Below, one piece after another: positions 1 through 64,000 of a DNA stretch of 64,000 bases. The DNA is from Xanthomonas sacchari (lineage in GTDB: Bacteria > Pseudomonadota > Gammaproteobacteria > Xanthomonadales > Xanthomonadaceae), in the NCBI RefSeq assembly GCF_040529065.1, contig NZ_CP132343.1, positions 2,170,001 to 2,234,000 on the forward strand. Direction: 5' to 3'. The translations under genes and the position numbers were made by a program. Position 1 is the first letter of the stretch; every line of letters starts with the position of its first letter. The notes under the pieces are model-generated. The model was not told where the DNA came from, did not search any database, and saw only the letters and a list, made by a program, of their open reading frames with translations.

Positions 1-497
1 CCTTGCAGTTCGACGGCCGTAGCGGTCATGTGCTGCTGCCCGACGGTGCGGTGTCGGCATTGGGCGATGTCACGGTGGCGGTGTGGGTGTACTTGGATGC
101 GTCGGTGGTCAACGCGCGCATCTTCGACTTCGGCTCCAACGACGTGGCGTACATGGCGCTGCTCACACGCGACGGCAGCGGCAAGTTGCGCTTTTCGAGT
201 TCCCGCAATCAGTTCTGGAACGAAGAGTCGGTCACGGCCGATGCGTTGCCTACCGGACGCTGGGTGCATGTGGCGGCCGCACTCTCGGGGAAGGTGGGCA
301 CGCTTTACGTGGACGGCAAACCGGTCGCCACCGCAGACGGGATCTGGATCAATCCCTTCCAGTTGGGCGAGACCACGCAGACCTGGCTGGGCCGCTCCCA
401 GTACGGCGGCGATCCCTACTTCAAGGGCCGCATGCAGGATCTGCGCATCTATAGCGGCGCGCAGGACGCGGGCTTCATCGCAGGCCTGGCCCGCTAA
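1..497 (+). CDS. LamG/concanavalin-like lectin domain protein, C-terminal fragment
   Basis: This is the 3' end of a gene that begins before the window, open in frame from the first bases to a TAA at 495-497. The roughly 164 visible residues form one LamG-like jelly-roll domain. Seen directly: an opening FDGRSGHVLLP strand, a central VTVAVWVYLD strand, then GRWVHVAAALSG, GTLYVDGKPV and a closing GRMQDLRIYSGA, which is the usual order of LamG landmarks. Such domains often sit at the C-terminus of secreted glycoside hydrolases and bind carbohydrate. The catalytic part, if there is one, lies outside the window, so the function of the whole protein cannot be given. Confidence 0.75.
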   Translation, partial: LQFDGRSGHVLLPDGAVSALGDVTVAVWVYLDASVVNARIFDFGSNDVAYMALLTRDGSGKLRFSSSRNQFWNEESVTADALPTGRWVHVAAALSGKVGTLYVDGKPVATADGIWINPFQLGETTQTWLGRSQYGGDPYFKGRMQDLRIYSGAQDAGFIAGLAR

Positions 498-503
498 GAG
501 GTC

Positions 504-560
504 GGGCAGCTGCGCTGCCCGTACGCCTTGTCACGCATCGGTGCATGGCCGCACCGATGC
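504..560 (+). terminator. Two consecutive hairpins after the LamG gene
   Basis: Just after the stop codon there is a 7-bp stem with a 3-nt loop (504-520, arms GGGCAGC/GCTGCCC). A perfect 10-bp stem with a 6-nt loop follows (535-560, arms GCATCGGTGC/GCACCGATGC). Neither has a clear T run, so this is a candidate transcript end rather than a textbook intrinsic terminator. Confidence 0.4.
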
Positions 561-630
561 GATCTCGCATACACCGAGCGCGTCTCTCCTGGCCGGTCCG
601 TCCGGCCTGCTTTCGGCCTTGTATTTTTTG

Positions 631-643
631 AGACGGTCGGTCT
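631..643 (+). promoter_or_regulatory. Probable AcuR/TetR operator
   Basis: The sequence AGACGGTCGGTCT has AGAC/GTCT inverted ends. It lies 11 bases before the regulator start and abuts a TAATAT stretch (643-648) that could be a -10 element. TetR regulators of the AcuR/NemR group usually bind AGACC/GGTCT-type palindromes upstream of their own operon, so autorepression of this gene and the downstream reductase is the natural reading. Confidence 0.5.
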
Positions 644-654
644 AATATTGGCGC

Positions 655-1293
655 ATGGAGCTTCCAGTCGCTTCAGTGCAGCCTCGCCGTGGGCGGCCGC
701 CAAAGTCGGAACGCGCGTTGCAGGACACGCGCGACCTGCTGTTGCGCGCCGGTATGGAGGTGCTGACCAGCCAGGGCTATGCGGCGACCGGGATCGACGC
801 CGTGCTGTCCCGCGTCAAGGTGCCGAAGGGGTCGTTCTATCACTACTTCAGCAGCAAGAACGCCTTCGGCCTGGCGGTGCTCGAGGCGTACGACGCCTAT
901 TTCCTGCGCAAGCTCGATCGTCATCTGCAAGCCGACGAGGTGCCAGCCTTGCAGCGTCTGCGCCACTTCGTCGAGGACGCCCAGGAGGGCATGGAACGCT
1001 TCGACTTCCAGCGCGGTTGCCTGGTCGGCAACCTGGCTCAGGAAGTGACCACGCTGCCCGGCGACTTCCGCGCGCGTCTGGATGCCGTGCTGCTGGGCTG
1101 GCAGCAGCGGGTGGCCGACTGTCTGCGTTCGGCGCAGGCGGAGGGCGTGCTGGCCGCGCATGCCGATGCCGATGCCCTTGCCGCGTACTTCTGGATTGGC
1201 TGGGAGGGCGCGGTGCTGCGCGCACGGCTGGCGTGCAGCGTCGCACCGATGCAGGTGTTCGCACAGGGCTACTTCGCCGGCCTGCCACGCTAG
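655..1293 (+). CDS. acuR: TetR/AcrR family regulator, AcuR-like
   Basis: This 212-residue protein has an N-terminal TetR helix-turn-helix (about residues 15-65). Landmarks are RGRPPKSERALQDTRDLLLRAG and the recognition-helix region VPKGSFYHYFSSKNAFGLAVL. The C-terminal half is helical and includes FQRGCLVGNLAQE, a motif typical of the AcuR/NemR-type ligand domain. A palindromic operator lies directly upstream, and the acryloyl-CoA reductase gene starts 36 bases downstream on the same strand. The likely role is repression of a small detoxification operon, relieved by acrylate or other electrophiles. The ligand is inferred from the neighbour. Confidence 0.85.
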   Translation: MELPVASVQPRRGRPPKSERALQDTRDLLLRAGMEVLTSQGYAATGIDAVLSRVKVPKGSFYHYFSSKNAFGLAVLEAYDAYFLRKLDRHLQADEVPALQRLRHFVEDAQEGMERFDFQRGCLVGNLAQEVTTLPGDFRARLDAVLLGWQQRVADCLRSAQAEGVLAAHADADALAAYFWIGWEGAVLRARLACSVAPMQVFAQGYFAGLPR

Positions 1294-1329
1294 ATCGGCT
1301 TGCTTCCCTCTCTCATCCAAGGAGTGCTC

Positions 1330-2316
1330 ATGTTCAACGCCATCCTCATCGACAAGGACGATGCCGGCTATCGCGCCGCGCTGCAGCCGCTGGACGACGC
1401 GGCCCTGCCGCCGGGGACGGTCACCGTCGAGGTCGCGTACAGCACGCTCAACTACAAGGACGCCCTGGCCATCACCGGTCAAGGGGGCGGCGTGGTGCGC
1501 CGCTTCCCGATGGTGCCAGGCATCGACGTAGCCGGTACCGTGCTGCACAGCGAAGATCCGGCCTATCGCGTCGGCGATGCGGTGCTGTTGAACGGCTGGG
1601 GCGTGGGCGAAAAACACTGGGGCGGCCTGGCCCAGCGCGCACGCGTGGACGGCGATTGGTTGATCCCCCTGCCGCAGGCGCTGAGCGCCCGCCAGGCGAT
1701 GGCGATCGGAACGGCAGGCTACACGGCCATGCTGTGCCTGCTCGCATTGGAGCGCCACGGCCTGCGTCCAGAGCATGGCGAGGTACTGGTCACCGGCGCC
1801 AACGGCGGCGTCGGCAGCTTCGCCATTTCCCTGCTGGCGCGCCGCGGCTACCGCGTGATCGCCTCCACCGGCCGTCCGCAGGAAGCAGACTATCTGAAGG
1901 CGCTTGGCGCGCACGAGATCGTCGATCGCGCGACGCTGTCGCAACCAGGCAAGCCGCTGCAGGCCGAGCGCTGGGCCGCAGCGATAGATTCGGTCGGAAG
2001 CCACACCCTGGCCAACGTATGCGCCGGTACGCGCGCCGATGGGGCAGTGGCGGCATGCGGTCTGGCGCAGGGCATGGAGCTTCCCGCCACCGTCGCGCCG
2101 TTCATCCTGCGCGGGGTCAGCCTGCTCGGGATCAACAGCGTCACCCGTCTTAGGCATGAGCGCGTCGAGGCGTGGTCGCGGCTGGCGAAGGAGTTGGACC
2201 TGTCACAGCTCGACGCCATCACCCGCGACATCGGCCTGGGTGAGGCCATCGGCGCCGCGCGCGATCTGCTCGACGGCAAGGTGCGCGGACGCTTGGTGGT
2301 GGACGTCAATCGCTGA
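1330..2316 (+). CDS. acuI: Acryloyl-CoA reductase AcuI / YhdH-family quinone oxidoreductase
   Basis: This is an MDR-superfamily NADPH-dependent reductase of 328 residues, the usual length for AcuI/YhdH. The family reduces acryloyl-CoA to propionyl-CoA, which limits acrylate toxicity. Seen: the N-terminal GroES-like fold with STLNYKDALAITG, the substrate-domain stretch GWGVGEKHWGGLAQ, and the nucleotide-binding VTGANGGVGSFAI. I chose the ATG at 1330 because AAGGAG sits 7-12 bases upstream (1318-1323) and MFNAILIDKDD is the family N-terminus. An in-frame start at 1300 is possible but poorer. The gene is the second member of the acuRI unit. Confidence 0.9.
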   Translation: MFNAILIDKDDAGYRAALQPLDDAALPPGTVTVEVAYSTLNYKDALAITGQGGGVVRRFPMVPGIDVAGTVLHSEDPAYRVGDAVLLNGWGVGEKHWGGLAQRARVDGDWLIPLPQALSARQAMAIGTAGYTAMLCLLALERHGLRPEHGEVLVTGANGGVGSFAISLLARRGYRVIASTGRPQEADYLKALGAHEIVDRATLSQPGKPLQAERWAAAIDSVGSHTLANVCAGTRADGAVAACGLAQGMELPATVAPFILRGVSLLGINSVTRLRHERVEAWSRLAKELDLSQLDAITRDIGLGEAIGAARDLLDGKVRGRLVVDVNR

Positions 2317-2866
2317 GGGGAGGGGCTGGCCTCGGTGGCGAGCCTCGATCGCAGTGCCGTGCGCAAGCCACCTGTCAGCCCGCCGCGCCGGGAGATCGAT
2401 GCCGGCGGTGTGATGTTTCCTGTAGGCCATCTGTCTGGAGGTGCCGCCGTTGTCGCATGAGGACGCGCTGCCGGTCCCCATCCGCAATGGATGGTGGGCG
2501 GCGGTGCGGCTTGGTTTCCTGATGGCAATGAGCCACTGCCTGGCACGCAGTGAGGCGGCTTTGCGTTGGGATGGACGTCGCTTTACGTTCCGAAGGCGGG
2601 CCCAGGGTGGCCACGTTGCCGTCTTCGACGAATCTCCCCCTTTGCAAGCTTTTCCGCCGAAACCACGCGCAACTGCGCCGCGGAACGCCTGGCAGCTGAC
2701 GCGGGCGTCGTCGCGTCCTGGACCGGGCTGACGCTTCCGCGCGTCCGTGCCGAGCAGGCGCCGAGCTACCACGTCCAATGTGAACGCTCCGCTTTCTTTC
2801 ACTTCGCCGAAAGGAGTGCGAAAGACAGCGTGCCTAGGCTCTGCCCCCATCAGCCGGAGAGCCACC
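2317..2866. other. 550-bp gap without a supported gene
   Basis: Several frames are open here, including one of 96 codons at 2441-2731, but none shows a recognisable fold, a good ribosome site or convincing codon bias. The stretch may hold the promoter of the downstream phosphatase/aminotransferase pair or the decayed remains of a gene. Confidence 0.4.
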
Positions 2867-3559
2867 TTGCGCGCCCAATGGAACATCCTTTGCGATTTTG
2901 ACGGTACCGTGTCCCTGCAGGACGTGACCGACAGCCTGCTCGAGCACCTCGGGCGCCCCGGTTGGCAGGCGCTGGAAGACGACTGGGTCGCCGGTCGGAT
3001 CGGCGCCCGCGAGTGCATGAGCAAGCAGGTCGCGCTGCTCGACGGCGACGTCGAGGCGCTGCACCGGGTGCTCGATGGCGTGCGGATCGATCCGGCCTTC
3101 GTGCGCTTCGTGGCGCTGGCCGAGCGCCTGGGCATCCCGCTGAGCATCGTCAGCGACGGGCTGGACTACGGCATCGCCCGCATCCTCGCCCGCCACGGCC
3201 TGCACCATCTGCCGATCATCGCCAACCGCCTGCTGCGCACCGATGCCGGCGAATGGCGCATGGCCTCGCCGCATGCGCGCCCGGACTGCCCCAGCGGCAC
3301 CTGCAAGTGCGCGGTGATGGCGCAACAGCCGCCCGAGCGCGCCACCTTGCTGATCGGCGACGGCCGCTCCGATTTCTGCCTGGCCGGCAAGGCCGACCTG
3401 GTGTTCGCCAAGGACGGGCTGCTGCGCCATTGCCGCGCCAACGGGATCGCCCATTGCGCGATCACCGGTTTCGACGACGCCATCGCCCTGCTGCCCGACC
3501 TGGCGGTGCCGGCGACCACCACCGTGTCCTTCCCGCTTCCCGTCACCCAACGAGCCTGA
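2867..3559 (+). CDS. MtnX-like HAD-IB phosphatase
   Basis: This is a haloacid dehalogenase phosphatase of about 230 residues. Motif I is CDFDGTVS near the N-terminus, the motif II serine is in SIVSDGLDYG, and motif IV is LLIGDGRSDFCLAG. A CPSGTCKC cluster in the middle is typical of MtnX-like proteins. The start is taken as TTG 2867, because GGAGAG lies just upstream and motif I must be close to the N-terminus. The ORF is open further upstream, but that extension has no domain. Only 5 bases separate it from the aminotransferase, so the two are co-transcribed. The substrate is unknown; a phosphorylated precursor of the aminotransferase product is my inference. Confidence 0.85.
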   Translation: MRAQWNILCDFDGTVSLQDVTDSLLEHLGRPGWQALEDDWVAGRIGARECMSKQVALLDGDVEALHRVLDGVRIDPAFVRFVALAERLGIPLSIVSDGLDYGIARILARHGLHHLPIIANRLLRTDAGEWRMASPHARPDCPSGTCKCAVMAQQPPERATLLIGDGRSDFCLAGKADLVFAKDGLLRHCRANGIAHCAITGFDDAIALLPDLAVPATTTVSFPLPVTQRA

Positions 3560-3564
3560 TCCCG

Positions 3565-5037
3565 ATGAACCGGAATGTTTCGCTTTCCTCGCTCGCACCG
3601 CTGCATGGCGATGCCGCGCCCGATCCGGAGGCGCTGCTGCGCACCGGTGCCGACCACCAGCGCGCGCTGAGCGATGCGCAGATGCTGGCCGACGAGGCCC
3701 AGTACTGCTCCTACGGCGACACCGTGCACTACAGCGAGCCGCCGCGCATCTTCGGCCGCTGCGACGGCAGCTACCTGTACGACACCGAGGAAGTGCCGTA
3801 CCTGGACCTGCAGATGTGGTACTCGGCGGTCAACTTCGGCTACGCCAATCCGCGCCTGAACCAGGCGCTGACCCGCCAGATCGAGACCCTGCCGCAGGTC
3901 GCCAGCCAGTACCTGCACCCGACCAAGATCGAGCTGGCCAAGACCATCGCGGTCGACGCCGAGCGCAAGTGGGGCCGCAAGGGCCGCGTGCACTTCAACG
4001 TCGGCGGCGCGCAGTCGGTGGAAGACTCGCTGAAGCTGGTGCGCAACGCCAGCGCCGGCAAGAGCCTGGTGTTCGCCTTCGAAGGCGGCTACCACGGCCG
4101 TACCCTCGGTGCTTCGGCGATCACTTCGTCGTACCGCTACCGCCGCCGCTTCGGTCATTTCGACCGCGCCCAGTTCATCGAATTCCCGTACCACTTCCGC
4201 GGCCCCAAGGGCATGTCCAAGGAAGAGTACGGCGAGCAGTGCGTGGCCAAGTTCGAGCGCCTGTTCGAGACCGAGTACAACGGCGTGTGGGATCCCAAGG
4301 CCGGGCAGTGCGAGTACGCGGCGTTCTACGTCGAGCCGATCCAGGGCACCGGCGGCTACGTGATTCCGCCGCCGAACTTCTTCACCGGCCTGAAGCGGGT
4401 GCTGGACAAGTACGGCATCCTGATGGTGGTGGACGAAATCCAGATGGGCTTCTTCCGCACCGGCAAGCTGTGGGCGATCGAGCATTTCGGCGTGACCCCG
4501 GACGTGCTGGTGTTCGGCAAGGCGCTGACCAACGGCCTCAATCCGCTGGCCGGCATCTGGGCGCGCGAGGAGCTGATCAACCCGACCGTGTTCCCGCCGG
4601 GTTCGACCCACTCCACCTTCGCCTCCAACCCGCTGGGCACCGCGGTCGGCCTGGAAACCATGCGCATGCTGGCCGAGACCGACTACGAGTCGATGGTCAT
4701 GGCCAAGGGCGCGCACTTCCTGGACGGCCTGCGCGACCTGCAGAAGCGTCACCCGGAAATCGGCGACGTCGACGGCCTGGGCCTGGCCCTGCGTGCGGAA
4801 ATCTGCCAGGCGGACGGCTTCACGCCGAACCGCAAGCTGCTCGACACCATGGTCGACATGGGCCTGGAAGGCGAGCTGCGCCACAACGGCAAGCGCATCG
4901 GCCTGATCCTGGACGTGGGCGGTTACTACAAGAACGTGATCACGCTGGCGCCGTCGCTGCACATCAGCCACGAAGAGATCGACCTGGGCCTGTCCTTGCT
5001 GGACCAGTTGCTGACCCGCGCCAAGCAGGTCGCATGA
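3565..5037 (+). CDS. Class III PLP-dependent aminotransferase
   Basis: This 490-residue protein is a full-length class III (ornithine/acetylornithine/lysine-epsilon type) aminotransferase. Seen: NVGGAQSVEDSLKLVR (phosphate-site region), EGGYHGRTLGAS, VEPIQGTGGY, the cofactor-ring aspartate in MVVDEIQMGF (D290) and the Schiff-base lysine in FGKALTNG (K319). It probably moves an amino group from an amino donor to an aldehyde or keto acid; the exact substrate cannot be read. It starts 5 bases after the HAD phosphatase gene and faces the convergent ketosynthase/ACP pair. That setting suggests a role in making an aminated lipid or acyl-amino product rather than in general amino-acid metabolism. 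Confidence 0.9.
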   Translation: MNRNVSLSSLAPLHGDAAPDPEALLRTGADHQRALSDAQMLADEAQYCSYGDTVHYSEPPRIFGRCDGSYLYDTEEVPYLDLQMWYSAVNFGYANPRLNQALTRQIETLPQVASQYLHPTKIELAKTIAVDAERKWGRKGRVHFNVGGAQSVEDSLKLVRNASAGKSLVFAFEGGYHGRTLGASAITSSYRYRRRFGHFDRAQFIEFPYHFRGPKGMSKEEYGEQCVAKFERLFETEYNGVWDPKAGQCEYAAFYVEPIQGTGGYVIPPPNFFTGLKRVLDKYGILMVVDEIQMGFFRTGKLWAIEHFGVTPDVLVFGKALTNGLNPLAGIWAREELINPTVFPPGSTHSTFASNPLGTAVGLETMRMLAETDYESMVMAKGAHFLDGLRDLQKRHPEIGDVDGLGLALRAEICQADGFTPNRKLLDTMVDMGLEGELRHNGKRIGLILDVGGYYKNVITLAPSLHISHEEIDLGLSLLDQLLTRAKQVA

Positions 5038-5041
5038 GCCG

Positions 5042-5080
5042 GGCGGGAGACGACGCGCGCGGTTCGCGTTGCCTCCCGCC
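5042..5080. terminator. Inverted repeat between convergent genes
   Basis: Arms GGCGGGAG (5042-5049) and CTCCCGCC (5073-5080) are perfectly complementary and lie in the 65-base gap between the convergent aminotransferase and ketosynthase genes. The 23-nt loop and missing T run make this a modest candidate for a bidirectional transcript end. Confidence 0.35.
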
Positions 5081-5102
5081 GTTGTCTGCGGCGGCGGGCG
5101 TT

Positions 5103-6341
5103 TCAGCCCGCCGCGCGCAGCGCGATCACCGCATTCAATCCGCCGAAGGCGAAGGAATTGCTCAGCACCGCCTGCACCTGGCGGGCGCGCGCCTGGTTGG
5201 GCACGTAGTCCAGGTCGCATTCGGGATCGGCATCGAGGAAGTTGGCCGTGGGCGGCACCACCTGCTCGCGCAGTGCGCCGATCGCCGCCACCAGTTCCAG
5301 CGCGCCGGCCGCGCCGAGCGCATGGCCGTGCACCGCCTTGGTCGAGCTGACCGCCAACGCCTCGGCGTGCGTCCCGAACACCTGCCGCAGCGCCTGGGTT
5401 TCGCAGCGATCATTGGCCTGCGTGCCGGTGCCGTGGGCGTTGATGTAGTCGATCTGTTGCGGCGCCAGGCCGGCGTCCTTCAGCGCCAGGCGCATCGCCG
5501 TGGCGGCGCCGTCGATGCTGGGCGCGACGATGTCGCCGGCATCGGAACTCATGCCGAATCCTGCCAGTTCCGCCAGCGGCAGCGCGCCGCGGGCGGCGGC
5601 GTGCTCGGCGCTTTCCAGCACGAACATCCCGGCGCCTTCGCCCAGCACCAGGCCGCTGCGCTGCGCGCAGAACGGCCGGCAGGTGTCGTCGCTGACCACC
5701 CGCATCGCTTCCCAGGCACGGATCAGCGGCAGGCTCAGGCAGGCTTCGCTGCCGCCGGCGATGGCCACGTCGGCCAGGCCATGGCGGACCATCAGCGCAG
5801 CCTGGGCGAAGGCGTGGTTGGCCGAGGCGCAGGCGCTGGACACGGCGAAGGCCGGGCCGCGCAGACCGAAGGCGATGCTGATCTGGCTGGCCGGGGCGTT
5901 GGCCATGCTGCGCACGATGGTCAGCGGATGCAGGCGTTCGGCCTGGTCGCGGTACAGCCGGCGCGATTGTTCGTCGCGGCTGAGTTCGGCGCCGACGCCG
6001 GTGCCGACCACCACCGCGCAGCGCGCGCCGAGCGCGGCATCGCCGTGCGGCAGGCCGGCCTGGGCGATCGCCTCGCGGGCGGCGACCAGCGCCATCTGGG
6101 TCATGCGGTCGAGCTGGCCGGGGGCGATGCCGCCGGTCTGCGTGGCGTCGGGCGCGAACCCCGGCAGGGTCGCGGCCTTGCGCATCTTCAACGTGCTGAG
6201 CGGATCGGGCGAGGGCAGGGCGGCGATGCCGCTGCGGCCCTCGCGCATCGCGCTCCACAGGGCCTCGGCGCCCAGGCCGAGCGCGCTGACCGCGCCCATG
6301 CCGGTGATGACGACGCGCCGCGCGTGCGGAGAGGCGCCCAT
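5103..6341 (-). CDS. Beta-ketoacyl-[ACP] synthase, FabF-like
   Basis: This is a 412-residue KAS I/II condensing enzyme. The Cys-His-His triad is complete: C171 in VSSACASANH, H303 in NAHGTGTQAN, and H340 in STKAVHGHALGAAG. It should condense an acyl thioester with malonyl-ACP. It starts 6 bases after a dedicated acyl carrier protein gene, and no fabG, fabZ, fabD or primary fatty-acid gene is nearby. It is therefore not the housekeeping fabF and more likely serves a specialised lipid or polyketide-like product. Chain length and starter cannot be read from sequence alone. Confidence 0.92.
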   Translation of the reverse strand: MGASPHARRVVITGMGAVSALGLGAEALWSAMREGRSGIAALPSPDPLSTLKMRKAATLPGFAPDATQTGGIAPGQLDRMTQMALVAAREAIAQAGLPHGDAALGARCAVVVGTGVGAELSRDEQSRRLYRDQAERLHPLTIVRSMANAPASQISIAFGLRGPAFAVSSACASANHAFAQAALMVRHGLADVAIAGGSEACLSLPLIRAWEAMRVVSDDTCRPFCAQRSGLVLGEGAGMFVLESAEHAAARGALPLAELAGFGMSSDAGDIVAPSIDGAATAMRLALKDAGLAPQQIDYINAHGTGTQANDRCETQALRQVFGTHAEALAVSSTKAVHGHALGAAGALELVAAIGALREQVVPPTANFLDADPECDLDYVPNQARARQVQAVLSNSFAFGGLNAVIALRAAG

Positions 6342-6347
6342 GGCGCG

Positions 6348-6623
6348 TCAGTGCGCCGGTTGCGCCGCGCCGGCCGCCGCCTTGGCCGCCAGCGCGTCCT
6401 CGACCGCCTGCACCAGCTTGCCGAGCGAACCGTCGTCCAGGTTCGGGTCGCGCTGCGGGAAGGTGATGTCGAAGTGTTCTTCGATGTCGAACAGGATTTC
6501 GATGGCCTCGAGCGAATCCACGCCCAGGTCTTGCAGCTTGGCATCGGGGGTCAGGCGCGCCGGGTCGATCTCGCCATGCTTGGCGACGATGCTGTGGATT
6601 TGCGACTCGATGGACGGGGTCAT
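6348..6623 (-). CDS. Acyl carrier protein
   Basis: This 91-residue protein has the phosphopantetheine attachment motif LGVDSLEAIEI with the serine at position 37, and an acidic four-helix pattern (IEILFDIEEHFDI). The C-terminal tail is Ala-rich and slightly longer than in housekeeping AcpP. It is the first gene of the minus-strand ACP-ketosynthase pair, and its ATG (6621-6623) faces the divergent acyltransferase gene across a 112-base shared promoter region. It likely carries the growing or finished acyl chain for the enzymes encoded around it. Confidence 0.92.
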   Translation of the reverse strand: MTPSIESQIHSIVAKHGEIDPARLTPDAKLQDLGVDSLEAIEILFDIEEHFDITFPQRDPNLDDGSLGKLVQAVEDALAAKAAAGAAQPAH

Positions 6624-6735
6624 GGCAGTGCTCCGCGAAATGAAGGGCCACCGCGCGGCGCCCGCCGCCGGTGGATCGCACGCTGCGGCCTGGGCCGCAG
6701 CATCCATTCTCCACGCTAGACGATCAATCTTGCAG

Positions 6736-7803
6736 ATGCCTTTCGTCAACCAACTCGAGCCGCAGGCCTTGCAGCGGCAGTTCCTGCAGCACCCGCCAGC
6801 CGGTTTCCTGATCCAGCCCCTGGAGCACGGGGTGCCGGCCTTCGAGGCCGATTTCGACCTGCTCACCACCGCCGAACCCGCGCTGCGCGCGAAGGTGGCG
6901 CGGCTGCCGCTGCAGCGGCTGTGGCAGCGCCTGCTGCGGCCGCGTACCAGCTTCGTCGGCAGCACCGTCAGCGAATACGCCTGGCTGCCGCGCGCGGCCG
7001 ATCCGGCGCAATTGCCGCGGCAGTGGCGTACGCAACTGGGCCGGCGCCGCGCGCTGATGATCGTCAAGGACGTGCCGCAGCGTTCGCCGTTGCTCGACGA
7101 CGCCGACAACGCCTGGGCGCAGGCCTTCCTGGACGCCTGCGAGCGCAACGGCTACGTGCTGCTGCGCGGGCAGGCGCTGGCCTGGGTGCCGATCGACTTC
7201 GCTTCCACCGACGACTACCTGGCGCGGCTCTCGCGCGGGCGCCGGCGCAACATCCGCCGCAAGCTGCGCTCGCGCGCCGACCTGCAGATCGAGGTGCTGC
7301 CGACCGGCCCGGCCTTTGCCGATCCGGCGCTGCGCGCGCACTGCTATGCGCTGTACCAGGAGGTGTATGCGCAGAGCGAGATCCATTTCGACCTGCTCAC
7401 CGCGCCGTTCTTCGATGCGCTGCTGACCGACGCCGACTCGGGCGGGCAGGTGTTCGTGTACCGGCACCAGGGCCGCATCATCGGCTGGAACCTGTGCTAC
7501 GTGCACGAAGGCCGGCTGCTGGACAAGTACATCGGCCTGCATTACCCGGACGCGCGCGACCACAACCTGTACGCGCTGAGCTGGATCGAGAACCTCGACT
7601 ACGCCTGCCGCCACGGCCTGACTGCCTATGTCGCCGGCTGGACCGATCCGGAAGTGAAGGCCCAGCTCGGCGCCAGCTTCACCTACACCTGGCATGCGGT
7701 GTACCTGCGCAATCCGCTGCTGCGCGCGGTGCTGCGCCGATTGCGGCCGCTGTTCGAATCCGACGACGTCGGGCCGGTCGCCGATGCCGCCGAGGAGGAC
7801 TGA
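6736..7803 (+). CDS. FemAB/BioF2-like GNAT-fold acyl or aminoacyl transferase
   Basis: This 355-residue protein resembles the BioF2-like/FemAB-like acetyltransferases (Acetyltransf_6 or FemAB_like type). The evidence is the basic segment RLSRGRRRNIRRKLRSR, a VFVYRHQGRIIGWNLCYVHEGRLLDKYIGL core and a late YALSWIENLDYACRHGL helix. I chose ATG 6736 although the frame is open much further upstream, because the upstream part is only the antisense of the ACP and ketosynthase genes. Such enzymes transfer acyl or aminoacyl groups to amines, peptidoglycan or polysaccharide. Divergent pairing with an ACP gene makes an ACP-dependent N-acylation plausible. It ends 1 base before the next gene's start. Confidence 0.75.
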   Translation: MPFVNQLEPQALQRQFLQHPPAGFLIQPLEHGVPAFEADFDLLTTAEPALRAKVARLPLQRLWQRLLRPRTSFVGSTVSEYAWLPRAADPAQLPRQWRTQLGRRRALMIVKDVPQRSPLLDDADNAWAQAFLDACERNGYVLLRGQALAWVPIDFASTDDYLARLSRGRRRNIRRKLRSRADLQIEVLPTGPAFADPALRAHCYALYQEVYAQSEIHFDLLTAPFFDALLTDADSGGQVFVYRHQGRIIGWNLCYVHEGRLLDKYIGLHYPDARDHNLYALSWIENLDYACRHGLTAYVAGWTDPEVKAQLGASFTYTWHAVYLRNPLLRAVLRRLRPLFESDDVGPVADAAEED

Positions 7804-7804
7804 G

Positions 7805-8683
7805 ATGCGCACTCCGGTTTTGCTCGATCTCGATGATTCGCTGGGCGCCGTACCCGATGCCGTGCGCCTGCCGCTGCGCGACTGGTGCGACGGCCTGCGC
7901 TTCGCCTGCTCGATGGCGCGGCTGCGCCGCTTCGGCGCGGCGCTGGAGCAGGCGCTGCCGGCGCGGTACGGCACCGTGCTGCTGGGCAGCGGCGATTTCC
8001 ATCACCTGAGCCTGCCGTTGATCGTGCGCCTGGCGCAGCGCGCGCAGGCGCCGTTGCGGGTGGTGGTGTTCGACAACCATCCGGACAACATGCGCTTCCC
8101 GTTCGGCGTGCACTGCGGCTCGTGGGTGCGCCGCATCGCCGCGCTGCCGCAGGTGGCGCAGGTCGAGGTGGCCGGCATCACCTCCGGCGACGTCGGCCCC
8201 GGCCATGCCTGGGAAAACCATCTGCTGCCGCTGTACCGCGGCAAGTTGCGCTACTGGTGCAGCGGCGTGGACGTGGGCTGGGCGCGGCGGTTGGGCCTGG
8301 GCCGGGCGGTGCGCGGCTTCGACAGCGTAAGCGCGCTGAGCGATGCGTTCGTCGAGCACCTGCGGCGCACGCCGATGCCGACCTATCTGTCGCTGGACAA
8401 GGACGTGCTGGATCCGCAGGACGTGCGCACCAACTGGGACCAGGGCCAGCTGCGCGTGCCGCAGTTGCTGCAGGCGATCGACGCGCTGCGCGGGCAGGTG
8501 TGCGGCAGCGACATCACCGGCGAAGTCTCGCTGGCCCATTACCCGCAATGGTGGAAGCGCAAGCTGGCGGCGCTGGATGCGCAGCCCGAACTGTCGCCGG
8601 CGGACCTGTCGGCGTGGCAGGCGCAGCAGCATGCGTTGAACCTGCGGCTGCTGGCGGCGCTGGATGCGGCCAGCGTCGGTTAG
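7805..8683 (+). CDS. Arginase/ureohydrolase-fold protein
   Basis: This 292-residue protein carries the ureohydrolase metal-ligand pattern in order. GSGDFHHLS (H66/H67) replaces the usual GGDHS, FDNHPDN gives D90, H92 and D94, and SLDKDVLDP gives D198 and D200; a late DITGEVS supplies E240. A binuclear manganese site is therefore likely. Family members hydrolyse arginine, agmatine, guanidino acids or N-acetylated polyamines (the last in related deacetylase folds). Sequence around the site differs from true arginases and agmatinases, so the substrate is unknown. The gene follows the FemAB-like gene with a 1-base gap, so the two products probably act in one step sequence. Confidence 0.75.
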   Translation: MRTPVLLDLDDSLGAVPDAVRLPLRDWCDGLRFACSMARLRRFGAALEQALPARYGTVLLGSGDFHHLSLPLIVRLAQRAQAPLRVVVFDNHPDNMRFPFGVHCGSWVRRIAALPQVAQVEVAGITSGDVGPGHAWENHLLPLYRGKLRYWCSGVDVGWARRLGLGRAVRGFDSVSALSDAFVEHLRRTPMPTYLSLDKDVLDPQDVRTNWDQGQLRVPQLLQAIDALRGQVCGSDITGEVSLAHYPQWWKRKLAALDAQPELSPADLSAWQAQQHALNLRLLAALDAASVG

Positions 8684-8696
8684 CGCAGCGCCATTC

Positions 8697-8763
8697 TGTA
8701 GGAGCGGCTTCAGCCGCGAGAGCATTACCGGTAACGCATCTCGCGGCTGAAACCGCTCCTACA
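8697..8763. repeat. Xanthomonas-type intergenic palindrome, copy A
   Basis: Two 24-base arms (8697-8720 and 8740-8763) are inverted copies with one mismatch, with core GGAGCGGCTTCAGCCGCGA. They lie between the convergent arginase-fold and DegT genes. A second near-identical element is at 63016-63081 and a diverged relative is at 47607-47687. It probably folds in RNA and could serve as a transcript end. Confidence 0.8.
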
Positions 8764-8830
8764 GGATGCTTCCTGTCGTTATGAGCGGCACATTTTCACC
8801 GCGACGCTGGCGAAGTCGCCCGTCGCCCGA

Positions 8831-10084
8831 TCAAGCGCTCGGCGCAGCGGCGGGCACCAGGTCGACATCCAGCGGCGCCGGCCCGACCGCGGTGGCGCAG
8901 GCCGCCTGCAGCGTGGCCACGATGGTCTCGAAGCGCGCCTCGTCCAGCCAGGGGCTGTTGCTGATGCTCAGGCAGCGCGCGGCGAAGTCGCTGGCGTTGG
9001 GCATCGGCGTGCGTTCGACGATGCCGTCCAGGTAGTCGTAGTCGGGCAGGGCATGCACGAACGGCACCGCCACGCCGAGCCCGCGCGGCCACAGCGCGGC
9101 CAGCACCGATTCGCGGGCGGCCGCATCGGGCAGCAGCACCATCAGGATCGGCCAGCTGCCCTGGGCGCCCGGGGTATCGGCGATCACGCTCAGGCCGGGG
9201 ATGCTGGCCAGGCGCGCGCTGCGGCGCCGGCCCTGTTCGCGAATCTGGGCAAGAAATGCCGGCCAGCGCGCGCTGGCGCGCACGCCCACGCCTTCGCGCC
9301 AGGCGCCGACCGCATGCTGGGCGATCGCGGTGCCGAAGCGGTCGCCGGCCGCACCGACGCGGTCGCCGCGGCGCAGTGCACGCCGCACCGGTGCGCCGTA
9401 CGCCCAGCGCAGCGGTTGCGGCCGATAGAGCGCGGCATAGCCGAGCAGCTCCAGGCTGCGGCGCAGTTCCCAGCGCCAGTCGCGCTGGCCCAGGCGCGCG
9501 GCGGTGTCGGCCAGGCTGCGCTGCAGCGGCGCATGCCGCGACATCAGCAGCCCGCCTTCGTACAGCGTGAGCCCCTTACCGGCGGCCAGGCTGCAGAAGC
9601 CGATGTCGCCGCCCAGGCCGGCGGGGCGGCCGTCGGCATGCACGCCGCCCAGCGCCTGCGCCGCGTCCTCGATCAGCAAGGCGCCGCAGCCCTCGGCTGC
9701 GCGGCGCAGCGGCGCCAGGTCGGTCAGGCGTCCGCCGAGGTGGGTGGCGATGATCGCCAGGGTGTCGCCGCCGCAGCGTTGCGCCAGTTGCACCGGGTCC
9801 AGCTCCAGCGAGCCGGGCAGCAGATCGCAAAGCACCAGTTGCAGGCCGCAATGCGCCACCGCCAGCGCCACCAGCGGGCAGGTATAGGCAGACACCACGA
9901 CCTGCCGGCGCAGGCTGGCCGCTGTCAGGGTACGCAGCGCCACGATCAGCGCGGCGGTGCCGGAGCAGGTCAGCAGCGCCTGCGGCAGGCCGAGCGCGCT
10001 GGCCAGGCGCGTGCGCGGGCGGCCCGGCCACAGGTCGCGCCACTGCAGCGGCAGGCCGGCGGTCGGCGGCACCTCAATGCGCAT
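8831..10084 (-). CDS. DegT/DnrJ/EryC1/StrS (ArnB-fold) aminotransferase
   Basis: This 417-residue PLP enzyme belongs to the sugar-aminotransferase fold. Seen: LLTCSGTAALIVALRTL at the N-terminus, the cofactor aspartate in LLIEDAAQALGG (D140), and the Schiff-base lysine in SLAAGKGLTLYEGG (K170). Family members typically aminate nucleotide-linked keto sugars, but some act on other keto substrates. Its start overlaps the stop of a small transporter gene by 11 bases, at the downstream end of a hydrolase, transporter, transporter, aminotransferase run. ArnB also sits with ArnE/ArnF-type transporters, which makes this arrangement suggestive. The substrate is not determined. Confidence 0.85.
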   Translation of the reverse strand: MRIEVPPTAGLPLQWRDLWPGRPRTRLASALGLPQALLTCSGTAALIVALRTLTAASLRRQVVVSAYTCPLVALAVAHCGLQLVLCDLLPGSLELDPVQLAQRCGGDTLAIIATHLGGRLTDLAPLRRAAEGCGALLIEDAAQALGGVHADGRPAGLGGDIGFCSLAAGKGLTLYEGGLLMSRHAPLQRSLADTAARLGQRDWRWELRRSLELLGYAALYRPQPLRWAYGAPVRRALRRGDRVGAAGDRFGTAIAQHAVGAWREGVGVRASARWPAFLAQIREQGRRRSARLASIPGLSVIADTPGAQGSWPILMVLLPDAAARESVLAALWPRGLGVAVPFVHALPDYDYLDGIVERTPMPNASDFAARCLSISNSPWLDEARFETIVATLQAACATAVGPAPLDVDLVPAAAPSA

Positions 10085-10472
10085 CGGCGGGATCCGCGCG
10101 TTCGCCGATCGCCAGGCAGACGATGCCGCCGACGATCAGTGCCGCGCCCAGCGCCTGCAGCAGGCCGATGTGTTCGTTGAACCACCACGCCGACAGCAGC
10201 ATCACGCTGACCACCTCCAGGTGCGAGGCGGCGAAGGCCGGGCCGATCGGTGCGTGCTCGAGCAGCTTCATCCAGGTGAAGAATGCGCCGACGTAGCCCA
10301 GCAACGCGGCGTACAGCCAGGGGCTGCCGAGCAGGCGCAGCACCCAGGCCAGTTCGGCCTGCGGCGGGAAGGCGTGGGTGCCGGCCAGCTTGAAGCCGAT
10401 CTGGGCCAGGGTGTCGAAGCTCAGCAGCAGGGCGAAGCCCACCGCATAGCGATGCAGCGACGGCCGGCTCAT
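10074..10472 (-). CDS. EamA/SMR-type small transporter subunit 2
   Basis: This is a 132-residue, four-helix membrane protein of SMR/half-EamA size, with helices around YAVGFALLLSFDTLAQIGF, PWLYAALLGYVGAFFTW, VVSVMLLSAWW and LGAALIVGGIVCLAIG. A conserved-looking PIGPAFAASH segment sits after helix 2. The ATG at 10472 overlaps the previous gene's stop by 4 bases (ATGA). With its neighbour it forms two unequal small subunits in tandem, like ArnE/ArnF, the heteromeric flippase for undecaprenyl-phosphate-linked aminoarabinose. A flippase for a lipid-linked intermediate is my inference. Confidence 0.8.
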   Translation of the reverse strand: MSRPSLHRYAVGFALLLSFDTLAQIGFKLAGTHAFPPQAELAWVLRLLGSPWLYAALLGYVGAFFTWMKLLEHAPIGPAFAASHLEVVSVMLLSAWWFNEHIGLLQALGAALIVGGIVCLAIGERADPADAH

Positions 10473-10831
10473 GAGCCCAGCCCCACCACGGCCACGCCGG
10501 CGCTGACCAGGCAGATGCCGGCCACCTGCATGCGCCCGAGGCGTTCGCCGAACAGCCAGCGCCCGGCCAGCATGATCGCCACGATGTTGATCGAGCCCAG
10601 CAGCACGCCGCGGCCCAGCGGCACCAGCGACAGGAACGCGGTCCAGGCGAGGAACTCGAACACGTAGCAGGCCACGCCGAACCACAGCTGCGGCTGCCGC
10701 GCCATATGCTGCCAGCGCGCCATGCCGGTGCCCTGCGGGTGGCTGGCCACGTACTTGAAGGCCAATTGGCCGGCGGTGTCCAAGGCCACCGTCGCCAGCC
10801 AGATCGCCACCACCGAGCCGGTCATCGCCAT
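10469..10831 (-). CDS. EamA/SMR-type small transporter subunit 1
   Basis: This is a 120-residue, four-helix membrane protein: VVAIWLATVALDTAGQLAFK, LWFGVACYVFEFLAWTAFLS, GVLLGSINIVAIML and VAGICLVSAGVAVVGLGS. The pattern PLGRGVLLGS matches the second-helix region of SMR/EamA proteins. The start is ATG 10831, which shares one base with the hydrolase stop; a second ATG lies two codons later. It is translationally coupled on both sides. Together with the next gene it probably makes a heterodimeric small transporter. Confidence 0.8.
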   Translation of the reverse strand: MAMTGSVVAIWLATVALDTAGQLAFKYVASHPQGTGMARWQHMARQPQLWFGVACYVFEFLAWTAFLSLVPLGRGVLLGSINIVAIMLAGRWLFGERLGRMQVAGICLVSAGVAVVGLGS

Positions 10832-11658
10832 CAGGCGGCGGCCCGCTGCGGCGCGGACAGGGCGGCGAAGAACTGCGCCAGGCGCGCGCCGAGCACGCGG
10901 CGTTCGCGGTCCAGGGTGATCATGTGGTAGCTGTCGTGCAGCAGCAGCAGTTCCGTCGGCCCGGACACGTTGGCGATCACCAGCCGCGCGTTGCGCAGGT
11001 CGGCGATGTCGTCCTCGGCCGCGTGCGCGACCAGGCACGGCGCGACCACCTTGGGCAGGTTGCGGCGCACGTCGCGTGCGAGCAGGTACATCTCGGCCAG
11101 CGCGTGCCAGGGGTTGCCGGGCAGGCCGGCGGCGCTGCTGTCGCCGCCGAGCATGGCGCTGCTGACCTGGGCGCGGATGCGCTCGTCGCGCAGGCCATAC
11201 GGCGGCTCTTCCAGGAACATGCGGCGCTTGCCGATGCCCAGCCGCTTGAACCACGGCAGCAGGAACGCCAGGCGCGCGCGCTTGGGGATGTTCCAGCCGT
11301 CGTAGCGGAAGGTGGCGCCGAGCACGCCGACCCCGTCCACCCACTCCGGACGCTGCTGCGCCAGGCGCAGCGCCAGCACCGCGCCCATCGACAGCCCGGC
11401 CACGAACAGACGGTCGACCTGCGGGCGCACGCGCGCGGCGGCGGCCTCGACGCTGGCGTACCAGTCGTGCCAGCTGGTGGCCAGCAGGTCGTCCTCGTCG
11501 CCGCAGTGGCCGGCCAGTTGCACGCCGTAGACGCTGAAGCCTTCGCGGTTCAGGCTCTTGCCGAGCAGGCGCATCTCGCTGGGCGTGCCGGTCAGACCAT
11601 GGATCAGCAGCACCGCGTTGCGGCCGCCTTCGAAGTGGAACTCGGCAGATTGGATCAT
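10831..11658 (-). CDS. Alpha/beta hydrolase (carboxylesterase/lipase type)
   Basis: This 275-residue protein has the alpha/beta-hydrolase fold. Oxyanion region is LLIHGLTGTPSEM, the nucleophile elbow is VAGLSMGAV (S90), the acid is in HAAEDDIADL and the catalytic histidine is in HDSYHMITLD. It resembles Est30-type carboxylesterases in length and motif spacing. It has no signal peptide, so it acts in the cytoplasm. It is the first gene of the run hydrolase, transporter, transporter, DegT aminotransferase and lies 92 bases beyond the exporter operon on the same strand. It could release a product from its carrier or trim an acyl ester; this is inference. Confidence 0.85.
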   Translation of the reverse strand: MIQSAEFHFEGGRNAVLLIHGLTGTPSEMRLLGKSLNREGFSVYGVQLAGHCGDEDDLLATSWHDWYASVEAAAARVRPQVDRLFVAGLSMGAVLALRLAQQRPEWVDGVGVLGATFRYDGWNIPKRARLAFLLPWFKRLGIGKRRMFLEEPPYGLRDERIRAQVSSAMLGGDSSAAGLPGNPWHALAEMYLLARDVRRNLPKVVAPCLVAHAAEDDIADLRNARLVIANVSGPTELLLLHDSYHMITLDRERRVLGARLAQFFAALSAPQRAAA

Positions 11659-11750
11659 GTGAATGGGCGCGGCTGCGCAGTCTCGGCAATCCGTGCAGGG
11701 TCGCCGCTGCGCGTTTCAGCAGCCTTTCGCCGCGGCGGCGGTGTGCAGGG

Positions 11751-12653
11751 TCAGCGCTTGGTCGTGGCCGGGTTGCGGAAGCGGACCAGCACGCGCTGGC
11801 CCAGGCGCAGGGTCGAGGGCTGGGTGAAGGCCAGCACGCAGGCCACGCTGCGGTCGTTGCCGGCGGGCGTGGCGTCGTCGTGCAACTGGGTGGGGCCGTA
11901 GGCCGGCGCCAGCCAGCGCACCACCGCCTCGCCGAGCACGGTCTGGCGGCCGTCGTCGCTGATCACTTCGGCGGCCATGCCCGGGGTGACGCTGCCGGCA
12001 TAGCTTTCGTTCAATTCGGCGCGGACCAGGCGCGGCGCGTCCGGCAGCAGGGTCAACAGCGGCGCGTTGGCCTCGGTGCGCGCGCCGACCGCCGCCGACA
12101 GCTGCAGCACGCGTCCGGCCACCGGCGCCTGCAGCCGGTACTGCGCGCGCTGCAGCTCGGCCGCGCGCACCTGCGCGTCTGCCAAGGCCGCATCGCTGCG
12201 TGCGGTGTCCAGCGCGTCCATCAGGCTCTGCACCGCGTCGCTGGCGTCGTCGGCGCTCTGGCCGTCGCCGGCACCCAGGCGCGCGGCCTCGGCCAGCCGT
12301 CGTTGCTTCTGCTGGGCGCTTTGCAGGCGCTGCTGCAGTTGCTTCAGGTGGGTGGCCGCGGCCTGGGCGCGGGTGCGGGCGATGTCCAGGTCGACCGCGG
12401 CGGCGCGGTCGTCGCCGGCGACCAGCACCGCGCCTTTCTGCACCGCGTCGCCCTCGTGCACCGGCACCTCGCGCAGGGTCGCGGCGACCGGCAGGCCGAG
12501 CTTGAGCACGCCGCCCTCCACGTCGATGCGGCCGCGCGCCACCGCCAGGTAGGCCGGGGGGGCGGCGGCCGCCGCCGGGGCCGGCGTGCGGTCCGATGGC
12601 GCGCATGCGGCCAGCAGCAGGCTCAGCAGGGGCGCGGCGGCGAACGCTTTCAT
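11751..12653 (-). CDS. HlyD/DevB-type periplasmic adaptor lipoprotein
   Basis: This is a 300-residue membrane-fusion protein with a lipobox ending LLLAAC (Cys17). A barrel-sandwich half (LREVPVHEGDAVQKGAVLV) is followed by a coiled-coil hairpin (about residues 85-180, rich in Q/A/R heptads) and a second lipoyl half (YRLQAPVAGRVLQLSAAVGA). It should bridge the inner-membrane ABC transporter to the TolC-like protein of the same operon. The ATG at 12653 overlaps the ATPase gene stop by 4 bases, and upstream in-frame codons only read antisense-like sequence. It is the last gene of the six-gene exporter operon. Confidence 0.9.
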   Translation of the reverse strand: MKAFAAAPLLSLLLAACAPSDRTPAPAAAAAPPAYLAVARGRIDVEGGVLKLGLPVAATLREVPVHEGDAVQKGAVLVAGDDRAAAVDLDIARTRAQAAATHLKQLQQRLQSAQQKQRRLAEAARLGAGDGQSADDASDAVQSLMDALDTARSDAALADAQVRAAELQRAQYRLQAPVAGRVLQLSAAVGARTEANAPLLTLLPDAPRLVRAELNESYAGSVTPGMAAEVISDDGRQTVLGEAVVRWLAPAYGPTQLHDDATPAGNDRSVACVLAFTQPSTLRLGQRVLVRFRNPATTKR

Positions 12654-13414
12654 GGTGCGGGATTCCGTGAGGGCAGGGGCGAGGGCGGCGCGTTCACGCG
12701 GCGGTCGTCGAGGATGCGGCCGTCCTCCATCGACAGCACGCGGTCGGCGTGGCGGATCAGGCGCGGGTCGTGGCTCACGCACAGCACCATGGTGTTATGG
12801 CGGCGCGCGATGCGGTGCAGCAGGTCGATCACGATCTGGCCGTTGCCGGCGTCCAGCGCGCTGGTCGGTTCGTCGGCGAACAGCAGTGCAGGGTGCTTGG
12901 CCAGGGCGCGGGCGATCGCCACGCGCTGCTTCTCGCCGCCGGACAGTTCGGCCGGGCGCAGATGCTGGCGGTGGGCGATGCCGACCTCGGCCAGCGCCTC
13001 TTCGGCGCGGCTGCGCACCTCGGCGGGGGCCAGGCCCATGTACTGCAGCGGCAGCCGTACCTGGTCCAGCGCGCACAGCGCCGGGAACAGGTTGAAGCCC
13101 TGGAAGATGAAACCGGTGTGGCGCAGCCGGAACTGCTCCAGCGCGGTGGCGCCGAGTGCGCCCAGTTCCTCGCCCAGCGCCAGTACCTGGCCGGCGTCGG
13201 CGCGCTGCAGGCCGCTGAGGATCGACAGCAGGGTGCTCTTGCCGCAGCCGGACGGGCCGGAGATCAGGGTCAGCTCGCCCGGCCACACCTGCAGTTCCAC
13301 GTCGCGCAGCACCGGCGTGCGCAGGCTGCCGGAAACGAAGCTCTTGCACAGCCCGCTGCCGCGCAGGGTGGCGGCGGCCGGGTGCAGCGCGGCGGCGGCG
13401 ACGATCCGGCTCAT
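12650..13414 (-). CDS. ABC transporter ATPase, MacB/LolD/DevA type
   Basis: This 254-residue nucleotide-binding protein has Walker A SGPSGCGKST, Q-loop FIFQGFNLFP, signature LSGGEKQR, Walker B ALLFADEPTSALD and H-loop VSHD. It powers the FtsX-type permease encoded immediately upstream, whose stop it overlaps by 4 bases. Proteins of this class drive mechanotransmission or export from the periplasmic side through an adaptor and TolC, without a substrate channel of their own. The first 20 residues are a poorly conserved extension, so a slightly later start is possible. Confidence 0.92.
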   Translation of the reverse strand: MSRIVAAAALHPAAATLRGSGLCKSFVSGSLRTPVLRDVELQVWPGELTLISGPSGCGKSTLLSILSGLQRADAGQVLALGEELGALGATALEQFRLRHTGFIFQGFNLFPALCALDQVRLPLQYMGLAPAEVRSRAEEALAEVGIAHRQHLRPAELSGGEKQRVAIARALAKHPALLFADEPTSALDAGNGQIVIDLLHRIARRHNTMVLCVSHDPRLIRHADRVLSMEDGRILDDRRVNAPPSPLPSRNPAP

Positions 13415-14544
13415 CGCAGCAGCAACGCCGGATCGGCGCGGCGCAGCCCGCGCAGCGCGGCCAGGGCCGAGACCACAGTCAGCAGCATCACCGCGCACAC
13501 GCACAGGCCCCAGCCGCTGGCGTTGAACGCCACCGGCACGTCGTGCGCGCGGGCCAGCGCGACCAGCGCCGCACCCAGCGCGCTGGCGCCGATCAGGCCC
13601 AGCGCGCCGACCCAGGCGGCCTGTTCCAGCACCACCCAGCGCAGGTTGCGCATGCTCACGCCCAGCGCGTTGAGCGTGGCGTACTCGCGCGCGGCGCCGA
13701 GCACGGTGCCGAGCAGGGTCTGGCTGGTGATGGCCACGCCGACCAGCAGCACGATGCCGCCCAGGAACAGCACGCCGGAGCCGGCACCGGTATCGAACAT
13801 CCAGAACAGGATGCTGCGCCGCGCGAAATCGTCGGCGCTCCAGGCTTCCACGCGCGGCCGCGTGACCGCGCTGTCGATCGCCTGCGCCACCGCCTGCGGG
13901 TCGGCGCCGGGGCGCAGCCTGGCCACCATGTAGGTCGGCCAGTCCGGATGCGCGGTGTCGGTGTTGAGCGCGCGCGCGGTGTCCAGCGAGGCCAGTACGT
14001 TGACTCCGCCCAGCGCGCGCAGGCCGCGGCCGACCCCGATCACCCGCACGCGGTGGCCGTTGATGCGCGCGCTGCTGCCGATGTCGACGCCGAGCTTGTC
14101 CAGTTCCGCGCGGTCCACCACCACGGTGTCGGGCTCGCGCAGCGCCGCACGCAGCGCCGGGCTGAGCAGACGCGAGAACATCAGCCCGCCGTCGCGGGTG
14201 TCGATGCCGGAGATGTACACCGACACCGCGCCGGTGTCGCCGGGGCCGCGCCAGTCGCCGTCGAACCAGATGAACGGCTCGACCTGCGCCACGCGCGGGT
14301 CCAGGTAGAGCGGCGCGGCCGCGTCCGGATCGATGGCGCGGCCCTGGTCCACGCTCTGCGTGCCGGGATAGCCCAGCCACAGGTCGGCGTCGGAGCCGGA
14401 GACGTACACGCTGGCGCTGCCGAAGATGCCCAGCACCAGCGCGGTCTGCAGCAGCAGCAACAGGCTGGCGAAGCCCACCGACACCACCACCGGCAGGAAG
14501 CGGCGCCACTCGTAGCGCAGGGTCTGGCGGGCCAGCGCGACCAT
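13411..14544 (-). CDS. FtsX-family ABC permease (MacB/DevC type)
   Basis: This 377-residue protein has one N-terminal membrane helix (LPVVVSVGFASLLLLLQTAL), a periplasmic MacB-like core of about 210 residues, and three C-terminal helices ending in VSALAALRGLRRADP. That is the standard FtsX/DevC topology, and it lacks the fused ATPase of MacB itself. Periplasmic landmarks are SDADLWLGYPG and VFDRxE-like VVVDRAELDKLGV. It overlaps the ATPase gene by 4 bases and the outer-membrane factor gene by 1 base. DevBCA-type systems export glycolipids with TolC, which is relevant given the lipid-type genes next door; the cargo here is unproven. Confidence 0.88.
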   Translation of the reverse strand: MVALARQTLRYEWRRFLPVVVSVGFASLLLLLQTALVLGIFGSASVYVSGSDADLWLGYPGTQSVDQGRAIDPDAAAPLYLDPRVAQVEPFIWFDGDWRGPGDTGAVSVYISGIDTRDGGLMFSRLLSPALRAALREPDTVVVDRAELDKLGVDIGSSARINGHRVRVIGVGRGLRALGGVNVLASLDTARALNTDTAHPDWPTYMVARLRPGADPQAVAQAIDSAVTRPRVEAWSADDFARRSILFWMFDTGAGSGVLFLGGIVLLVGVAITSQTLLGTVLGAAREYATLNALGVSMRNLRWVVLEQAAWVGALGLIGASALGAALVALARAHDVPVAFNASGWGLCVCAVMLLTVVSALAALRGLRRADPALLLR

Positions 14545-15974
14545 CAGGGCTGCGCGCCTTCGCGCGCGTTGCCGGTACCGGCGCCGGGAATCGGCGCGGT
14601 GGCGCTGCCCAGCGCGGTGTGCAGGGCGACGTAGGCCAGGTCGCGCTGGCGCTGCGCTTCCAGCAGTTCCAGCGTCGCCTGGTCGCGCGCGGCCTGCTGC
14701 GTGGCCACGTCCAGGTCGCTGCCCAGGCCCAGCCGCCGGCGCTGCTGCGCCGCCTCGGCGACCTGCTGCTGCGCCTGCAGCACCTGCTGCTCGGTCTCGA
14801 CGTTGCGCCGCTGCTGTTCCAGCGCGGTCAGCGCGTCCTCGACCTCGTTGACCGCCGACAGCACGGTCTGCCGGTAGGCGAGGGTGGCCGCTTCCAGCAG
14901 GTCGCCGCGCGCCTTGGCCCTGGCCTGACGGATGCCCCAGTCGAACAGCGGGATGTCGATCACCGGGCCGAACGAGGCGATGCCGTGGGTGGTGGTGCGG
15001 CGGTGGCTCAGCAGGCTGGTCGACCAGCGGATCGCGCCGCCCAGGCCGATGCTGCCGTAGCGGTCGGCGCGGGCGATGCCCAGGGCGCCGGCGGCGCTGA
15101 TCACCTCGGCCTCGCGCGCGGCGATGTCCGGGCGTCGCCGCAGCAGGTCGGCCGGCACGCTGTCGACGGCGGCGATCTGCAATTGTCCCGGCGCGCTGCT
15201 GGCCGCGGCCGTGCTCCACGCCGGGTCGGGCGCGTCGCGGCCCAGCAGCACCGCCAGGCGCCGCGCCGCCGCCGCCGCGGCGTCGCGCGGTTCGTTCACC
15301 GCACTCTGCGCCTGCAGCACCGCCGCCTGCGCCTGCGCCGCGGTGGCCGGCGCGGCCAGATGCAGGTCGACCAGGGTCTGCTGCAGGCTGGCCTGGCGCT
15401 GGCGCGCGTCGGCGATGTCCTGCAGCAGGCGTTCGGCCTGCTGCGCGTGGCGCAGGTCGATCCAGTTGTGGGTCACGTCGGAGATCGTCGCCGCGCGCAC
15501 CTGCGCCAGGTTGGCCTGGGCGCTCTGCAGGTCGCCGCGGGCCACGCGGTTGGTGGCTTCGCCGCGACCGAACAGCGGCAGCTCCCACTCCGAATCGACG
15601 CCCACGACCAGGAACGAGGCGCTGGCGTCCGGATCGATCGGATCCTCGGTGCGCGCACGCAGTTGCGGCCGCAGGGTCGCGTCGGCGACCGCGTCCAGCC
15701 GCCGCGCCGCGCGCAGCCGTGCCAGCGCCTGGCCGACCTCGAGATCGTCCTGCAGCGCCTGCGCGACCAGCGCATCGAGCTGCGGATCGTGGAAATCCTG
15801 CCACCAGGCACTGCCCGGCGGGCGCGGCGCAGCCGCCTGCGGCGTCGCGCTGCTCCAGTGCGCGGGCAGCGACGGCTGGCGCAGATCGGGAATGGGCTTG
15901 CTGGCGCAGCCGCCCAGCGCCAGCGCGCTGGCCAGCGCCAGTGCGCCGGCGCAGCGAAGACGGTGGCGGCTCAT
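14544..15974 (-). CDS. TolC-like outer-membrane efflux factor lipoprotein (NodT/OprM family)
   Basis: This 476-residue protein has a lipobox ALALGGC (Cys23). Two outer-membrane-efflux repeats follow, with the usual landmarks WWQDFHDPQLDALVAQAL, PADLLRRRPDIAAREAEV and SLGxxVDIPLFDWG-like GPVIDIPLFDWGIRQ. It forms the outer-membrane duct of the tripartite exporter encoded by the downstream permease, ATPase and adaptor genes. Its ATG overlaps the histidine-kinase stop by 4 bases, so sensor and exporter are translated from one message. Confidence 0.92.
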   Translation of the reverse strand: MSRHRLRCAGALALASALALGGCASKPIPDLRQPSLPAHWSSATPQAAAPRPPGSAWWQDFHDPQLDALVAQALQDDLEVGQALARLRAARRLDAVADATLRPQLRARTEDPIDPDASASFLVVGVDSEWELPLFGRGEATNRVARGDLQSAQANLAQVRAATISDVTHNWIDLRHAQQAERLLQDIADARQRQASLQQTLVDLHLAAPATAAQAQAAVLQAQSAVNEPRDAAAAAARRLAVLLGRDAPDPAWSTAAASSAPGQLQIAAVDSVPADLLRRRPDIAAREAEVISAAGALGIARADRYGSIGLGGAIRWSTSLLSHRRTTTHGIASFGPVIDIPLFDWGIRQARAKARGDLLEAATLAYRQTVLSAVNEVEDALTALEQQRRNVETEQQVLQAQQQVAEAAQQRRRLGLGSDLDVATQQAARDQATLELLEAQRQRDLAYVALHTALGSATAPIPGAGTGNAREGAQP

Positions 15975-17392
15975 GCGCGCGGCTCCGCGCCGGCCGGCAG
16001 GTCCAGTTCCGCGCGCAGGCCGCCCAGTGCCGAGCGCCGGTAGCGCAGCGTCGCGTGGTGGCGGGCGGCGATGTTGGCGACGATGGCCAGGCCCAGGCCG
16101 GTGCCGCCTTCGGGCGCGTCCGGCGCGCGGAAGAAGCGCTCGCCCAGGCGCGGCAGCAGGGCCTCGTCGATGCCGCTGCCGGCATCGTCCACGGCCAGGC
16201 GCACGTACAGCGGATCGCGGCGCAGGCTGACCGTGACCATGCGGCCGGCGGCATGCCGGAAGGCATTGTCCAGCAGGTTGTCGAGCAGTTCGCGCAGCGC
16301 ATAGGTGTCGGCGGCCACCCAGGCGGGCGCGTCGTCGTCGCCGGCGTCGTAGCCCAGGTCCACGCCGGCGTGCAGCGCGTCGGGGATGCGGTCGGACAGG
16401 GCCTGCGGCAGCCATTGCGCCAGGTCCAGCGGCAGCAGCTCGCGGATGCTCTCGCGCGGCGCCTGGGTGCGGGTCAGCGCCAGCAACTGGGTGGAGGTGC
16501 GGGTGGCGCGGTCCGTCAACTGACGGATGTGCTGCAGCGCCTGCGCGGTGTCTTCCGGGCGCTGGCCGGCCTGGGCGCGCTGCACGTGCATGCTCAGCCC
16601 GGCCAGCGGCGTGCGCAACTGGTGCGCGGCATCGGCCAGGAAGCGTTCCTGCAGCGCCATCATGTGCTTGAGCCGGCCGAGCAGGCCGTCGATGGCCTGG
16701 GTCAGCGGCAGGATCTCCACCGGGATGTCCGGGCCGGACACCGGGCTGAGGTCGCGCTGGCTGTCGTCGAGCCGGCGCACCGCCGGCTCCAGCATGCGCA
16801 GGCCGACGCGCACGCCATGCCACACCAGCACCAGCAGCGAGCAGGTGAGCAGCAGTTCGGTCGGCAGCATCAGCACCAGGATCTCGCGGGCGCGGCGGTG
16901 GCGGTCGTCCAGGGTCTCGGCCACCGACACGGTGAGCCAGTCGCCCGGCTCCAGCGCCGAGGGCAGCAGCAGGCTGGCCACGCGCACCGGCACGCCGTTG
17001 TCCATGCGGTCGTCGTACAGCATCACTCGGCCGATCTCGGCCGGATCCGGGTGCTTGGGAATCGGCTGGGTACTGCCGCTGATCACCCCGTGGCGGCGGC
17101 TGTCGAGCTTGAAGAACACCCGGCCGTCGCTGCTGTACTCCAGCAGCTGCCGCGCCTGCAGGGTCAGCGGCATGCGCTCGCCGGGGTCGTTGACCGCGTT
17201 CGCCAGGCCCTGCGTGTCCTCCTTCAGGTCCATGTCGTGGACGTGATTGGTGTACTTGAGCATCAGCAGGTAGAACAGCGACGACACCACCAGCATCAGC
17301 AGCACGGTCGGGATCAGCAGGAACGCCAGCAATCGCTGGCGCAGGCTGGGATGGCGGTAGGCCGGCGCGTGCGCGGCGGTGGTCGCGCTCAC
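15971..17392 (-). CDS. Sensor histidine kinase (TctE/QseC type)
   Basis: This is a 473-residue two-helix kinase. TM1 is about residues 20-45, followed by a periplasmic sensor of about 125 residues, TM2 about 170-192, HisKA with H257 in LADAAHQLRTPL, and HATPase with N-box ELLDNLLDNAFRHA, DDAGSGI and GGTGLGLAI. The periplasmic part looks like the 2CSK_N sensor of TctE-type kinases. I chose GTG 17392 because it overlaps the regulator stop (GTGA). It likely senses a periplasmic signal and switches on the exporter genes that follow it. Confidence 0.9.
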   Translation of the reverse strand: MSATTAAHAPAYRHPSLRQRLLAFLLIPTVLLMLVVSSLFYLLMLKYTNHVHDMDLKEDTQGLANAVNDPGERMPLTLQARQLLEYSSDGRVFFKLDSRRHGVISGSTQPIPKHPDPAEIGRVMLYDDRMDNGVPVRVASLLLPSALEPGDWLTVSVAETLDDRHRRAREILVLMLPTELLLTCSLLVLVWHGVRVGLRMLEPAVRRLDDSQRDLSPVSGPDIPVEILPLTQAIDGLLGRLKHMMALQERFLADAAHQLRTPLAGLSMHVQRAQAGQRPEDTAQALQHIRQLTDRATRTSTQLLALTRTQAPRESIRELLPLDLAQWLPQALSDRIPDALHAGVDLGYDAGDDDAPAWVAADTYALRELLDNLLDNAFRHAAGRMVTVSLRRDPLYVRLAVDDAGSGIDEALLPRLGERFFRAPDAPEGGTGLGLAIVANIAARHHATLRYRRSALGGLRAELDLPAGAEPRA

Positions 17393-18096
17393 TGCGAGGT
17401 CTGTGCGTGGTCGGCGGCCGGTGAGGCGGCGTGCGACTCCTCCAGCAGGTAGCCCAGGCCGCGGATGGTTCGGATGCCGACGCCGGCACCATGCAGCTTG
17501 CGCCGCAGGCGGTGCATGGAGATGTCCAGGCCGTTGTCGGTGATTTCGTGCTGCCAATCGCACAGCGCCTCGGTCAGTTGGCTGCGGCTGACCACGCGCC
17601 CGCTGCGCAGCAGCAGGGTTTCCAGCAGCGCGAACTCGCGCGCGGTCAGGTCCAGCGGCTGGTCCTGCAGCCACACCCGGCGTCCGGCCAGGTTGATGCG
17701 CAATTGTCCCAGCACCAGCTCCGGCACGCCGCCGCTGCTGCTGCGGCGCAGGAGCGCGCGGGTCCGGGCCAGGAACTCGGACAGTTCGAAGGGCTTGATC
17801 AGATAGTCGTCGGCGCCCTCGTCGAGCGCGCGGATGCGGTCTTCCACCGCGTCACGGGCGGTCACCACCAGCACCGGGATCTCGTCGCGGCGGGCGCGCA
17901 GGCGTTGCAGCACCTGTAGCCCATCGCGGCGCGGCAGGCCCAGGTCCAGCACCAGCAATTGATAGCTTTCGCTACCGAGTGCGCGTTCGGCAGCGGCACC
18001 GTCGCCGACATGGTCTACCACGTGGCCGCACTCGGCGAGCGAGTCGCGTAATGCAACAGCAATGGACGTATCGTCTTCGGCAACCAGGATGCGCAT
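17389..18096 (-). CDS. OmpR-family response regulator
   Basis: This 235-residue protein has a receiver domain (acid pocket ED at 8-9, phospho-acceptor D51 in LVLDLGLPRRDG, K102 in DYLIKPF). A winged-helix DNA-binding domain follows, with SRSQLTEALCDWQ and IRTIRGLGYLL. It is the first gene of the six-gene minus-strand operon that continues with its kinase and a tripartite ABC exporter, so autoregulation plus exporter control is the likely wiring. The ATG at 18096 gives the canonical MRILVAEDD start; the frame stays open upstream but without domain content. Confidence 0.93.
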   Translation of the reverse strand: MRILVAEDDTSIAVALRDSLAECGHVVDHVGDGAAAERALGSESYQLLVLDLGLPRRDGLQVLQRLRARRDEIPVLVVTARDAVEDRIRALDEGADDYLIKPFELSEFLARTRALLRRSSSGGVPELVLGQLRINLAGRRVWLQDQPLDLTAREFALLETLLLRSGRVVSRSQLTEALCDWQHEITDNGLDISMHRLRRKLHGAGVGIRTIRGLGYLLEESHAASPAADHAQTSQ

Positions 18097-18487
18097 GACG
18101 CGAAATGCTTGCAACGGGGATGTGGGAAAACCGTCGTAATCGGCGGCGGCGAAGTCACTACGTTCACATACGTCGATGTAGCTTCGATGGAGTCTGTATC
18201 CAGATTCTGCGATGCGGTGATGACGATTGTCATCCATGACATCTTTCGCGCACTCGCCGGTGCGGACGCCGCCGGGTAGGAAAAGTCCTATAGCCGACCG
18301 CGGCATCCGCCGATCCTCACGCCCCCGGGGCGGCGGCATCATGCATGCGTCGGCAACGTCACCGCTCCCGCGCCAGGGAGATGGTTCTCACGGAATCGAA
18401 CGGATCTCGATTCGCCGGCCACGTTTCGCTCCCGCAGGCGCCGACGGATCGGCGCAGCGCCACTGCGATCGGAATCGAAGGGAAGAA
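18097..18487. other. Upstream region of the sensor-exporter operon
   Basis: This roughly 390-base non-coding stretch lies between the response-regulator start and the terminator behind oprB. It must contain the promoter of the six-gene exporter operon. I see no convincing repeat operator. The short frames here, such as 18345-18548, lack ribosome sites or domain features and are not called. Confidence 0.4.
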
Positions 18488-18525
18488 AACGCACGAGGCC
18501 CCGGCATGCCGGGGCCTCGTGCGTT
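18488..18525 (-). terminator. Intrinsic terminator of the fru-oprB operon
   Basis: A perfect 38-base palindrome has 17-base arms and a CATG centre (18505-18508; core GAGGCCCCGG). On the minus strand it is followed by a short T-rich tail (TTTTCTTCCC, down to about 18479); on the plus strand no T run follows. It therefore ends the minus-strand transcript coming from oprB, 169 bases after that stop codon. Confidence 0.75.
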
Positions 18526-18660
18526 CAACGTGCCGCTATCAGGCTTAAATCATGTGGGCATCATGCACGGACGGGTCGGTCTGCACTGATCCTGTAAGCG
18601 CCGCACCGCACACCGCTGCCTGCACGCAAACTTTCAGGCCGCAGCCCGCCCGCCTTTGCC

Positions 18661-18689
18661 AATCCCCAATCCCGAATCCCAAATCCCGG
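18661..18689. repeat. AATCCC(C/G) degenerate array
   Basis: Three or four head-to-tail copies of an AATCCCC/GAATCCC motif sit just beyond the oprB stop. The same motif recurs at 37873-37993 and 44795-45060, in both orientations. Short intergenic arrays of this kind are common in Xanthomonas genomes. Confidence 0.6.
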
Positions 18690-18693
18690 CCCC

Positions 18694-19962
18694 TCAGAGC
18701 GCCCAGTCCAGCCGCAAACCCGCCACCAGGGCATTCGGCAGGTCGCGGGTACGTGCCGGCTCGTTGAACTGGTCCGGGTGCACGATGTAGTGCAGGTTCG
18801 GGGCGATGCGCAGTTGCGGGGTCACCTGGATGCCGTAGCTCAGTTCCATCATGGTCTGGGAGCGGTGCGGGGTGCCGCTGCCGCCCGCCGCGGCGCGGGC
18901 CAGGCGCAGGTCTTCCAGGGCGTCGTCGCTGTAGTGCTGCTGGGTGACGACGAAGGCGATGTTGTCCTGCGGGCGGCTGGCGAAGGTGCCGCGCTGGACC
19001 AGGCCCAGCTCCAGGAAATGGTCTTCGATCAACTGCCCGGAGGTGCCCTTGAGCACCGAGCCGAACAGCACCAGGCCGCGGTTGCTGTCCGGGTCGGGGC
19101 GGGTGACCTGCTGCTCGAAGCGCACGAACGCGCCGGAGCGGCCGCTGCGGGTGGCGTAGTCCAGCCCGCTCAGCCGCGCCGGATTGCCGTTGCGGTCGTT
19201 GAGCGGATCGCGGTAGTCGGAATTGTCCTGCCAGCCGCCGAGCTCGTACATCGCCGGCAGGCGCGCGCCGCTGGCCTGGGTGCTGTAGCCGATCGCGTAG
19301 GGCACGATCACCCCGGTGCTGTCGTTGGTGCTCCAGTTCAGGCCGTGCTGGCCGCGTTCGGCCTGGATCGGGTTGACCTCGTAGGCGCCGACGTGGACGT
19401 AGACGTTCGGGGTCACCCAGGCCTTGGCGTGCGCGGCCCAGCTGGACACCGGCCAGTATGTGAAGTTGCTGGTGCGGAACACGAAGGTCGGGTTGCCGCA
19501 GGCCGAGTTGCCCTGGAAGTAGCCGCACAGCTCCGAGCCCAGGAAGTGGATGTTGGCCACGCTGCGGCCGGCTTCCAGTTCCAGGCGATCGTTGAACAGC
19601 TTCTGGTCGATGGTGAAGTTGGCCAGGCGGGTGCCCTGGCCGCCATAGATTTCCTGCACCGAGGTGCTGTTGCCGATGTTGCCGTTGGCCAGGTTGGTGC
19701 CGTGGCGATTGATGCCGTAGACCTTCAGCGTGGCGCCGTTCCAGCCCATCAGCCGTTGCAGGTCCACGTCGGTGCCGAACATCAGCTGCCCGGCGTAGGC
19801 GCTGCCCTCATGCTTGCCGCCGTCCAGCGACACGGCGCCTTCGCCGGTGTAGGCGAGCTTGAGCTTGAAGGCGTCGCTGGCGTCCTGGGCGTGGGCCAGC
19901 GGTGCGGCGAGCGCCAGCGCCAGGGTGGCCAGGGGCAGGGACGAGACGAGGGGACGGGACAT
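18694..19962 (-). CDS. oprB: Carbohydrate-selective porin OprB
   Basis: This is a 422-residue outer-membrane protein. It has a clear signal peptide (LALALAAPLAHAQ), a mature start of AFKLKLAYTGEGAVSLDGG, and repeated amphipathic strands ending in the terminal strand NALVAGLRLDWAL. Landmarks such as GWNGATLKVYGI, NLANGNIGN and LELEAGRSVANIHFLG match the OprB family. OprB porins let monosaccharides cross the outer membrane. It follows fruA on the same strand by about 90 bases, so it is probably the fructose entry porin of the PTS operon. The ATG at 19962 is chosen over upstream codons because it starts the signal peptide. Confidence 0.9.
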   Translation of the reverse strand: MSRPLVSSLPLATLALALAAPLAHAQDASDAFKLKLAYTGEGAVSLDGGKHEGSAYAGQLMFGTDVDLQRLMGWNGATLKVYGINRHGTNLANGNIGNSTSVQEIYGGQGTRLANFTIDQKLFNDRLELEAGRSVANIHFLGSELCGYFQGNSACGNPTFVFRTSNFTYWPVSSWAAHAKAWVTPNVYVHVGAYEVNPIQAERGQHGLNWSTNDSTGVIVPYAIGYSTQASGARLPAMYELGGWQDNSDYRDPLNDRNGNPARLSGLDYATRSGRSGAFVRFEQQVTRPDPDSNRGLVLFGSVLKGTSGQLIEDHFLELGLVQRGTFASRPQDNIAFVVTQQHYSDDALEDLRLARAAAGGSGTPHRSQTMMELSYGIQVTPQLRIAPNLHYIVHPDQFNEPARTRDLPNALVAGLRLDWAL

Positions 19963-20054
19963 GGCGGAACTCCTCAGCAGGGAAAGGCCGGCGCGCCGCC
20001 AGCGGCGACGGGGGGAGGGGCATCGCGTGGCGACGCGCCGGCGCATGGACGGGA

Positions 20055-21785
20055 TCAGGCGTTAACCGGCTTCTTCAGCACCCGCAGCGCCACCGCGGTG
20101 ACCACGGTGCCGGCGAGCAGCGCCACCAGGTACATGCCCAGGTGGCTGACCGCATTGGGGATCGGCAGCACGAACACACCGCCGTGCGGCACCTTCAGTT
20201 CGGCGCCGGCGGCCATCGAGATCGCACCGGCCAGCGCCGAGCCGAGCATCAGCGCGGGGATGGTGCGCAGCGGGTCGCGTGCGGCGTACGGGATCGCGCC
20301 TTCGGTGACGAAGGCCAGGCCGAGCACGCCGGTGGCGGCGCTGCTGCCGCGCTCGTCCTGGGTGAAGCGGCTGCGGAACACCCAGGTGGCCAGGGCGATG
20401 CCCAGCGGCGGGGTCATGCCGGCGACCATCGCCGCGGCCATCGGCGTGTACACCTGGCTGGCGATCAGGCCGGTGGAGAAGGCATAGGCGGCCTTGTTGA
20501 CCGGCCCGCCCATGTCGAAGGCCATCATCGCGCCCAGCAGCAGGCCCAGCAGCACCGCGCTGCTGCCCTGCATGCCACGCAACCACTCGGTGAGCCAGGC
20601 CAGCAGTTCGGCCACCGGCTGGCCGACCACGTAGAGCATGGCCAGGCCGACCAGCAGGGTGCCCAGCACCGGCAGGATCAGCACCGGCTTCAGGCCCTCG
20701 AGCGTGCGCGGCAGCTTGATCGCCCGGTTCAGCGCGGCCACGCCGTAGCCGGCGATGAACCCGGCCAGGATGCCGCCGATGAAGCCGGCGCCGAGGTTGG
20801 CCGCGACCATGCCGCCGATCATGCCGGGGGCGATGCCGGGGCGGTCGGCGATGGAGTAGGCGATGTAGCCGGCCAGGGCGGGCACCATCAGGGTGAAGCC
20901 GGCCTTGGCGCCGATCTGGAACAGCGACCAGGCCAGGGTGCCCTTGTGCGCGTCGTCGAAGGCATAGATGCCACCGAGCGCGAACGCCAGCGCGATCAGC
21001 AGGCCGCCGGCGGTGACGAAGGGCAGCATGAACGACACGCCGGTCATCAGGTGCTTGTACGGGCCGGCGGAGCGGCCGCCCTGGACCTTGGCCGGGGCGC
21101 TGCCGCCATTGCCGGCGGCGTGCACGCTGGCCTCGGCCAGGGCCTTGCGGATCAGGCCAGGGCCGTCGTTGATCGCCGGCTTGGTGCCGCTCTTGAACAG
21201 GCGCTTGCCGCCGAAGCGGCCCAGGTCGACCTCGCGGTCGGCGGCGATCAGCACCAAGTCGGCGGCGGCGATCTCCTCGGCGCTGAGCGCGTCCTGCGCG
21301 CCGACCGAGCCCTGGGTTTCCACTCGGATCTGGTGGCCCAGCAGCTTGGCCGCCTGCTGCAGGCCCTCGGCGGCCATGAAGGTGTGGGCGATGCCGGTGG
21401 GGCAGGAGGTGATGGCGACGATGCGCTTGCCAGCGCCCTCGGTGCCGTCGGTCGCGGCCGGCACGGCGGCGGCGTCGGACGTCGCGGCGGCGAGCAGCGG
21501 CGCCAGCACCGCGCCGGCATCGGCCAGCACCGCGTCCAGCGCGCTGCGCTGCATGCGGCGGCCGGCGAAGCGGGCGGCATCGACGTCGCCGTCGCCGACC
21601 AGCAGCAGCGGCGCGGCGGCGGATGCGGCGGCCAGGTCCAGCGGTGCGATCACGCCCTGCGGCGTACGCACCTCGGCCTGCAGGACGGCGCCCCGCAGCG
21701 TGGCGGCATGCCGCAGCGCCTCGGCGGCGAGGACGGCTTCGGTACTGCGATCGCCGGCGGCGATCACCACGAGGATCGGATTCAT
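20055..21785 (-). CDS. fruA: PTS fructose transporter EIIB'BC
   Basis: This 576-residue inner-membrane permease has three parts. The N-terminal B' domain (about 1-100) has no cysteine, as is usual for the degenerate B' copy. The active B domain carries the phospho-cysteine C128 in AITSCPTGIAHTFMAAEG. The C domain (about 240-576) has eight or more helices and FVTEGAIPYAARDP. It phosphorylates fructose during uptake, yielding fructose 1-phosphate. It is the third gene of fruB-fruK-fruA, 55 bases after fruK, with oprB following. Confidence 0.96.
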   Translation of the reverse strand: MNPILVVIAAGDRSTEAVLAAEALRHAATLRGAVLQAEVRTPQGVIAPLDLAAASAAAPLLLVGDGDVDAARFAGRRMQRSALDAVLADAGAVLAPLLAAATSDAAAVPAATDGTEGAGKRIVAITSCPTGIAHTFMAAEGLQQAAKLLGHQIRVETQGSVGAQDALSAEEIAAADLVLIAADREVDLGRFGGKRLFKSGTKPAINDGPGLIRKALAEASVHAAGNGGSAPAKVQGGRSAGPYKHLMTGVSFMLPFVTAGGLLIALAFALGGIYAFDDAHKGTLAWSLFQIGAKAGFTLMVPALAGYIAYSIADRPGIAPGMIGGMVAANLGAGFIGGILAGFIAGYGVAALNRAIKLPRTLEGLKPVLILPVLGTLLVGLAMLYVVGQPVAELLAWLTEWLRGMQGSSAVLLGLLLGAMMAFDMGGPVNKAAYAFSTGLIASQVYTPMAAAMVAGMTPPLGIALATWVFRSRFTQDERGSSAATGVLGLAFVTEGAIPYAARDPLRTIPALMLGSALAGAISMAAGAELKVPHGGVFVLPIPNAVSHLGMYLVALLAGTVVTAVALRVLKKPVNA

Positions 21786-21840
21786 GCGGGCTCCCGATGA
21801 GCGCAAGAGGGCGCGGCGCACAGCAGCGACGCGACGGAAG

Positions 21841-22794
21841 TCATGCCAGGGTCTCCACGCGAACCGCAGCGGCCAGCTCGGCCAGGCGCTCGCGCGGCAG
21901 GCGGCGGGCGACGCCGCTGCCCAGCGTGGCCACGGCGAAGGCGGTGGCCTGGCGCGCGCAGGTCGCCAGGTCGGCGTCGGCGCGCAATGCCGCGACCAGG
22001 CCGGCCACCATCGCATCGCCGGCGCCGACGCTGCTGCCGCCGGTCACCTGTGGCGGCTGCGCCAGCAGCGCCTGCTCGCCGCGTACGAACAGCGCGCCGT
22101 CGCTGCCCAGCGACACCGCCACCAGGCCGATGCCGCGCGCCAGCAAGGCGCGTGCGGCGCCGAGCAGGTCGGCGGTGCTGGCCAGCGGCGCGCCGGCCCA
22201 TTCCTCCAGTTCGTGGCGGTTGGGCTTGATCGCGAACGGCAGTTGCGCGCGCGGCGCGTCCAGGGCGGCGTGCAGCGGCGCGCCGCTGGTGTCCAGCAGC
22301 ACCCGTGCACCGGCCGCGGCGGCCTGCGCCTGCAGCTGCCGCCAGGTGTCCTCGGCCAGGCCGGCCGGCAGGCTGCCGCAGAGCACCACCGGCAGGCCGG
22401 GGCGCAGCAGTTCGGCCAGGCGCGCGCCGACGCTGTCGAGCTGCGCCTGGTCCAGGGCCAGGCCGGGCAGGTTGATGTCGGTGGTGGCGCCGCTGTCGGC
22501 GGCGACCAGCTTGAGGTTGGTGCGGGTGTCGCCGGGCGCGCGCAGGCAGCGGTCGTCGATGCCGCGTTCGGCGAACAGCGTCTCGAACGTCTGCGCGTTG
22601 TCTGCGCCGAGCACGCCGAGCGCGGCGCAGCGCAGCCCGGCGTCGGCCAGGCAGGCGGCGACATTGATGCCCTTGCCGCCGGCGATGGCATGGGCGCTGC
22701 GCGCACGGTGCACCTGGCCCGGTTGCAGCCGGTCGATCGCCACGGTCAGGTCGATCGCCGGATTCAGGGTGATGGTGACGGCATCGACGCTCAT
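21841..22794 (-). CDS. fruK: 1-phosphofructokinase
   Basis: This 317-residue PfkB-family sugar kinase starts with VTITLNPAIDLTVAI and carries the PfkB landmarks AGGKGINVAACLADAG and SSVGAGDAMVAGLV (catalytic Asp in GAGD). It converts fructose 1-phosphate, delivered by FruA, to fructose 1,6-bisphosphate. Its ATG overlaps the fruB stop by 4 bases. The length and order fruB-fruK-fruA match the fructose operon of Xanthomonas and other gammaproteobacteria. Confidence 0.96.
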   Translation of the reverse strand: MSVDAVTITLNPAIDLTVAIDRLQPGQVHRARSAHAIAGGKGINVAACLADAGLRCAALGVLGADNAQTFETLFAERGIDDRCLRAPGDTRTNLKLVAADSGATTDINLPGLALDQAQLDSVGARLAELLRPGLPVVLCGSLPAGLAEDTWRQLQAQAAAAGARVLLDTSGAPLHAALDAPRAQLPFAIKPNRHELEEWAGAPLASTADLLGAARALLARGIGLVAVSLGSDGALFVRGEQALLAQPPQVTGGSSVGAGDAMVAGLVAALRADADLATCARQATAFAVATLGSGVARRLPRERLAELAAAVRVETLA

Positions 22795-25304
22795 GCGTCG
22801 GCTCCGCCGTCGAGCGCGCGTACGTCCGCCGCGCTCTCGCACTCCAGCGCGCGCTGTGCCAGCGCCTGCAGCGCGTCCAGGCGGCTGCCGCGCAGGCGCG
22901 CCTTCACCGCGGGGATGTCGTTGGGGGTCATCGACAGTTCGTGCACGCCCAGCCCGGCCAGCAGCGCCGCGCCGAACGCATCGCCGGCCAGGCCACCGCA
23001 CACGCCGACCCAGCGGCCGTGGCGCGCCGCGCCCTCGACGGTGGTGCGGATCAGGCGCAGCACCGCCGGATGCAGGCTGTCGGCCTCGGCGGCCAGGTCC
23101 GGGTTCTGGCGGTCGATGGCCAGGGTGTACTGGGTCAGGTCGTTGGTGCCGATCGAGAAGAAGTCCGCGTGCTTGGCCAGCGCATCGGCCTGGATCGCCG
23201 CGGCCGGCACTTCGATCATGATGCCCAGCGGCACCTCCGGCGCCTGCAGCTCCGCGCGCAGGCGCTCGCATTCTGCGCGCAGCGTCAGCAGTTCCGCGGC
23301 CGAGGTGATCATCGGGAACATGATCGCCAGGCGCGCGCCGTCCTTGGCCGCGCGGTACAGCGCGCGCAGTTGCGGTTGCAGCAGGTCGGCGCGGCGCAGC
23401 AGCAGGCGCGCGCCGCGCACGCCCAGGAACGGGTTGTCCTCGCGCGGCAGGTTCAGGTGCGCGACCTGCTTGTCGCCGCCGATGTCCAGCGCGCGCACGA
23501 TCAGCGCGCGGCCGTCCAGTGCCTGCGCCATCGCCGTGTAGGTGGCGTACTGCTCGTCCTCGCTGGGGGTGCTGCCGCGTTCCAGGAACAGGAATTCGGT
23601 GCGCATCAGGCCCACGCTCTCGGCGCCCTGCGCCAGTGCCGCGGCGACCTGCTCGGGCAGGTTGACGTTGGCGCCGATCTCCAGGCGATGGCCGTCCTCG
23701 GTCTGCGCCGGCTGGTTGCGTTGCTCGGCCTCGCGCGCACGCAGTTGCTGCTGTTCGTCGATGTAGGCGCGGGCCGAGGCCAGGTCGGCCTCCGACGGCG
23801 CCAGGTACAGGCGGCCACTTGTGCCGTCGACGATGACGGTGGCGCCGTCCTCCAGGTCCAGCAGGTCGGCGCCACCGGCGACCAGCGCCGGCAGGCCGAG
23901 GGTGCGCGAGAGGATCGCGGTGTGCGAGGTCGGGCCGCCCACGGCGGTGGCCAGGCCGAGCACGCGCGCGGTGTCGAGGTTGGCGGTATCCGACGGCGAC
24001 AGGTCGTGTGCGAGCAGGATGCACGGCGCGGCCGGCAATTGCGCCAGGCTGCCGCCGGCCAGGCTCGGATCCAGGTGCGCCAGCACGCGGCGGCCGACGT
24101 CGCGCAGGTCGCTGGCGCGCCCGGCCAGCACCGCATTGCCCAGCGCCGAGAGCTTGTTGGCCAAGCGCTCGACCGACTGCTGCCAGGACCAGGCGACGCC
24201 GTGGCCCTCGACCATGAGTTGGCAGGCCAGGGTGATCAGGTCGGTGTCGTTGAGCAATTCGGCCTGGGCGCGGAAGATCGCCGCATCGCCGGCGCCGAGG
24301 CGGCGGCGGGTGTCGTCCTCGATGGCCTGCAGTTGCGCGCGGGTGCGCTGCAGGGCGTCGTGGAGCAGGGCGCCGCCGTCGCTCAGCGGCACCGGCGTGT
24401 CCGCCACCGCGACATCATGCCCGGCCAGCTTGTGCACCACGCCGATCGCCAGGCCGGGGCTGGCGCCGATGCCGACGATGGCCGGCTGCGCCTGCGGCGG
24501 GGTCCAGCCGGCGACCGGCGCGGCGCGGCGTTGCACGGCGGCTTCGGCATCGGCCTGTTCCTGCGCGGTCAGCGCGTCGATCACGCTGCGCAGCCGCGCC
24601 AGCGCCGCTGCCGCGTCCTGGCCCTCGGCGGAAATGGTCACGGTGTCGCCGGCGTGCAGGCCCAGTTGCAGCAGCGACACCAGGTTCTTGGCGTCGCCGA
24701 CCTGGTCGCCGGCACGCACCTGGATGCGGGCGGCGAAGCCGCGCGCGGTTTCCACCCAGCGCGTGGCCGGGCGGGCGTGCAGGCCGGTGGGATAGCGCAC
24801 GGTCCAGTCGAAGCGTTCGGCCAGGTCGCTGGCCGGGGCGGTGGGCGCGGTGGGGGCCGCGTCCTCGCTCAGCGCGGCGACGATCGTCTGCGGGTCGTCG
24901 CTGGCGAACAGCGCCTCCAGCCGCGGCGGGTCCTGGATCAAACGGGTCAGCCGCCGCAGCACGGCGATGTGGGTGTCGGACTGGGCGGCGATGGCGACCA
25001 CCAGGCGCGTGGTCTGGCCCGGGTTCCACTCCACGCCGTCGCGCAGTTGCAGGACGGCGATGCCGTCGCGGCGCACCAGGTGGCGGTCCTCGCCGGTGCA
25101 GTGCGGGATCGCCACGCCATGGCCCAGGAAGGTGTTGGCCAGTGCTTCGCGGCGCAGCATGCTGGCCTCGTAGGCCGGCGGCACGCAGCCGGCGGCGATC
25201 AGCAACTGCGCCGCCTGGGCGATCGCGTCGGCCTTGTCGTGGGCCTGGGCAGCGACCCGGACCAGGTCGCTGGAAACCAGGGATGAGGAGGGCGTCTGGG
25301 ACAC
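22791..25304 (-). CDS. fruB: Multiphosphoryl transfer protein EIIA(Fru)-HPr-EI
   Basis: This 837-residue fusion carries all the soluble phosphocarriers of the fructose PTS. EIIA comes first (phospho-His H68 in GVAIPHCTGED), then HPr (H176 in YPTGLHARPAT), then full-length Enzyme I (H461 in GGPTSHTAIL, with the PEP-utilising C-terminal barrel containing GLMRTEFLFLER and FSIGTNDLTQYTLA). The GTG at 25304 is chosen because AAGGA lies about 9 bases upstream and the frame upstream has no domain. The gene needs no separate ptsH/ptsI for fructose uptake. A FruR operator lies 38 bases upstream. Confidence 0.95.
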   Translation of the reverse strand: MSQTPSSSLVSSDLVRVAAQAHDKADAIAQAAQLLIAAGCVPPAYEASMLRREALANTFLGHGVAIPHCTGEDRHLVRRDGIAVLQLRDGVEWNPGQTTRLVVAIAAQSDTHIAVLRRLTRLIQDPPRLEALFASDDPQTIVAALSEDAAPTAPTAPASDLAERFDWTVRYPTGLHARPATRWVETARGFAARIQVRAGDQVGDAKNLVSLLQLGLHAGDTVTISAEGQDAAAALARLRSVIDALTAQEQADAEAAVQRRAAPVAGWTPPQAQPAIVGIGASPGLAIGVVHKLAGHDVAVADTPVPLSDGGALLHDALQRTRAQLQAIEDDTRRRLGAGDAAIFRAQAELLNDTDLITLACQLMVEGHGVAWSWQQSVERLANKLSALGNAVLAGRASDLRDVGRRVLAHLDPSLAGGSLAQLPAAPCILLAHDLSPSDTANLDTARVLGLATAVGGPTSHTAILSRTLGLPALVAGGADLLDLEDGATVIVDGTSGRLYLAPSEADLASARAYIDEQQQLRAREAEQRNQPAQTEDGHRLEIGANVNLPEQVAAALAQGAESVGLMRTEFLFLERGSTPSEDEQYATYTAMAQALDGRALIVRALDIGGDKQVAHLNLPREDNPFLGVRGARLLLRRADLLQPQLRALYRAAKDGARLAIMFPMITSAAELLTLRAECERLRAELQAPEVPLGIMIEVPAAAIQADALAKHADFFSIGTNDLTQYTLAIDRQNPDLAAEADSLHPAVLRLIRTTVEGAARHGRWVGVCGGLAGDAFGAALLAGLGVHELSMTPNDIPAVKARLRGSRLDALQALAQRALECESAADVRALDGGADA

Positions 25305-25341
25305 GCGGAGTCCTTGAGGGTGGGCGACGAGTGGCGCAGTG

Positions 25342-25355
25342 TGGGAACGTTCCCA
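25342..25355. promoter_or_regulatory. FruR operator O1 (fruB side)
   Basis: TGGGAACGTTCCCA is a perfect 14-base palindrome, the type bound by LacI/FruR-family repressors. On the minus strand it lies directly downstream of a TTGACG hexamer (25362-25367) that could be the fruB -35 box, so a bound repressor would block the fruB promoter. Confidence 0.75.
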
Positions 25356-25451
25356 GTCGATCGTCAATGTGCAGTGCACAATTCTTTCGGAAAAGCCTGG
25401 TGCTACTATCCGGCAGCGCCACAAAGACAGGGGGTCGACATGGAAAACAAG

Positions 25452-25465
25452 CGGGAACGTTGCCA
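25452..25465. promoter_or_regulatory. FruR operator O2 (fruR side)
   Basis: CGGGAACGTTGCCA matches operator O1 in 12 of 14 positions and ends exactly where the fruR start codon begins. It implies autorepression of fruR and, with O1 110 bases away, possible looping. Confidence 0.6.
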
Positions 25466-26446
25466 GTGAGCGTCAGCATTCACGACGTAGCGCGGGTCGC
25501 CGGCGTCTCGACCTCGACGGTGTCGCGCGCACTGGGCCACGGCCCGGTCAGCGAGGAGGTGCGGGCGCGGGTGGAAGCAGCGGTGCGCGAAACCGGCTAC
25601 CGCCCCAACCTGATGGCGCGGCGGCTGCGCTCGCAGCACTCGGGGGTCGTGGGCCTGATCGTCGCCGACATCCGCAATCCGTTCTTCACCGCGGCGATCC
25701 GCGCGGTCGAGGACGTGGCCTACCGCGCCGGCATGCGCGTGATCCTGTGCAATACCGACGAGGATCCGCAACGCGAGGCGTTGTACCTGCAACTGATGCA
25801 GGAAGAGCGGGTCAGCGGGCTGATCTTCGCCCCCACCCGCACCACCCAGAGCCAACTGGGCAAGTTGAGCTTCGGCCATCCGGTGGTGCTGCTGGACCGC
25901 GCCGGCAAAAGTGGCACGCACGACAGCGTGGTGCTGGACAATGCGGCGGCGATGGCGGCCCTGGTCGATCACCTGGTCGACCGGGGCGTGCGCCGGATCG
26001 GCGGCCTGTTCGGCAGGACCAGCAGCACCGCCGCCGAGCGTCGCGACGGCTATCTGGAGGCGATGCGCGGACACGGCCTGGCGCCGGATTACCGCGAGGT
26101 GGCGCCGAGCGCGGAGGCGGCGATCGCCGAGGTTCAGGACTGGCTGGCGCAGGCGTCGCGACCGGACGCGCTGGTGGCCAGCAACAGCCTGCTGCTGATG
26201 GGCGCGATGAAGGCCGCGCGCGGCGCCGGCCTGCGCATTCCGCAGGATCTGGCGCTGGCCGGCTTCGACAACGAAAGCTGGACCGACCTGGTCGAGCCCG
26301 GGATCACCGTGATCGAACAGCCGGTGGAAGAGATGGGCCGCACCGCGATGTCGTTGCTGCTGGAGCGGATGAACGCGCCGACGCAGCCCACCCGCAAAGT
26401 GGTGCTCAGCGGTCGCTGCATCGTGCGCGGATCGAGCCTGCGCTGA
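25466..26446 (+). CDS. fruR: LacI-family fructose operon repressor
   Basis: This 326-residue LacI-family regulator has the N-terminal helix-turn-helix (VSIHDVARVAGVSTSTVSRA), the hinge RRLRSQHSGVVGLIVADIRNPFF and a periplasmic-binding-protein-like effector domain (LALAGFDNESWTDLVEPGIT). It is divergent from fruBKA, and two matching operators lie in the shared region. The likely inducer is fructose 1-phosphate, the product of FruA. The GTG at 25466 is taken as start because it puts the DNA-binding domain at the N-terminus; no strong Shine-Dalgarno is visible, and operator O2 occupies the usual spot. Confidence 0.92.
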   Translation: MSVSIHDVARVAGVSTSTVSRALGHGPVSEEVRARVEAAVRETGYRPNLMARRLRSQHSGVVGLIVADIRNPFFTAAIRAVEDVAYRAGMRVILCNTDEDPQREALYLQLMQEERVSGLIFAPTRTTQSQLGKLSFGHPVVLLDRAGKSGTHDSVVLDNAAAMAALVDHLVDRGVRRIGGLFGRTSSTAAERRDGYLEAMRGHGLAPDYREVAPSAEAAIAEVQDWLAQASRPDALVASNSLLLMGAMKAARGAGLRIPQDLALAGFDNESWTDLVEPGITVIEQPVEEMGRTAMSLLLERMNAPTQPTRKVVLSGRCIVRGSSLR

Positions 26447-26479
26447 TGGCCGCTGGGGCGTGAGGATGTGGGATGGGTG

Positions 26480-26510
26480 CCGCTGCGGCGACGGTACGCT
26501 GCCGCAGCGG
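26480..26510. terminator. Hairpin between convergent fruR and a small gene
   Basis: Arms CCGCTGCGGC (26480-26489) and GCCGCAGCGG (26501-26510) form a perfect 10-bp stem with an 11-nt loop, placed between the fruR stop and the stop of the convergent 58-codon gene. It has no T run, so it is a candidate only. Confidence 0.4.
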
Positions 26511-26524
26511 GAGTGGTGGCTTGC

Positions 26525-26701
26525 TTACTCGCTGCCGTCCGGTCGCGGGTAGTCGTGCTCGGGATCGGCGTGGTCGCGCTTGGGGTCGCTGTCGGGTTGG
26601 TCGCGATCCTTCCACTGCGCATCGTCGTTGTGGATCTTGTCCGGCGTGTGGCTGCGTTGCTGGGAATCGTGGGCGTTGTCGCGGTTGGCGGGCGGGGACA
26701 T
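26525..26701 (-). CDS. Small hydrophilic protein, 58 residues, unknown function
   Basis: This short gene starts at ATG 26699-26701 with an excellent AGGAGG Shine-Dalgarno 6 bases upstream, and it ends in TAA at 26525. The product is very rich in Asp, His, Pro, Arg and Lys (for example WKDRDQPDSDPKRDHADPEH), with almost no hydrophobic residues, so it is probably disordered. It begins 15 bases after the stop of the 107-residue gene on the same strand, so the two form a small operon. I do not recognise the family. The Asp/His-rich tail could bind metals, but nothing proves it. Confidence 0.7.
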   Translation of the reverse strand: MSPPANRDNAHDSQQRSHTPDKIHNDDAQWKDRDQPDSDPKRDHADPEHDYPRPDGSE

Positions 26702-26716
26702 GACGAACCTCCTGGA

Positions 26717-27040
26717 TCAGGCGGGTGTGGGCGCCGGATCCGGATGGCGGTCGTGCTGCTCGGATCCGTCCAGGCGCGCCCAGCAGGCGACGACCAGGGT
26801 TTCGGCATCGCTCCAGGCGATGCGCGGCCAGGGGTGTTCGGCGTCGTAGCGCTGACGCAGACGCTGCAATCGCACGTCGTTGGATTCGCGCGGCAACTGC
26901 AGGAACACATCGCAGGCCATCTTGATCAGGCGCGCATGTTCGCTGAACGACTGCGACCCCAATTTGCCCGCCGCGTGCAGCGCTTTCCAGTGCGCCAATT
27001 CGGCTTCGACATCCACGAGCAGGCTCGGAGCGTGACTCAC
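26717..27040 (-). CDS. Conserved-looking hypothetical protein, 107 residues
   Basis: The gene has a GTG start (27038-27040) preceded by AAGGAG at the right distance. The product is soluble and mostly helical: DVEAELAHWKALHAAGKLG, then FSEHARLIKMACDVFLQLPRE and RLQRLRQRYDAEHPWPRIAWSD. It has no signal peptide or membrane segment and no fold I can name. It is the first gene of a two-gene operon with the 58-residue protein. A 195-codon plus-strand frame over the same bases is an antisense artefact. Confidence 0.7.
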   Translation of the reverse strand: MSHAPSLLVDVEAELAHWKALHAAGKLGSQSFSEHARLIKMACDVFLQLPRESNDVRLQRLRQRYDAEHPWPRIAWSDAETLVVACWARLDGSEQHDRHPDPAPTPA

Positions 27041-27404
27041 GCGAGTTCTCCTTGAGTGAGAGGAAAGAGGGAGGCGGAGGGTGCCCCCCTGGCAGCCACC
27101 GCTCCATCACCCTAGGCCGCGGCGCGTAAAGGTGAGGTGGTGCTCATGTGGTGTGGATGACAAGACGCGCGCTCACACGGCCACAAAGCGTGATGTTGGA
27201 CGCCGACTTTCACACACAGCGTTGTGAAGGCGGCCGACGCGGCGTGTGAAGACGAGGCGCGCATGCGCGACCCGGCGTTCCGCCGATCGACTTGGTCCGC
27301 GCCGCCGCAGCCGCTTACCATGCACGAGGTCCGCGTCCGCGGGCACCCCGATTTCCCCACCACGCGCCGACGGCCGCCGCTGCCGGCGCCCGTAAAGGAT
27401 TGGC
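27041..27404. other. Intergenic region before the UDP-sugar dehydrogenase
   Basis: This 364-base stretch lies between two divergent genes and should contain both promoters. I find no convincing operator or small gene. A TTCACAC/TTGTGAA imperfect inverted repeat is present at about 27210-27227, of uncertain meaning. Confidence 0.35.
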
Positions 27405-28694
27405 ATGTCCGTCGCCCCCGTGTTCGATTCCGCGCCGCCGCGCATTGCCGTGATCGGCCTCGGCTATGTCGGCCTGCCGCTGGCGGTGGCGTTCGGCGCC
27501 CGCCACGACACGCTCGGCTACGACATCGATGCGCAGCGGGTGGCGCAACTGCGCGCCGGGCACGACCAGACCCTGGAACTGGAGGCCGAGGAACTGCGCG
27601 CCGGCGTGCACCTGCGCTACAGCGACGATGCCGCCGCGCTGCGCGACCGTAACGTGTACATCGTCACCGTGCCGACCCCGATCGACGCGCACGAGCAGCC
27701 CGACCTGCAGCCGCTGCGCCAGGCCAGCGAGTTGCTGGCCGGCGTGCTCAAGCGCGGCGACCTGGTGATCTACGAGTCCACCGTCTACCCGGGCACCACC
27801 GAGGAAGTCTGCGTGCCGTTGCTCGAGCAGGGCTCGGGATTGCGCTGCGACGTCGACTTCCATTGCGGCTACAGCCCGGAGCGGGTCAACCCCGGCGACC
27901 GCCAGCGGCGCCTGGCCGACATCCGCAAGATCACCTCCGGCTCCAATCCCGCCGCCGCCGACGCGGTCGACGCGCTGTACGCCGGGATCATCGCCGCCGG
28001 CACCTGGCGCGCGCCGTCGATCCGCGTGGCCGAGGCGGCCAAGGTGGTGGAGAACATCCAGCGCGACGTCAACATCGCCCTGGTCAACGAGCTGGCGCTG
28101 ATCTTCGACCGGCTCGGCATCGACACCCAGGACGTGCTGGACGCCGCCGGCACCAAGTGGAACTTCCTGCCGTTCCGGCCGGGCCTGGTCGGCGGCCATT
28201 GCATTGGCGTCGATCCTTACTACCTGCTGCACAAATCCGAGAGCGTGGGCTACCACCCGGACCTGATCCACACCGCGCGCCAGGTCAACAACCGGGTCGG
28301 CGCGCATGTCGCCACGCGGGTGCAGGCGCTGCTGGCCGGCAAGGGCGTGGCGATGGCCGATGCGTCCGTGCTGGTGCTCGGCGTCACCTTCAAGGAGAAC
28401 TGCCCGGACCTGCGCAACAGCCGCGCGCTGGAGCTGGTGCAGGCGCTGGCCGCGGCCGGCGCCCGCGTCGACGCCTGCGATCCCTGGGCCGATCCGCAGG
28501 CGGCGCAGGCGCACGGCGTCGAGCTGCTGCCAGAGCCGGTGCCCGGCCGCTACGACGCGGTGGTGCTGGCGGTGGCGCACGCGGCCTACCGCGACCTGGA
28601 CGCGGCGCAGATCCGCGCGCTCGGCACGCCCGACCTGGTGGTCTACGACGTCAAGTCGGTGTGGCCGCGCGCGGCGGTGGACGACCGCCTGTAA
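27405..28694 (+). CDS. UDP-N-acetyl-hexosamine 6-dehydrogenase (TviB/WbpA/WbpO type)
   Basis: This 429-residue nucleotide-sugar dehydrogenase has an N-terminal Rossmann motif (IAVIGLGYVGLPLAVAF), ESTVYPGTTEEV, the mid-protein lysine in AEAAKVVENIQRDVNIA (K213), the catalytic cysteine in GGHCIGVDPYYL (C266) and a C-terminal UDP-binding domain (GVTFKENCPDLRNSR). The GGHCIGVDPYYL form is typical of enzymes that oxidise UDP-GlcNAc or UDP-GalNAc to the uronic acid, rather than UDP-glucose. It would feed a surface polysaccharide, but no glycosyltransferase or epimerase is adjacent. The exact hexosamine cannot be decided from sequence. Confidence 0.9.
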   Translation: MSVAPVFDSAPPRIAVIGLGYVGLPLAVAFGARHDTLGYDIDAQRVAQLRAGHDQTLELEAEELRAGVHLRYSDDAAALRDRNVYIVTVPTPIDAHEQPDLQPLRQASELLAGVLKRGDLVIYESTVYPGTTEEVCVPLLEQGSGLRCDVDFHCGYSPERVNPGDRQRRLADIRKITSGSNPAAADAVDALYAGIIAAGTWRAPSIRVAEAAKVVENIQRDVNIALVNELALIFDRLGIDTQDVLDAAGTKWNFLPFRPGLVGGHCIGVDPYYLLHKSESVGYHPDLIHTARQVNNRVGAHVATRVQALLAGKGVAMADASVLVLGVTFKENCPDLRNSRALELVQALAAAGARVDACDPWADPQAAQAHGVELLPEPVPGRYDAVVLAVAHAAYRDLDAAQIRALGTPDLVVYDVKSVWPRAAVDDRL

Positions 28695-28820
28695 GACGGG
28701 GCGCGGGCGCGCCTGGCACCGGCAAGCTGTACCTGCGCGGAGCGGACCCGGCGGCGGTGGCAACGCCATGACCGCCACACCCTCTACACTCGCCGGCTTC
28801 AGACGCCTGCGAGGACCGCG

Positions 28821-30443
28821 ATGCACCGCTACCTAGCCTATCTCGCCAGCTGCCTGCTGCTGGCGCTGTCCATCGCCCTGTGCGCGATCTGGCCGCTGTG
28901 GGGCTGGGGCGTGGCGGCCTTTGCCGTGTTGGCGGTGCTGGGCACCGTGGACCTGTTGCAGACCCGCAGCACCCTGCGCCGCAACTACCCGATCCTGGCG
29001 CATTTCCGCTACGGACTGGAGTCGGTCGGCCCGGAGATGCGCCAGTACTTCCTGCAGAGCGACATCGAAGAAGCGCCGTTCTCGCGGCAGCAGCGCGCCC
29101 TGGTGTACCAGCGCGCCAAGAACGTGATGGACGTGGTGCCGTTCGGCACCCAGCGCAGCACCTACGCGCCGGACTACGAGTGGATCAACCATTCGCTGGC
29201 CACCAGCGAGATCGCCGGCCACGACTTCCGCGTCACCATCGGCGCCGACTGCGCGCAGCCCTACGCGGCCAGCGTGTTCAACATCTCGGCGATGAGCTTC
29301 GGCGCGCTGTCGGCCAACGCCATCCGCGCGCTCAATGCCGGCGCGCGCCAGGGCGGCTTCTACCACGACACCGGCGAGGGCTCGATCTCGCCCTACCACC
29401 GCGAGTGCGGCGGCGACCTGGTGTGGGAGATCGGCTCGGGCTACTTCGGCTGCCGCGACGAGGAGGGGCGCTTCGACCCGCAGCGCTTCGTCGCCAACGC
29501 GACGCTGGAGCAGGTCAAGATGATCGAGATCAAGCTCTCGCAGGGCGCCAAGCCGGGCCACGGCGGTGTGCTGCCGGCGGCCAAGGTCAGCGCCGAGATC
29601 GCCGCCACCCGCGGCGTCGCCATGGGCCAGGATTGCGTGTCGCCGTCGCGGCATTCTGCGTTCTCCACGCCGCTGGAGCTGCTGCAGTTCGTGGCGCGTC
29701 TGCGCGAACTGTCCGGCGGCAAGCCGACCGGTTTCAAGCTGGCGATCGGCCATCCGTGGGAGTGGTTCGCCATCGCCAAGGCGATGCAGGAAAGCGGGCT
29801 GTACCCGGATTTCATCGTCGTCGACGGCGCCGAGGGCGGTACCGGCGCGGCGCCGGCCGAGTTCATCGACCACGTCGGCGTGCCGATGCACGAAGCGCTG
29901 CTGTTGGTCCACAACACCCTGGTCGGGCTGGACATCCGCGAGCGCATCAAGCTCGGCGCCGCCGGCAAGATCACCAGCGCCTTCGACATCGCGCGCACCC
30001 TGGCGCTGGGCGCGGACTGGTGCAACGCCGGGCGCGGCTTCATGTTCGCGCTGGGCTGCATCCAGTCGCTGAGTTGCCACAGCGACCGCTGCCCCACCGG
30101 CATCGCCACCCAGGACCGGCGCCGCTGGCAGCATCTGGACCCCACCGACAAGGCCACCCGGGTCGCGCATTACCACGCCAACACGCTCAAGGCCCTGCGC
30201 GAACTGCTCAGTGCCGCCGGGCTGGCGCATCCTGCGCAACTGGGGCCGGAACACATCCTGCGCCGCATCTCGCAGGTGGAGATCCGCTCGCTGGCCTCGC
30301 TGTACCGCTACCTGGAGCCGGGCGAACTGCTGCGCACGGTGCCCGACCATGCGGTCTTCCACGATTACTGGGGCGACGCGCGCAGCGATTCGTTCCAGCC
30401 GCCGGAGCGGATCCGGCGGCTGCGCGACAGCAAGTCGCAATGA
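28821..30443 (+). CDS. Membrane-anchored FMN/Fe-S glutamate-synthase-like enzyme
   Basis: This 540-residue protein has an N-terminal membrane hairpin (about residues 5-45) followed by a GltS-type alpha/beta barrel. Seen: ISAMSFGALSANAI, DTGEGSISPYH, KLSQGAKPGHGGVLP, VDGAEGGTGAAP, and a Fe-S cluster motif CIQSLSCHSDRCPTG with the C-x5-C-x4-C spacing of glutamate synthase 3Fe-4S sites. It lacks the glutaminase domain, so it cannot be a normal GltB. Related stand-alone proteins are poorly characterised FMN oxidoreductases. Its stop overlaps the start of the next gene by 4 bases. Confidence 0.85.
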   Translation: MHRYLAYLASCLLLALSIALCAIWPLWGWGVAAFAVLAVLGTVDLLQTRSTLRRNYPILAHFRYGLESVGPEMRQYFLQSDIEEAPFSRQQRALVYQRAKNVMDVVPFGTQRSTYAPDYEWINHSLATSEIAGHDFRVTIGADCAQPYAASVFNISAMSFGALSANAIRALNAGARQGGFYHDTGEGSISPYHRECGGDLVWEIGSGYFGCRDEEGRFDPQRFVANATLEQVKMIEIKLSQGAKPGHGGVLPAAKVSAEIAATRGVAMGQDCVSPSRHSAFSTPLELLQFVARLRELSGGKPTGFKLAIGHPWEWFAIAKAMQESGLYPDFIVVDGAEGGTGAAPAEFIDHVGVPMHEALLLVHNTLVGLDIRERIKLGAAGKITSAFDIARTLALGADWCNAGRGFMFALGCIQSLSCHSDRCPTGIATQDRRRWQHLDPTDKATRVAHYHANTLKALRELLSAAGLAHPAQLGPEHILRRISQVEIRSLASLYRYLEPGELLRTVPDHAVFHDYWGDARSDSFQPPERIRRLRDSKSQ

Positions 30444-30934
30444 GCGAGGCGCCGCCGCCGATACGGTTGCGGCCCGGGGTGCCCGAGGACATCCCAACGC
30501 TGTGGGCGTTGCGCACCCGCTGTGTCCGCGAGGTCTGCAGCAGCCATTACCCGCCGGAGGTGATCGCGCGCTGGTCGGCGGCCCCGGCACCGGCGTCGTA
30601 CCGCGGGCTGGTCGCCGCGGGTGGGGCGATCGTCGCCGAGGATCGCGACGGCCGCGTGCTCGGCTTCGGCACCGTCGAGCTGGCCGGTGCCGAGATCGAC
30701 GGCCTGTTCGTCGATCCCACCCTGCGCGGCGGCGGTCTCGGCCGGCGTCTGCTGCAGGCACTGGAACAGCGCCTTGCAGCCTGTCCGCGCATCCATGTCG
30801 CCGCTGCGCTGAACGCGGTGGCGTTCTACCGCGCGCAGGGGTATGTGGTGGTGCGCGAGGGAGGCTATCCCCATCCCAGCGGGATCGTGCTGGCGTGCGT
30901 GTTCATGGAGAAGCGCGGCGCGGCGCCACGCTGA
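30440..30934 (+). CDS. GNAT family N-acetyltransferase
   Basis: This 164-residue protein has the GNAT core. An N-terminal IRLRPGVPEDIPTLWALRT helix precedes GFGTVELAGAEIDGLFVDP, then the acetyl-CoA loop LRGGGLGRRLLQALE, and a late AALNAVAFYRAQGYVVV. The ATG overlaps the stop of the GltS-like gene (ATGA), so the two are translated together. The substrate is unknown. The common MEKR-type C-terminus and the length fit small-molecule or protein acetyltransferases. Confidence 0.87.
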   Translation: MSEAPPPIRLRPGVPEDIPTLWALRTRCVREVCSSHYPPEVIARWSAAPAPASYRGLVAAGGAIVAEDRDGRVLGFGTVELAGAEIDGLFVDPTLRGGGLGRRLLQALEQRLAACPRIHVAAALNAVAFYRAQGYVVVREGGYPHPSGIVLACVFMEKRGAAPR

Positions 30935-31063
30935 GGTCGGTATCCCACAACATGGCGCGGATGTGGCAACGACGGCCTTTTTTGCACTGCCGCACGCGTT
31001 GCGCATGCTCGCCATCCACACCGCTGCCGGCTATCGTGCCGGTTCCTCCCCGGCGTGCTGCGC

Positions 31064-33250
31064 ATGAACCAACCCTCGGTCCCCGACGTCGTTCCCGCGC
31101 CGCTGCCCGTCGACGAAGCGGAGCGCCTGCGTGCGCTGGCCGAGCTGGGGATGCTGGACACCCCGCCGGAGCCGACCTTCGACGACCTGATCTGGCTGAC
31201 CAGCCGGCTGTGCGAGGTGCCGATCGCCCTGGTCTCGTTGATCGACGAACGCCGGCAATGGCTCAAGGCCAGCTGCGGCCTGCCCGCCGGCACCACCGGC
31301 TATCCGCGCGAGATGGCGTTCTGCACCTATGCCTTGCTGGAGCCGCAGTTGCTGGAGGTGCCGGACGCCACACTGGATCCGCGTTTCGCCGGCAACCCGC
31401 TGGTGTGCGGCGCGCCGCACCTGCGTTTCTACGCCGGCATGCCGCTGGTCGGCGACCAGGGCTATAGCTACGGCACCCTGTGCGTGATCGACACCCGTCC
31501 GCGGCAACTGGACGCACGCCAGCGCGAAGGTCTGCAGCGCCTGGCCAGGCAGGTCACCGCGCATCTGGAGGCGCGCCGCGACGCACGCATCGCCCATGAC
31601 CAAGCCAAGACGCTGAGCCTGCTGCTGGAAACCATGCCCGACGGCGTGGTCTCGTGCCTGGCCGATGGCACGCTGGGCGAGTTCAACCAGGTGGCGCGGC
31701 AGTGGCACGGGGCCGATCCGCGCGCCTTGCCGCCCGAGCAGTGGGCGCAGTACTTCGACCTGTTCGATGCCAGCGGCCGGCGCCCGCTGACCAGCGAGGA
31801 AGTGCCGCTGGTCCGTGCCTGGCGCGGCGAATCGGTGCGCGATGCGGAGATCGTGATCGCCGCCAAGGGGCAGGCGCCGCGCAGCGTGCTGTGCAATGCG
31901 GAACGGCTGGACGGCGGCGATGGGCGCAGCCTGGGCGCGGTGTGCGTGATGCGCGACGTGAGCGCCGAACGCGCGGCGGCGCACGCGGCGCTGCTGGCGG
32001 GGCAGCGTTTCTCCGGCGCCTTCTCGGCGGCCGCGCACGGCATGGCGCTGGTGTCGCTGGAGGGGCGCTGGCTGGACGTCAACGACGCCTTGTGCGCGAT
32101 GCTCGGCTACAGCCGCGAAGAACTGCTGCAGTTGCGTTTCCAGGATCTGACCCATCCCGAAGATCTGGCCGTGGACATGGAACAGGTGGCCGCGCTGATC
32201 GCCGGCCACAGCAGCGATTACCGTAGCGAAAGGCGCTACCGTCACCACGACGGCCATACCGTGCGTGCGCGTCTGGCGGTGTCGCTGGTGCGCGACGAAC
32301 AGCAGCGCCCCTTGCACTTCGTCACCCATATCCAGGACATCACCGAGCAGCATCTGGCCGAACACCGCCTGCGCGACAGCGAAGCGCAGCTGCGCACCAT
32401 CGCCGACAACGCGCCGGCGCTGATCGCCTACCTCGACCACGACCTGCGCTACCAGTTCGCCAACCGGCCGTACGCGGAGTGGTTCGGGCTGGCACCGGAG
32501 CGCATCATCGGCCGCCGCCTGCACGAGGTGCTGGACCCGCAGCAACTGGCCTTGCTGCAACCGCATCTGCCGGCGGCATTGCAGGGCGTGCCGGCGCAGT
32601 TCGACGCCGAGCTGTGCGATGCCGCCGATGCCCTGCGCATCATGCACTTCAGCCTCATCCCAGACGTGGCGCTGGCGCCACAGCGGGTCGGCCTACACCT
32701 GATGATCAGCGACATCACCGGGCAGACCCGGTTGGCGAGGTTGCTGGAAGAGCGCGCGCTGCGCGACGAGCTGACCGGGCTGCCGAACCGGATGGCCTGG
32801 AACCAGACGCTGCGGCGACGCATGAGCGAGCGCCGCAGCCAGGGCCAGGTGGCGGTGATGTTCCTGGATCTGAACGACTTCAAGAGCGTCAACGACCGTT
32901 TCGGCCATCACGTCGGCGATGCGCTGCTGGTGCACTTCGCGCGGCTGCTGCAGCGTTGCCTGCGCGGGCAGGACAGCATCGCGCGGTTGGGCGGCGACGA
33001 GTTCGTGGTGCTGCTGGAAGGCCTGGCCGACGCCAGGCGCGAAGTGCTGGCTGCCGCGGCGCGGATCATGGAGGCGTGCGCGGACGGCTGCGAGGTCAGT
33101 GGCCGGCACCTGCCGTTGCAGCCGAGCATCGGCATCGCCGTGCAGGCCGGCCCCGGCTTCGATCCGGTGCTGCTCACCCAGCGCGCCGACGAGGCCATGT
33201 ACGTGGCCAAGCGCGATCCGCAGGCGCGGGTGCAGATCGCAACCCTCTGA
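31064..33250 (+). CDS. GAF-PAS-PAS-PAS diguanylate cyclase (GGDEF)
   Basis: This 728-residue soluble signalling protein starts with a GAF domain (about 20-175), followed by three PAS-type segments (about 190-305, 310-430, 435-555). It ends in an intact GGDEF domain (RLGGDEFVVLLEG, 641-653). An RxxD inhibitory site (RGQD) sits five residues before GGDEF, so product feedback is expected. No EAL or HD-GYP domain is present. It should make c-di-GMP in response to a cytoplasmic signal. I chose ATG 31064; an in-frame GTG three codons upstream is possible. Confidence 0.92.
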   Translation: MNQPSVPDVVPAPLPVDEAERLRALAELGMLDTPPEPTFDDLIWLTSRLCEVPIALVSLIDERRQWLKASCGLPAGTTGYPREMAFCTYALLEPQLLEVPDATLDPRFAGNPLVCGAPHLRFYAGMPLVGDQGYSYGTLCVIDTRPRQLDARQREGLQRLARQVTAHLEARRDARIAHDQAKTLSLLLETMPDGVVSCLADGTLGEFNQVARQWHGADPRALPPEQWAQYFDLFDASGRRPLTSEEVPLVRAWRGESVRDAEIVIAAKGQAPRSVLCNAERLDGGDGRSLGAVCVMRDVSAERAAAHAALLAGQRFSGAFSAAAHGMALVSLEGRWLDVNDALCAMLGYSREELLQLRFQDLTHPEDLAVDMEQVAALIAGHSSDYRSERRYRHHDGHTVRARLAVSLVRDEQQRPLHFVTHIQDITEQHLAEHRLRDSEAQLRTIADNAPALIAYLDHDLRYQFANRPYAEWFGLAPERIIGRRLHEVLDPQQLALLQPHLPAALQGVPAQFDAELCDAADALRIMHFSLIPDVALAPQRVGLHLMISDITGQTRLARLLEERALRDELTGLPNRMAWNQTLRRRMSERRSQGQVAVMFLDLNDFKSVNDRFGHHVGDALLVHFARLLQRCLRGQDSIARLGGDEFVVLLEGLADARREVLAAAARIMEACADGCEVSGRHLPLQPSIGIAVQAGPGFDPVLLTQRADEAMYVAKRDPQARVQIATL

Positions 33251-33281
33251 GCGTAGTCCGCCGGCGCGATGCCGGTGCTGG

Positions 33282-34739
33282 CTACGGTGCGCTGTCCGCG
33301 GCCACGCGCCGGAACGGATAGTGACCGCCATCGGCGTCGAGCGTGCCCTGGTCGGCATCGCCGGGCGTATCGAAGCGGATGACGATGTCCTGCGCGCTCA
33401 GGAAGAATGCGTGATCCGACGCGGGAATCAGCGGATACGCCTGATCCTTGCGCAGTTCCACCAGCAGGCGGCCCTGCGCTTCGCGGATCCGGAACGTGCC
33501 CAGCTCAGGAATGGCGAACGTACCGACGAAGCGCCGCTGCGCGGCGATGTCCACCGCGACGGCAGTGCGCCGGACCGGCTGGAAGTCCGGCCAGGCGTAG
33601 GCCGCGGCGATGGCGCGCACGATCTCCAGACCCAACTGGTAGCCCTGGTCGCCATTGCTCAGCACCACCGCGCCATCGCATCTCTGCGGATACACCACCA
33701 GCGTGGCCTTGTAGCCGGCGTTGGAACCGTCGTGATAGACGTACTTGCGCGCGCTGGCGCCGCCGATGTTCAGGCCCAGGCCGTAGCCATCCCGCACCGG
33801 GGTCATCATGGCGCGGACGCTGGCGGCGGACAGCACGCGGCCGCGGCCGGCCTGCGCATCGCACAGTTCGATCGCATAGCGCGCCAGGTCCTGGGCGTTG
33901 GTCCACAGGCCGGCCGCGGCCAGTTCCGGGTAGGTGTGCGGGCCGCCTGCCACCGGTGCACCATTGGCATCGTGCGGTTGCGCCGCGTGCGCCAGATCGC
34001 GTGCGGGCAGCGGTTGGCGGAAACTGCTGGCGCGCATGCGCAGCGGCGCCAGCACGCGCTGCTGCAGCAGCGTCGGAAAGTCCTGTCCGCCGACGTCGAT
34101 CAGCAATTGCTGCATCACCGTGTAGCCGCCGCCCGAATAGCGGTAGCGCACCCCGACCGGCGCCTCCACCCGCACCGGCGCCGAGTTCGCGGGCGTCTGG
34201 CCGTCGAGCACCTGCTGCAGGGTGGGCACGGCGGCGCCGCGGGCGTAGCCGTCGAAACCGTGCACGCTGGTGCCGGCGGTGTGCGACAGCAACTGACGCA
34301 GCGTTACCGGATGGTCGTGGCTGTCGGCGGAATCGGGCAGGGTCCACGAGGTCAGGCGCGCATTGACCGGGGCGTCCAGCGCCACGCGTCCGTCCTGGAC
34401 CAGGGACAAGGCCGCCATCGCCGCCACCGGCTTGCTCACCGAGCCGGCCTGGAACAGGGTCCTGGCATCGACCGCGGCCCCGCCGGTGGCGGTGACGCCA
34501 TAGCCCTTGGCCCAGGCGACGCGGCCGCGATGGATCACCGCGATCGCCATGCCCGGGACGTGCAGCGCGTCCATCTGGTCGAGCAGCGACAGTTGCGCGC
34601 CCGCTTGGTCCTGGGTGACCACGGCCGGCAGCAGGCCTTGCTCGACCTGCCGGATCTTCGGGCTGGTGTCGGGTAGGGCACTTGCGGCCACGGCGCTGCT
34701 AACCAGGCCGAGTGCGCAGAACAGGATCGATGGACGCAT
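33282..34739 (-). CDS. Serine beta-lactamase-like hydrolase, secreted
   Basis: This 485-residue protein starts with a signal peptide (FCALGLVSSAVAASA) and contains the class C beta-lactamase/esterase fold (Beta-lactamase, PF00144 type). The nucleophile motif SVSK (S100, K103) is in QAGSVSKPVAAMAAL, a YSG motif is in RYRYSGGGYTVMQQL, and HDGSNAGYKATLV is the third conserved box. A C-terminal domain of about 100 residues (RRFVGTFAIPELGTFRI) is a typical DUF3471-like lipocalin-like tail. Family members include peptidases and esterases. It converges with the diguanylate cyclase gene, 31 bases away. Confidence 0.87.
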   Translation of the reverse strand: MRPSILFCALGLVSSAVAASALPDTSPKIRQVEQGLLPAVVTQDQAGAQLSLLDQMDALHVPGMAIAVIHRGRVAWAKGYGVTATGGAAVDARTLFQAGSVSKPVAAMAALSLVQDGRVALDAPVNARLTSWTLPDSADSHDHPVTLRQLLSHTAGTSVHGFDGYARGAAVPTLQQVLDGQTPANSAPVRVEAPVGVRYRYSGGGYTVMQQLLIDVGGQDFPTLLQQRVLAPLRMRASSFRQPLPARDLAHAAQPHDANGAPVAGGPHTYPELAAAGLWTNAQDLARYAIELCDAQAGRGRVLSAASVRAMMTPVRDGYGLGLNIGGASARKYVYHDGSNAGYKATLVVYPQRCDGAVVLSNGDQGYQLGLEIVRAIAAAYAWPDFQPVRRTAVAVDIAAQRRFVGTFAIPELGTFRIREAQGRLLVELRKDQAYPLIPASDHAFFLSAQDIVIRFDTPGDADQGTLDADGGHYPFRRVAADSAP

Positions 34740-34880
34740 ACGTCGCTCCAGGCGGCAGGTGAGCTGGAACCGCGAGACAGCCGCGGTCGTCACGTCCGTG
34801 CAGGAATACGTGCTGCGGCGATGGCGACGACAGGCCCGAAGGTCACTGGCCGTTCCGGCCAGTCGCCGTGCCGATGTCGC

Positions 34881-36140
34881 TCAGCGCGTGGCGCGTTGCA
34901 GCCAGGCCACCGCGCCGCGCCCGGCGCGCACGCCGCTGGCGAAGCACGCGGTGAGCAGGTAGCCGCCGGTCGGCGCTTCCCAGTCGAGCATTTCGCCGGC
35001 GCAGAAGGTGCCGGGCAGCGCCCGCAGCATCAGCTGCGCATCCAGCGCCTCCAGGCGTACGCCGCCGGCGCTGCTGATCGCCTCGGCCAGCGGGCGTGGG
35101 CGCAGCAGGGTCAGCGGCAGGCGCTTGAGCGTGGCCGCGGCCAGCGCCGGATCCTGGCCGGCCTGCTTGCCGAGGATCTCGAACAGCAGCGCCGCCTTGA
35201 CCCCGTCGATGCCGGCCTGGCGGCGCAGATGCTCGCCGAAGCTGCGGCCGCCGCGCGGCTTGCCCAGTTCGGCCTGCAGCCGCGGCAGGTCGCGGCCGGG
35301 TACCAGGTCCAGCCACAGCGTGGCCGGGCCGTGCGCGGCGATGGCCTCGCGCAGATCCGCGGCCAGCGCATAGATCAGGCTGCCTTCGATGCCGTGCTCG
35401 CCGACCACGCATTCGCCCTGCAGCGACTGCGCCTGGCCCTGCGCGTCGTGCCAGTGCGCGACCACCGGCTTCAGCGGCGCGCCGGCATGGCGCTCGCGGA
35501 AATGTGCGCTCCAGTCCACGTCGAAGCCGCAGTTGGCCGGCTGCAGCGGCGCCACCTCCACGCCGCGTGCGCGCAGCGTGTCCTGCCAGGCGCCGTCGGA
35601 GCCGAGCTGCGGCCAGCTGCCGCCGCCCAGCGCCAGCACGCAGGCATCGGCCTGCACGCGCTGCTCGCCGTCGGCGCCGGCGAAGCGCAACGCGCCGTCC
35701 GCGTCCCAGCCCAGCCAGCGCTGCTGCACGTGGAAGCGCACGCCGGCGTCCTTCAACCGCCGCACCCAGCCGCGCAGCAGCGGCGCGGCCTTGCGGTCCA
35801 GCGGGAACACCCGGCCGGAGCTGCCGACGTAGGTCTCCACACCCTGCGCCTGCGCCCAGGCGCGCAGCGCGTCGGCATCGAAGTCGGCCAGCCAGTCGCC
35901 GACCGCGGTCGCGCGTTCGCGATAGCGGGCGACGAAGCGCTCGAACGGATCGGAGTGGGTCAGGTTGAGGCCGCCCTTGCCGGCGATCAGGAACTTGCGT
36001 CCCACCGAGCCCTTGGCCTCGTACACGTCGACCTCGGCGCCGGCGGCGCGCGCGGTCTCGGCGGCGATCAGCCCGGCCGGACCGCCGCCGACGATGGCGA
36101 GACGGCCGCGCACCGGCGCGGCGTGCTTGCTGGCGGGCAT
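34881..36140 (-). CDS. HI0933-type FAD-dependent oxidoreductase
   Basis: This 419-residue flavoprotein has an N-terminal FAD motif (LAIVGGGPAGLIAAETA), the family hallmark KGSVGRKFLIAGKGGLNLTH, a VLALGGGSWPQLGSDG segment and the C-terminal FCAGEMLDWEAPTGGYLL box. These match the HI0933/YhiN family, whose physiological reaction is not settled. The start is ATG 36140; its 3' end is at 34881. The FKBP gene lies upstream on the same strand, 13 bases away, and is probably co-transcribed. Confidence 0.9.
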   Translation of the reverse strand: MPASKHAAPVRGRLAIVGGGPAGLIAAETARAAGAEVDVYEAKGSVGRKFLIAGKGGLNLTHSDPFERFVARYRERATAVGDWLADFDADALRAWAQAQGVETYVGSSGRVFPLDRKAAPLLRGWVRRLKDAGVRFHVQQRWLGWDADGALRFAGADGEQRVQADACVLALGGGSWPQLGSDGAWQDTLRARGVEVAPLQPANCGFDVDWSAHFRERHAGAPLKPVVAHWHDAQGQAQSLQGECVVGEHGIEGSLIYALAADLREAIAAHGPATLWLDLVPGRDLPRLQAELGKPRGGRSFGEHLRRQAGIDGVKAALLFEILGKQAGQDPALAAATLKRLPLTLLRPRPLAEAISSAGGVRLEALDAQLMLRALPGTFCAGEMLDWEAPTGGYLLTACFASGVRAGRGAVAWLQRATR

Positions 36141-36153
36141 CGGCGCAGTCGGC

Positions 36154-36597
36154 TCAACGCGGCTGGACATCGAGCAGTTCGACCTCGAACACCAGCGAGG
36201 CACCCGGCGGGATCACCCCGCCGGCGCCGCTGTCGCCGTAGCCGTAGTCCGACGGCAGCATCAGCAGACGCTTGCCGCCCACGCGCATGCCGGCCACGCC
36301 CTCGTCCCAGCCGCGAATCACCTGGCCACCGCCCAGCACGAAGCTGAAGGGCTGGCCGTGGTCGGCGGAGGCGTCGAACTTCTCGCCGCGCTTGTCCTTG
36401 GCGTGCTCGTCGTACAGCCAGCCGGTGTAGTGCACGGTGACGCGGCTGCCGGGGCGCGCCTCGGCGCCGTCGCCGACGCGCTCGTCGGTGGCCTGGAACG
36501 CGGCGATGCTGCCGCCGGGCGGCGGACCCGGCGGCGTGCAGCCGCTCAGCAGCCACGCCGGCAACGACAGGCTCAACAGCAGCAGGATTCGGCGCAT
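36154..36597 (-). CDS. FKBP-type peptidyl-prolyl isomerase, lipoprotein
   Basis: This 147-residue protein has a lipobox LLSGC (Cys20) and a Pro/Gly linker. A complete FKBP domain follows (VTVHYTGWLYD, KFDASADHGQPFSFVLGGG, VIRGWDEGVAGMRVGGKR, IPPGASLVFEVELLDV). The conserved aromatic and aspartate positions of the FK506 pocket are visible. It acts in the periplasm on proline-containing proteins. It is followed closely by the HI0933-type gene on the same strand and is divergent from the DUF6164-type gene by 67 bases. Confidence 0.92.
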   Translation of the reverse strand: MRRILLLLSLSLPAWLLSGCTPPGPPPGGSIAAFQATDERVGDGAEARPGSRVTVHYTGWLYDEHAKDKRGEKFDASADHGQPFSFVLGGGQVIRGWDEGVAGMRVGGKRLLMLPSDYGYGDSGAGGVIPPGASLVFEVELLDVQPR

Positions 36598-36664
36598 GCG
36601 GGACGTCCACGGCGGGCAGGGCGTGCAAGGGTAGCGCATCGCCGCAGCGGCTATCATTCCGCGC

Positions 36665-37030
36665 ATGGCCAAACTGCTGCTCAACCTGCGCCACGTGCCC
36701 GACGACGAACGCGCCGAGGTCTGCGCGCTGCTCGATGCCGCCGGCATCGGCTACTACGAAACCCGCGCCGGCACCTTCGGCATCTCCGCCGGCGGCATCT
36801 GGCTGCGCGAGGACGCCGAGCAGCCGCGCGCCAAGGCGCTGCTGGCCGAGTACCAGGCCGAACGTGGCCAACGCGCCCGCGCCGAGCGCGCCGCGGCGTT
36901 GCGCGACGGCAGCGCCGAGACCTTCGCCGGCCTGTTGCGGCGGCGCCCGCTGTTCGTGCTGGCGACGCTGCTGGGCATGCTGCTGGTCGCTTCGCTGGTG
37001 TTGCTGCCGTTCCTGCTGCTGCGCGGCTAG
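36665..37030 (+). CDS. DUF6164-type small membrane protein
   Basis: This 121-residue protein starts MAKLLLNLRHVPDDERAEV, continues with a small soluble domain (GIGYYETRAGTFGISAGGIWLRE) and a basic helix, and ends in one strong membrane helix (LFVLATLLGMLLVASLVLLPFLLLRG). The N-terminal pattern fits a DUF6164-like family of unknown function. It probably stays in the inner membrane with its N-terminal domain in the cytoplasm. It stands alone between the FKBP and trhO genes. Confidence 0.8.
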   Translation: MAKLLLNLRHVPDDERAEVCALLDAAGIGYYETRAGTFGISAGGIWLREDAEQPRAKALLAEYQAERGQRARAERAAALRDGSAETFAGLLRRRPLFVLATLLGMLLVASLVLLPFLLLRG

Positions 37031-37127
37031 CGGCGCACGCTGCGACACGCGTCGCCGATGTGCCGGTGTGCGGTGGGGCAGCCCGATTCGCGCAGCGGCG
37101 ATGCGCCGCAGGCTCTAAAATGCGTCG

Positions 37128-37865
37128 ATGATCGCCAACACCGCCGCCTACCACTTCGTCGCCATCGCCGACCCCGACGCGCTCGCCGCGCAGTTGCACG
37201 CCTGGGCGCAGGACGGCGACCTGCGCGGCACGATCCTGGTGGCGGGCGAGGGCATCAACCTGTTCCTGGCCGGCGTGCCGGCGGCGATCGACGGCTTCTA
37301 CGCGCAGTTGCGTGCCGATCCGCGCTTCGCCGATCTGCGCGTCAAGACCAGCACCAGCGCACAGCAGCCGTTCGCGCGGCTGAAGGTCAAGGTCAAGCCG
37401 GAGATCATCAGCTTCCGCCGCGACGCCGCTTCGCCGCTGGAGGCGGCGCGCGCACCGGCGGTGGCGCCGGCGACCCTGCAGCGCTGGCTACGCCAGGGGC
37501 ACGACGACACCGGCCGGCGCGTGGTGCTGCTGGACACGCGCAATGCGCAGGAAGTGGTCTACGGCACCTTCGCCGGCGCGCTGACCCTGCCGATCGTCAA
37601 GTTCACCGACCTGCCGGAGGCGCTGGCCCCGCATCGCGCGGCCCTGGCCGACGCCACCGTGGTCAGCTTCTGCACCGGCGGCATCCGCTGCGAAAAGGCG
37701 GCGCTGTGGATGCGCGCCGACGGCATGGACAACGTGCTGCAACTGGACGGCGGCATCCTCGGCTACTTCGAGGAAGTGGGCGGCGAGGGCTACGACGGCC
37801 GCTGCTTCGTCTTCGACGAACGCGTGGCGCTGGATCCGCAGTTGGAGCCGCTGGTGGGCGGCTGA
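37128..37865 (+). CDS. trhO: tRNA uridine(34) hydroxylase (rhodanese-domain)
   Basis: This 245-residue protein belongs to the YceA/TrhO family. It has an N-terminal acylphosphatase-like domain (ILVAGEGINLFLAG) and a C-terminal rhodanese domain with the active cysteine C182 in VVSFCTGGIRCEKAAL. A second cysteine, C188, is six residues on. TrhO hydroxylates U34 of certain tRNAs to 5-hydroxyuridine. Length and motifs match the family. The ATG at 37128 is the only close start before the conserved AYHFVAIADPDAL beginning. Confidence 0.92.
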   Translation: MIANTAAYHFVAIADPDALAAQLHAWAQDGDLRGTILVAGEGINLFLAGVPAAIDGFYAQLRADPRFADLRVKTSTSAQQPFARLKVKVKPEIISFRRDAASPLEAARAPAVAPATLQRWLRQGHDDTGRRVVLLDTRNAQEVVYGTFAGALTLPIVKFTDLPEALAPHRAALADATVVSFCTGGIRCEKAALWMRADGMDNVLQLDGGILGYFEEVGGEGYDGRCFVFDERVALDPQLEPLVGG

Positions 37866-37872
37866 TTGTCGT

Positions 37873-37993
37873 GGGATTGGGGAGTCGGGATTGGGCATTG
37901 GCAAAGGCGGGTTGCTGCCAGCTAATGCACGTGGCCCGTCAGGCGAAGCAGCAGCGGCTTCAACGAATCCCCAATCCCGAATCCCCAATCCCC
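37873..37993. repeat. GGGATTGGGG / CCCCAATCCC inverted array
   Basis: A plus-sense array (37873-37895, GGGATTGGGGAGTCGGGATT unit) faces a minus-sense array (37965-37993, GAATCCCCAATCCC units). The pair can fold on itself and lies between the trhO stop and the SDR stop. Its motif is shared with arrays at 18661 and 44795-45060. Confidence 0.7.
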
Positions 37994-37999
37994 ACGCCG

Positions 38000-38806
38000 T
38001 CAGGCGTACTGCATCTTGCGCGTCATCCCGCCATCGACCACGAACTCCTGGCCGGTGATGAAGCCGGCCTGGGCCGACAGCAGATAGACCGCCAGGGCGC
38101 CGATGTCCGGTGGCGTACCGACACGACCGACCGGATGCTGCGCATGGTCCTGCCGCGACAGCTTGGGCGTGCGCCGCGCATTCGGCTTGCGCCAGGCATC
38201 GGTCGCGATCCAGCCGGGGCTGATGCAGTTGACCCGCACCGCCGGCCCGGCGCTGATCGCCAGCGCGTGGGTGAACGCCACCAGCCCGCCCTTGGACGCG
38301 GCGTAGGCCTCGGTGTCCGGCTCGGACTGCTGCGCGCGGGTGGAGGCGATGTTGACGATGGCGCCGCCGTCGCGGCTGTCGCGCAATGCCGGCAGGGCGT
38401 GCTTGCTGCACAGGAACGCCCCGCCCAGGCTCGCGCCGAGCCGTCGGTTCCACTCGCGCAGCGACAGCCGTTCCAGCGGTCCGGTGTGTGGATCGGCGAT
38501 GCCGGCGTTGTTGACCAGCCCGTCGATGCGGCCGAACCGGGTCAGCGCGGCCTCGATGAAGCGGCTCACGCTGGCCTCGGCGGCCACGTCGACGCGGCGG
38601 AACAGCAGGCGCTCGCCGGTATCCAGTTCGGTCACGCAGGCCCGCCCGGCGTCGGCGTCGAGATCGCCGAATACGACCGTGCCGCCAGCCCCCAGCACCG
38701 CCTGCACCACGCCGCGGCCGATACCTTGCGCGCCTCCGGTGACCAGCACCACACGGTCGCGCAAGGGCAGGGCGGGGACGGGGGCGGGCGGCGGGATCAG
38801 CGACAT
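38000..38806 (-). CDS. Short-chain dehydrogenase/reductase
   Basis: This is a 268-residue classical SDR. The cofactor motif is VLVTGGAQGIGRGVVQAV, followed by NNAG (LVNNAGIADPHTG), a serine in IVNIASTRAQQ, the catalytic tyrosine/lysine in YAASKGGLVAFTHAL, and a C-terminal FITGQEFVVDGGMTRK. The catalytic Ser-Tyr-Lys set is complete. The substrate cannot be read. The insertion KPNARRTPKLSRQDHAQHPVG before the C-terminus is somewhat longer than usual. It stands alone, flanked by repeats on both sides. Confidence 0.9.
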   Translation of the reverse strand: MSLIPPPAPVPALPLRDRVVLVTGGAQGIGRGVVQAVLGAGGTVVFGDLDADAGRACVTELDTGERLLFRRVDVAAEASVSRFIEAALTRFGRIDGLVNNAGIADPHTGPLERLSLREWNRRLGASLGGAFLCSKHALPALRDSRDGGAIVNIASTRAQQSEPDTEAYAASKGGLVAFTHALAISAGPAVRVNCISPGWIATDAWRKPNARRTPKLSRQDHAQHPVGRVGTPPDIGALAVYLLSAQAGFITGQEFVVDGGMTRKMQYA

Positions 38807-39289
38807 GGGGGCGACCGGGCGAGGGCAGGGGTGTCAGCCTAGCCAGCGCGCTGTGCAACCAATGTGGTAGTGGCGCTTTCGTTGATCGGATGATGCGAGG
38901 CTTCGCCCGTACCCTCATCCGCCCCTTCGGGGCACCTTCTCCCGGTGGGAGAAGGGAGAGCCAAAGCCCCTCTCCCGTTGGGAGAGGGGTTGGGGTGAGG
39001 GTACGGAGCGCAGCGCTCGCGTCGCGATCTGGCAATCCGAGGCTTCGCCCGCACCCTCATCCGCCCCTTCGGGGCACCTTCTCCCGGTGGGAGAAGGGAG
39101 AGCCAAAGCCCCTCTCCCTCCGGGAGAGGGGTTGGGGTGAGGGTACGGCGGCCAGCCAAGCATCCCGCATCCACACACACCCACCACACCCATCACACCC
39201 AACGCAAATCAGCGTTCCGGCCACGGCCGCTGCAATCGGCAACCAGCGTCCCCACCTCGTCCGCATCGCCTGCAGGAACCCGCCGCACC
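38807..39289. other. 483-bp gap dominated by a duplicated repeat
   Basis: This gap separates the divergent SDR and luciferase-like genes. About half of it is two near-identical 110-base repeat units, described separately. The remaining flanks must hold both promoters; I see no supported small gene. Confidence 0.5.
38897..39148. repeat. Tandem 110-base Xanthomonas intergenic repeat, two copies
   Basis: Copy 1 is 38897-39006 and copy 2 is 39039-39148, at a period of 142 bases with only a few mismatches. Each contains three internal dyads: GCCCCTTCGGGGC, CCTTCTCCCGGTGGGAGAAGG-like, and CCCCTCTCCC/GGGAGAGGGG. The RNA would fold into serial hairpins. The core CCGCCCCTTCGGGGC is a recurrent Xanthomonadaceae intergenic element. 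Confidence 0.85.
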
Positions 39290-40288
<999 letters not shown>

Positions 40289-40486
40289 TGCGTGCATCTG
40301 CGCAGGTGTCTACGAGCGCAGACGCACTCCAGCGAGAAACGCCGCAACAGTGTTGATGAGCATCACAGCACGCACTGCTTTCACGATGTCTTGATTTTGC
40401 CGGGTATGTGATCGTGGCGCGTCATGCATCAGCGTGGCGTTCGGCCCAGGACATGGCCGTACAACGACGCGAACAGGGGATCGGCA

Positions 40487-40675
40487 ATGAACGCACAACA
40501 TCCGATTGCGCCGGTGCACGAATGTGGACTGGAGGCGGCACTGCAACAGCTGAGCAAATGCCTGGAGCGCGTACGCAGCCAGGCGGTCGAGCGGTCGACC
40601 CAGAACGCCTCGCCGCGTCAGGCGCACATGCGCAACGTGTTCGCCAACGAGACCGGGCTGTACCTGGTGAAGTGA
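40487..40675 (+). CDS. Small hypothetical protein, 62 residues
   Basis: The ATG at 40487 has a GGGGA ribosome site a few bases upstream. The product is soluble with two probable helices (GLEAALQQLSKCLERVRSQ and RQAHMRNVFANETGLYLVK) and two cysteines. No known domain is visible. It lies alone between the luciferase-like gene and the convergent ExoD gene. The 5' extension of the frame to 40424 lacks a ribosome site and is not included. Confidence 0.6.
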   Translation: MNAQHPIAPVHECGLEAALQQLSKCLERVRSQAVERSTQNASPRQAHMRNVFANETGLYLVK

Positions 40676-40708
40676 GCGGGTGGCGTTGCGCGCCGCCGCC
40701 GCGATGCG

Positions 40709-41371
40709 TCAGCGCAGCTTCTGCATCCATTCCCGGCCCAGGTCGACCACCTGGTCCGAGGCCAACCCCAGGCTCAGCGCCACCGCGATGCTGCCCAGCC
40801 ACGACAGCAGCATCAGCCCACCGTCCCGTTCCAGCAGCGCCAGCGCGAACAGCAGCAGCATCGCGCCGAAGGCGTAGTTGGTGAACGGGATCGGCAGCGA
40901 CAGCAGGATCCCCAGCACGACCAACAGCAGGCCGCTGAACGCACGCGCCGGCAGGGTGTCGACCAGCGCCGGCAGGCGCGGCTTGAGCAGCCGGTCCAGG
41001 CGCCGCAGCCACGGCGCGATGCGGCCGACGAAGCGTTGCATGGTGCGGCGGCGCGGCCCGCGCTCGCCGATGAAGCGCGGCAACCACGGCTTGCGCAGCC
41101 CGATCAGCATCTGCAGGCCGATCAGCGTCACCAGCGGCCCGCTGATGCCGCCGGCCAGGCCCGGCACCGGCAGAAACGCGGGCAGGATCGCCACGAACAG
41201 GAACACGCCGAACGCGCTCTGCTGCAGATCGGCGAGGATCAGTCGCAGCCGCAGGTGTTCGTCCGGGTCGCCCAGGACGAAGGTGTCGAGCAGGGTGCGG
41301 ATGCCCTCGGCGCTGTAGCCGTGGTCGCCGTCGTGCGGCGCACCGCCGGGTGCGTCACCCGGTGATGTCAT
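40709..41371 (-). CDS. ExoD-family membrane protein
   Basis: This 220-residue protein matches the ExoD family. It has a soluble N-terminus (IRTLLDTFVLGDPDEHLRLRLIL), then four or five membrane helices (FGVFLFVAILPAFLPV, LVTLIGLQMLIGL, FSGLLLVVLGILLSLPIPF, LLLFALALLERDGGLMLLSWLGSIAVAL). ExoD proteins were linked to exopolysaccharide synthesis and alkali tolerance in rhizobia, but their biochemical role is unclear. It overlaps the upstream CNNM gene by 17 bases, so the two are co-translated. Confidence 0.85.
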   Translation of the reverse strand: MTSPGDAPGGAPHDGDHGYSAEGIRTLLDTFVLGDPDEHLRLRLILADLQQSAFGVFLFVAILPAFLPVPGLAGGISGPLVTLIGLQMLIGLRKPWLPRFIGERGPRRRTMQRFVGRIAPWLRRLDRLLKPRLPALVDTLPARAFSGLLLVVLGILLSLPIPFTNYAFGAMLLLFALALLERDGGLMLLSWLGSIAVALSLGLASDQVVDLGREWMQKLR

Positions 41372-42698
41372 CGCTGTTCTCGTCCTGCAGCCTGCGCAGC
41401 AGCAGCTTGTCCACGCGCGCGCCGTCCAGGTCGACGATCTCGATGCGCCAGCCGGCCCAGTCGAAGAACTCGCCGGCGTGCGGGATGCGCCCGAAGTAGT
41501 AGATGCACAGCCCGGCCAGGGTGTTGTAGTCGCCTTCCTCGGCGCTGGGCAGCTCGGCGCCGCCGAGCAGTTCGCGCAGTTCCTCGATGGCCAGCGAGCC
41601 GTCGATCAGCAGCGAGCCGTCGGCACGGGTCACCACCAGCGCGTCCTCGTCGGCGGTGTCGGCCGACTGCAGGCGCCCGACCACCGCGCCCATCAGGTCG
41701 CTGATCGTCACCAGGCCCTGGATCTCGCCGTACTCGTCCACCACCAGCGCCATCGACTGCTGTTCCTCGCGGAAGATCTCCAGCAGCTTCATCGCGTGGG
41801 TGGACTCGGACACGAACAGGGTGTCGCGCAGGCTCTGGAACAGCTGGGTGGCGTCGCCGTCCATGCGCGTGACCAGCGATTTCACCTCCAGCACGCCGGC
41901 GATGTCCTGGTCGCTGCCGCGGTACACCGGGTAGCGCGAGAACTCGTGCTCGCGCATCACCTGCAGGTTGCGCTGCGGCTCGGCGTTGGCGTCGAGCCAG
42001 GCGATGCGGTTGCGCGGGGTCATCAGGCTGTCGGCGGTGCGGTCGCCCAGGCGCATGACCCGGTTCATCATGTCGCGCTCGTGCGCGTCGATCACGCCCG
42101 CCTCGTGGCTCTCGGCCACCAGCATGCGGATCTCCTCTTCGGTCACCGAAGCCGATTCCTCCTTGCCCAGGCCGAGCAGGCGCAGTACCAGCCGGGTCGA
42201 GCGCGACAGCACCCAGACGAACGGCGCGGCGGCCCGGGCCAGCCAGCCCATGGGAATGGCGACGAAGCCGGCGATGACCTCCGAGCGGGTCAGCGCCAGG
42301 CGTTTGGGCACCAGTTCGCCGAAGATCAGCGTCAGGAAGGTGATCAGCACGATCGCCAGGGTCTTGCCGATCAGCGCCGACCACGGCTGCGGGTCGCCGA
42401 ACAGGGTGAAGTTGGCCGCCAGCGCCGGGAACAGCGCCTGCAGCTTGACCGCGATCGCCACGCCCATGGCCTCGCCGCCGAAGGTGCCGGTGAGGATGCC
42501 GATGGCGGTGATGCCGATCTGCACGGTGGACAGGAAGTGCTCGGGGTTCTCGGCCAGCGCCAGCGCCTTGGCCGCGCGCGTGCTGGACTGGGCCATCTGC
42601 TTCAGCCGGCTCTTGCGCGAGGTCATCAGCGACATCTCGGACATCGCGAAGAAACCGTTGAGCAGGATGAGGGCTGCAACGATCAACAGTTCAAGCAT
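41355..42698 (-). CDS. CNNM/CorC-type hemolysin-related membrane protein
   Basis: This 447-residue protein has an N-terminal DUF21/CNNM membrane domain (about 1-200) with LILLNGFFAMSEMSLMTSRKSRLKQM and LTLIFGELVPKRLALTRSE. Two CBS domains follow (about 215-335, RDMMNRVMRLGDRTADSLMTPR and HAMKLLEIFREEQQSMALVVDEYG), then a C-terminal CorC_HlyC transporter-associated domain. The family is linked to divalent-metal (Mg/Co) efflux or tolerance. The ATG at 42698 starts the first membrane helix. Confidence 0.9.
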   Translation of the reverse strand: MLELLIVAALILLNGFFAMSEMSLMTSRKSRLKQMAQSSTRAAKALALAENPEHFLSTVQIGITAIGILTGTFGGEAMGVAIAVKLQALFPALAANFTLFGDPQPWSALIGKTLAIVLITFLTLIFGELVPKRLALTRSEVIAGFVAIPMGWLARAAAPFVWVLSRSTRLVLRLLGLGKEESASVTEEEIRMLVAESHEAGVIDAHERDMMNRVMRLGDRTADSLMTPRNRIAWLDANAEPQRNLQVMREHEFSRYPVYRGSDQDIAGVLEVKSLVTRMDGDATQLFQSLRDTLFVSESTHAMKLLEIFREEQQSMALVVDEYGEIQGLVTISDLMGAVVGRLQSADTADEDALVVTRADGSLLIDGSLAIEELRELLGGAELPSAEEGDYNTLAGLCIYYFGRIPHAGEFFDWAGWRIEIVDLDGARVDKLLLRRLQDENSDDITG

Positions 42699-42892
42699 GC
42701 GCGCGCTCCTTGGCGCCAAGGAAAGCGGGGACATGGGCGCCGTTGCGGCGCAGGGGAGGGGGGCTGGGGTGGTCGTCCATAGGGTGCGCCCGCGAAGGGC
42801 GCGGCGGCGATGGTAACAAACCCGGGCGGGGGCCGCGTCCACGCCGCGCCGACATGGCCCGGGGCCTGCCCAGCGGCCGCGACTACCCGCAG

Positions 42893-42910
42893 GTGTCAGC
42901 AAACAGTCAT
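42893..42910 (+). promoter_or_regulatory. Probable Pho box before the phosphate uptake pair
   Basis: Two 7-mers, GTGTCAG and CAGTCAT, are separated by 4 bases (CAAA), the 11-base spacing of PhoB sites. They resemble CTGTCAT at 5 and 6 of 7 positions. They lie 49 bases before the DUF47 start, where a PhoB-dependent promoter would be. Confidence 0.5.
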
Positions 42911-42958
42911 AATTCCGCCCCAGTGCCGTCCTTCCCGCGACGGCGGGAAGCGCGTTGC

Positions 42959-43585
42959 ATGTTTTCGTTGCAGACCATCTTCGGTTCCGGCAAGCAGTTC
43001 TACACCCTGCTCGACGAGGCGGCACAGGCCGCCTACGACAGCACCAAGGCCCTGCACGCGATGATGCGCGAGTCCGACCGGCAGCCGGCGCTGGACGCCT
43101 TCAAGCTGGCGCGCCTGCGCGAGCGCGCGGCCTCCGACAAGATCGGCCAGGCGCTGGTGGACAGCTTCATGACCCCGATCGAGCGCGAGGACATCGAGGC
43201 GCTGGGCTCGGCGCTGTACAAGATCCCCAAGCAGGTGGAGAAGTTCGCCGACCGCTACTCGCTGGCGATCCAGCACCTGGAGCACATCGACTTCGCCCCG
43301 CGCGCGGCGATGCTGGAGCAGGCCGCGGCGGTGGTGGTGGAGATGGTCCACGACCTGCGCAACATGCACCTGGACCGGATGAGCGCGCTCAACGACAAGC
43401 TGCGCTCGCTGGAGAACGAGGCCGACCGACTGATGCTGGAGCTGTACCGCGACATCTACTCCGGCCGCCTGGACAACCTGCAGATGTTCCTGCTCAAGGA
43501 GTTCTTCGAAATCCTGGAGAAGGCCATCGACCGTTGCCGCGAGGCCGGCGTGGTGGTCTACCAGATCGTGCTGAAGAACTCCTGA
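42959..43585 (+). CDS. DUF47/PhoU-like Pit accessory protein
   Basis: This 208-residue soluble helical protein has the DUF47 pattern (FGSGKQFYTLLDEAAQAAYDS, IEREDIEALGSALYKIPKQVEKFADR, MHLDRMSALNDKLRSLENEADRL, EFFEILEKAIDRCREAGVVVYQIVLKN). DUF47 proteins sit beside pit in many bacteria and are thought to control Pit-type phosphate transport. It is followed by pit 85 bases downstream on the same strand. I chose ATG 42959; the long 5' extension of the frame is not conserved-looking. Confidence 0.92.
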   Translation: MFSLQTIFGSGKQFYTLLDEAAQAAYDSTKALHAMMRESDRQPALDAFKLARLRERAASDKIGQALVDSFMTPIEREDIEALGSALYKIPKQVEKFADRYSLAIQHLEHIDFAPRAAMLEQAAAVVVEMVHDLRNMHLDRMSALNDKLRSLENEADRLMLELYRDIYSGRLDNLQMFLLKEFFEILEKAIDRCREAGVVVYQIVLKNS

Positions 43586-43670
43586 TGGACGCGCTGCGGA
43601 GTTGCTGCCTGCGCGGCCGTCGCGCCCTGCGCGCGCCGGCCGCCGCCGCCGCGTGCGTGGAGGCGCGCCG

Positions 43671-44792
43671 ATGCTGAGCCTGGTCCTGATCGTGATCCTG
43701 GCGGCGCTGGTGTTCGAATTCATCAACGGCTTCCACGACACCGCCAACTCGATCGCCACGGTGGTCGCCACCAAGGTGCTCAGCCCCGGCTGGGCGGTGA
43801 TGCTGGCCGCGGCGATGAACCTGGTCGGCGCGCTGACCGGCACCGCGGTGGCGATGACCATCGCCTCCGGCCTGCTCAACACCGACGTGGTCGCGGTGAC
43901 CCCGCAGGTGGTGCTGTGCGCGCTGCTCGGCGGCATCGTCTGGAACCTGATCACCTGGTGGAAGGGCCTGCCGTCCTCGTCCTCGCACGCGTTGATCGGC
44001 GGCCTGTGCGGCGCCGGCCTGGCCGCGGCGCACAACGACTGGGATGCGCTGATCTGGTCGCAGACCGTGGGAGACTGGGCCAAGAACAAGGGCCTGCTGT
44101 GGAAGGTGTTCGTGCCGATGGTCACCTCGCCGATCGCCGGCTTCCTGCTCGGCATCGCGGTGATGCTGCTGCTGTGGGCGGCGATCGCCGGCCTGGCCAG
44201 GCTCGGCGGCCCGCTCGGGCGGCTGGCGCGGCCGCGCTGGGTCAACGCCTTCTTCGGCAAGGCGCAGATCGCCTCGGCCGCGTACATGGGCTACGCGCAC
44301 GGCCACAACGACGCGCAGAAGACCATGGGCATCATCGCCATGACCCTGATCGGCGCGCAGAGCACCGGCGCCCTGGACGACCTGCCGTCGTGGCTGGCGT
44401 TCCTGCACCCCGACGCCCATCAGGGGCAGGGCATCGCCACCTGGATCGTGCTGACCTGCGCGGTGGTGATGGCCGCCGGCACCGCCTCCGGCGGCTGGAA
44501 GATCATCAAGACCCTGGGCCACAAGATGGTCAAGCTGCATCCGATCCACGGCTTCGCCGCGGAAACCAGCTCGGCCACGATCCTGACCCTGGCCGCGCAC
44601 TTCGGCATGCCGGTGTCCACCACCCACAGCATCTCCACCGCGATCATGGGCGTGGGCTTCGCCAAGAACCCGCGCTCGCTGCGCTTCGGCGTCATCGAAC
44701 GCATCGTCTGGGCCTGGATTCTCACCATCCCCGCCGCGGCCGGCGTGGCGTATCTGATTTTCCGCGGATTCGCCTTGGCTGGGTGGGTGTGA
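43671..44792 (+). CDS. pit: Low-affinity inorganic phosphate transporter (Pit family)
   Basis: This 373-residue membrane protein of the PiT family carries both family repeats: FEFINGFHDTANSIATVVAT near the N-terminus and YAHGHNDAQKTMGIIAM in the second half. About ten helices are predicted by eye. It co-transports metal-phosphate or phosphate with protons. The upstream DUF47 gene and the Pho box suggest phosphate-regulated expression. The ATG at 43671 starts MLSLVLIVILAALVFEF, the first helix. Confidence 0.94.
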   Translation: MLSLVLIVILAALVFEFINGFHDTANSIATVVATKVLSPGWAVMLAAAMNLVGALTGTAVAMTIASGLLNTDVVAVTPQVVLCALLGGIVWNLITWWKGLPSSSSHALIGGLCGAGLAAAHNDWDALIWSQTVGDWAKNKGLLWKVFVPMVTSPIAGFLLGIAVMLLLWAAIAGLARLGGPLGRLARPRWVNAFFGKAQIASAAYMGYAHGHNDAQKTMGIIAMTLIGAQSTGALDDLPSWLAFLHPDAHQGQGIATWIVLTCAVVMAAGTASGGWKIIKTLGHKMVKLHPIHGFAAETSSATILTLAAHFGMPVSTTHSISTAIMGVGFAKNPRSLRFGVIERIVWAWILTIPAAAGVAYLIFRGFALAGWV

Positions 44793-44794
44793 GT

Positions 44795-45060
44795 GGGGCC
44801 GGGAATCGGGAGTGGGGAAACGGGAATCGTAAAAGCATAGATTTCCCGCGAACGGTGACCATGTTGCGGTGTTGGTTCGTCCCATTTCCCTCGCGCCGCA
44901 ACGAGGGCGAACTCAGGGCCAGGGCAGTCGCATAGCTCTAGGGCCAGGGCAGTCGCATAGCTCTATCGCGGAACACCCCTGAACCACGCAGGTCGAGGAA
45001 CTGTCTCGACTAATGGGGAGCCGCCTTTGCGATTCCCCATTCCCAATTCCCCATTCCCAT
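44795..45060. repeat. Paired GGGAATC / GATTCCC arrays
   Basis: A plus-sense array of GGGAATCGGGAGTGGGG-like units (44795-44829) and a minus-sense array (45031-45060, GATTCCCCATTCCCAATTCC) flank the 267-base gap between the convergent pit and S10 peptidase genes. A tandem 25-base duplication lies between them. The motif is the same family as the arrays at 18661 and 37873. Confidence 0.7.
44915..44964. repeat. Perfect tandem 25-base duplication
   Basis: Two identical 25-base units (44915-44939 and 44940-44964; AGGGCCAGGGCAGTCGCATA core) lie head to tail between convergent genes. The copies are perfect, which suggests a recent duplication or a slippage-prone locus. Confidence 0.85.
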
Positions 45061-46562
45061 CAATTCGCCCGATACATCGCCAGAACATCCTGCCGCAACG
45101 CGCGCTGGCTGTCGGCGCGGTTGTAGAACATGTGGCCGCCGGGGTAGTTCTTGACCTGCACGCGGGTCGGGTCGTTGCCCATCACCGGCATCTGGTCCAC
45201 GGTCAGCACCGAGCCCATGAACGGGCACGACAGGTCGTTCCAGCCGTGCACGATCAGCACGCGCAGTTTCGGATCGATCGCCACCGCCTGGCGCAGTTGC
45301 GTCACCGAGCCCTTGCGCAGTTCGTCGTCCCAGTCCCACAGCCGGTTCACGTCGTAGTTCAGCGCTTCGTAGCGGGCGTCGACCTTCCAGCCGACCACGC
45401 GGGTCACGAAATCGACCATCGCGGTGGTGGTGGGGGCGATGATGCTGTCCAGCAGCGGGTCGTTGGCGCGCTGCTCGGGAGCGTTGGGGAACGGGTCGAA
45501 GGCGGTGACGTTGGAGTCGTAGCGGCTGCCGAGTTCGCCCTTGTCGCGGAACACCTCGCGCAGGTACGCCTGGGTCTCCAGGCGGCCGCCGGCGCGGCGC
45601 ACGAAGGCCGGGTCCAGGCCGGTCATCGCGGTCACCTGCTGGATCATGCGGGTGGTGCCGGCCGGGTCGGAACGCCCGCGCAGCAGCGCGGTGACGTAGT
45701 CGCCGCGGGTGTAGTCGATCACCTGACGCATCGCCTCCGGGGTCAGCTTGCCCTCGCGCTCCAGGCGCGCGGCGGCGATCGACGGCAGGGTCAGCATCCA
45801 CGGCAGCGGCGAGACGTCGCCGTTGTCGTCCAGGGTCGGGTTCAGATACGGCGAGACCAGAACCACGCCGTTCATCGCCACGCCGAGCTTGGTCTGCAGG
45901 TAGTGGGTGATGCGCGGGCCGCGGAAGCCGCCGTAGCTTTCGCCGACCAGGTACTTGCGCGATTGCAGGCGCTGGTTCTTCAGCAGCCAGTCGTAGATGG
46001 TGCGCGAGAGGTACTCGATGTCGGCCTGCGGGTTGTAGAACTGTTTCTTGGCCTGCTCGTCGGGGATGCGCGAGCGGCTGAAGCCGGTGCCGACCGGGTC
46101 GATGAACACCAGGTCGGTGAAGTCCAGCCAGGTGCCGGGGTTGTCGCGCAGTTGCGCCGGCGCGGACGCGCTGTCGCCTTCGCTGCCGAACGCCACCACC
46201 TTCGGTCCGATCGCGCCCAGGTTGAGATACACCGAGGCCGCGCCGGGGCCGCCGTTGAGCGCGAAGGTGACCGGGCGGTCCTTGCCGTCCATGGTGTAGG
46301 CGGTGTAGACCACGTCGGCGACGACCTTGCCCTGCTTGTCCTTCACCGGCAGCGTGCCGACCTTGACCGTGTAGCGCAGGGTGCGGCCGTCGAGCTGGGT
46401 GGATTGGCTGGTCTGCGCGTCGGCCGGCAGCGGCGCCGGTTCGACGGCGGCGGGCTTGTCGGCCTTGTCGGCGTTCGCCGCATCGGCGTCGGCGGCCAGT
46501 GCCGCGGTCATCGGTGTCGCCGCCAGCAGCACGGCCAGCAGCACGGAGGGGAAGGTCGGCAC
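45060..46562 (-). CDS. Peptidase S10 family serine carboxypeptidase, secreted
   Basis: This 500-residue protein has a signal peptide (LLAVLLAATPMTAALAA) and the S10 alpha/beta hydrolase fold. Oxyanion region is VTFALNGGPGAASVYLNLG, the serine is in LVGESYGGFRGPRI, the aspartate in VLIVHGWNDLSCPFMG and the histidine in NYPGGHMFYNRADS. It should remove C-terminal residues from peptides in the periplasm or outside the cell. The GTG at 46562 is the only start before the signal peptide. It is convergent with pit. Confidence 0.9.
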   Translation of the reverse strand: MPTFPSVLLAVLLAATPMTAALAADADAANADKADKPAAVEPAPLPADAQTSQSTQLDGRTLRYTVKVGTLPVKDKQGKVVADVVYTAYTMDGKDRPVTFALNGGPGAASVYLNLGAIGPKVVAFGSEGDSASAPAQLRDNPGTWLDFTDLVFIDPVGTGFSRSRIPDEQAKKQFYNPQADIEYLSRTIYDWLLKNQRLQSRKYLVGESYGGFRGPRITHYLQTKLGVAMNGVVLVSPYLNPTLDDNGDVSPLPWMLTLPSIAAARLEREGKLTPEAMRQVIDYTRGDYVTALLRGRSDPAGTTRMIQQVTAMTGLDPAFVRRAGGRLETQAYLREVFRDKGELGSRYDSNVTAFDPFPNAPEQRANDPLLDSIIAPTTTAMVDFVTRVVGWKVDARYEALNYDVNRLWDWDDELRKGSVTQLRQAVAIDPKLRVLIVHGWNDLSCPFMGSVLTVDQMPVMGNDPTRVQVKNYPGGHMFYNRADSQRALRQDVLAMYRAN

Positions 46563-46718
46563 GGGCGGTCGCTCGCAGGGAGGGAGCCGGCATGCTAGGC
46601 CGCGGCGCCGGCGCGGCGGATGTGCACAAAGCCATGGTCGGCGCCAGCGCGCCGCGCCATGCCGGTCATCGGCGCTGGCTACAATCCTCGGCTCGTCCCG
46701 TACTCCGATCCGTCACGC

Positions 46719-47531
46719 ATGCCTCCAGTTCGTTTCCAGCTGCCGTTGTGCCTGTCCCTGGTTGTGCTGCTGGCCGGTTGCGCCGCTGCGCCGCCGCCGG
46801 TGGCCGACTCGCCGGCCGCGCACGATGCGCATGCGCACGATCGGCACCGCCTGTGGCGATTGGTGAGCACGCGTTGCCTGCCGCAAGCGCGGCTCGGCGC
46901 CGATCCGGCGCCGTGCAGCGACGTGCATCCCGGGCCAGGCGAGCGCTATGCCTTGATGAAGGACCTGCGCGGCGACTACCAGTACCTGCTGATCCCGACG
47001 GTGCCGGTGAGCGGGATCGAGGATCCGCGCGCGCGCGGTGCCGGCGTGCCGAACTGGCTGGGCCTGGCCTGGCAGGCGCGCACCCGGGTCGAGCAGTTGT
47101 TGCAGCGGCCGCTGCCGCGCGAACTGACCAGCCTGACGATCAATCCGCCTTCGGCGCGTTCGCAGGACCAGTTGCATATCCATATCGATTGCCTGGCGCC
47201 GCAGGTGCGCGACCAGTTGCAGGCGATGCAGGCGGCGATCGGCCCCACTTGGGCGCCGTTGCCGCAGCCGCTCCACGGTCACGTCTATCGGGCCATGCGC
47301 CTGGAGGGCGAGGCGCTGGATGCGAATCCGCTGACCCTGCTGGCGCGCGCCCTGCCGCCGCACCAGCACATGGCCCACCAGACCCTGGCGGTGGTCGGCG
47401 CGGCGTTCGATGGCCGCCCCGGCTTCGTGCTGCTGGCCGCTACCGCGCTTCCCGGTGACGGGGTCGGTGCGGAAGAACTGCAGGATCACGACTGCACCGG
47501 CGTGGTGCCGGCGGCGGCTGCGCGCGGCTGA
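46719..47531 (+). CDS. CDP-diacylglycerol diphosphatase-like lipoprotein (Cdh family)
   Basis: This 270-residue protein has a signal with lipobox LLAGC (Cys21). A Cdh-like core follows: LWRLVSTRCLPQA, YQYLLIPTVPVSGIEDP, SLTINPPSARSQDQLHIHIDC with a His-x-His motif, and MAHQTLAVVGAAF. Cdh hydrolyses CDP-diacylglycerol to CMP and phosphatidate, but some family members accept other nucleotide diphosphates. It stands alone, divergent from the S10 peptidase gene. Confidence 0.8.
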   Translation: MPPVRFQLPLCLSLVVLLAGCAAAPPPVADSPAAHDAHAHDRHRLWRLVSTRCLPQARLGADPAPCSDVHPGPGERYALMKDLRGDYQYLLIPTVPVSGIEDPRARGAGVPNWLGLAWQARTRVEQLLQRPLPRELTSLTINPPSARSQDQLHIHIDCLAPQVRDQLQAMQAAIGPTWAPLPQPLHGHVYRAMRLEGEALDANPLTLLARALPPHQHMAHQTLAVVGAAFDGRPGFVLLAATALPGDGVGAEELQDHDCTGVVPAAAARG

Positions 47532-47606
47532 CGGCCCAGGCGGCGTCAATGCCGCGCAGGCCAACTAACGGCATCCGCCGGTCGTGCGGAGCGCAGGCAG
47601 GGATGT

Positions 47607-47687
47607 TGTGGGAGGGACTTCAGTCCCGACTGCATGATGCCCCGGCAGCTGCCTGCTTCGCGCGTCGCGACGGAAGTCGCTCCCACA
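47607..47687. repeat. Xanthomonas-type intergenic palindrome, diverged copy C
   Basis: Arms at 47607-47629 (TGTGGGAGGGACTTCAGTCC start) and 47665-47687 are inverted copies with about three mismatches. It is a variant of the elements at 8697-8763 and 63016-63081 and lies between the convergent Cdh-like and parE genes. Confidence 0.65.
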
Positions 47688-47816
47688 GGATGCTTTCTGG
47701 AGCAGTCACAACCCGTTAGTGCAAACCCGACGCGGCTCTCGCCGAGCCGGTCGGGGAAGTGGCATCTGCACTACCGTGCACGCGCTGACTGTAAGCGCCA
47801 GCGCGCGCGCACAGCC

Positions 47817-49706
47817 TCAAACCTCCAGCGACGCCAGGTCGCCCTTGGTCTCCAGCCACTGCTTGCGGTCGCCGGCGCGTTTCTTGGCCAGCAGCATGTC
47901 CATCAGCGAGCGGGTCTGGTCGCCGTCGTCCACGGTCAGCTGCACCAGGCGCCGGGTGTCCGGGTGGATGGTGGATTCGCGCAGCTGCTGCGGATTCATC
48001 TCGCCCAGGCCCTTGAAGCGGGTGACGCTGACCTGACCCTTGATCTTCTCGCGCTCGATCTTGTCCAGCAGCGAGCGCTTCTCTTCCTCGTCCAGCGCGT
48101 AGAACACCTGCTTGCCCACGTCCACGCGGAACAGCGGCGGCATCGCAACGAACACGTGGCCGGCGCGCACCAGGGCCGGGAAGTGGCGTAGGAACAGCGC
48201 GGTCAGCAGGGTGGCGATGTGCAGGCCGTCGGAGTCGGCGTCGGCCAGGATCACCACCTTGCCGTAGCGCAGGCCGTCGATCTCGTCCTTGCCCGGGTCG
48301 CAGCCGATCGCGATCGCCAGGTTGTGCACTTCCTCCGAGGCCAGCACGCTGCCGGAGGCCACTTCCCAGGTGTTGAGGATCTTGCCGCGCAGCGGCAGGA
48401 TCGCCTGGAAATCCTTGTCGCGGGCCTGCTTGGCGCTGCCGCCGGCCGAGTCGCCCTCGACCAGGAACAGTTCGGTGCGCGACAGATCCTGGCTGATGCA
48501 GTCGGCCAGCTTGCCCGGCAGCGCCGGGCCCTGGGTGACCTTCTTGCGCACGATCTGCTTCTCGGTCTTCAGCCGCGCGCTGGCGCGGTCGATGGCGATC
48601 TGCGCGATGCGCGTGCCGGTTTCCACGTTCTGGTTCAGCCACAGGCTGAAGGCGTCGTGCGCGGCGCCCTCGATGAAGCCGGCGGCCTGGCGCGAGGACA
48701 GGCGTTCCTTGGTCTGGCCGCTGAACTGCGGGTCGGTCATCTTCAGCGACAGCACGAACGCGACGCGGTCCCACACGTCTTCCGGCGCCAGCTTGACGCC
48801 GCGCGGCAGCAGGTTGCGGAAATCGCAGAACTCGCGCAGCGCATCGGTGAGGCCGCTGCGCAGGCCGTTGACGTGGGTGCCGTGCTGCGCCGTGGGAATT
48901 AGGTTGACGTAGCTTTCCTGCACCAGTTCGCCTTCCACCACCCAGGCCACCGCCCAGTCGACGATCTCGCGGTCCTTCTTCAGGTTGCCGACGAACAGCT
49001 CGGCCGGCAGCAACTCGCGCTCGGCCAGTTCGCCGCGCAGGTAGTCGCGCAGGCCGTCCTCGAAATACCAGGTGTCCTGCTCGCCGGTGGCCTCGTCGTG
49101 CAGCTTGACGGTCAGGCCGGGGCACAGCACCGCCTTGGCGCGCAGCAGGTGGCGCAGCGCGCGCACCGCGAATTTCGGCGTGTCGAAATACTTCGGGTCC
49201 GGCCAGAAACGCAGGCGCGTGCCGGTGTTCTTCTTGCCGACGCTGCCGACGATCTCCAGCTTGGAGGCGGCGTGGCCGTCGGCGAAGGCCATGCGGTATT
49301 CGTTGCCTTCGCGCTTGATGAACAGTTCCACCCGGGTGGACAGCGCATTGACCACGCTGACGCCGACGCCGTGCAGGCCGCCGCTGAAGGTGTAGTTGCG
49401 GTCGCTGAACTTGCCGCCGGCATGCAGCCGGGTGAGGATCAGTTCGACGCCGGAGATCTTCTCTTCCGGGTGGATGTCCACCGGCATGCCGCGGCCGTCG
49501 TCGGACACCTCGCAACTGCCGTCCTTGTACAGCGTCACCTCGATGTGCCGGGCGTGGCCGGCCAGCGCCTCGTCCACGGCGTTGTCGATGACTTCCTGGG
49601 CCAGGTGGTTGGGGCGTGCGGTGTCGGTGTACATGCCGGGCCGGCGCTTGACCGGGTCCAGGCCAGAAAGAACTTCGATGTCGGCGGCGTTGTAGCGGGT
49701 ATTCAT
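47817..49706 (-). CDS. parE: DNA topoisomerase IV subunit B
   Basis: This 629-residue GyrB/ParE-family ATPase subunit has the GHKL ATP site (VIDNAVDEALAGHA, VSDDGRGMPVDIH, GGLHGVGVSVVNAL), the TOPRIM domain (LFLVEGDSAGGSAKQARD, VVILADADSDGLHI) and a C-terminal RFKGLGEMNPQQL. It decatenates chromosomes together with ParC. The length (about 630) and MNTRYNAADIEVLSGLDPV start fit ParE, not GyrB. It is a housekeeping gene read alone. Confidence 0.96.
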   Translation of the reverse strand: MNTRYNAADIEVLSGLDPVKRRPGMYTDTARPNHLAQEVIDNAVDEALAGHARHIEVTLYKDGSCEVSDDGRGMPVDIHPEEKISGVELILTRLHAGGKFSDRNYTFSGGLHGVGVSVVNALSTRVELFIKREGNEYRMAFADGHAASKLEIVGSVGKKNTGTRLRFWPDPKYFDTPKFAVRALRHLLRAKAVLCPGLTVKLHDEATGEQDTWYFEDGLRDYLRGELAERELLPAELFVGNLKKDREIVDWAVAWVVEGELVQESYVNLIPTAQHGTHVNGLRSGLTDALREFCDFRNLLPRGVKLAPEDVWDRVAFVLSLKMTDPQFSGQTKERLSSRQAAGFIEGAAHDAFSLWLNQNVETGTRIAQIAIDRASARLKTEKQIVRKKVTQGPALPGKLADCISQDLSRTELFLVEGDSAGGSAKQARDKDFQAILPLRGKILNTWEVASGSVLASEEVHNLAIAIGCDPGKDEIDGLRYGKVVILADADSDGLHIATLLTALFLRHFPALVRAGHVFVAMPPLFRVDVGKQVFYALDEEEKRSLLDKIEREKIKGQVSVTRFKGLGEMNPQQLRESTIHPDTRRLVQLTVDDGDQTRSLMDMLLAKKRAGDRKQWLETKGDLASLEV

Positions 49707-49871
49707 GCGTCTCAGCAGGTGGCGCGAAGCAGATCAGGAAGTGTGCGGTCTGCGGCGGTTTTTTGCACGTCGCCGGTGTTCAGGGCGGGTGCGGGGGCTC
49801 CACGCTACGCTGGCCCTGGAAAAACCGCGACGTCGCCCACATCTTCGTCGCACGTCCCAAAGGAGTCCGCC

Positions 49872-50126
49872 ATGAACGTTCGCAAGCTGTTGACCCTGGC
49901 CGCTCTGGTCGCCGCCGCGGTGGCCGTGCCGGTCGCGATGGCCCAGGCGCAGAGCGCCGATCCGGCCGCCTCCGGTGCCGCCGCCTACGAGGCGCAGGTC
50001 GCCAAGGAAAAGGCCGAGGCCGACGCCAAGGCCAAGCGCCGCGCCGCCGCGGCCGCCGAGCACAAGGCCGGCAAGGATGCGGCCGCGCCGAAGAAGGAAG
50101 AGGAAGAGGAAGCGCGCAAGCCCTGA
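49872..50126 (+). CDS. Small secreted Ala/Lys/Glu-rich protein
   Basis: The ATG has an AAGGAG ribosome site 7 bases upstream. The product has a signal peptide (KLLTLAALVAAAVAVPVAMAQA) followed by about 57 residues very rich in Ala, Lys and Glu, ending KKEEEEEARKP. The mature part is probably a charged, low-complexity or helical periplasmic peptide. I do not recognise the function. It is followed by a strong intrinsic terminator and lies divergent from parE. Confidence 0.75.
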   Translation: MNVRKLLTLAALVAAAVAVPVAMAQAQSADPAASGAAAYEAQVAKEKAEADAKAKRRAAAAAEHKAGKDAAAPKKEEEEEARKP

Positions 50127-50150
50127 GCCTGCGCACGGTTTCCTGCACAC

Positions 50151-50182
50151 GACGCCCCGGTCGCCCGGGGCGTCGCTTTTTT
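50151..50182 (+). terminator. Rho-independent terminator
   Basis: Arms GACGCCCCGG (50151-50160) and CCGGGGCGTC (50165-50174) form a perfect 10-bp GC-rich stem with a 4-nt loop. GCTTTTTT follows at 50175-50182. It ends the transcript of the small secreted protein gene before pyrG. Confidence 0.93.
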
Positions 50183-50208
50183 GTGGGGCGGCTGTTGCGC
50201 AAAAGCGC

Positions 50209-50237
50209 TTGGGCAAATCCGCTTCACCCGTTAAACT
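50209..50237 (+). promoter_or_regulatory. Sigma-70-like promoter before pyrG
   Basis: TTGGGC (50209-50214) and TAAACT (50232-50237) are separated by 17 bases, the ideal spacing, 27 bases before the pyrG ATG. It lies directly after the terminator. Confidence 0.5.
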
Positions 50238-50260
50238 ATGGCTTTCCGGGAGGCCTTTGA

Positions 50261-52416
<2,156 letters not shown>

Positions 52417-52423
52417 TGGCAGT

Positions 52424-53254
52424 ATGAAACTGTGTGGCTTCGACGTAGGCCTGGACCAGCCGCTGTTCCTGATCGCCGGCCCGTGCGTGATCGAGTCGAT
52501 GCAACTGCAGCTCGACGTCGCCGGCAGGCTCAAGGAGATCACCGGCCGGCTGGGCATCAACTTCATCTTCAAGTCCAGCTTCGACAAGGCCAACCGCACC
52601 TCCGGCACCAGCTTCCGCGGCCCCGGCCTGGAAGAAGGGCTGAAGGTGCTGGAGGCGGTGAAGACCCAGATCGGCGTGCCGGTGCTGACCGACGTGCACG
52701 AGTACACGCCGATGCACGAGGTGGCGGCGGTGGTGGACGTGCTGCAGACGCCGGCGTTCCTGGTGCGGCAGACCGATTTCATCAAGAACGTGTGCGCCGC
52801 CGGCAAGCCGGTCAACATCAAGAAGGGCCAGTTCCTGTCGCCGTGGGACATGAAGCCGGTGGTGGAGAAGGCCAAGTCCACCGGCAACGAGCAGATCATG
52901 GTCTGCGAGCGCGGCGCCAGCTTCGGCTACAACAACCTGGTCAGCGACATGCGCTCGCTGAGCGTGATGCGCGAGACCGGCTGCCCGGTGGTGTTCGACG
53001 CCACCCATTCGGTGCAGTTGCCGGGCGGGCAGGGCGGCAGTTCCGGCGGCCAGCGCGAGTTCGTGCCGGTGCTGGCGCGCGCGGCGGTGGCGGTTGGCGT
53101 GGCTGGCGTGTTCGCCGAGACGCACCCGGATCCGTCCAAGGCGCTGTCCGACGGCCCCAACGCGTGGCCGTTGGACCAGATGGAAGCGCTGCTGGAAACG
53201 CTGATGGAACTGGACGCGGTCACCAAGAAGCACGGGTTCTCGCGCTTCGCCTGA
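52424..53254 (+). CDS. kdsA: 3-deoxy-D-manno-octulosonate 8-phosphate synthase
   Basis: This 276-residue enzyme condenses arabinose 5-phosphate with PEP to make KDO 8-phosphate for lipopolysaccharide. Seen: [43 protein letters not shown] and [12 protein letters not shown] chose ATG 52424 ([15 protein letters not shown]), the family start and length. An earlier ATG at 52406 has a better GGAG site but adds six residues and overlaps the acyltransferase gene by 11 bases; it may be the true start in this genome because of the inserted gene. Confidence 0.95.
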
Positions 53255-53255
53255 C

Positions 53256-53591
53256 GTGCGCATGGTGTCGACCTCGTCGCCTCGCTGCGGCCGGTCGTGG
53301 GGCCTGGCCGCGTTGCTGCTGGCGCTGCTGGCCTGGCTCGCCCTGATCGGCACGGTCCTGTGCTTCCTCGCCAGCATCGGCGTGCCTGGCGATGGCGACA
53401 ACGCCATCCGGGCCATGCGCCCGTGGATCCTCACCTCGCTGGGCGTGCTGGCGGTCTCCGCACCGGGCGGGCTGCTCGCCGCGGTGCAGGGCTGGCGATT
53501 GCGGCGGGGACGCGTCTGTGCGGTCATCGCGGCCGCGCTGCTGGCGCTGCTGCTGATCGTGGCGATCCCCCTGTCCGCGATCCTCCGCTGA
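53256..53591 (+). CDS. Small hydrophobic membrane protein, unknown function
   Basis: This protein of about 110 residues has three likely membrane helices (LAALLLALLAWLALIGTVLC, WILTSLGVLAVSAPGGLLAA and VCAVIAAALLALLLIVAIPLS). It sits between kdsA and eno on the same strand, starting immediately after the kdsA stop. The start may be GTG 53256 or ATG 53262. I do not recognise the family. Confidence 0.65.
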   Translation: MRMVSTSSPRCGRSWGLAALLLALLAWLALIGTVLCFLASIGVPGDGDNAIRAMRPWILTSLGVLAVSAPGGLLAAVQGWRLRRGRVCAVIAAALLALLLIVAIPLSAILR

Positions 53592-53672
53592 GCCGCCTTA
53601 TCGGCGTGATTTGGCAAGTGATGGGCCGGCGGGGATAATCATGCGGCATTCGTTCCCCGCCCCCTCTCCTGA

Positions 53673-54983
<1,311 letters not shown>

Positions 54984-54986
54984 GCC

Positions 54987-55346
54987 GTGCGCAACTGGCG
55001 CTGGCTGCTGCTGGTGCTGGCGGGACTGCTGGCGTGGCTGCAGTACCGTTTCTGGCTCGGCCCGGGCAATTCCGGCGAAGTGCTGGTGCTCGAAAGCCAG
55101 GTCGAGCACCAGAAGCGCGACAACGAAGGACTGCAGCAACGCAACGCCGCGCTCGCCGCCGAGGTCAAGGACCTCAAGGACGGCGAGGCGGCGATCGAGG
55201 AGCGCGCGCGTAGCGAACTAGGCATGATCAAGCCGGGCGAAAAGTTCTACCGCGTGGTCGAGAACGCGCCGGTGTCGACGCCGGCCGGCACGGCCGCGGG
55301 CGCGCAGCCTGCGCCCGTCACCCCGGCGCCGGGCGAGCAACCCTGA
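54987..55346 (+). CDS. ftsB: Cell division protein FtsB
   Basis: This 119-residue single-pass protein starts with a membrane helix ([20 protein letters not shown]), then a coiled coil ([20 protein letters not shown]) and a [13 protein letters not shown] end typical of FtsB. The C-terminal tail is Pro/Ala-rich and longer than in Escherichia coli FtsB. It joins FtsL and FtsQ in the divisome. The start is GTG; the stop overlaps the ispD ATG by 1 base. Confidence 0.93.
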
Positions 55347-56047
55347 TGGCCACGGTCTGGGCCGTGGTCCCGGCGGCCGGCCGCGGCACCCGTTTCGGCG
55401 GCGCCACGCCCAAGCAGTATCTGCAGGCGGGTGGGCGTCCGTTGCTGGCGCATGCATTGGAAGCGTTGCTGGCGCATCCGGCGGTGGCCGGGGCGATGGT
55501 GGCGCTGGGCGCCGAAGATGCGCAGTGGCCGGGCTGGACCGAACTGGCCGGCAAGCCGGTGCTGACCTGCCTGGGCGCCGGCAGCCGTGCCGGCTCGGTG
55601 CTGGCCGCGCTGCACGCCTTGCCGGAGTCGGTGAAGGCGGACGATTTCGTGCTGGTGCACGATGCGGCGCGACCGAACCTGGCGCTGGCCGACCTGGACC
55701 GGCTGCTGGAGGCGGGACGCGGCGATCCGGTCGGCGCGATCCTGGCCGCGCCGGTGCGCGACACGCTCAAGCGTGCCGGCGACGACGGCGGCATCGACGG
55801 CACCGAACCGCGCGAGCGCCTGTGGCGCGCGCTGACCCCGCAGTTGTTCCGGCGCATGCAACTTAGCCGCGCGCTGGAGCAGGCCGCCGCGGCCGGCGTG
55901 GAGGTCACCGACGACGCCATGGCGATGGAGTTGCTGGGGCTGCGGCCGCTGCTGGTGGAAGGCGCCGAAGACAACTTCAAGGTCACCACCCCGGCCGATC
56001 TGGCGCGGTTCGAGTTCGAACTGTTCCAGCGCGCGCGGCAGTCGTGA
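55346..56047 (+). CDS. ispD: 2-C-methyl-D-erythritol 4-phosphate cytidylyltransferase
   Basis: This 233-residue enzyme of the non-mevalonate isoprenoid pathway transfers CMP to methylerythritol phosphate. Seen: [54 protein letters not shown] and [12 protein letters not shown]. It lies between ftsB and ispF in the conserved order. Confidence 0.96.
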
Positions 56048-56122
56048 TGCGCCTGCCGTTGGATGCGGCCGCCGTGGCGCGGCGCGTGCTCCGTCCTTTT
56101 TCATTTTTCGTGGGATGTCTCC

Positions 56123-56620
56123 ATGCCAATGTCTGAACTTCCCCGCATCCGCATCGGCCAGGGCTACGACGTCCATGCCTTCGGCGAGGGCGATCACCTC
56201 ATGCTCGGCGGCGTGCGCGTGGCGCACGAGCGCGGCGTGCTCGCCCACAGCGACGGCGACGTGGTGATCCACGCCCTGTGCGACGCCTTGCTTGGCGCGC
56301 TGGCGCTGGGCGACATCGGCCAGCATTTCCCGCCGTCCGATCCGCGCTGGAAGGGCGCCGATAGCGCGCAGTTCCTCGATCACTGCGTGGGCCTGCTGCA
56401 CGCGCGCGGCTGGCGCGTGGGCAATGCCGACGTCACCGTGATCTGCGAACGGCCCAAGGTCGGCCCGCATGCGCAGGCGATGCGCGAACGCCTGGCGGCG
56501 CTTTTGCAGGTCGAACTGGACTGCGTCAGCGTCAAGGCCACCACCAGCGAGAAGCTGGGCTTCACCGGCCGCGGCGAGGGCATCGCGGCGCAGGCGGTGG
56601 CCTTGCTGGTGGCGCTGTGA
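56123..56620 (+). CDS. ispF: 2-C-methyl-D-erythritol 2,4-cyclodiphosphate synthase
   Basis: This 165-residue enzyme forms the cyclic diphosphate in the MEP pathway. The metal site [35 protein letters not shown], and CERPKVGPH with [20 protein letters not shown] are all visible. The start may be ATG 56123 or 56129. Its stop overlaps the truD start by 4 bases (GTGA). Confidence 0.96.
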
Positions 56621-57666
56621 GCGAGCTGCCGCGCGCGTTCGGGCCCGCGCCCCTGCAGGCGCGCATGCGCTGCAGCGCCGAGGATTTCCAGGTCGATGAA
56701 GTGCCGGCGTTCGCGCCCAGCGGCGAAGGCGAGCACCTGTTACTGACGGTGCGCAAGCGCGGCATGAACACCGCCTTCGCCGCGCGCCGCCTGGCGCAGT
56801 GGGCCGGGGTGGCGGAACTGGCGATCGGCTATGCCGGCATGAAGGACCGGCATGCGGTCACCACCCAGCGCTTCTCGGTGCATCTGCCCAAGCGCGTGGC
56901 GCCGTCCCTGGACAGCCTGCAGGACGCGGACCTGCAGGTGCTGGAGTCGCACTGGCACAACCGCAAGCTGCCGCGCGGCGCGCTGGCCGGCAACGGCTTC
57001 GTGCTGGTGCTGCGCGAGGTGCGTGGCGAGCGCGCGGCGATCGAGGCGCGGCTCGCGCAGATCGCGGCGCGCGGGATTCCCAACTGGTTCGGCGAACAGC
57101 GCTTCGGTCGCGACGGCGGCAACGTCGGCGCCGCACTGGCGATGTTCGGCGGTCGCCGGGTGCGGCGCGAGCAGCGCTCGCTGCTGCTGTCGGCGGCCCG
57201 CTCGGAATTATTCAACCGGGTGCTGGCCGCACGCGTGGCTGCCGGCAACTGGGACAGCGCGCTGGACGGCGAAGTGTGGATGCTCGACGGCAGCCGCAGC
57301 GTGTTCGGTCCGGAGCCGTGGTCGGAGGCGCTGGCCGAGCGCCTGCAGCGCTTCGACATCCATCCGTCGGCGCCGCTGTGGGGTGCCGGCGAACTGCGCA
57401 GCGCCGAGGCGGCGCGTGCCCTGGAACTGGCCGCACTGGACGAGGCCGTCGCGCTGCGCCTGCGCGAAGGCCTGGAGCGCGAGGGCCTGAAGCAAGAGCG
57501 CCGAGCGACCCGCCTGCGCGTGGCCGACCTGCAGTGGCGCTGGCTGGACGGGCAGGGCGACGCGCTCGAACTGCGTTTCGCCCTGCCGCCGGGCAGCTAC
57601 GCCACCGCGTTGCTGCACGAACTCGGCCAGGTCGAGGAAGCGCCGCAGGCGTCCAGCGAGGCCTGA
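56617..57666 (+). CDS. truD: tRNA pseudouridine(13) synthase
   Basis: This 349-residue TruD-family pseudouridine synthase has the catalytic aspartate in [13 protein letters not shown] (D77), the [10 protein letters not shown] motif, [18 protein letters not shown] and the inserted domain with [11 protein letters not shown]. It modifies U13 of tRNA-Glu. The start is GTG, overlapping the ispF stop. In many gammaproteobacteria surE follows directly; here about 6 kb of other genes intervene. Confidence 0.95.
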
Positions 57667-57700
57667 GCGTGGTCACATCCGCCACGCCGGCCGCGAGGCC

Positions 57701-60088
57701 CTAGAACCGGTAGCTGCCGGTCAGCAGCAGGCTGCGCCCCTCCGGCAGCGGCACGAAGGTCTCGTCGAATTCGTCGGCGTACAGCCGCCGATCGAAGACA
57801 TTGCGCATGCCCACGGTCACGCCCCAGGTCTCCGTGTGATAGGACACATTCGCGTCCACGCTGGCCTGCCCGGGAATCTTGAAATAGCCGCCGGCCAGGC
57901 AGCGGCCGAGGGTGTGATCGCGCGCGAGGATGCCGCCTGCCACCCCCCAGCCGCTCCAGCGGCTGTCCTGGAACTGGTAGCTGCTCCACAGGGTGAAGCG
58001 CGTGCGCGGCACGCCGGTGGTCGGCGTACCGTCGCGCCGGCCGATGCGGGCCAGCGCCAGGCTACTGCTCAGTTCCAGGCCGGGGGCGAGGGTGCCGACG
58101 AAATCCACGTCCAGCCCGCGGTTGCTCTGGCTGTCGATCGGCCTGGCGAAGTACGACGGATGCGCCAGCACCAGATCGAAACTGCGGTCGACGGTGATCT
58201 GGTAGTAGGCGGCGCTGAGCCGCGCCCGGTGGTCGAACAGATCGACCTTCGCACCGACCTCCACCTGCCGCGACAACGCGGGCGGCAGCGGCCGGCCGTT
58301 CTTGCCGAGCACGGCGCTCGGCGCAAAGCCGTTCATGGTGCTGGCGTACAGCGACGCCTCGGGGGTCAGTTTGTAGACCACGCCGACGTTGGGCACCCAG
58401 CGGCGCCGGCGCAACTGGCGCAGCTTGCCCCTGGCGTCGTAGCTGGAAATCTCGTACGCCGAACGGCGCAGCGCCAGCAGCACGTCCCAGCGCTCGCCCA
58501 TGCTGATCTGGTCCTGCAGCAGGATGCCGCTGCGGCTCGACCAGGGGCTGCCTGGGGAATGCCGGATGCCGCGCTGCGAACGCGGCCAGTGCACCGGACC
58601 CAGCCGCTCGTCGCCGAACACATCGTAGCGGTTGCGGTGCATCCGGATGAAGTAATCGCTGCTGCCAAGGCGCGCGCGCGTGTAATCCAGGCCGAGGGTC
58701 ACGGTCTGCTGCAGCGGCCCGTCGCCGAAGCTGCCGACCAGGTCGTTCTGGATGGTGGAGTACGCCGTTGTATTGCGGTAGGCCTCGGCATAGGCGCGCA
58801 CGATGCCGTTCTGCGACGGCGACAACATGCCCCAGTTGCGCGCGTCGACGGCCTGGGTCACGTACTGGCCGCGGCTGCGCAGTTGCCAGCGGTCGCTGAG
58901 GCGCTGATCGAACAGGTAGTAGGCGCGCTGGGTGCGGTAGGCGGTGTGGTCCTGCGGGTTGCCCAGGCGCAAGGTTCTGGGCGTCATCGCCGACACGCGG
59001 TTGCCGAGCAGCAGCGCATGGTCGGCGGCCGGCTGGCGATCGATCACGCGCTGCACGCCGAGTACCAGGCGGTTGACGTCTCCTTGCCAGGCGATGGACG
59101 GGGCCAGGTAGGCGGCGTTGCGCGGGCCGTAGCCTTGCGCCGTGGAATCGGCATGCTGGCCGGAGACGACGAGCCGGTAGCTCAGCGGCGTGGTGCCGAT
59201 CGGCCCGGTCGCATCGAGGCCGGCCTGCACGTCGCCGCGTTCGCCGAGGATGTAGCTGAGTTCACGCCTGGGCGTGCGCAGCGGTTGCTTGGTGACGACG
59301 TTGATCAGCCCGCTCATGTCGCCGCCGTTGCTGTCGCCGAGGATCGATTCCGGCCCCTTGAGCACCTCGACCCGCTCCACGCCGATCATCGGCGGATAGC
59401 CACCGAGCCCGACGAAGCTGTTCGGCATTCCGTCGGTCATGCCGTTGCCGGTGTAGATGCCGCGGATCTTGAACAGCGGCGCGCGCAACGGGTTTTCGAT
59501 CTGCTGCACGCTGGCCACGTTGCGCAATGCGTCGGCGACGGTGCGCACCTGTTGCGATGCCAGCAGGTGTGGGGCGACCACGTTCACCGACTGCGGCACG
59601 GCGATGGAATCGGCGGCATAACGCAGCGCGTCGCTGGCATAGGCAGGCACGTCGCCCATGGCGTGCTCGGTCAGCGCCGCGGCGTCGACCTGTTCCAGCA
59701 GCTTGGGTGGCGTGCCGGCGCGGTGCGCATCGGCGGCGTCCGCAGGATCGACCGGCGCCGTGGCGGCGGGGGTGACCGCCACCGTGTTCGCATCGAGCAT
59801 GCGGTACGCGAGGCCACTGGATTGCAGCAGGCGCTGCAGCGCCGCGTCCGCGGTGAACACGCCTTGCAGCCCGTCGCTGCGCAACCCGGACAGGGTCGGG
59901 CTGGCGGTGAGGACCTGCACCTTGGCCTGCTTGCCGAATGCGATCAGCGCCGTGGACAGCGCCTGCGGCGGGATCGAGAACACGATCTGGCGTGCGTCGG
60001 ACGGGAGGGGCGCGGCTGGAGCTTGGTTCCAGGTTGCGAGCGGCAGCGCCAGGCTGCCGCAGATGATCACTCGCCTCAGCCCACGCAC
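57701..60088 (-). CDS. TonB-dependent siderophore receptor with STN signalling domain
   Basis: This 795-residue outer-membrane receptor has a signal peptide followed by a secretin/TonB short N-terminal (STN) domain (about 30-110, VFSIPPQALSTALIAFGKQAKVQVL). A plug follows (about 165-280, with RGIYTGNGMTDGMPNSF and RVEVLKGPESILGDSNGGDMSGLINVVTK), then a 22-strand barrel ending in an aromatic residue (LLLTGSYRF). The STN domain talks to FecR, whose gene lies 127 bases upstream, so the receptor both imports and signals. The ligand is probably a ferric siderophore of the FhuE/FpvA group. Confidence 0.9.
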   Translation of the reverse strand: MRGLRRVIICGSLALPLATWNQAPAAPLPSDARQIVFSIPPQALSTALIAFGKQAKVQVLTASPTLSGLRSDGLQGVFTADAALQRLLQSSGLAYRMLDANTVAVTPAATAPVDPADAADAHRAGTPPKLLEQVDAAALTEHAMGDVPAYASDALRYAADSIAVPQSVNVVAPHLLASQQVRTVADALRNVASVQQIENPLRAPLFKIRGIYTGNGMTDGMPNSFVGLGGYPPMIGVERVEVLKGPESILGDSNGGDMSGLINVVTKQPLRTPRRELSYILGERGDVQAGLDATGPIGTTPLSYRLVVSGQHADSTAQGYGPRNAAYLAPSIAWQGDVNRLVLGVQRVIDRQPAADHALLLGNRVSAMTPRTLRLGNPQDHTAYRTQRAYYLFDQRLSDRWQLRSRGQYVTQAVDARNWGMLSPSQNGIVRAYAEAYRNTTAYSTIQNDLVGSFGDGPLQQTVTLGLDYTRARLGSSDYFIRMHRNRYDVFGDERLGPVHWPRSQRGIRHSPGSPWSSRSGILLQDQISMGERWDVLLALRRSAYEISSYDARGKLRQLRRRRWVPNVGVVYKLTPEASLYASTMNGFAPSAVLGKNGRPLPPALSRQVEVGAKVDLFDHRARLSAAYYQITVDRSFDLVLAHPSYFARPIDSQSNRGLDVDFVGTLAPGLELSSSLALARIGRRDGTPTTGVPRTRFTLWSSYQFQDSRWSGWGVAGGILARDHTLGRCLAGGYFKIPGQASVDANVSYHTETWGVTVGMRNVFDRRLYADEFDETFVPLPEGRSLLLTGSYRF

Positions 60089-60215
60089 TGCACTTCGCCC
60101 CCCAGCGGAAGCGCGAATTATGCCATGCGCGGCTTCGCCGACGCGGTGCCTGGTCCGTCATGCCACCACCGCCGCCCCGGCGAAACTGGGCGGGGTAGGG
60201 CCGGGGAGGCGCGGC

Positions 60216-61184
60216 CTAGCGGCGGCTCAGCACGATTTCGTCCTTGCCCTGGCGTACCCGCAGCGGGAACACCTGCGGCAGGGCGTCGATCCATTGCGCG
60301 GTCGCCTGGGTGTCGACCGTACCGGTGAAGCTCAGCCGCGCCAGCTCCGGGTCGGCCAGGCGCAGCGGGCGGTCGCTGTAGCGGTTGACCCTGGCGATGA
60401 CCGTGTCCAGCGGCGTATCGACGAACTCCAGCCGGTGATCGCGCCAGGCAGTGGCCTGTGCCACGTCGATCTGGCTGACCTGCAGCGTGGGCCTGGCCGG
60501 ATCGTAGGACACGCGTTGCCCGGCCACCGCTTCCAGTCCCCCGCTGCCGTCGGCCGGTACCTGGCCGGCGCCGTAGATGCGGACCCGGCCTTCGGTGACC
60601 GCGACCTCGACGCGTTCGCCGTCGCGGCTGACATCGAAGGCGGTGCCGACGTCCAGGATCGACACGCCGCCTGCGTCGACCACGAAGGGGCGCCCGGCGT
60701 GATGCGCCACTTCGAAGAAGGCCTCGCCGGCGATCAGGTCCACGTGGCGCTGCGCGGCGCTGAAGCGGGTGCTCAGCCGCGAGGCGCCGCCGAGCGCGAT
60801 CTTCGATCCGTCCGCCAGCACGATGTCGTGGTGGCGGCTGATCGCGCTGCTGTAGACCTGGGTGACCGGCGGCGGGTGCAGTTGCCGCCAGACGAGGGCG
60901 CTGCCGAGCGCCAGCACGCCGATGCAGGCGGCGACCTGCAGCGGCCGCCAGCGCGCGCGCGGCGGCGCGAAGGTGCGGACCAGTTCGTCTCGCGTCGAGT
61001 GATCGAGCGTGCGCAACTCGCCGCCGAGCGCATTGATCCGTTCGAACGCCTGCAGGTGCCGCGGGTCGGCCTCCGTCCAGTCCAGCCAGCGCGCGACGGT
61101 GTCCTCATTGCTGTCGGGTGCGCGCAGCAGGGTCCACCAGCGCGCGGCGTCGTCGAGGATGTGCTTGTCGATGCCGCTGTCCAT
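60216..61184 (-). CDS. FecR-like anti-sigma/sensor protein
   Basis: This 322-residue protein has a cytoplasmic N-terminal domain with WWTLLRAPDS and WLDWTEADPRHLQAFERI (DUF4880 type). One membrane helix follows (LQVAACIGVLALGSALVW), then a periplasmic FecR domain (HHDIVLADGSKIALGGASRLST, GEAFFEVAHHAGRPFVVDA, VGTAFDVSRDGERVEVAVTEGRV). It relays receptor occupancy to the sigma factor. Its ATG overlaps the sigma-factor stop by 1 base (TAATG). Confidence 0.92.
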   Translation of the reverse strand: MDSGIDKHILDDAARWWTLLRAPDSNEDTVARWLDWTEADPRHLQAFERINALGGELRTLDHSTRDELVRTFAPPRARWRPLQVAACIGVLALGSALVWRQLHPPPVTQVYSSAISRHHDIVLADGSKIALGGASRLSTRFSAAQRHVDLIAGEAFFEVAHHAGRPFVVDAGGVSILDVGTAFDVSRDGERVEVAVTEGRVRIYGAGQVPADGSGGLEAVAGQRVSYDPARPTLQVSQIDVAQATAWRDHRLEFVDTPLDTVIARVNRYSDRPLRLADPELARLSFTGTVDTQATAQWIDALPQVFPLRVRQGKDEIVLSRR

Positions 61185-61732
61185 TACGGGATCTCCGCTT
61201 CGTCGAAGCGTTTGCGGCAATGCGCGAGCGCGTTGGCCACATGGTAGCGGACCATCCGTTCGCTCACGTTCATCGCCTTGGCGATCATGCCGAAGTCCTT
61301 GCCTTCGATCACGTGCAGCACGAAGGCGCGGCTGGTCTTGGCCGGAAGTTCCTGCAGCGCCCGGGTCAGCGCGCGCAGTTGCTCACTGGCCGTGGCGTGA
61401 CGCTCCGGAATCGGCGGGAGCGGCAGGTCATGCTCCGGCAGCTCCACCGCCGCGTTTTCGCGGACCTTGCGCATGCGCAGCCGGTCTACCGCCAGGTTCG
61501 AGGCGACATGGAACAGATAGGCGCGCGGCGATGTCAGCGCGTCCGGACGCTCAAGGGTAACGATGCGCATGTACGCCTCCTGGGCCACGTCCTGCGCGTC
61601 CGCCATCGAGCCGAGCTTGCACTGTAGGAAGGCGAGCAGGGCGCGGTGATGTTCCTTGAACAACGCGTCGACGTGATGCGCCTGTGCCCGCTCCGGCGAC
61701 GGCGCGCCTTCGGTGTGCTCGGCCCGGCTCAC
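61184..61732 (-). CDS. FecI-like ECF sigma factor
   Basis: This 182-residue extracytoplasmic-function sigma factor has region 2 (LFKEHHRALLAFLQCKLGS, DAQDVAQEAYMRIVTLE, SPRAYLFHVASNLAVDRLR) and region 4 (LPAKTSRAFVLHVIEGKDFGMIAKAMNVSERMV). It belongs with the FecR-like gene and the TonB receptor as a cell-surface signalling trio. It probably turns on the receptor gene under iron shortage with its siderophore. The GTG start is the only one before region 2; the VirK-like gene lies 48 bases upstream. Confidence 0.92.
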   Translation of the reverse strand: MSRAEHTEGAPSPERAQAHHVDALFKEHHRALLAFLQCKLGSMADAQDVAQEAYMRIVTLERPDALTSPRAYLFHVASNLAVDRLRMRKVRENAAVELPEHDLPLPPIPERHATASEQLRALTRALQELPAKTSRAFVLHVIEGKDFGMIAKAMNVSERMVRYHVANALAHCRKRFDEAEIP

Positions 61733-61780
61733 GAATGCTGGTGCTCCTGCAGGGAAGCGGCCGCGGCAGTATAGCCAGGC

Positions 61781-62848
61781 TCACTGGCCGCCACGCGGCG
61801 CGGTGGCGCACGCGGTCGGCAGCGCGGCGGCCAGCAGGCCCTCGGCATGCGCGCGCAATGCCTCGCGGCGGCGAAACGCCGCGCGGTGCTGGCTGGGCAC
61901 ATCGGCCGCGGTCTTGCGCGCCGGGGTCAGTGGCAACGCGAACCAGCCATCGGCAATGGGCGTACCGCCTTGCTCGATCCAGAACGCGTCGTAGTCGGAC
62001 AGGAACACGTCTCGCTTGCGCTGCAGCGGATGCGCGCCATTGCAGACGGCACGGATCGCGTTCGCGCCGAGGCGCTCGGCGAAGGTGCAGGCCAGGGACA
62101 GCATCAGTTGCTTGGGCCGCAGCCCGTGCATCTGCTTGGTCAGCGCGCGCACCACGTCGCGGGCGTCGGCACCCTTGGGGCCCTGCAGGCAACCGATCAG
62201 CACCGTCGGATGGGCAGCGTCGCCGGTCAAGGTCAGCACCAGGCGATACAGCTCGCGTCCCGCCGCGTCGCTGAGCTGCAGCCACAGTTCGCCTTCGCAG
62301 CTCATCGGCGCCGGCGGCAGCAGCGACAGCGTCAGCGCGCTGCCATCGTGCAGCGGCAGCGTCCCCAGGTCCGCCTGGCCGTGCCGGTAGATGGCGTCGA
62401 ACAACCCGGCCGGCAGGCGCTCGAGCATCAGGCGATAGTGCTGCCGGAGGTGGTGCAGCCGCGCCTTGCTGTCCCAGCGTGTGTTGACGAAACGGTGCAG
62501 GTGGCGCTCGAGCAGGCGCGGATCGCGCTCGGCATAGCCGCGCATCCGCGGATCGCGGCGCAGTTCGTCGAGGAAACGCAGATGCGTGGCAGGCATGCAC
62601 AGCGCACGCAGCATGTACTTGGTGGCCTTGATCCCGCGCTGCACCGGGTTGCCGTGCCAGTCGGTCCGCCCCTGGAACGAGCCCAGGAACAGCGGCCACC
62701 AGCGGGCCGGTGCGGCGCTGCCGCTCGGCCGGGGCGGCGGCGCCGGCCGGGCCGGGCGCGCCGACGCCGACTCGAACGCCGCGGCGCTCGCGGAAACGTC
62801 CACCAGATCAGTGGGTTGCAGGAGGAATTCGGTGGTTGCGTCGGTCAC
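61781..62848 (-). CDS. VirK/YbjX-family (DUF535) protein
   Basis: This 355-residue protein matches the VirK/YbjX family. A proline-rich N-terminal stretch is followed by the family core (FLDELRRDPRMRGYAERDPRLLERHLHRF region, LMLERLPAGLFDAIYRHGQA, TVLIGCLQGPKGADARDVVRALTKQMHGLRPK) and a late NGAHPLQRKRDVFLSDYDAFW. Family members affect virulence or resistance to antimicrobial peptides in enteric bacteria, but the reaction is unknown. It has no clear signal peptide. The GTG start is weak. It may be transcribed with the fecI-type gene. Confidence 0.82.
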   Translation of the reverse strand: MTDATTEFLLQPTDLVDVSASAAAFESASARPARPAPPPRPSGSAAPARWWPLFLGSFQGRTDWHGNPVQRGIKATKYMLRALCMPATHLRFLDELRRDPRMRGYAERDPRLLERHLHRFVNTRWDSKARLHHLRQHYRLMLERLPAGLFDAIYRHGQADLGTLPLHDGSALTLSLLPPAPMSCEGELWLQLSDAAGRELYRLVLTLTGDAAHPTVLIGCLQGPKGADARDVVRALTKQMHGLRPKQLMLSLACTFAERLGANAIRAVCNGAHPLQRKRDVFLSDYDAFWIEQGGTPIADGWFALPLTPARKTAADVPSQHRAAFRRREALRAHAEGLLAAALPTACATAPRGGQ

Positions 62849-63015
62849 GTTCGGCTCGCAGAGGGGCGGTACTCTCTGACAAGACGTTTCAGCGGGCGAA
62901 AATTGAAATGCGTGCGCTCGTCGGGTGATCGCGTCCGCGCGTATGACGTCCTAGCCTGACCGGACCTTTGCCGGGCACGCCGCAGGTGCGCGCGACGGCA
63001 CGTCGATGCACCGAT
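62849..63015. other. Upstream region of the VirK-like gene
   Basis: This non-coding stretch precedes the VirK-like start and leads into the palindrome at 63016. Together with 63082-63201 it makes a 353-base gap. It probably contains a promoter, but no clear element is visible. Confidence 0.35.
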
Positions 63016-63081
63016 GCAGGAGCGGCTTCAGCCGCGATGGGCTTTCCCGTTCAAGCCGGTCGCGGCTGAAGCCGCTCCTGC
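63016..63081. repeat. Xanthomonas-type intergenic palindrome, copy B
   Basis: Two 22-base arms (63016-63037 and 63060-63081) are perfect inverted copies with the core AGGAGCGGCTTCAGCCGCGA. It is the same family as the element at 8697-8763 and lies between the VirK-like start and the Smr stop. Confidence 0.85.
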
Positions 63082-63201
63082 GCAACTGTTACAGATCCGT
63101 GCGCGATGGCGGCTTCCGCGTGGACACGGTCCGGCCGGCGATCTCGGTGGCGCGTCGATCTTCCCTCGATCCGCGCCACCGCGCCGCGGCTACGGCACCG
63201 C

Positions 63202-63735
63202 TCAGCGCCGCGCCAACAGCACCAGCATCGCGCCGGTGCCGCCTTGCGCGGTCGGCGCCGAATGGAAAGCCAGCACGTCGTTGCGCTGGCGCAGCAGGCG
63301 GTCCACCAGGTTCTTCAGCAGCGGCACGCCGCCGGATTGCAGGCCCTTGCCGTGGACGATGCGTACGCAGCCGAACTCGTGCGCGTGCGCCTCGGCCAGA
63401 AACTGCCTTAGCAGCGCCTCGGCCTGCGCAGCGGTGGCGCCGTGCAGGTCCAGTTCGTCCTGGGCCGAGAACTGGCCCTTGCGCAGGCGCTGGAACACCC
63501 GCGCCGGCAGATGCTCGCGGCGGTAGCTGGCCACGTCGCCGGCTTCCAGCGGTGCGCTCTGGCGGAGCAACTGCTGGAACTCGCCTTGTGCCTCGGCGTC
63601 GTCGCGTTCGGCCATGCGTGCGCGCGGCCTGGGGCGCGGCTTGGGGTTGGCCGGCGGCGTCGCGTTGAGCGGGGCCACCTTGCCGATGGCCGCACGGAAC
63701 AGGGCAGCGGGGTCTTCGTCGTCGGAATGCGCCAT
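63202..63735 (-). CDS. Smr-domain protein
   Basis: This 177-residue protein has a basic, Pro-rich N-terminal half and a C-terminal Smr domain with LDLHGATAAQAEALLRQFL and VRIVHGKGLQSGG (the LDLHG and HGKG motifs). A GAMLVLLARR end follows. Smr domains of this kind are nucleases or nucleic-acid binding modules, and in Escherichia coli SmrA/SmrB act on DNA or on mRNA at stalled ribosomes. The ATG at 63735 is preferred; a GTG two codons earlier exists. It is divergent from surE. Confidence 0.88.
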   Translation of the reverse strand: MAHSDDEDPAALFRAAIGKVAPLNATPPANPKPRPRPRARMAERDDAEAQGEFQQLLRQSAPLEAGDVASYRREHLPARVFQRLRKGQFSAQDELDLHGATAAQAEALLRQFLAEAHAHEFGCVRIVHGKGLQSGGVPLLKNLVDRLLRQRNDVLAFHSAPTAQGGTGAMLVLLARR

Positions 63736-63940
63736 CCGCACAGCTTAGAACGTGCTGCGGGGTTTGAGGTGAGTGCGGGTGTCGCTGGCAGCGCCTGCGC
63801 CATGGCTCGCGGTCACGCTGCTTGCCGAGGACAGCGCCGCTGTTGACTGCCGCGCGAAGGCCGCCACCGCGATCGTCGGCGCGCCGTCAGCGACCTGGCC
63901 GGACGCATCCGGTATCATGCCCCGGTTTTCGAGGAGCACC

Positions 63941-64000
63941 ATGCGCGTATTAGTGAGCAACGACGACGGCGTCGACGCCCCCGGCATCCGCATGCTGGCC
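63941..64000 (+). CDS. surE: 5'/3'-nucleotidase SurE, N-terminal fragment
   Basis: The last 60 bases encode MRVLVSNDDGVDAPGIRMLA, the SurE N-terminus with the metal-site NDDG. A GAGGAG ribosome site lies just upstream (63931-63936). The gene runs off the window end. Confidence 0.9.
   Translation, partial: MRVLVSNDDGVDAPGIRMLA

Follow-up and report, generated by a model that had tools for sequence, protein, structure and literature searches.

The window, which is the whole 64,000-nucleotide stretch of Xanthomonas sacchari DNA analysed here, carries a cluster of about 16 neighbouring genes that recurs in many soil and plant bacteria. The genes, and an inverted repeat that lies between two of them, are as follows.

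2867..3559, + strand: HAD, MtnX-like HAD-IB phosphatase with a TTG start (PF12710, 56.4 bits; TIGR01489, 94.9 against a cutoff of 81.55)
3565..5037, + strand: AT3, class III PLP aminotransferase/racemase-type enzyme, K319 (PF00202, 256.8 bits)
5103..6341, − strand: KS, FabF-like ketosynthase of a clade of its own (PF00109/PF02801)
6348..6623, − strand: ACP, acyl carrier protein, S37 (PF00550, 42.2 bits)
6736..7803, + strand: FEM, FemAB-like/GNAT_6 transferase of 355 aa (PF04339, 52.1 bits; PF13480, 44.5 bits)
7805..8683, + strand: ARG, arginase-fold metallohydrolase
8692..8768, unstranded: inverted repeat, arms of 30 nt, in the gap that separates the convergent genes ARG and DEGT
8831..10084, − strand: DEGT, DegT-family PLP aminotransferase, K170 (PF01041, 125 bits)
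10074..10472, − strand: SMR1, EamA/SMR-type small transporter subunit (PF00892, 41.9 bits, scanned from 10074 to 10424)
10469..10831, − strand: SMR2, EamA/SMR-type small transporter subunit (PF00892, 30 bits)
10831..11658, − strand: HYD, alpha/beta hydrolase, monoacylglycerol-lipase/Est30-like, S90 (PF12146, 80.3 bits)
11751..12653, − strand: HlyD-type periplasmic adaptor with a lipobox-like N terminus (PF13437, 43.8 bits)
12650..13414, − strand: ABC ATPase, best NCBIfam match DevA and then LolD, both below cutoff
13411..14544, − strand: FtsX/MacB_PCD permease, only NCBIfam match DevC (PF02687, PF12704)
14544..15974, − strand: NodT/TolC-type outer-membrane channel (TIGR01845, 223.2 against a cutoff of 210)
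15971..17392, − strand: sensor histidine kinase with a 2CSK_N domain (PF08521, 87.9 bits)
17389..18096, − strand: OmpR-family response regulator (TctD 230 bits, PmrA 223 bits, below cutoffs)

The ten genes from HAD to HYD had been described as intact, and our analysis confirmed their reading frames; their lengths (HAD 693, AT3 1473, KS 1239, ACP 276, FEM 1068, ARG 879, DEGT 1254, SMR1 399, SMR2 363 and HYD 828 bp) equal those in the annotated record of X. sacchari R1, whose AT3 is 99.6% identical. HAD and AT3 are separated by 5 bp, KS and ACP by 6 bp, and FEM and ARG by 1 bp, while DEGT, SMR1, SMR2 and HYD overlap one another by 1–11 bp. The original prediction of four transcription units with short gaps or overlaps was right about the spacing, but the hydrolase-SMR-SMR-DegT group is not a complete unit: it forms the downstream end of a same-strand run of ten genes that starts with the response regulator at 18096. 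Nor does the cluster end at 11658, as had been assumed, since the same strand continues with the genes of the exporter and the two-component system (11751–18096). The dN/dS ratio, computed for twelve genes against three genomes of the same genus, was 0.03–0.43. The inverted repeat is probably a REP-like element or a bidirectional terminator. A search of positions 1–19000 of the window for known RNAs (up to E 1) gave four matches, all below the gathering score and none a riboswitch, the best of them being a miRNA family at this repeat; in six relatives, no known RNA, the guanidine riboswitch included, reached the gathering score.

The active-site motifs listed in the original prediction were found in their places, and their residues are kept in every ortholog extracted, window included: D10 and D12 of HAD in 85/85, K319 of AT3 in 98/98, the Cys-His-His catalytic set of KS (C171, H303, H340) in 103/103, S37 of ACP in 99/99, K170 of DEGT in 97/97 and S90 of HYD in 111/111. 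Sequences of deviant length are excluded from these ortholog sets, and an overlap between two fetches means that certain genomes are counted in duplicate.

We compared 64 related loci that were fully flanked. All ten genes lay within 10 kb in 30 of them, and eight genes, the ten minus KS and ACP, did so in 39. KS and ACP were concordant in 64/64 loci, DEGT and the SMR pair likewise, and FEM was within 10 kb of ARG in every locus. When AT3 or DEGT was absent nearby, it was usually found elsewhere in the same genome. Across the order, FEM was detected in at least 72 of 299 genomes; 60 loci fetched from these 72 places, which include the window's own genome, all contained FEM in frame by tblastn. 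The left neighbours TetR and ADH, taken as a control, were present at ortholog level in only one of the 60, with a 24% ADH match in one further locus and some loci too short to show either gene. Within the family, ARG occurs in 19 of 198 genomes, and 18 of the 19 carriers also have DEGT. The gene set recurs, rearranged, in alpha-, beta- and gammaproteobacteria, and a tblastn search of the genome collection with ARG (E up to 1e-3) located relatives at no fewer than 546 places. A divergent version lies on Rhizobium and Agrobacterium plasmids, with KS, ACP and DEGT absent within 25 kb. As to further neighbours, a cyanophycin synthetase gene adjoins the cluster in two versions only, MipA/OmpV is annotated next to the Rhizobium acidisoli cluster, and CFA synthase and desaturase are among the partner genes of related clusters.

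The ten genes are thus a real joint system, as had been predicted: the co-occurrence counts, the retention of the set despite rearrangement and the presence of missing parts elsewhere in the genome all support a joint pathway. The gene-neighbourhood check proposed for it gave conserved co-occurrence, although some genes do stand separately in relatives, which the original prediction had named as a sign against a joint pathway: HAD-AT3 was found apart from the other cluster genes in three genomes.

The KS scored 421.6 bits against the fabF equivalog cutoff of 493.75, whereas the FabF of its own genome scored 656.5; it passed the cutoff of the broader subfamily PRK07314 (409.5 against 387). In a tree of cluster and housekeeping enzymes (FastTree, rooted at the midpoint and printed without support values), the 20 cluster KSs formed a single clade apart from housekeeping FabF, with another KS of the window's genome (G000_358) as its long-branch sister. 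We therefore rejected primary fatty-acid synthesis, in support of the original prediction, against which a KS grouping with the primary enzymes would have counted. Acyl extension by KS and ACP was not supported as a defining step: in seven of nine genomes searched neither gene had an ortholog-level match, and the idea is weakened because the pair is dispensable in several lineages. Weak ACP matches occurred in G232 (40% identity) and in G665 (33%, read with one stop); next to the latter, at C3:806164-807345, stands a KS of 45% identity, and G665 may thus hold a diverged KS/ACP pair. Part of a KS with 75% identity lies at the edge of L232, a locus from the betaproteobacteria.

FEM had been taken for a FemAB/BioF2-type enzyme that acylates amines. 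In its AlphaFold model (pLDDT 91.4) it resembles transferases that depend on aminoacyl-tRNA more than enzymes that use acyl-CoA, the top Foldseek/VIA matches being MprF, Sba18/Sbb17 and FemX/FemA at 9–16% identity. Profile matches up to E 1 were PF04339 and PF13480 only, without DUF2156; a hydropathy scan gave no transmembrane-like window, and a sequence search of solved structures gave no match. ARG has the arginase fold with all six Mn ligands kept, as expected of the ureohydrolase superfamily, and lies near guanidinases in fold, but it carries a signature of its own (GSGD[FY]HH / DNHPD / DKD / NWDQG) and reaches no equivalog cutoff among the family profiles scored. At the position of the third Asp in the DxDxxD motif of arginase, just 13 of 137 close ARG sequences have an Asp. 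In arginase the acidic residue that binds guanidinium is a Glu; ARG has an acidic residue at 240 in 144/144 sequences, a candidate equivalent of that Glu, and NWDQG replaces the substrate loop.

Among solved structures, AT3 is closest to class III enzymes that bear the names 4-aminobutyrate aminotransferase or alanine/serine racemase, and we considered phospholyase, racemase and serinol-phosphate aminotransferase as its candidate activities; in the phylum sample, the 20 further genomes with a match show 55–82% identity to it. HYD matched a solved monoacylglycerol lipase (4lhe, E 6.8e-28). In the hydropathy scan SMR2 had four windows and SMR1 a single one, which does not show a four-helix topology for SMR1. 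The analogy of DEGT and the SMR pair to ArnB with ArnE/ArnF did not hold, and Arn-type lipid A modification was rejected, as all scores were far below the cutoffs (ArnB 43.6 against 631; ArnE and ArnF 20–30, among them ArnE 26.6 against 92 and ArnF 29.8 against 99).

Downstream of position 11658 in the window, the tripartite set of the MacB superfamily is complete, with an HlyD adaptor, an ABC ATPase, an FtsX/MacB_PCD permease and an outer-membrane channel, and the N termini of both adaptor and channel read as lipobox-like. The ATPase scored 219.6 bits with DevA (cutoff 295.8) and 203.3 with LolD, also below cutoff; the permease scored 67.7 with devC (cutoff 290.35), and the adaptor 36.5 with DevB (cutoff 129), other adaptor families scoring higher. 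The adaptor adjoins HYD in many relatives. The genes with their intact active sites thus belong together and stand beside this DevBCA/LolCDE-like exporter, the channel and the two-component system, which give the cluster an export context.

We tentatively propose, with a confidence that falls a little short of even, that the cluster carries out the regulated synthesis of an amine-bearing, aminoacylated, probably amphiphilic molecule and its export to the outer surface; the chemistry of the product is what we infer from the enzyme families. AT3 and HAD would convert a phosphorylated precursor to a small amine or amino-alcohol. A special acyl chain would come from the private KS/ACP pair in the Lysobacterales lineages that have it, and housekeeping acyl groups would be used in all other carriers. 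FEM would aminoacylate the amine or lipid with aminoacyl-tRNA as the donor, and ARG, as a two-metal hydrolase, may trim the FEM product, for example by cleaving off a guanidino group or another C-N group of this kind. DEGT would add or exchange a further amino group, HYD would take off an acyl group or act in editing, the SMR pair would flip the product and the adaptor-ABC-FtsX-channel pump would move it outward. HAD, AT3, HYD, the SMR pair and the exporter would form a base module, to which FEM and ARG, joined by DEGT in their close version, would add a module for tailoring. A narrower and rather doubtful version is that the product is a new class of proteobacterial outer-surface aminolipid, with a small amine from AT3/HAD, aminoacylation from aminoacyl-tRNA by FEM as a FemAB-like enzyme that stands alone, trimming by ARG as a new kind of arginase-fold hydrolase, flipping by the SMR pair and DevBCA-like export; the system would then be modular, extending to the Rhizobium/Agrobacterium plasmids, with the private KS/ACP added in many Lysobacterales.

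A somewhat unlikely alternative is that the cell secretes the product as a natural product of small size, a signal or an antibiotic-like compound, instead of placing a lipid in its membranes; KS and ACP would make a short keto-acyl unit that is released by the hydrolase, aminated by the aminotransferases and expelled by the SMR proteins and the MacB-type pump. The distinct KS clade, the two PLP enzymes, the possible releasing hydrolase and the pump are consistent with it, as is the patchy distribution in the family, typical of specialised metabolism. However, AT3 stays 72–81% identical in Comamonas, Delftia, Variovorax and Pigmentiphaga loci, among which four tested genomes have no KS ortholog; because AT3 is conserved where KS is absent, it is unlikely to act on what KS makes, and partner genes for CFA synthase and desaturase argue for a lipid. 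Less probable still is an MprF-like cationic lipid modification as a protection from antimicrobial peptides, with FEM aminoacylating a lipid, the SMR pair substituting for the MprF flippase and a PmrAB/TctDE-like two-component system inducing the genes. The soluble domain of MprF is among the top fold matches of FEM, PmrA comes second among the models that match the response regulator, and MipA/OmpV stands beside the Rhizobium acidisoli cluster; yet FEM does not match DUF2156, and the best model of the regulator is TctD, with both scores below cutoff.

That ARG hydrolyses guanidino compounds in guanidine or arginine metabolism, with the SMR proteins as Gdx-type guanidinium exporters, is very unlikely. 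Such a role agrees with the guanidinase-like fold, the SMR/EamA pair and the cyanophycin synthetase genes, but it leaves KS, ACP, FEM, DEGT and the exporter unexplained, and the constant company of FEM, the rarely kept third Asp, the NWDQG loop and the lack of a guanidine riboswitch in the regions searched above all speak against it. The four transcription units, the versions lacking some genes and HAD-AT3 standing alone might suggest unrelated metabolic genes that are neighbours by chance in this genome; the recurrence of the rearranged set in three proteobacterial classes, the matching phylogenetic profiles and the unconserved TetR and ADH controls make this hardly credible.

As the original prediction had stated, our searches matched the cluster to no known pathway. 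Its description was not found in the titles and abstract openings of the open-licence PubMed Central papers listed, PMC3849588 among them, which leaves absence in print unproven; PMC5985334 serves as a background paper. As far as this literature shows, the pathway is common and undescribed. If the product is a surface aminolipid or a secreted amphiphile, it would add an envelope component or a metabolite class, and three orphans, namely a clade of ureohydrolases, a clade of FemAB-like proteins and an SMR pair, would receive functions.

Several known systems resemble parts of the cluster. For the AT3/HAD step, the RtxA dihydroxyacetone-phosphate aminotransferase (serinol), where transamination and dephosphorylation yield an amino-alcohol according to PMC3222319, is a possible analogue. 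In fold, and in fold only, FEM is most similar to MprF/FemABX and to Sba18/Sbb17, structures solved with streptothrisamine; MprF has DUF2156 and a membrane flippase domain, whereas FEM has neither and carries Pfam FemAB_like/Acetyltransf_6. ARG shares fold and metal ligands with arginase and agmatinase but differs in its signature and its equivalog scores. Like the ArnB-ArnE-ArnF part of L-Ara4N lipid A modification, the cluster has a DegT aminotransferase next to a pair of small proteins of SMR type, but no ArnA/C/D/T-type gene was recognised in it. Finally, as in the heterocyst glycolipid exporter DevBCA-HgdD and in LolCDE, adaptor, ATPase, FtsX-type permease and TolC-type channel are separate proteins, although the adaptor and channel of the cluster differ by their lipobox-like N termini, and its ATPase, adaptor and permease score below the DevA, DevB and DevC cutoffs.

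The ten-gene cluster is a real, widespread system, and we found no description of it in the open-licence literature searched. Its gene set recurs, with blocks inverted or moved, in 60 loci that we fetched from two families of the window's order, its own and one whose members include Rhodanobacter, Dyella and Fulvimonas. An alignment scan of the genome collection with the arginase-like protein (ARG) gave at least 546 relatives, of which we retained the best 80; these are the closest relatives rather than a random sample, come from genomes partly common to the 60-locus set, and include Comamonas, Delftia, Variovorax, Pigmentiphaga, Herminiimonas, Xylophilus and Salinisphaera. Full flanks were available for 64 of the best 80: the FemAB-like gene (FEM) and ARG were present in all 64, DegT, SMR1 and SMR2 in 55 each, the hydrolase (HYD) in 54, the ketosynthase (KS) and ACP in 48 each, the class III aminotransferase (AT3) in 47, the HAD phosphatase in 45, the FtsX-type permease in 40 and the HlyD adaptor in 39. 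All ten cluster genes occurred together in 30 of the 64, and eight, with KS and ACP set aside, in 39.

Across 198 family genomes, ARG was found in 19, AT3 in 25 including all of those 19, and DegT in 18, every one ARG-positive; the ARG-positive genome without a DegT match (G906) is an assembly of 320 contigs, 91% complete. ARG occurred in eight of the nine own-genus genomes among the matches listed (159 unmatched family genomes lie outside these), in 12 of 150 genomes of a Comamonas-centred family sample and in 3 of 369 of a class-wide sample, own genome counted. When DegT was missing from the fetched locus, it was present elsewhere in all 12 genomes with close FEM and ARG, merely 10-18 kb away in three of them, and in none of the five without, one of which (G890) has diverged FEM and ARG. 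AT3 missing from the fetched locus was present elsewhere in 8 of 10 genomes, G269 and G053 being without it.

Partial versions also occur. We fetched five of the six family genomes with AT3 and no ARG (G905 was left out). Locus L221 has the exporter, HYD, the SMR pair, ACP, KS, AT3 and HAD, with no FEM, ARG or DegT in 20 kb; in L222, AT3-HAD adjoins a diverged ARG-SMR-HYD-FEM-SMR-ACP-KS set, and the remaining three have HAD-AT3 only. Immediately after AT3 in L222 lies a 194-aa protein (8736-9320) without an NCBIfam match, and similar ORFs are seen in two HAD-AT3 genomes (L223, L224). In the phylum sample AT3 was present in 21 of 299 genomes, own one counted. Further fetched neighbourhoods combine HAD-AT3-HYD with KS/ACP, a cyclopropane-fatty-acid (CFA) synthase or ARG-SMR-FEM. 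A Bartonella plasmid from bat faeces (L258:11956-15428, 15437-17959) carries AT3-FEM-ARG only, the other cluster genes missing, followed by a DltB-like MBOAT gene scoring below cutoff. In Variovorax G665 (C3:806164-807578), a 45%-identical KS adjoins a weak ACP match (33%, one in-frame stop) away from the cluster, possibly a diverged partner pair or part of another pathway.

Rhizobium and Agrobacterium plasmids carry HAD-AT3-arginase-EamA-hydrolase-GNAT-EamA; the Agrobacterium version also has a TolC/permease/ATPase/adaptor set, and that of Rhizobium acidisoli a desaturase, a CFA synthase and an annotated MipA/OmpV gene. One protein family, which we take to resemble MipA/OmpV, recurs in 34 loci (L108:2809-3591 and members in 33 others) and has no NCBIfam match. 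CFA synthase genes, by closest match or annotation, adjoin the cluster in beta-, alpha- and one further proteobacterial lineage (L142:10939-12252, L264:4494-5714, L259:17904-19241); the two scanned both fell under the NCBIfam cutoff. In Pigmentiphaga (L158:10821-13442 and 16013-18295), cyanophycin synthetase lies inside the cluster together with what NCBI names a 'cyanophycin metabolism-associated ABC transporter'; in L225 (4412-7210), which belongs to the window's family, it adjoins HAD-AT3. Both loci have what looks like a second copy: at L158:13472-15643, by the N terminus only, and at L225:7450-9288, with a score below cutoff.

In the window's genome (4.96 Mb, single contig) all ten genes are intact. 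The active-site residues named in the original prediction were all correct and are invariant across the extracted orthologs, and dN/dS was 0.03-0.43 for the twelve genes computed against three same-genus genomes. Xanthomonas sacchari R1 has the same gene order and a 99.6%-identical aminotransferase on a plasmid-labelled 508-kb record (NZ_CP010410.1, L261). That record also carries hemN; the window's genome has the cluster on its chromosome-size contig. TetR and dehydrogenase genes upstream of HAD were found at ortholog level in just 1 of the 60 fetched loci, and we therefore place the start of the cluster at HAD. Between the convergent ARG and DegT, an inverted repeat (8692-8768; 30-nt arms, 93% complementary) looks like a REP-type element or a bidirectional terminator. 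A possible receptor/FecR/sigma-factor regulatory trio, judged by N termini only, lies at 57701-61732.

The cluster genes are linked to one another and to an exporter. HYD-SMR2-SMR1-DegT is the downstream end of a same-strand run that opens with a response regulator (17389-18096), followed by a sensor kinase, TolC-type channel, FtsX-type permease, ABC ATPase and HlyD adaptor; junctions overlap by 1-11 bp, except for 92 bp ahead of HYD. The original prediction was right about the heart of the system but missed this exporter half and overweighted KS/ACP and the likeness of DegT and the SMR pair to ArnB and ArnE/ArnF.

We infer the synthesis chemistry as follows. AT3 and HAD would yield a small amine, which FEM may acylate and/or aminoacylate; ARG would trim the acylated or aminoacylated product, DegT could carry out a further amination and HYD an editing step. 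The SMR pair would then flip the product, and a DevBCA-like exporter would pump it out under two-component control. The ABC ATPase best matches DevA, then LolD, and the sole family match of the permease is DevC, all with scores below cutoffs. Because the cargo is glycolipids for DevBCA and lipoproteins for LolCDE (PMC5985334), and because lipid-modifying partners recur beside the cluster, the product is likely to be an amphiphile.
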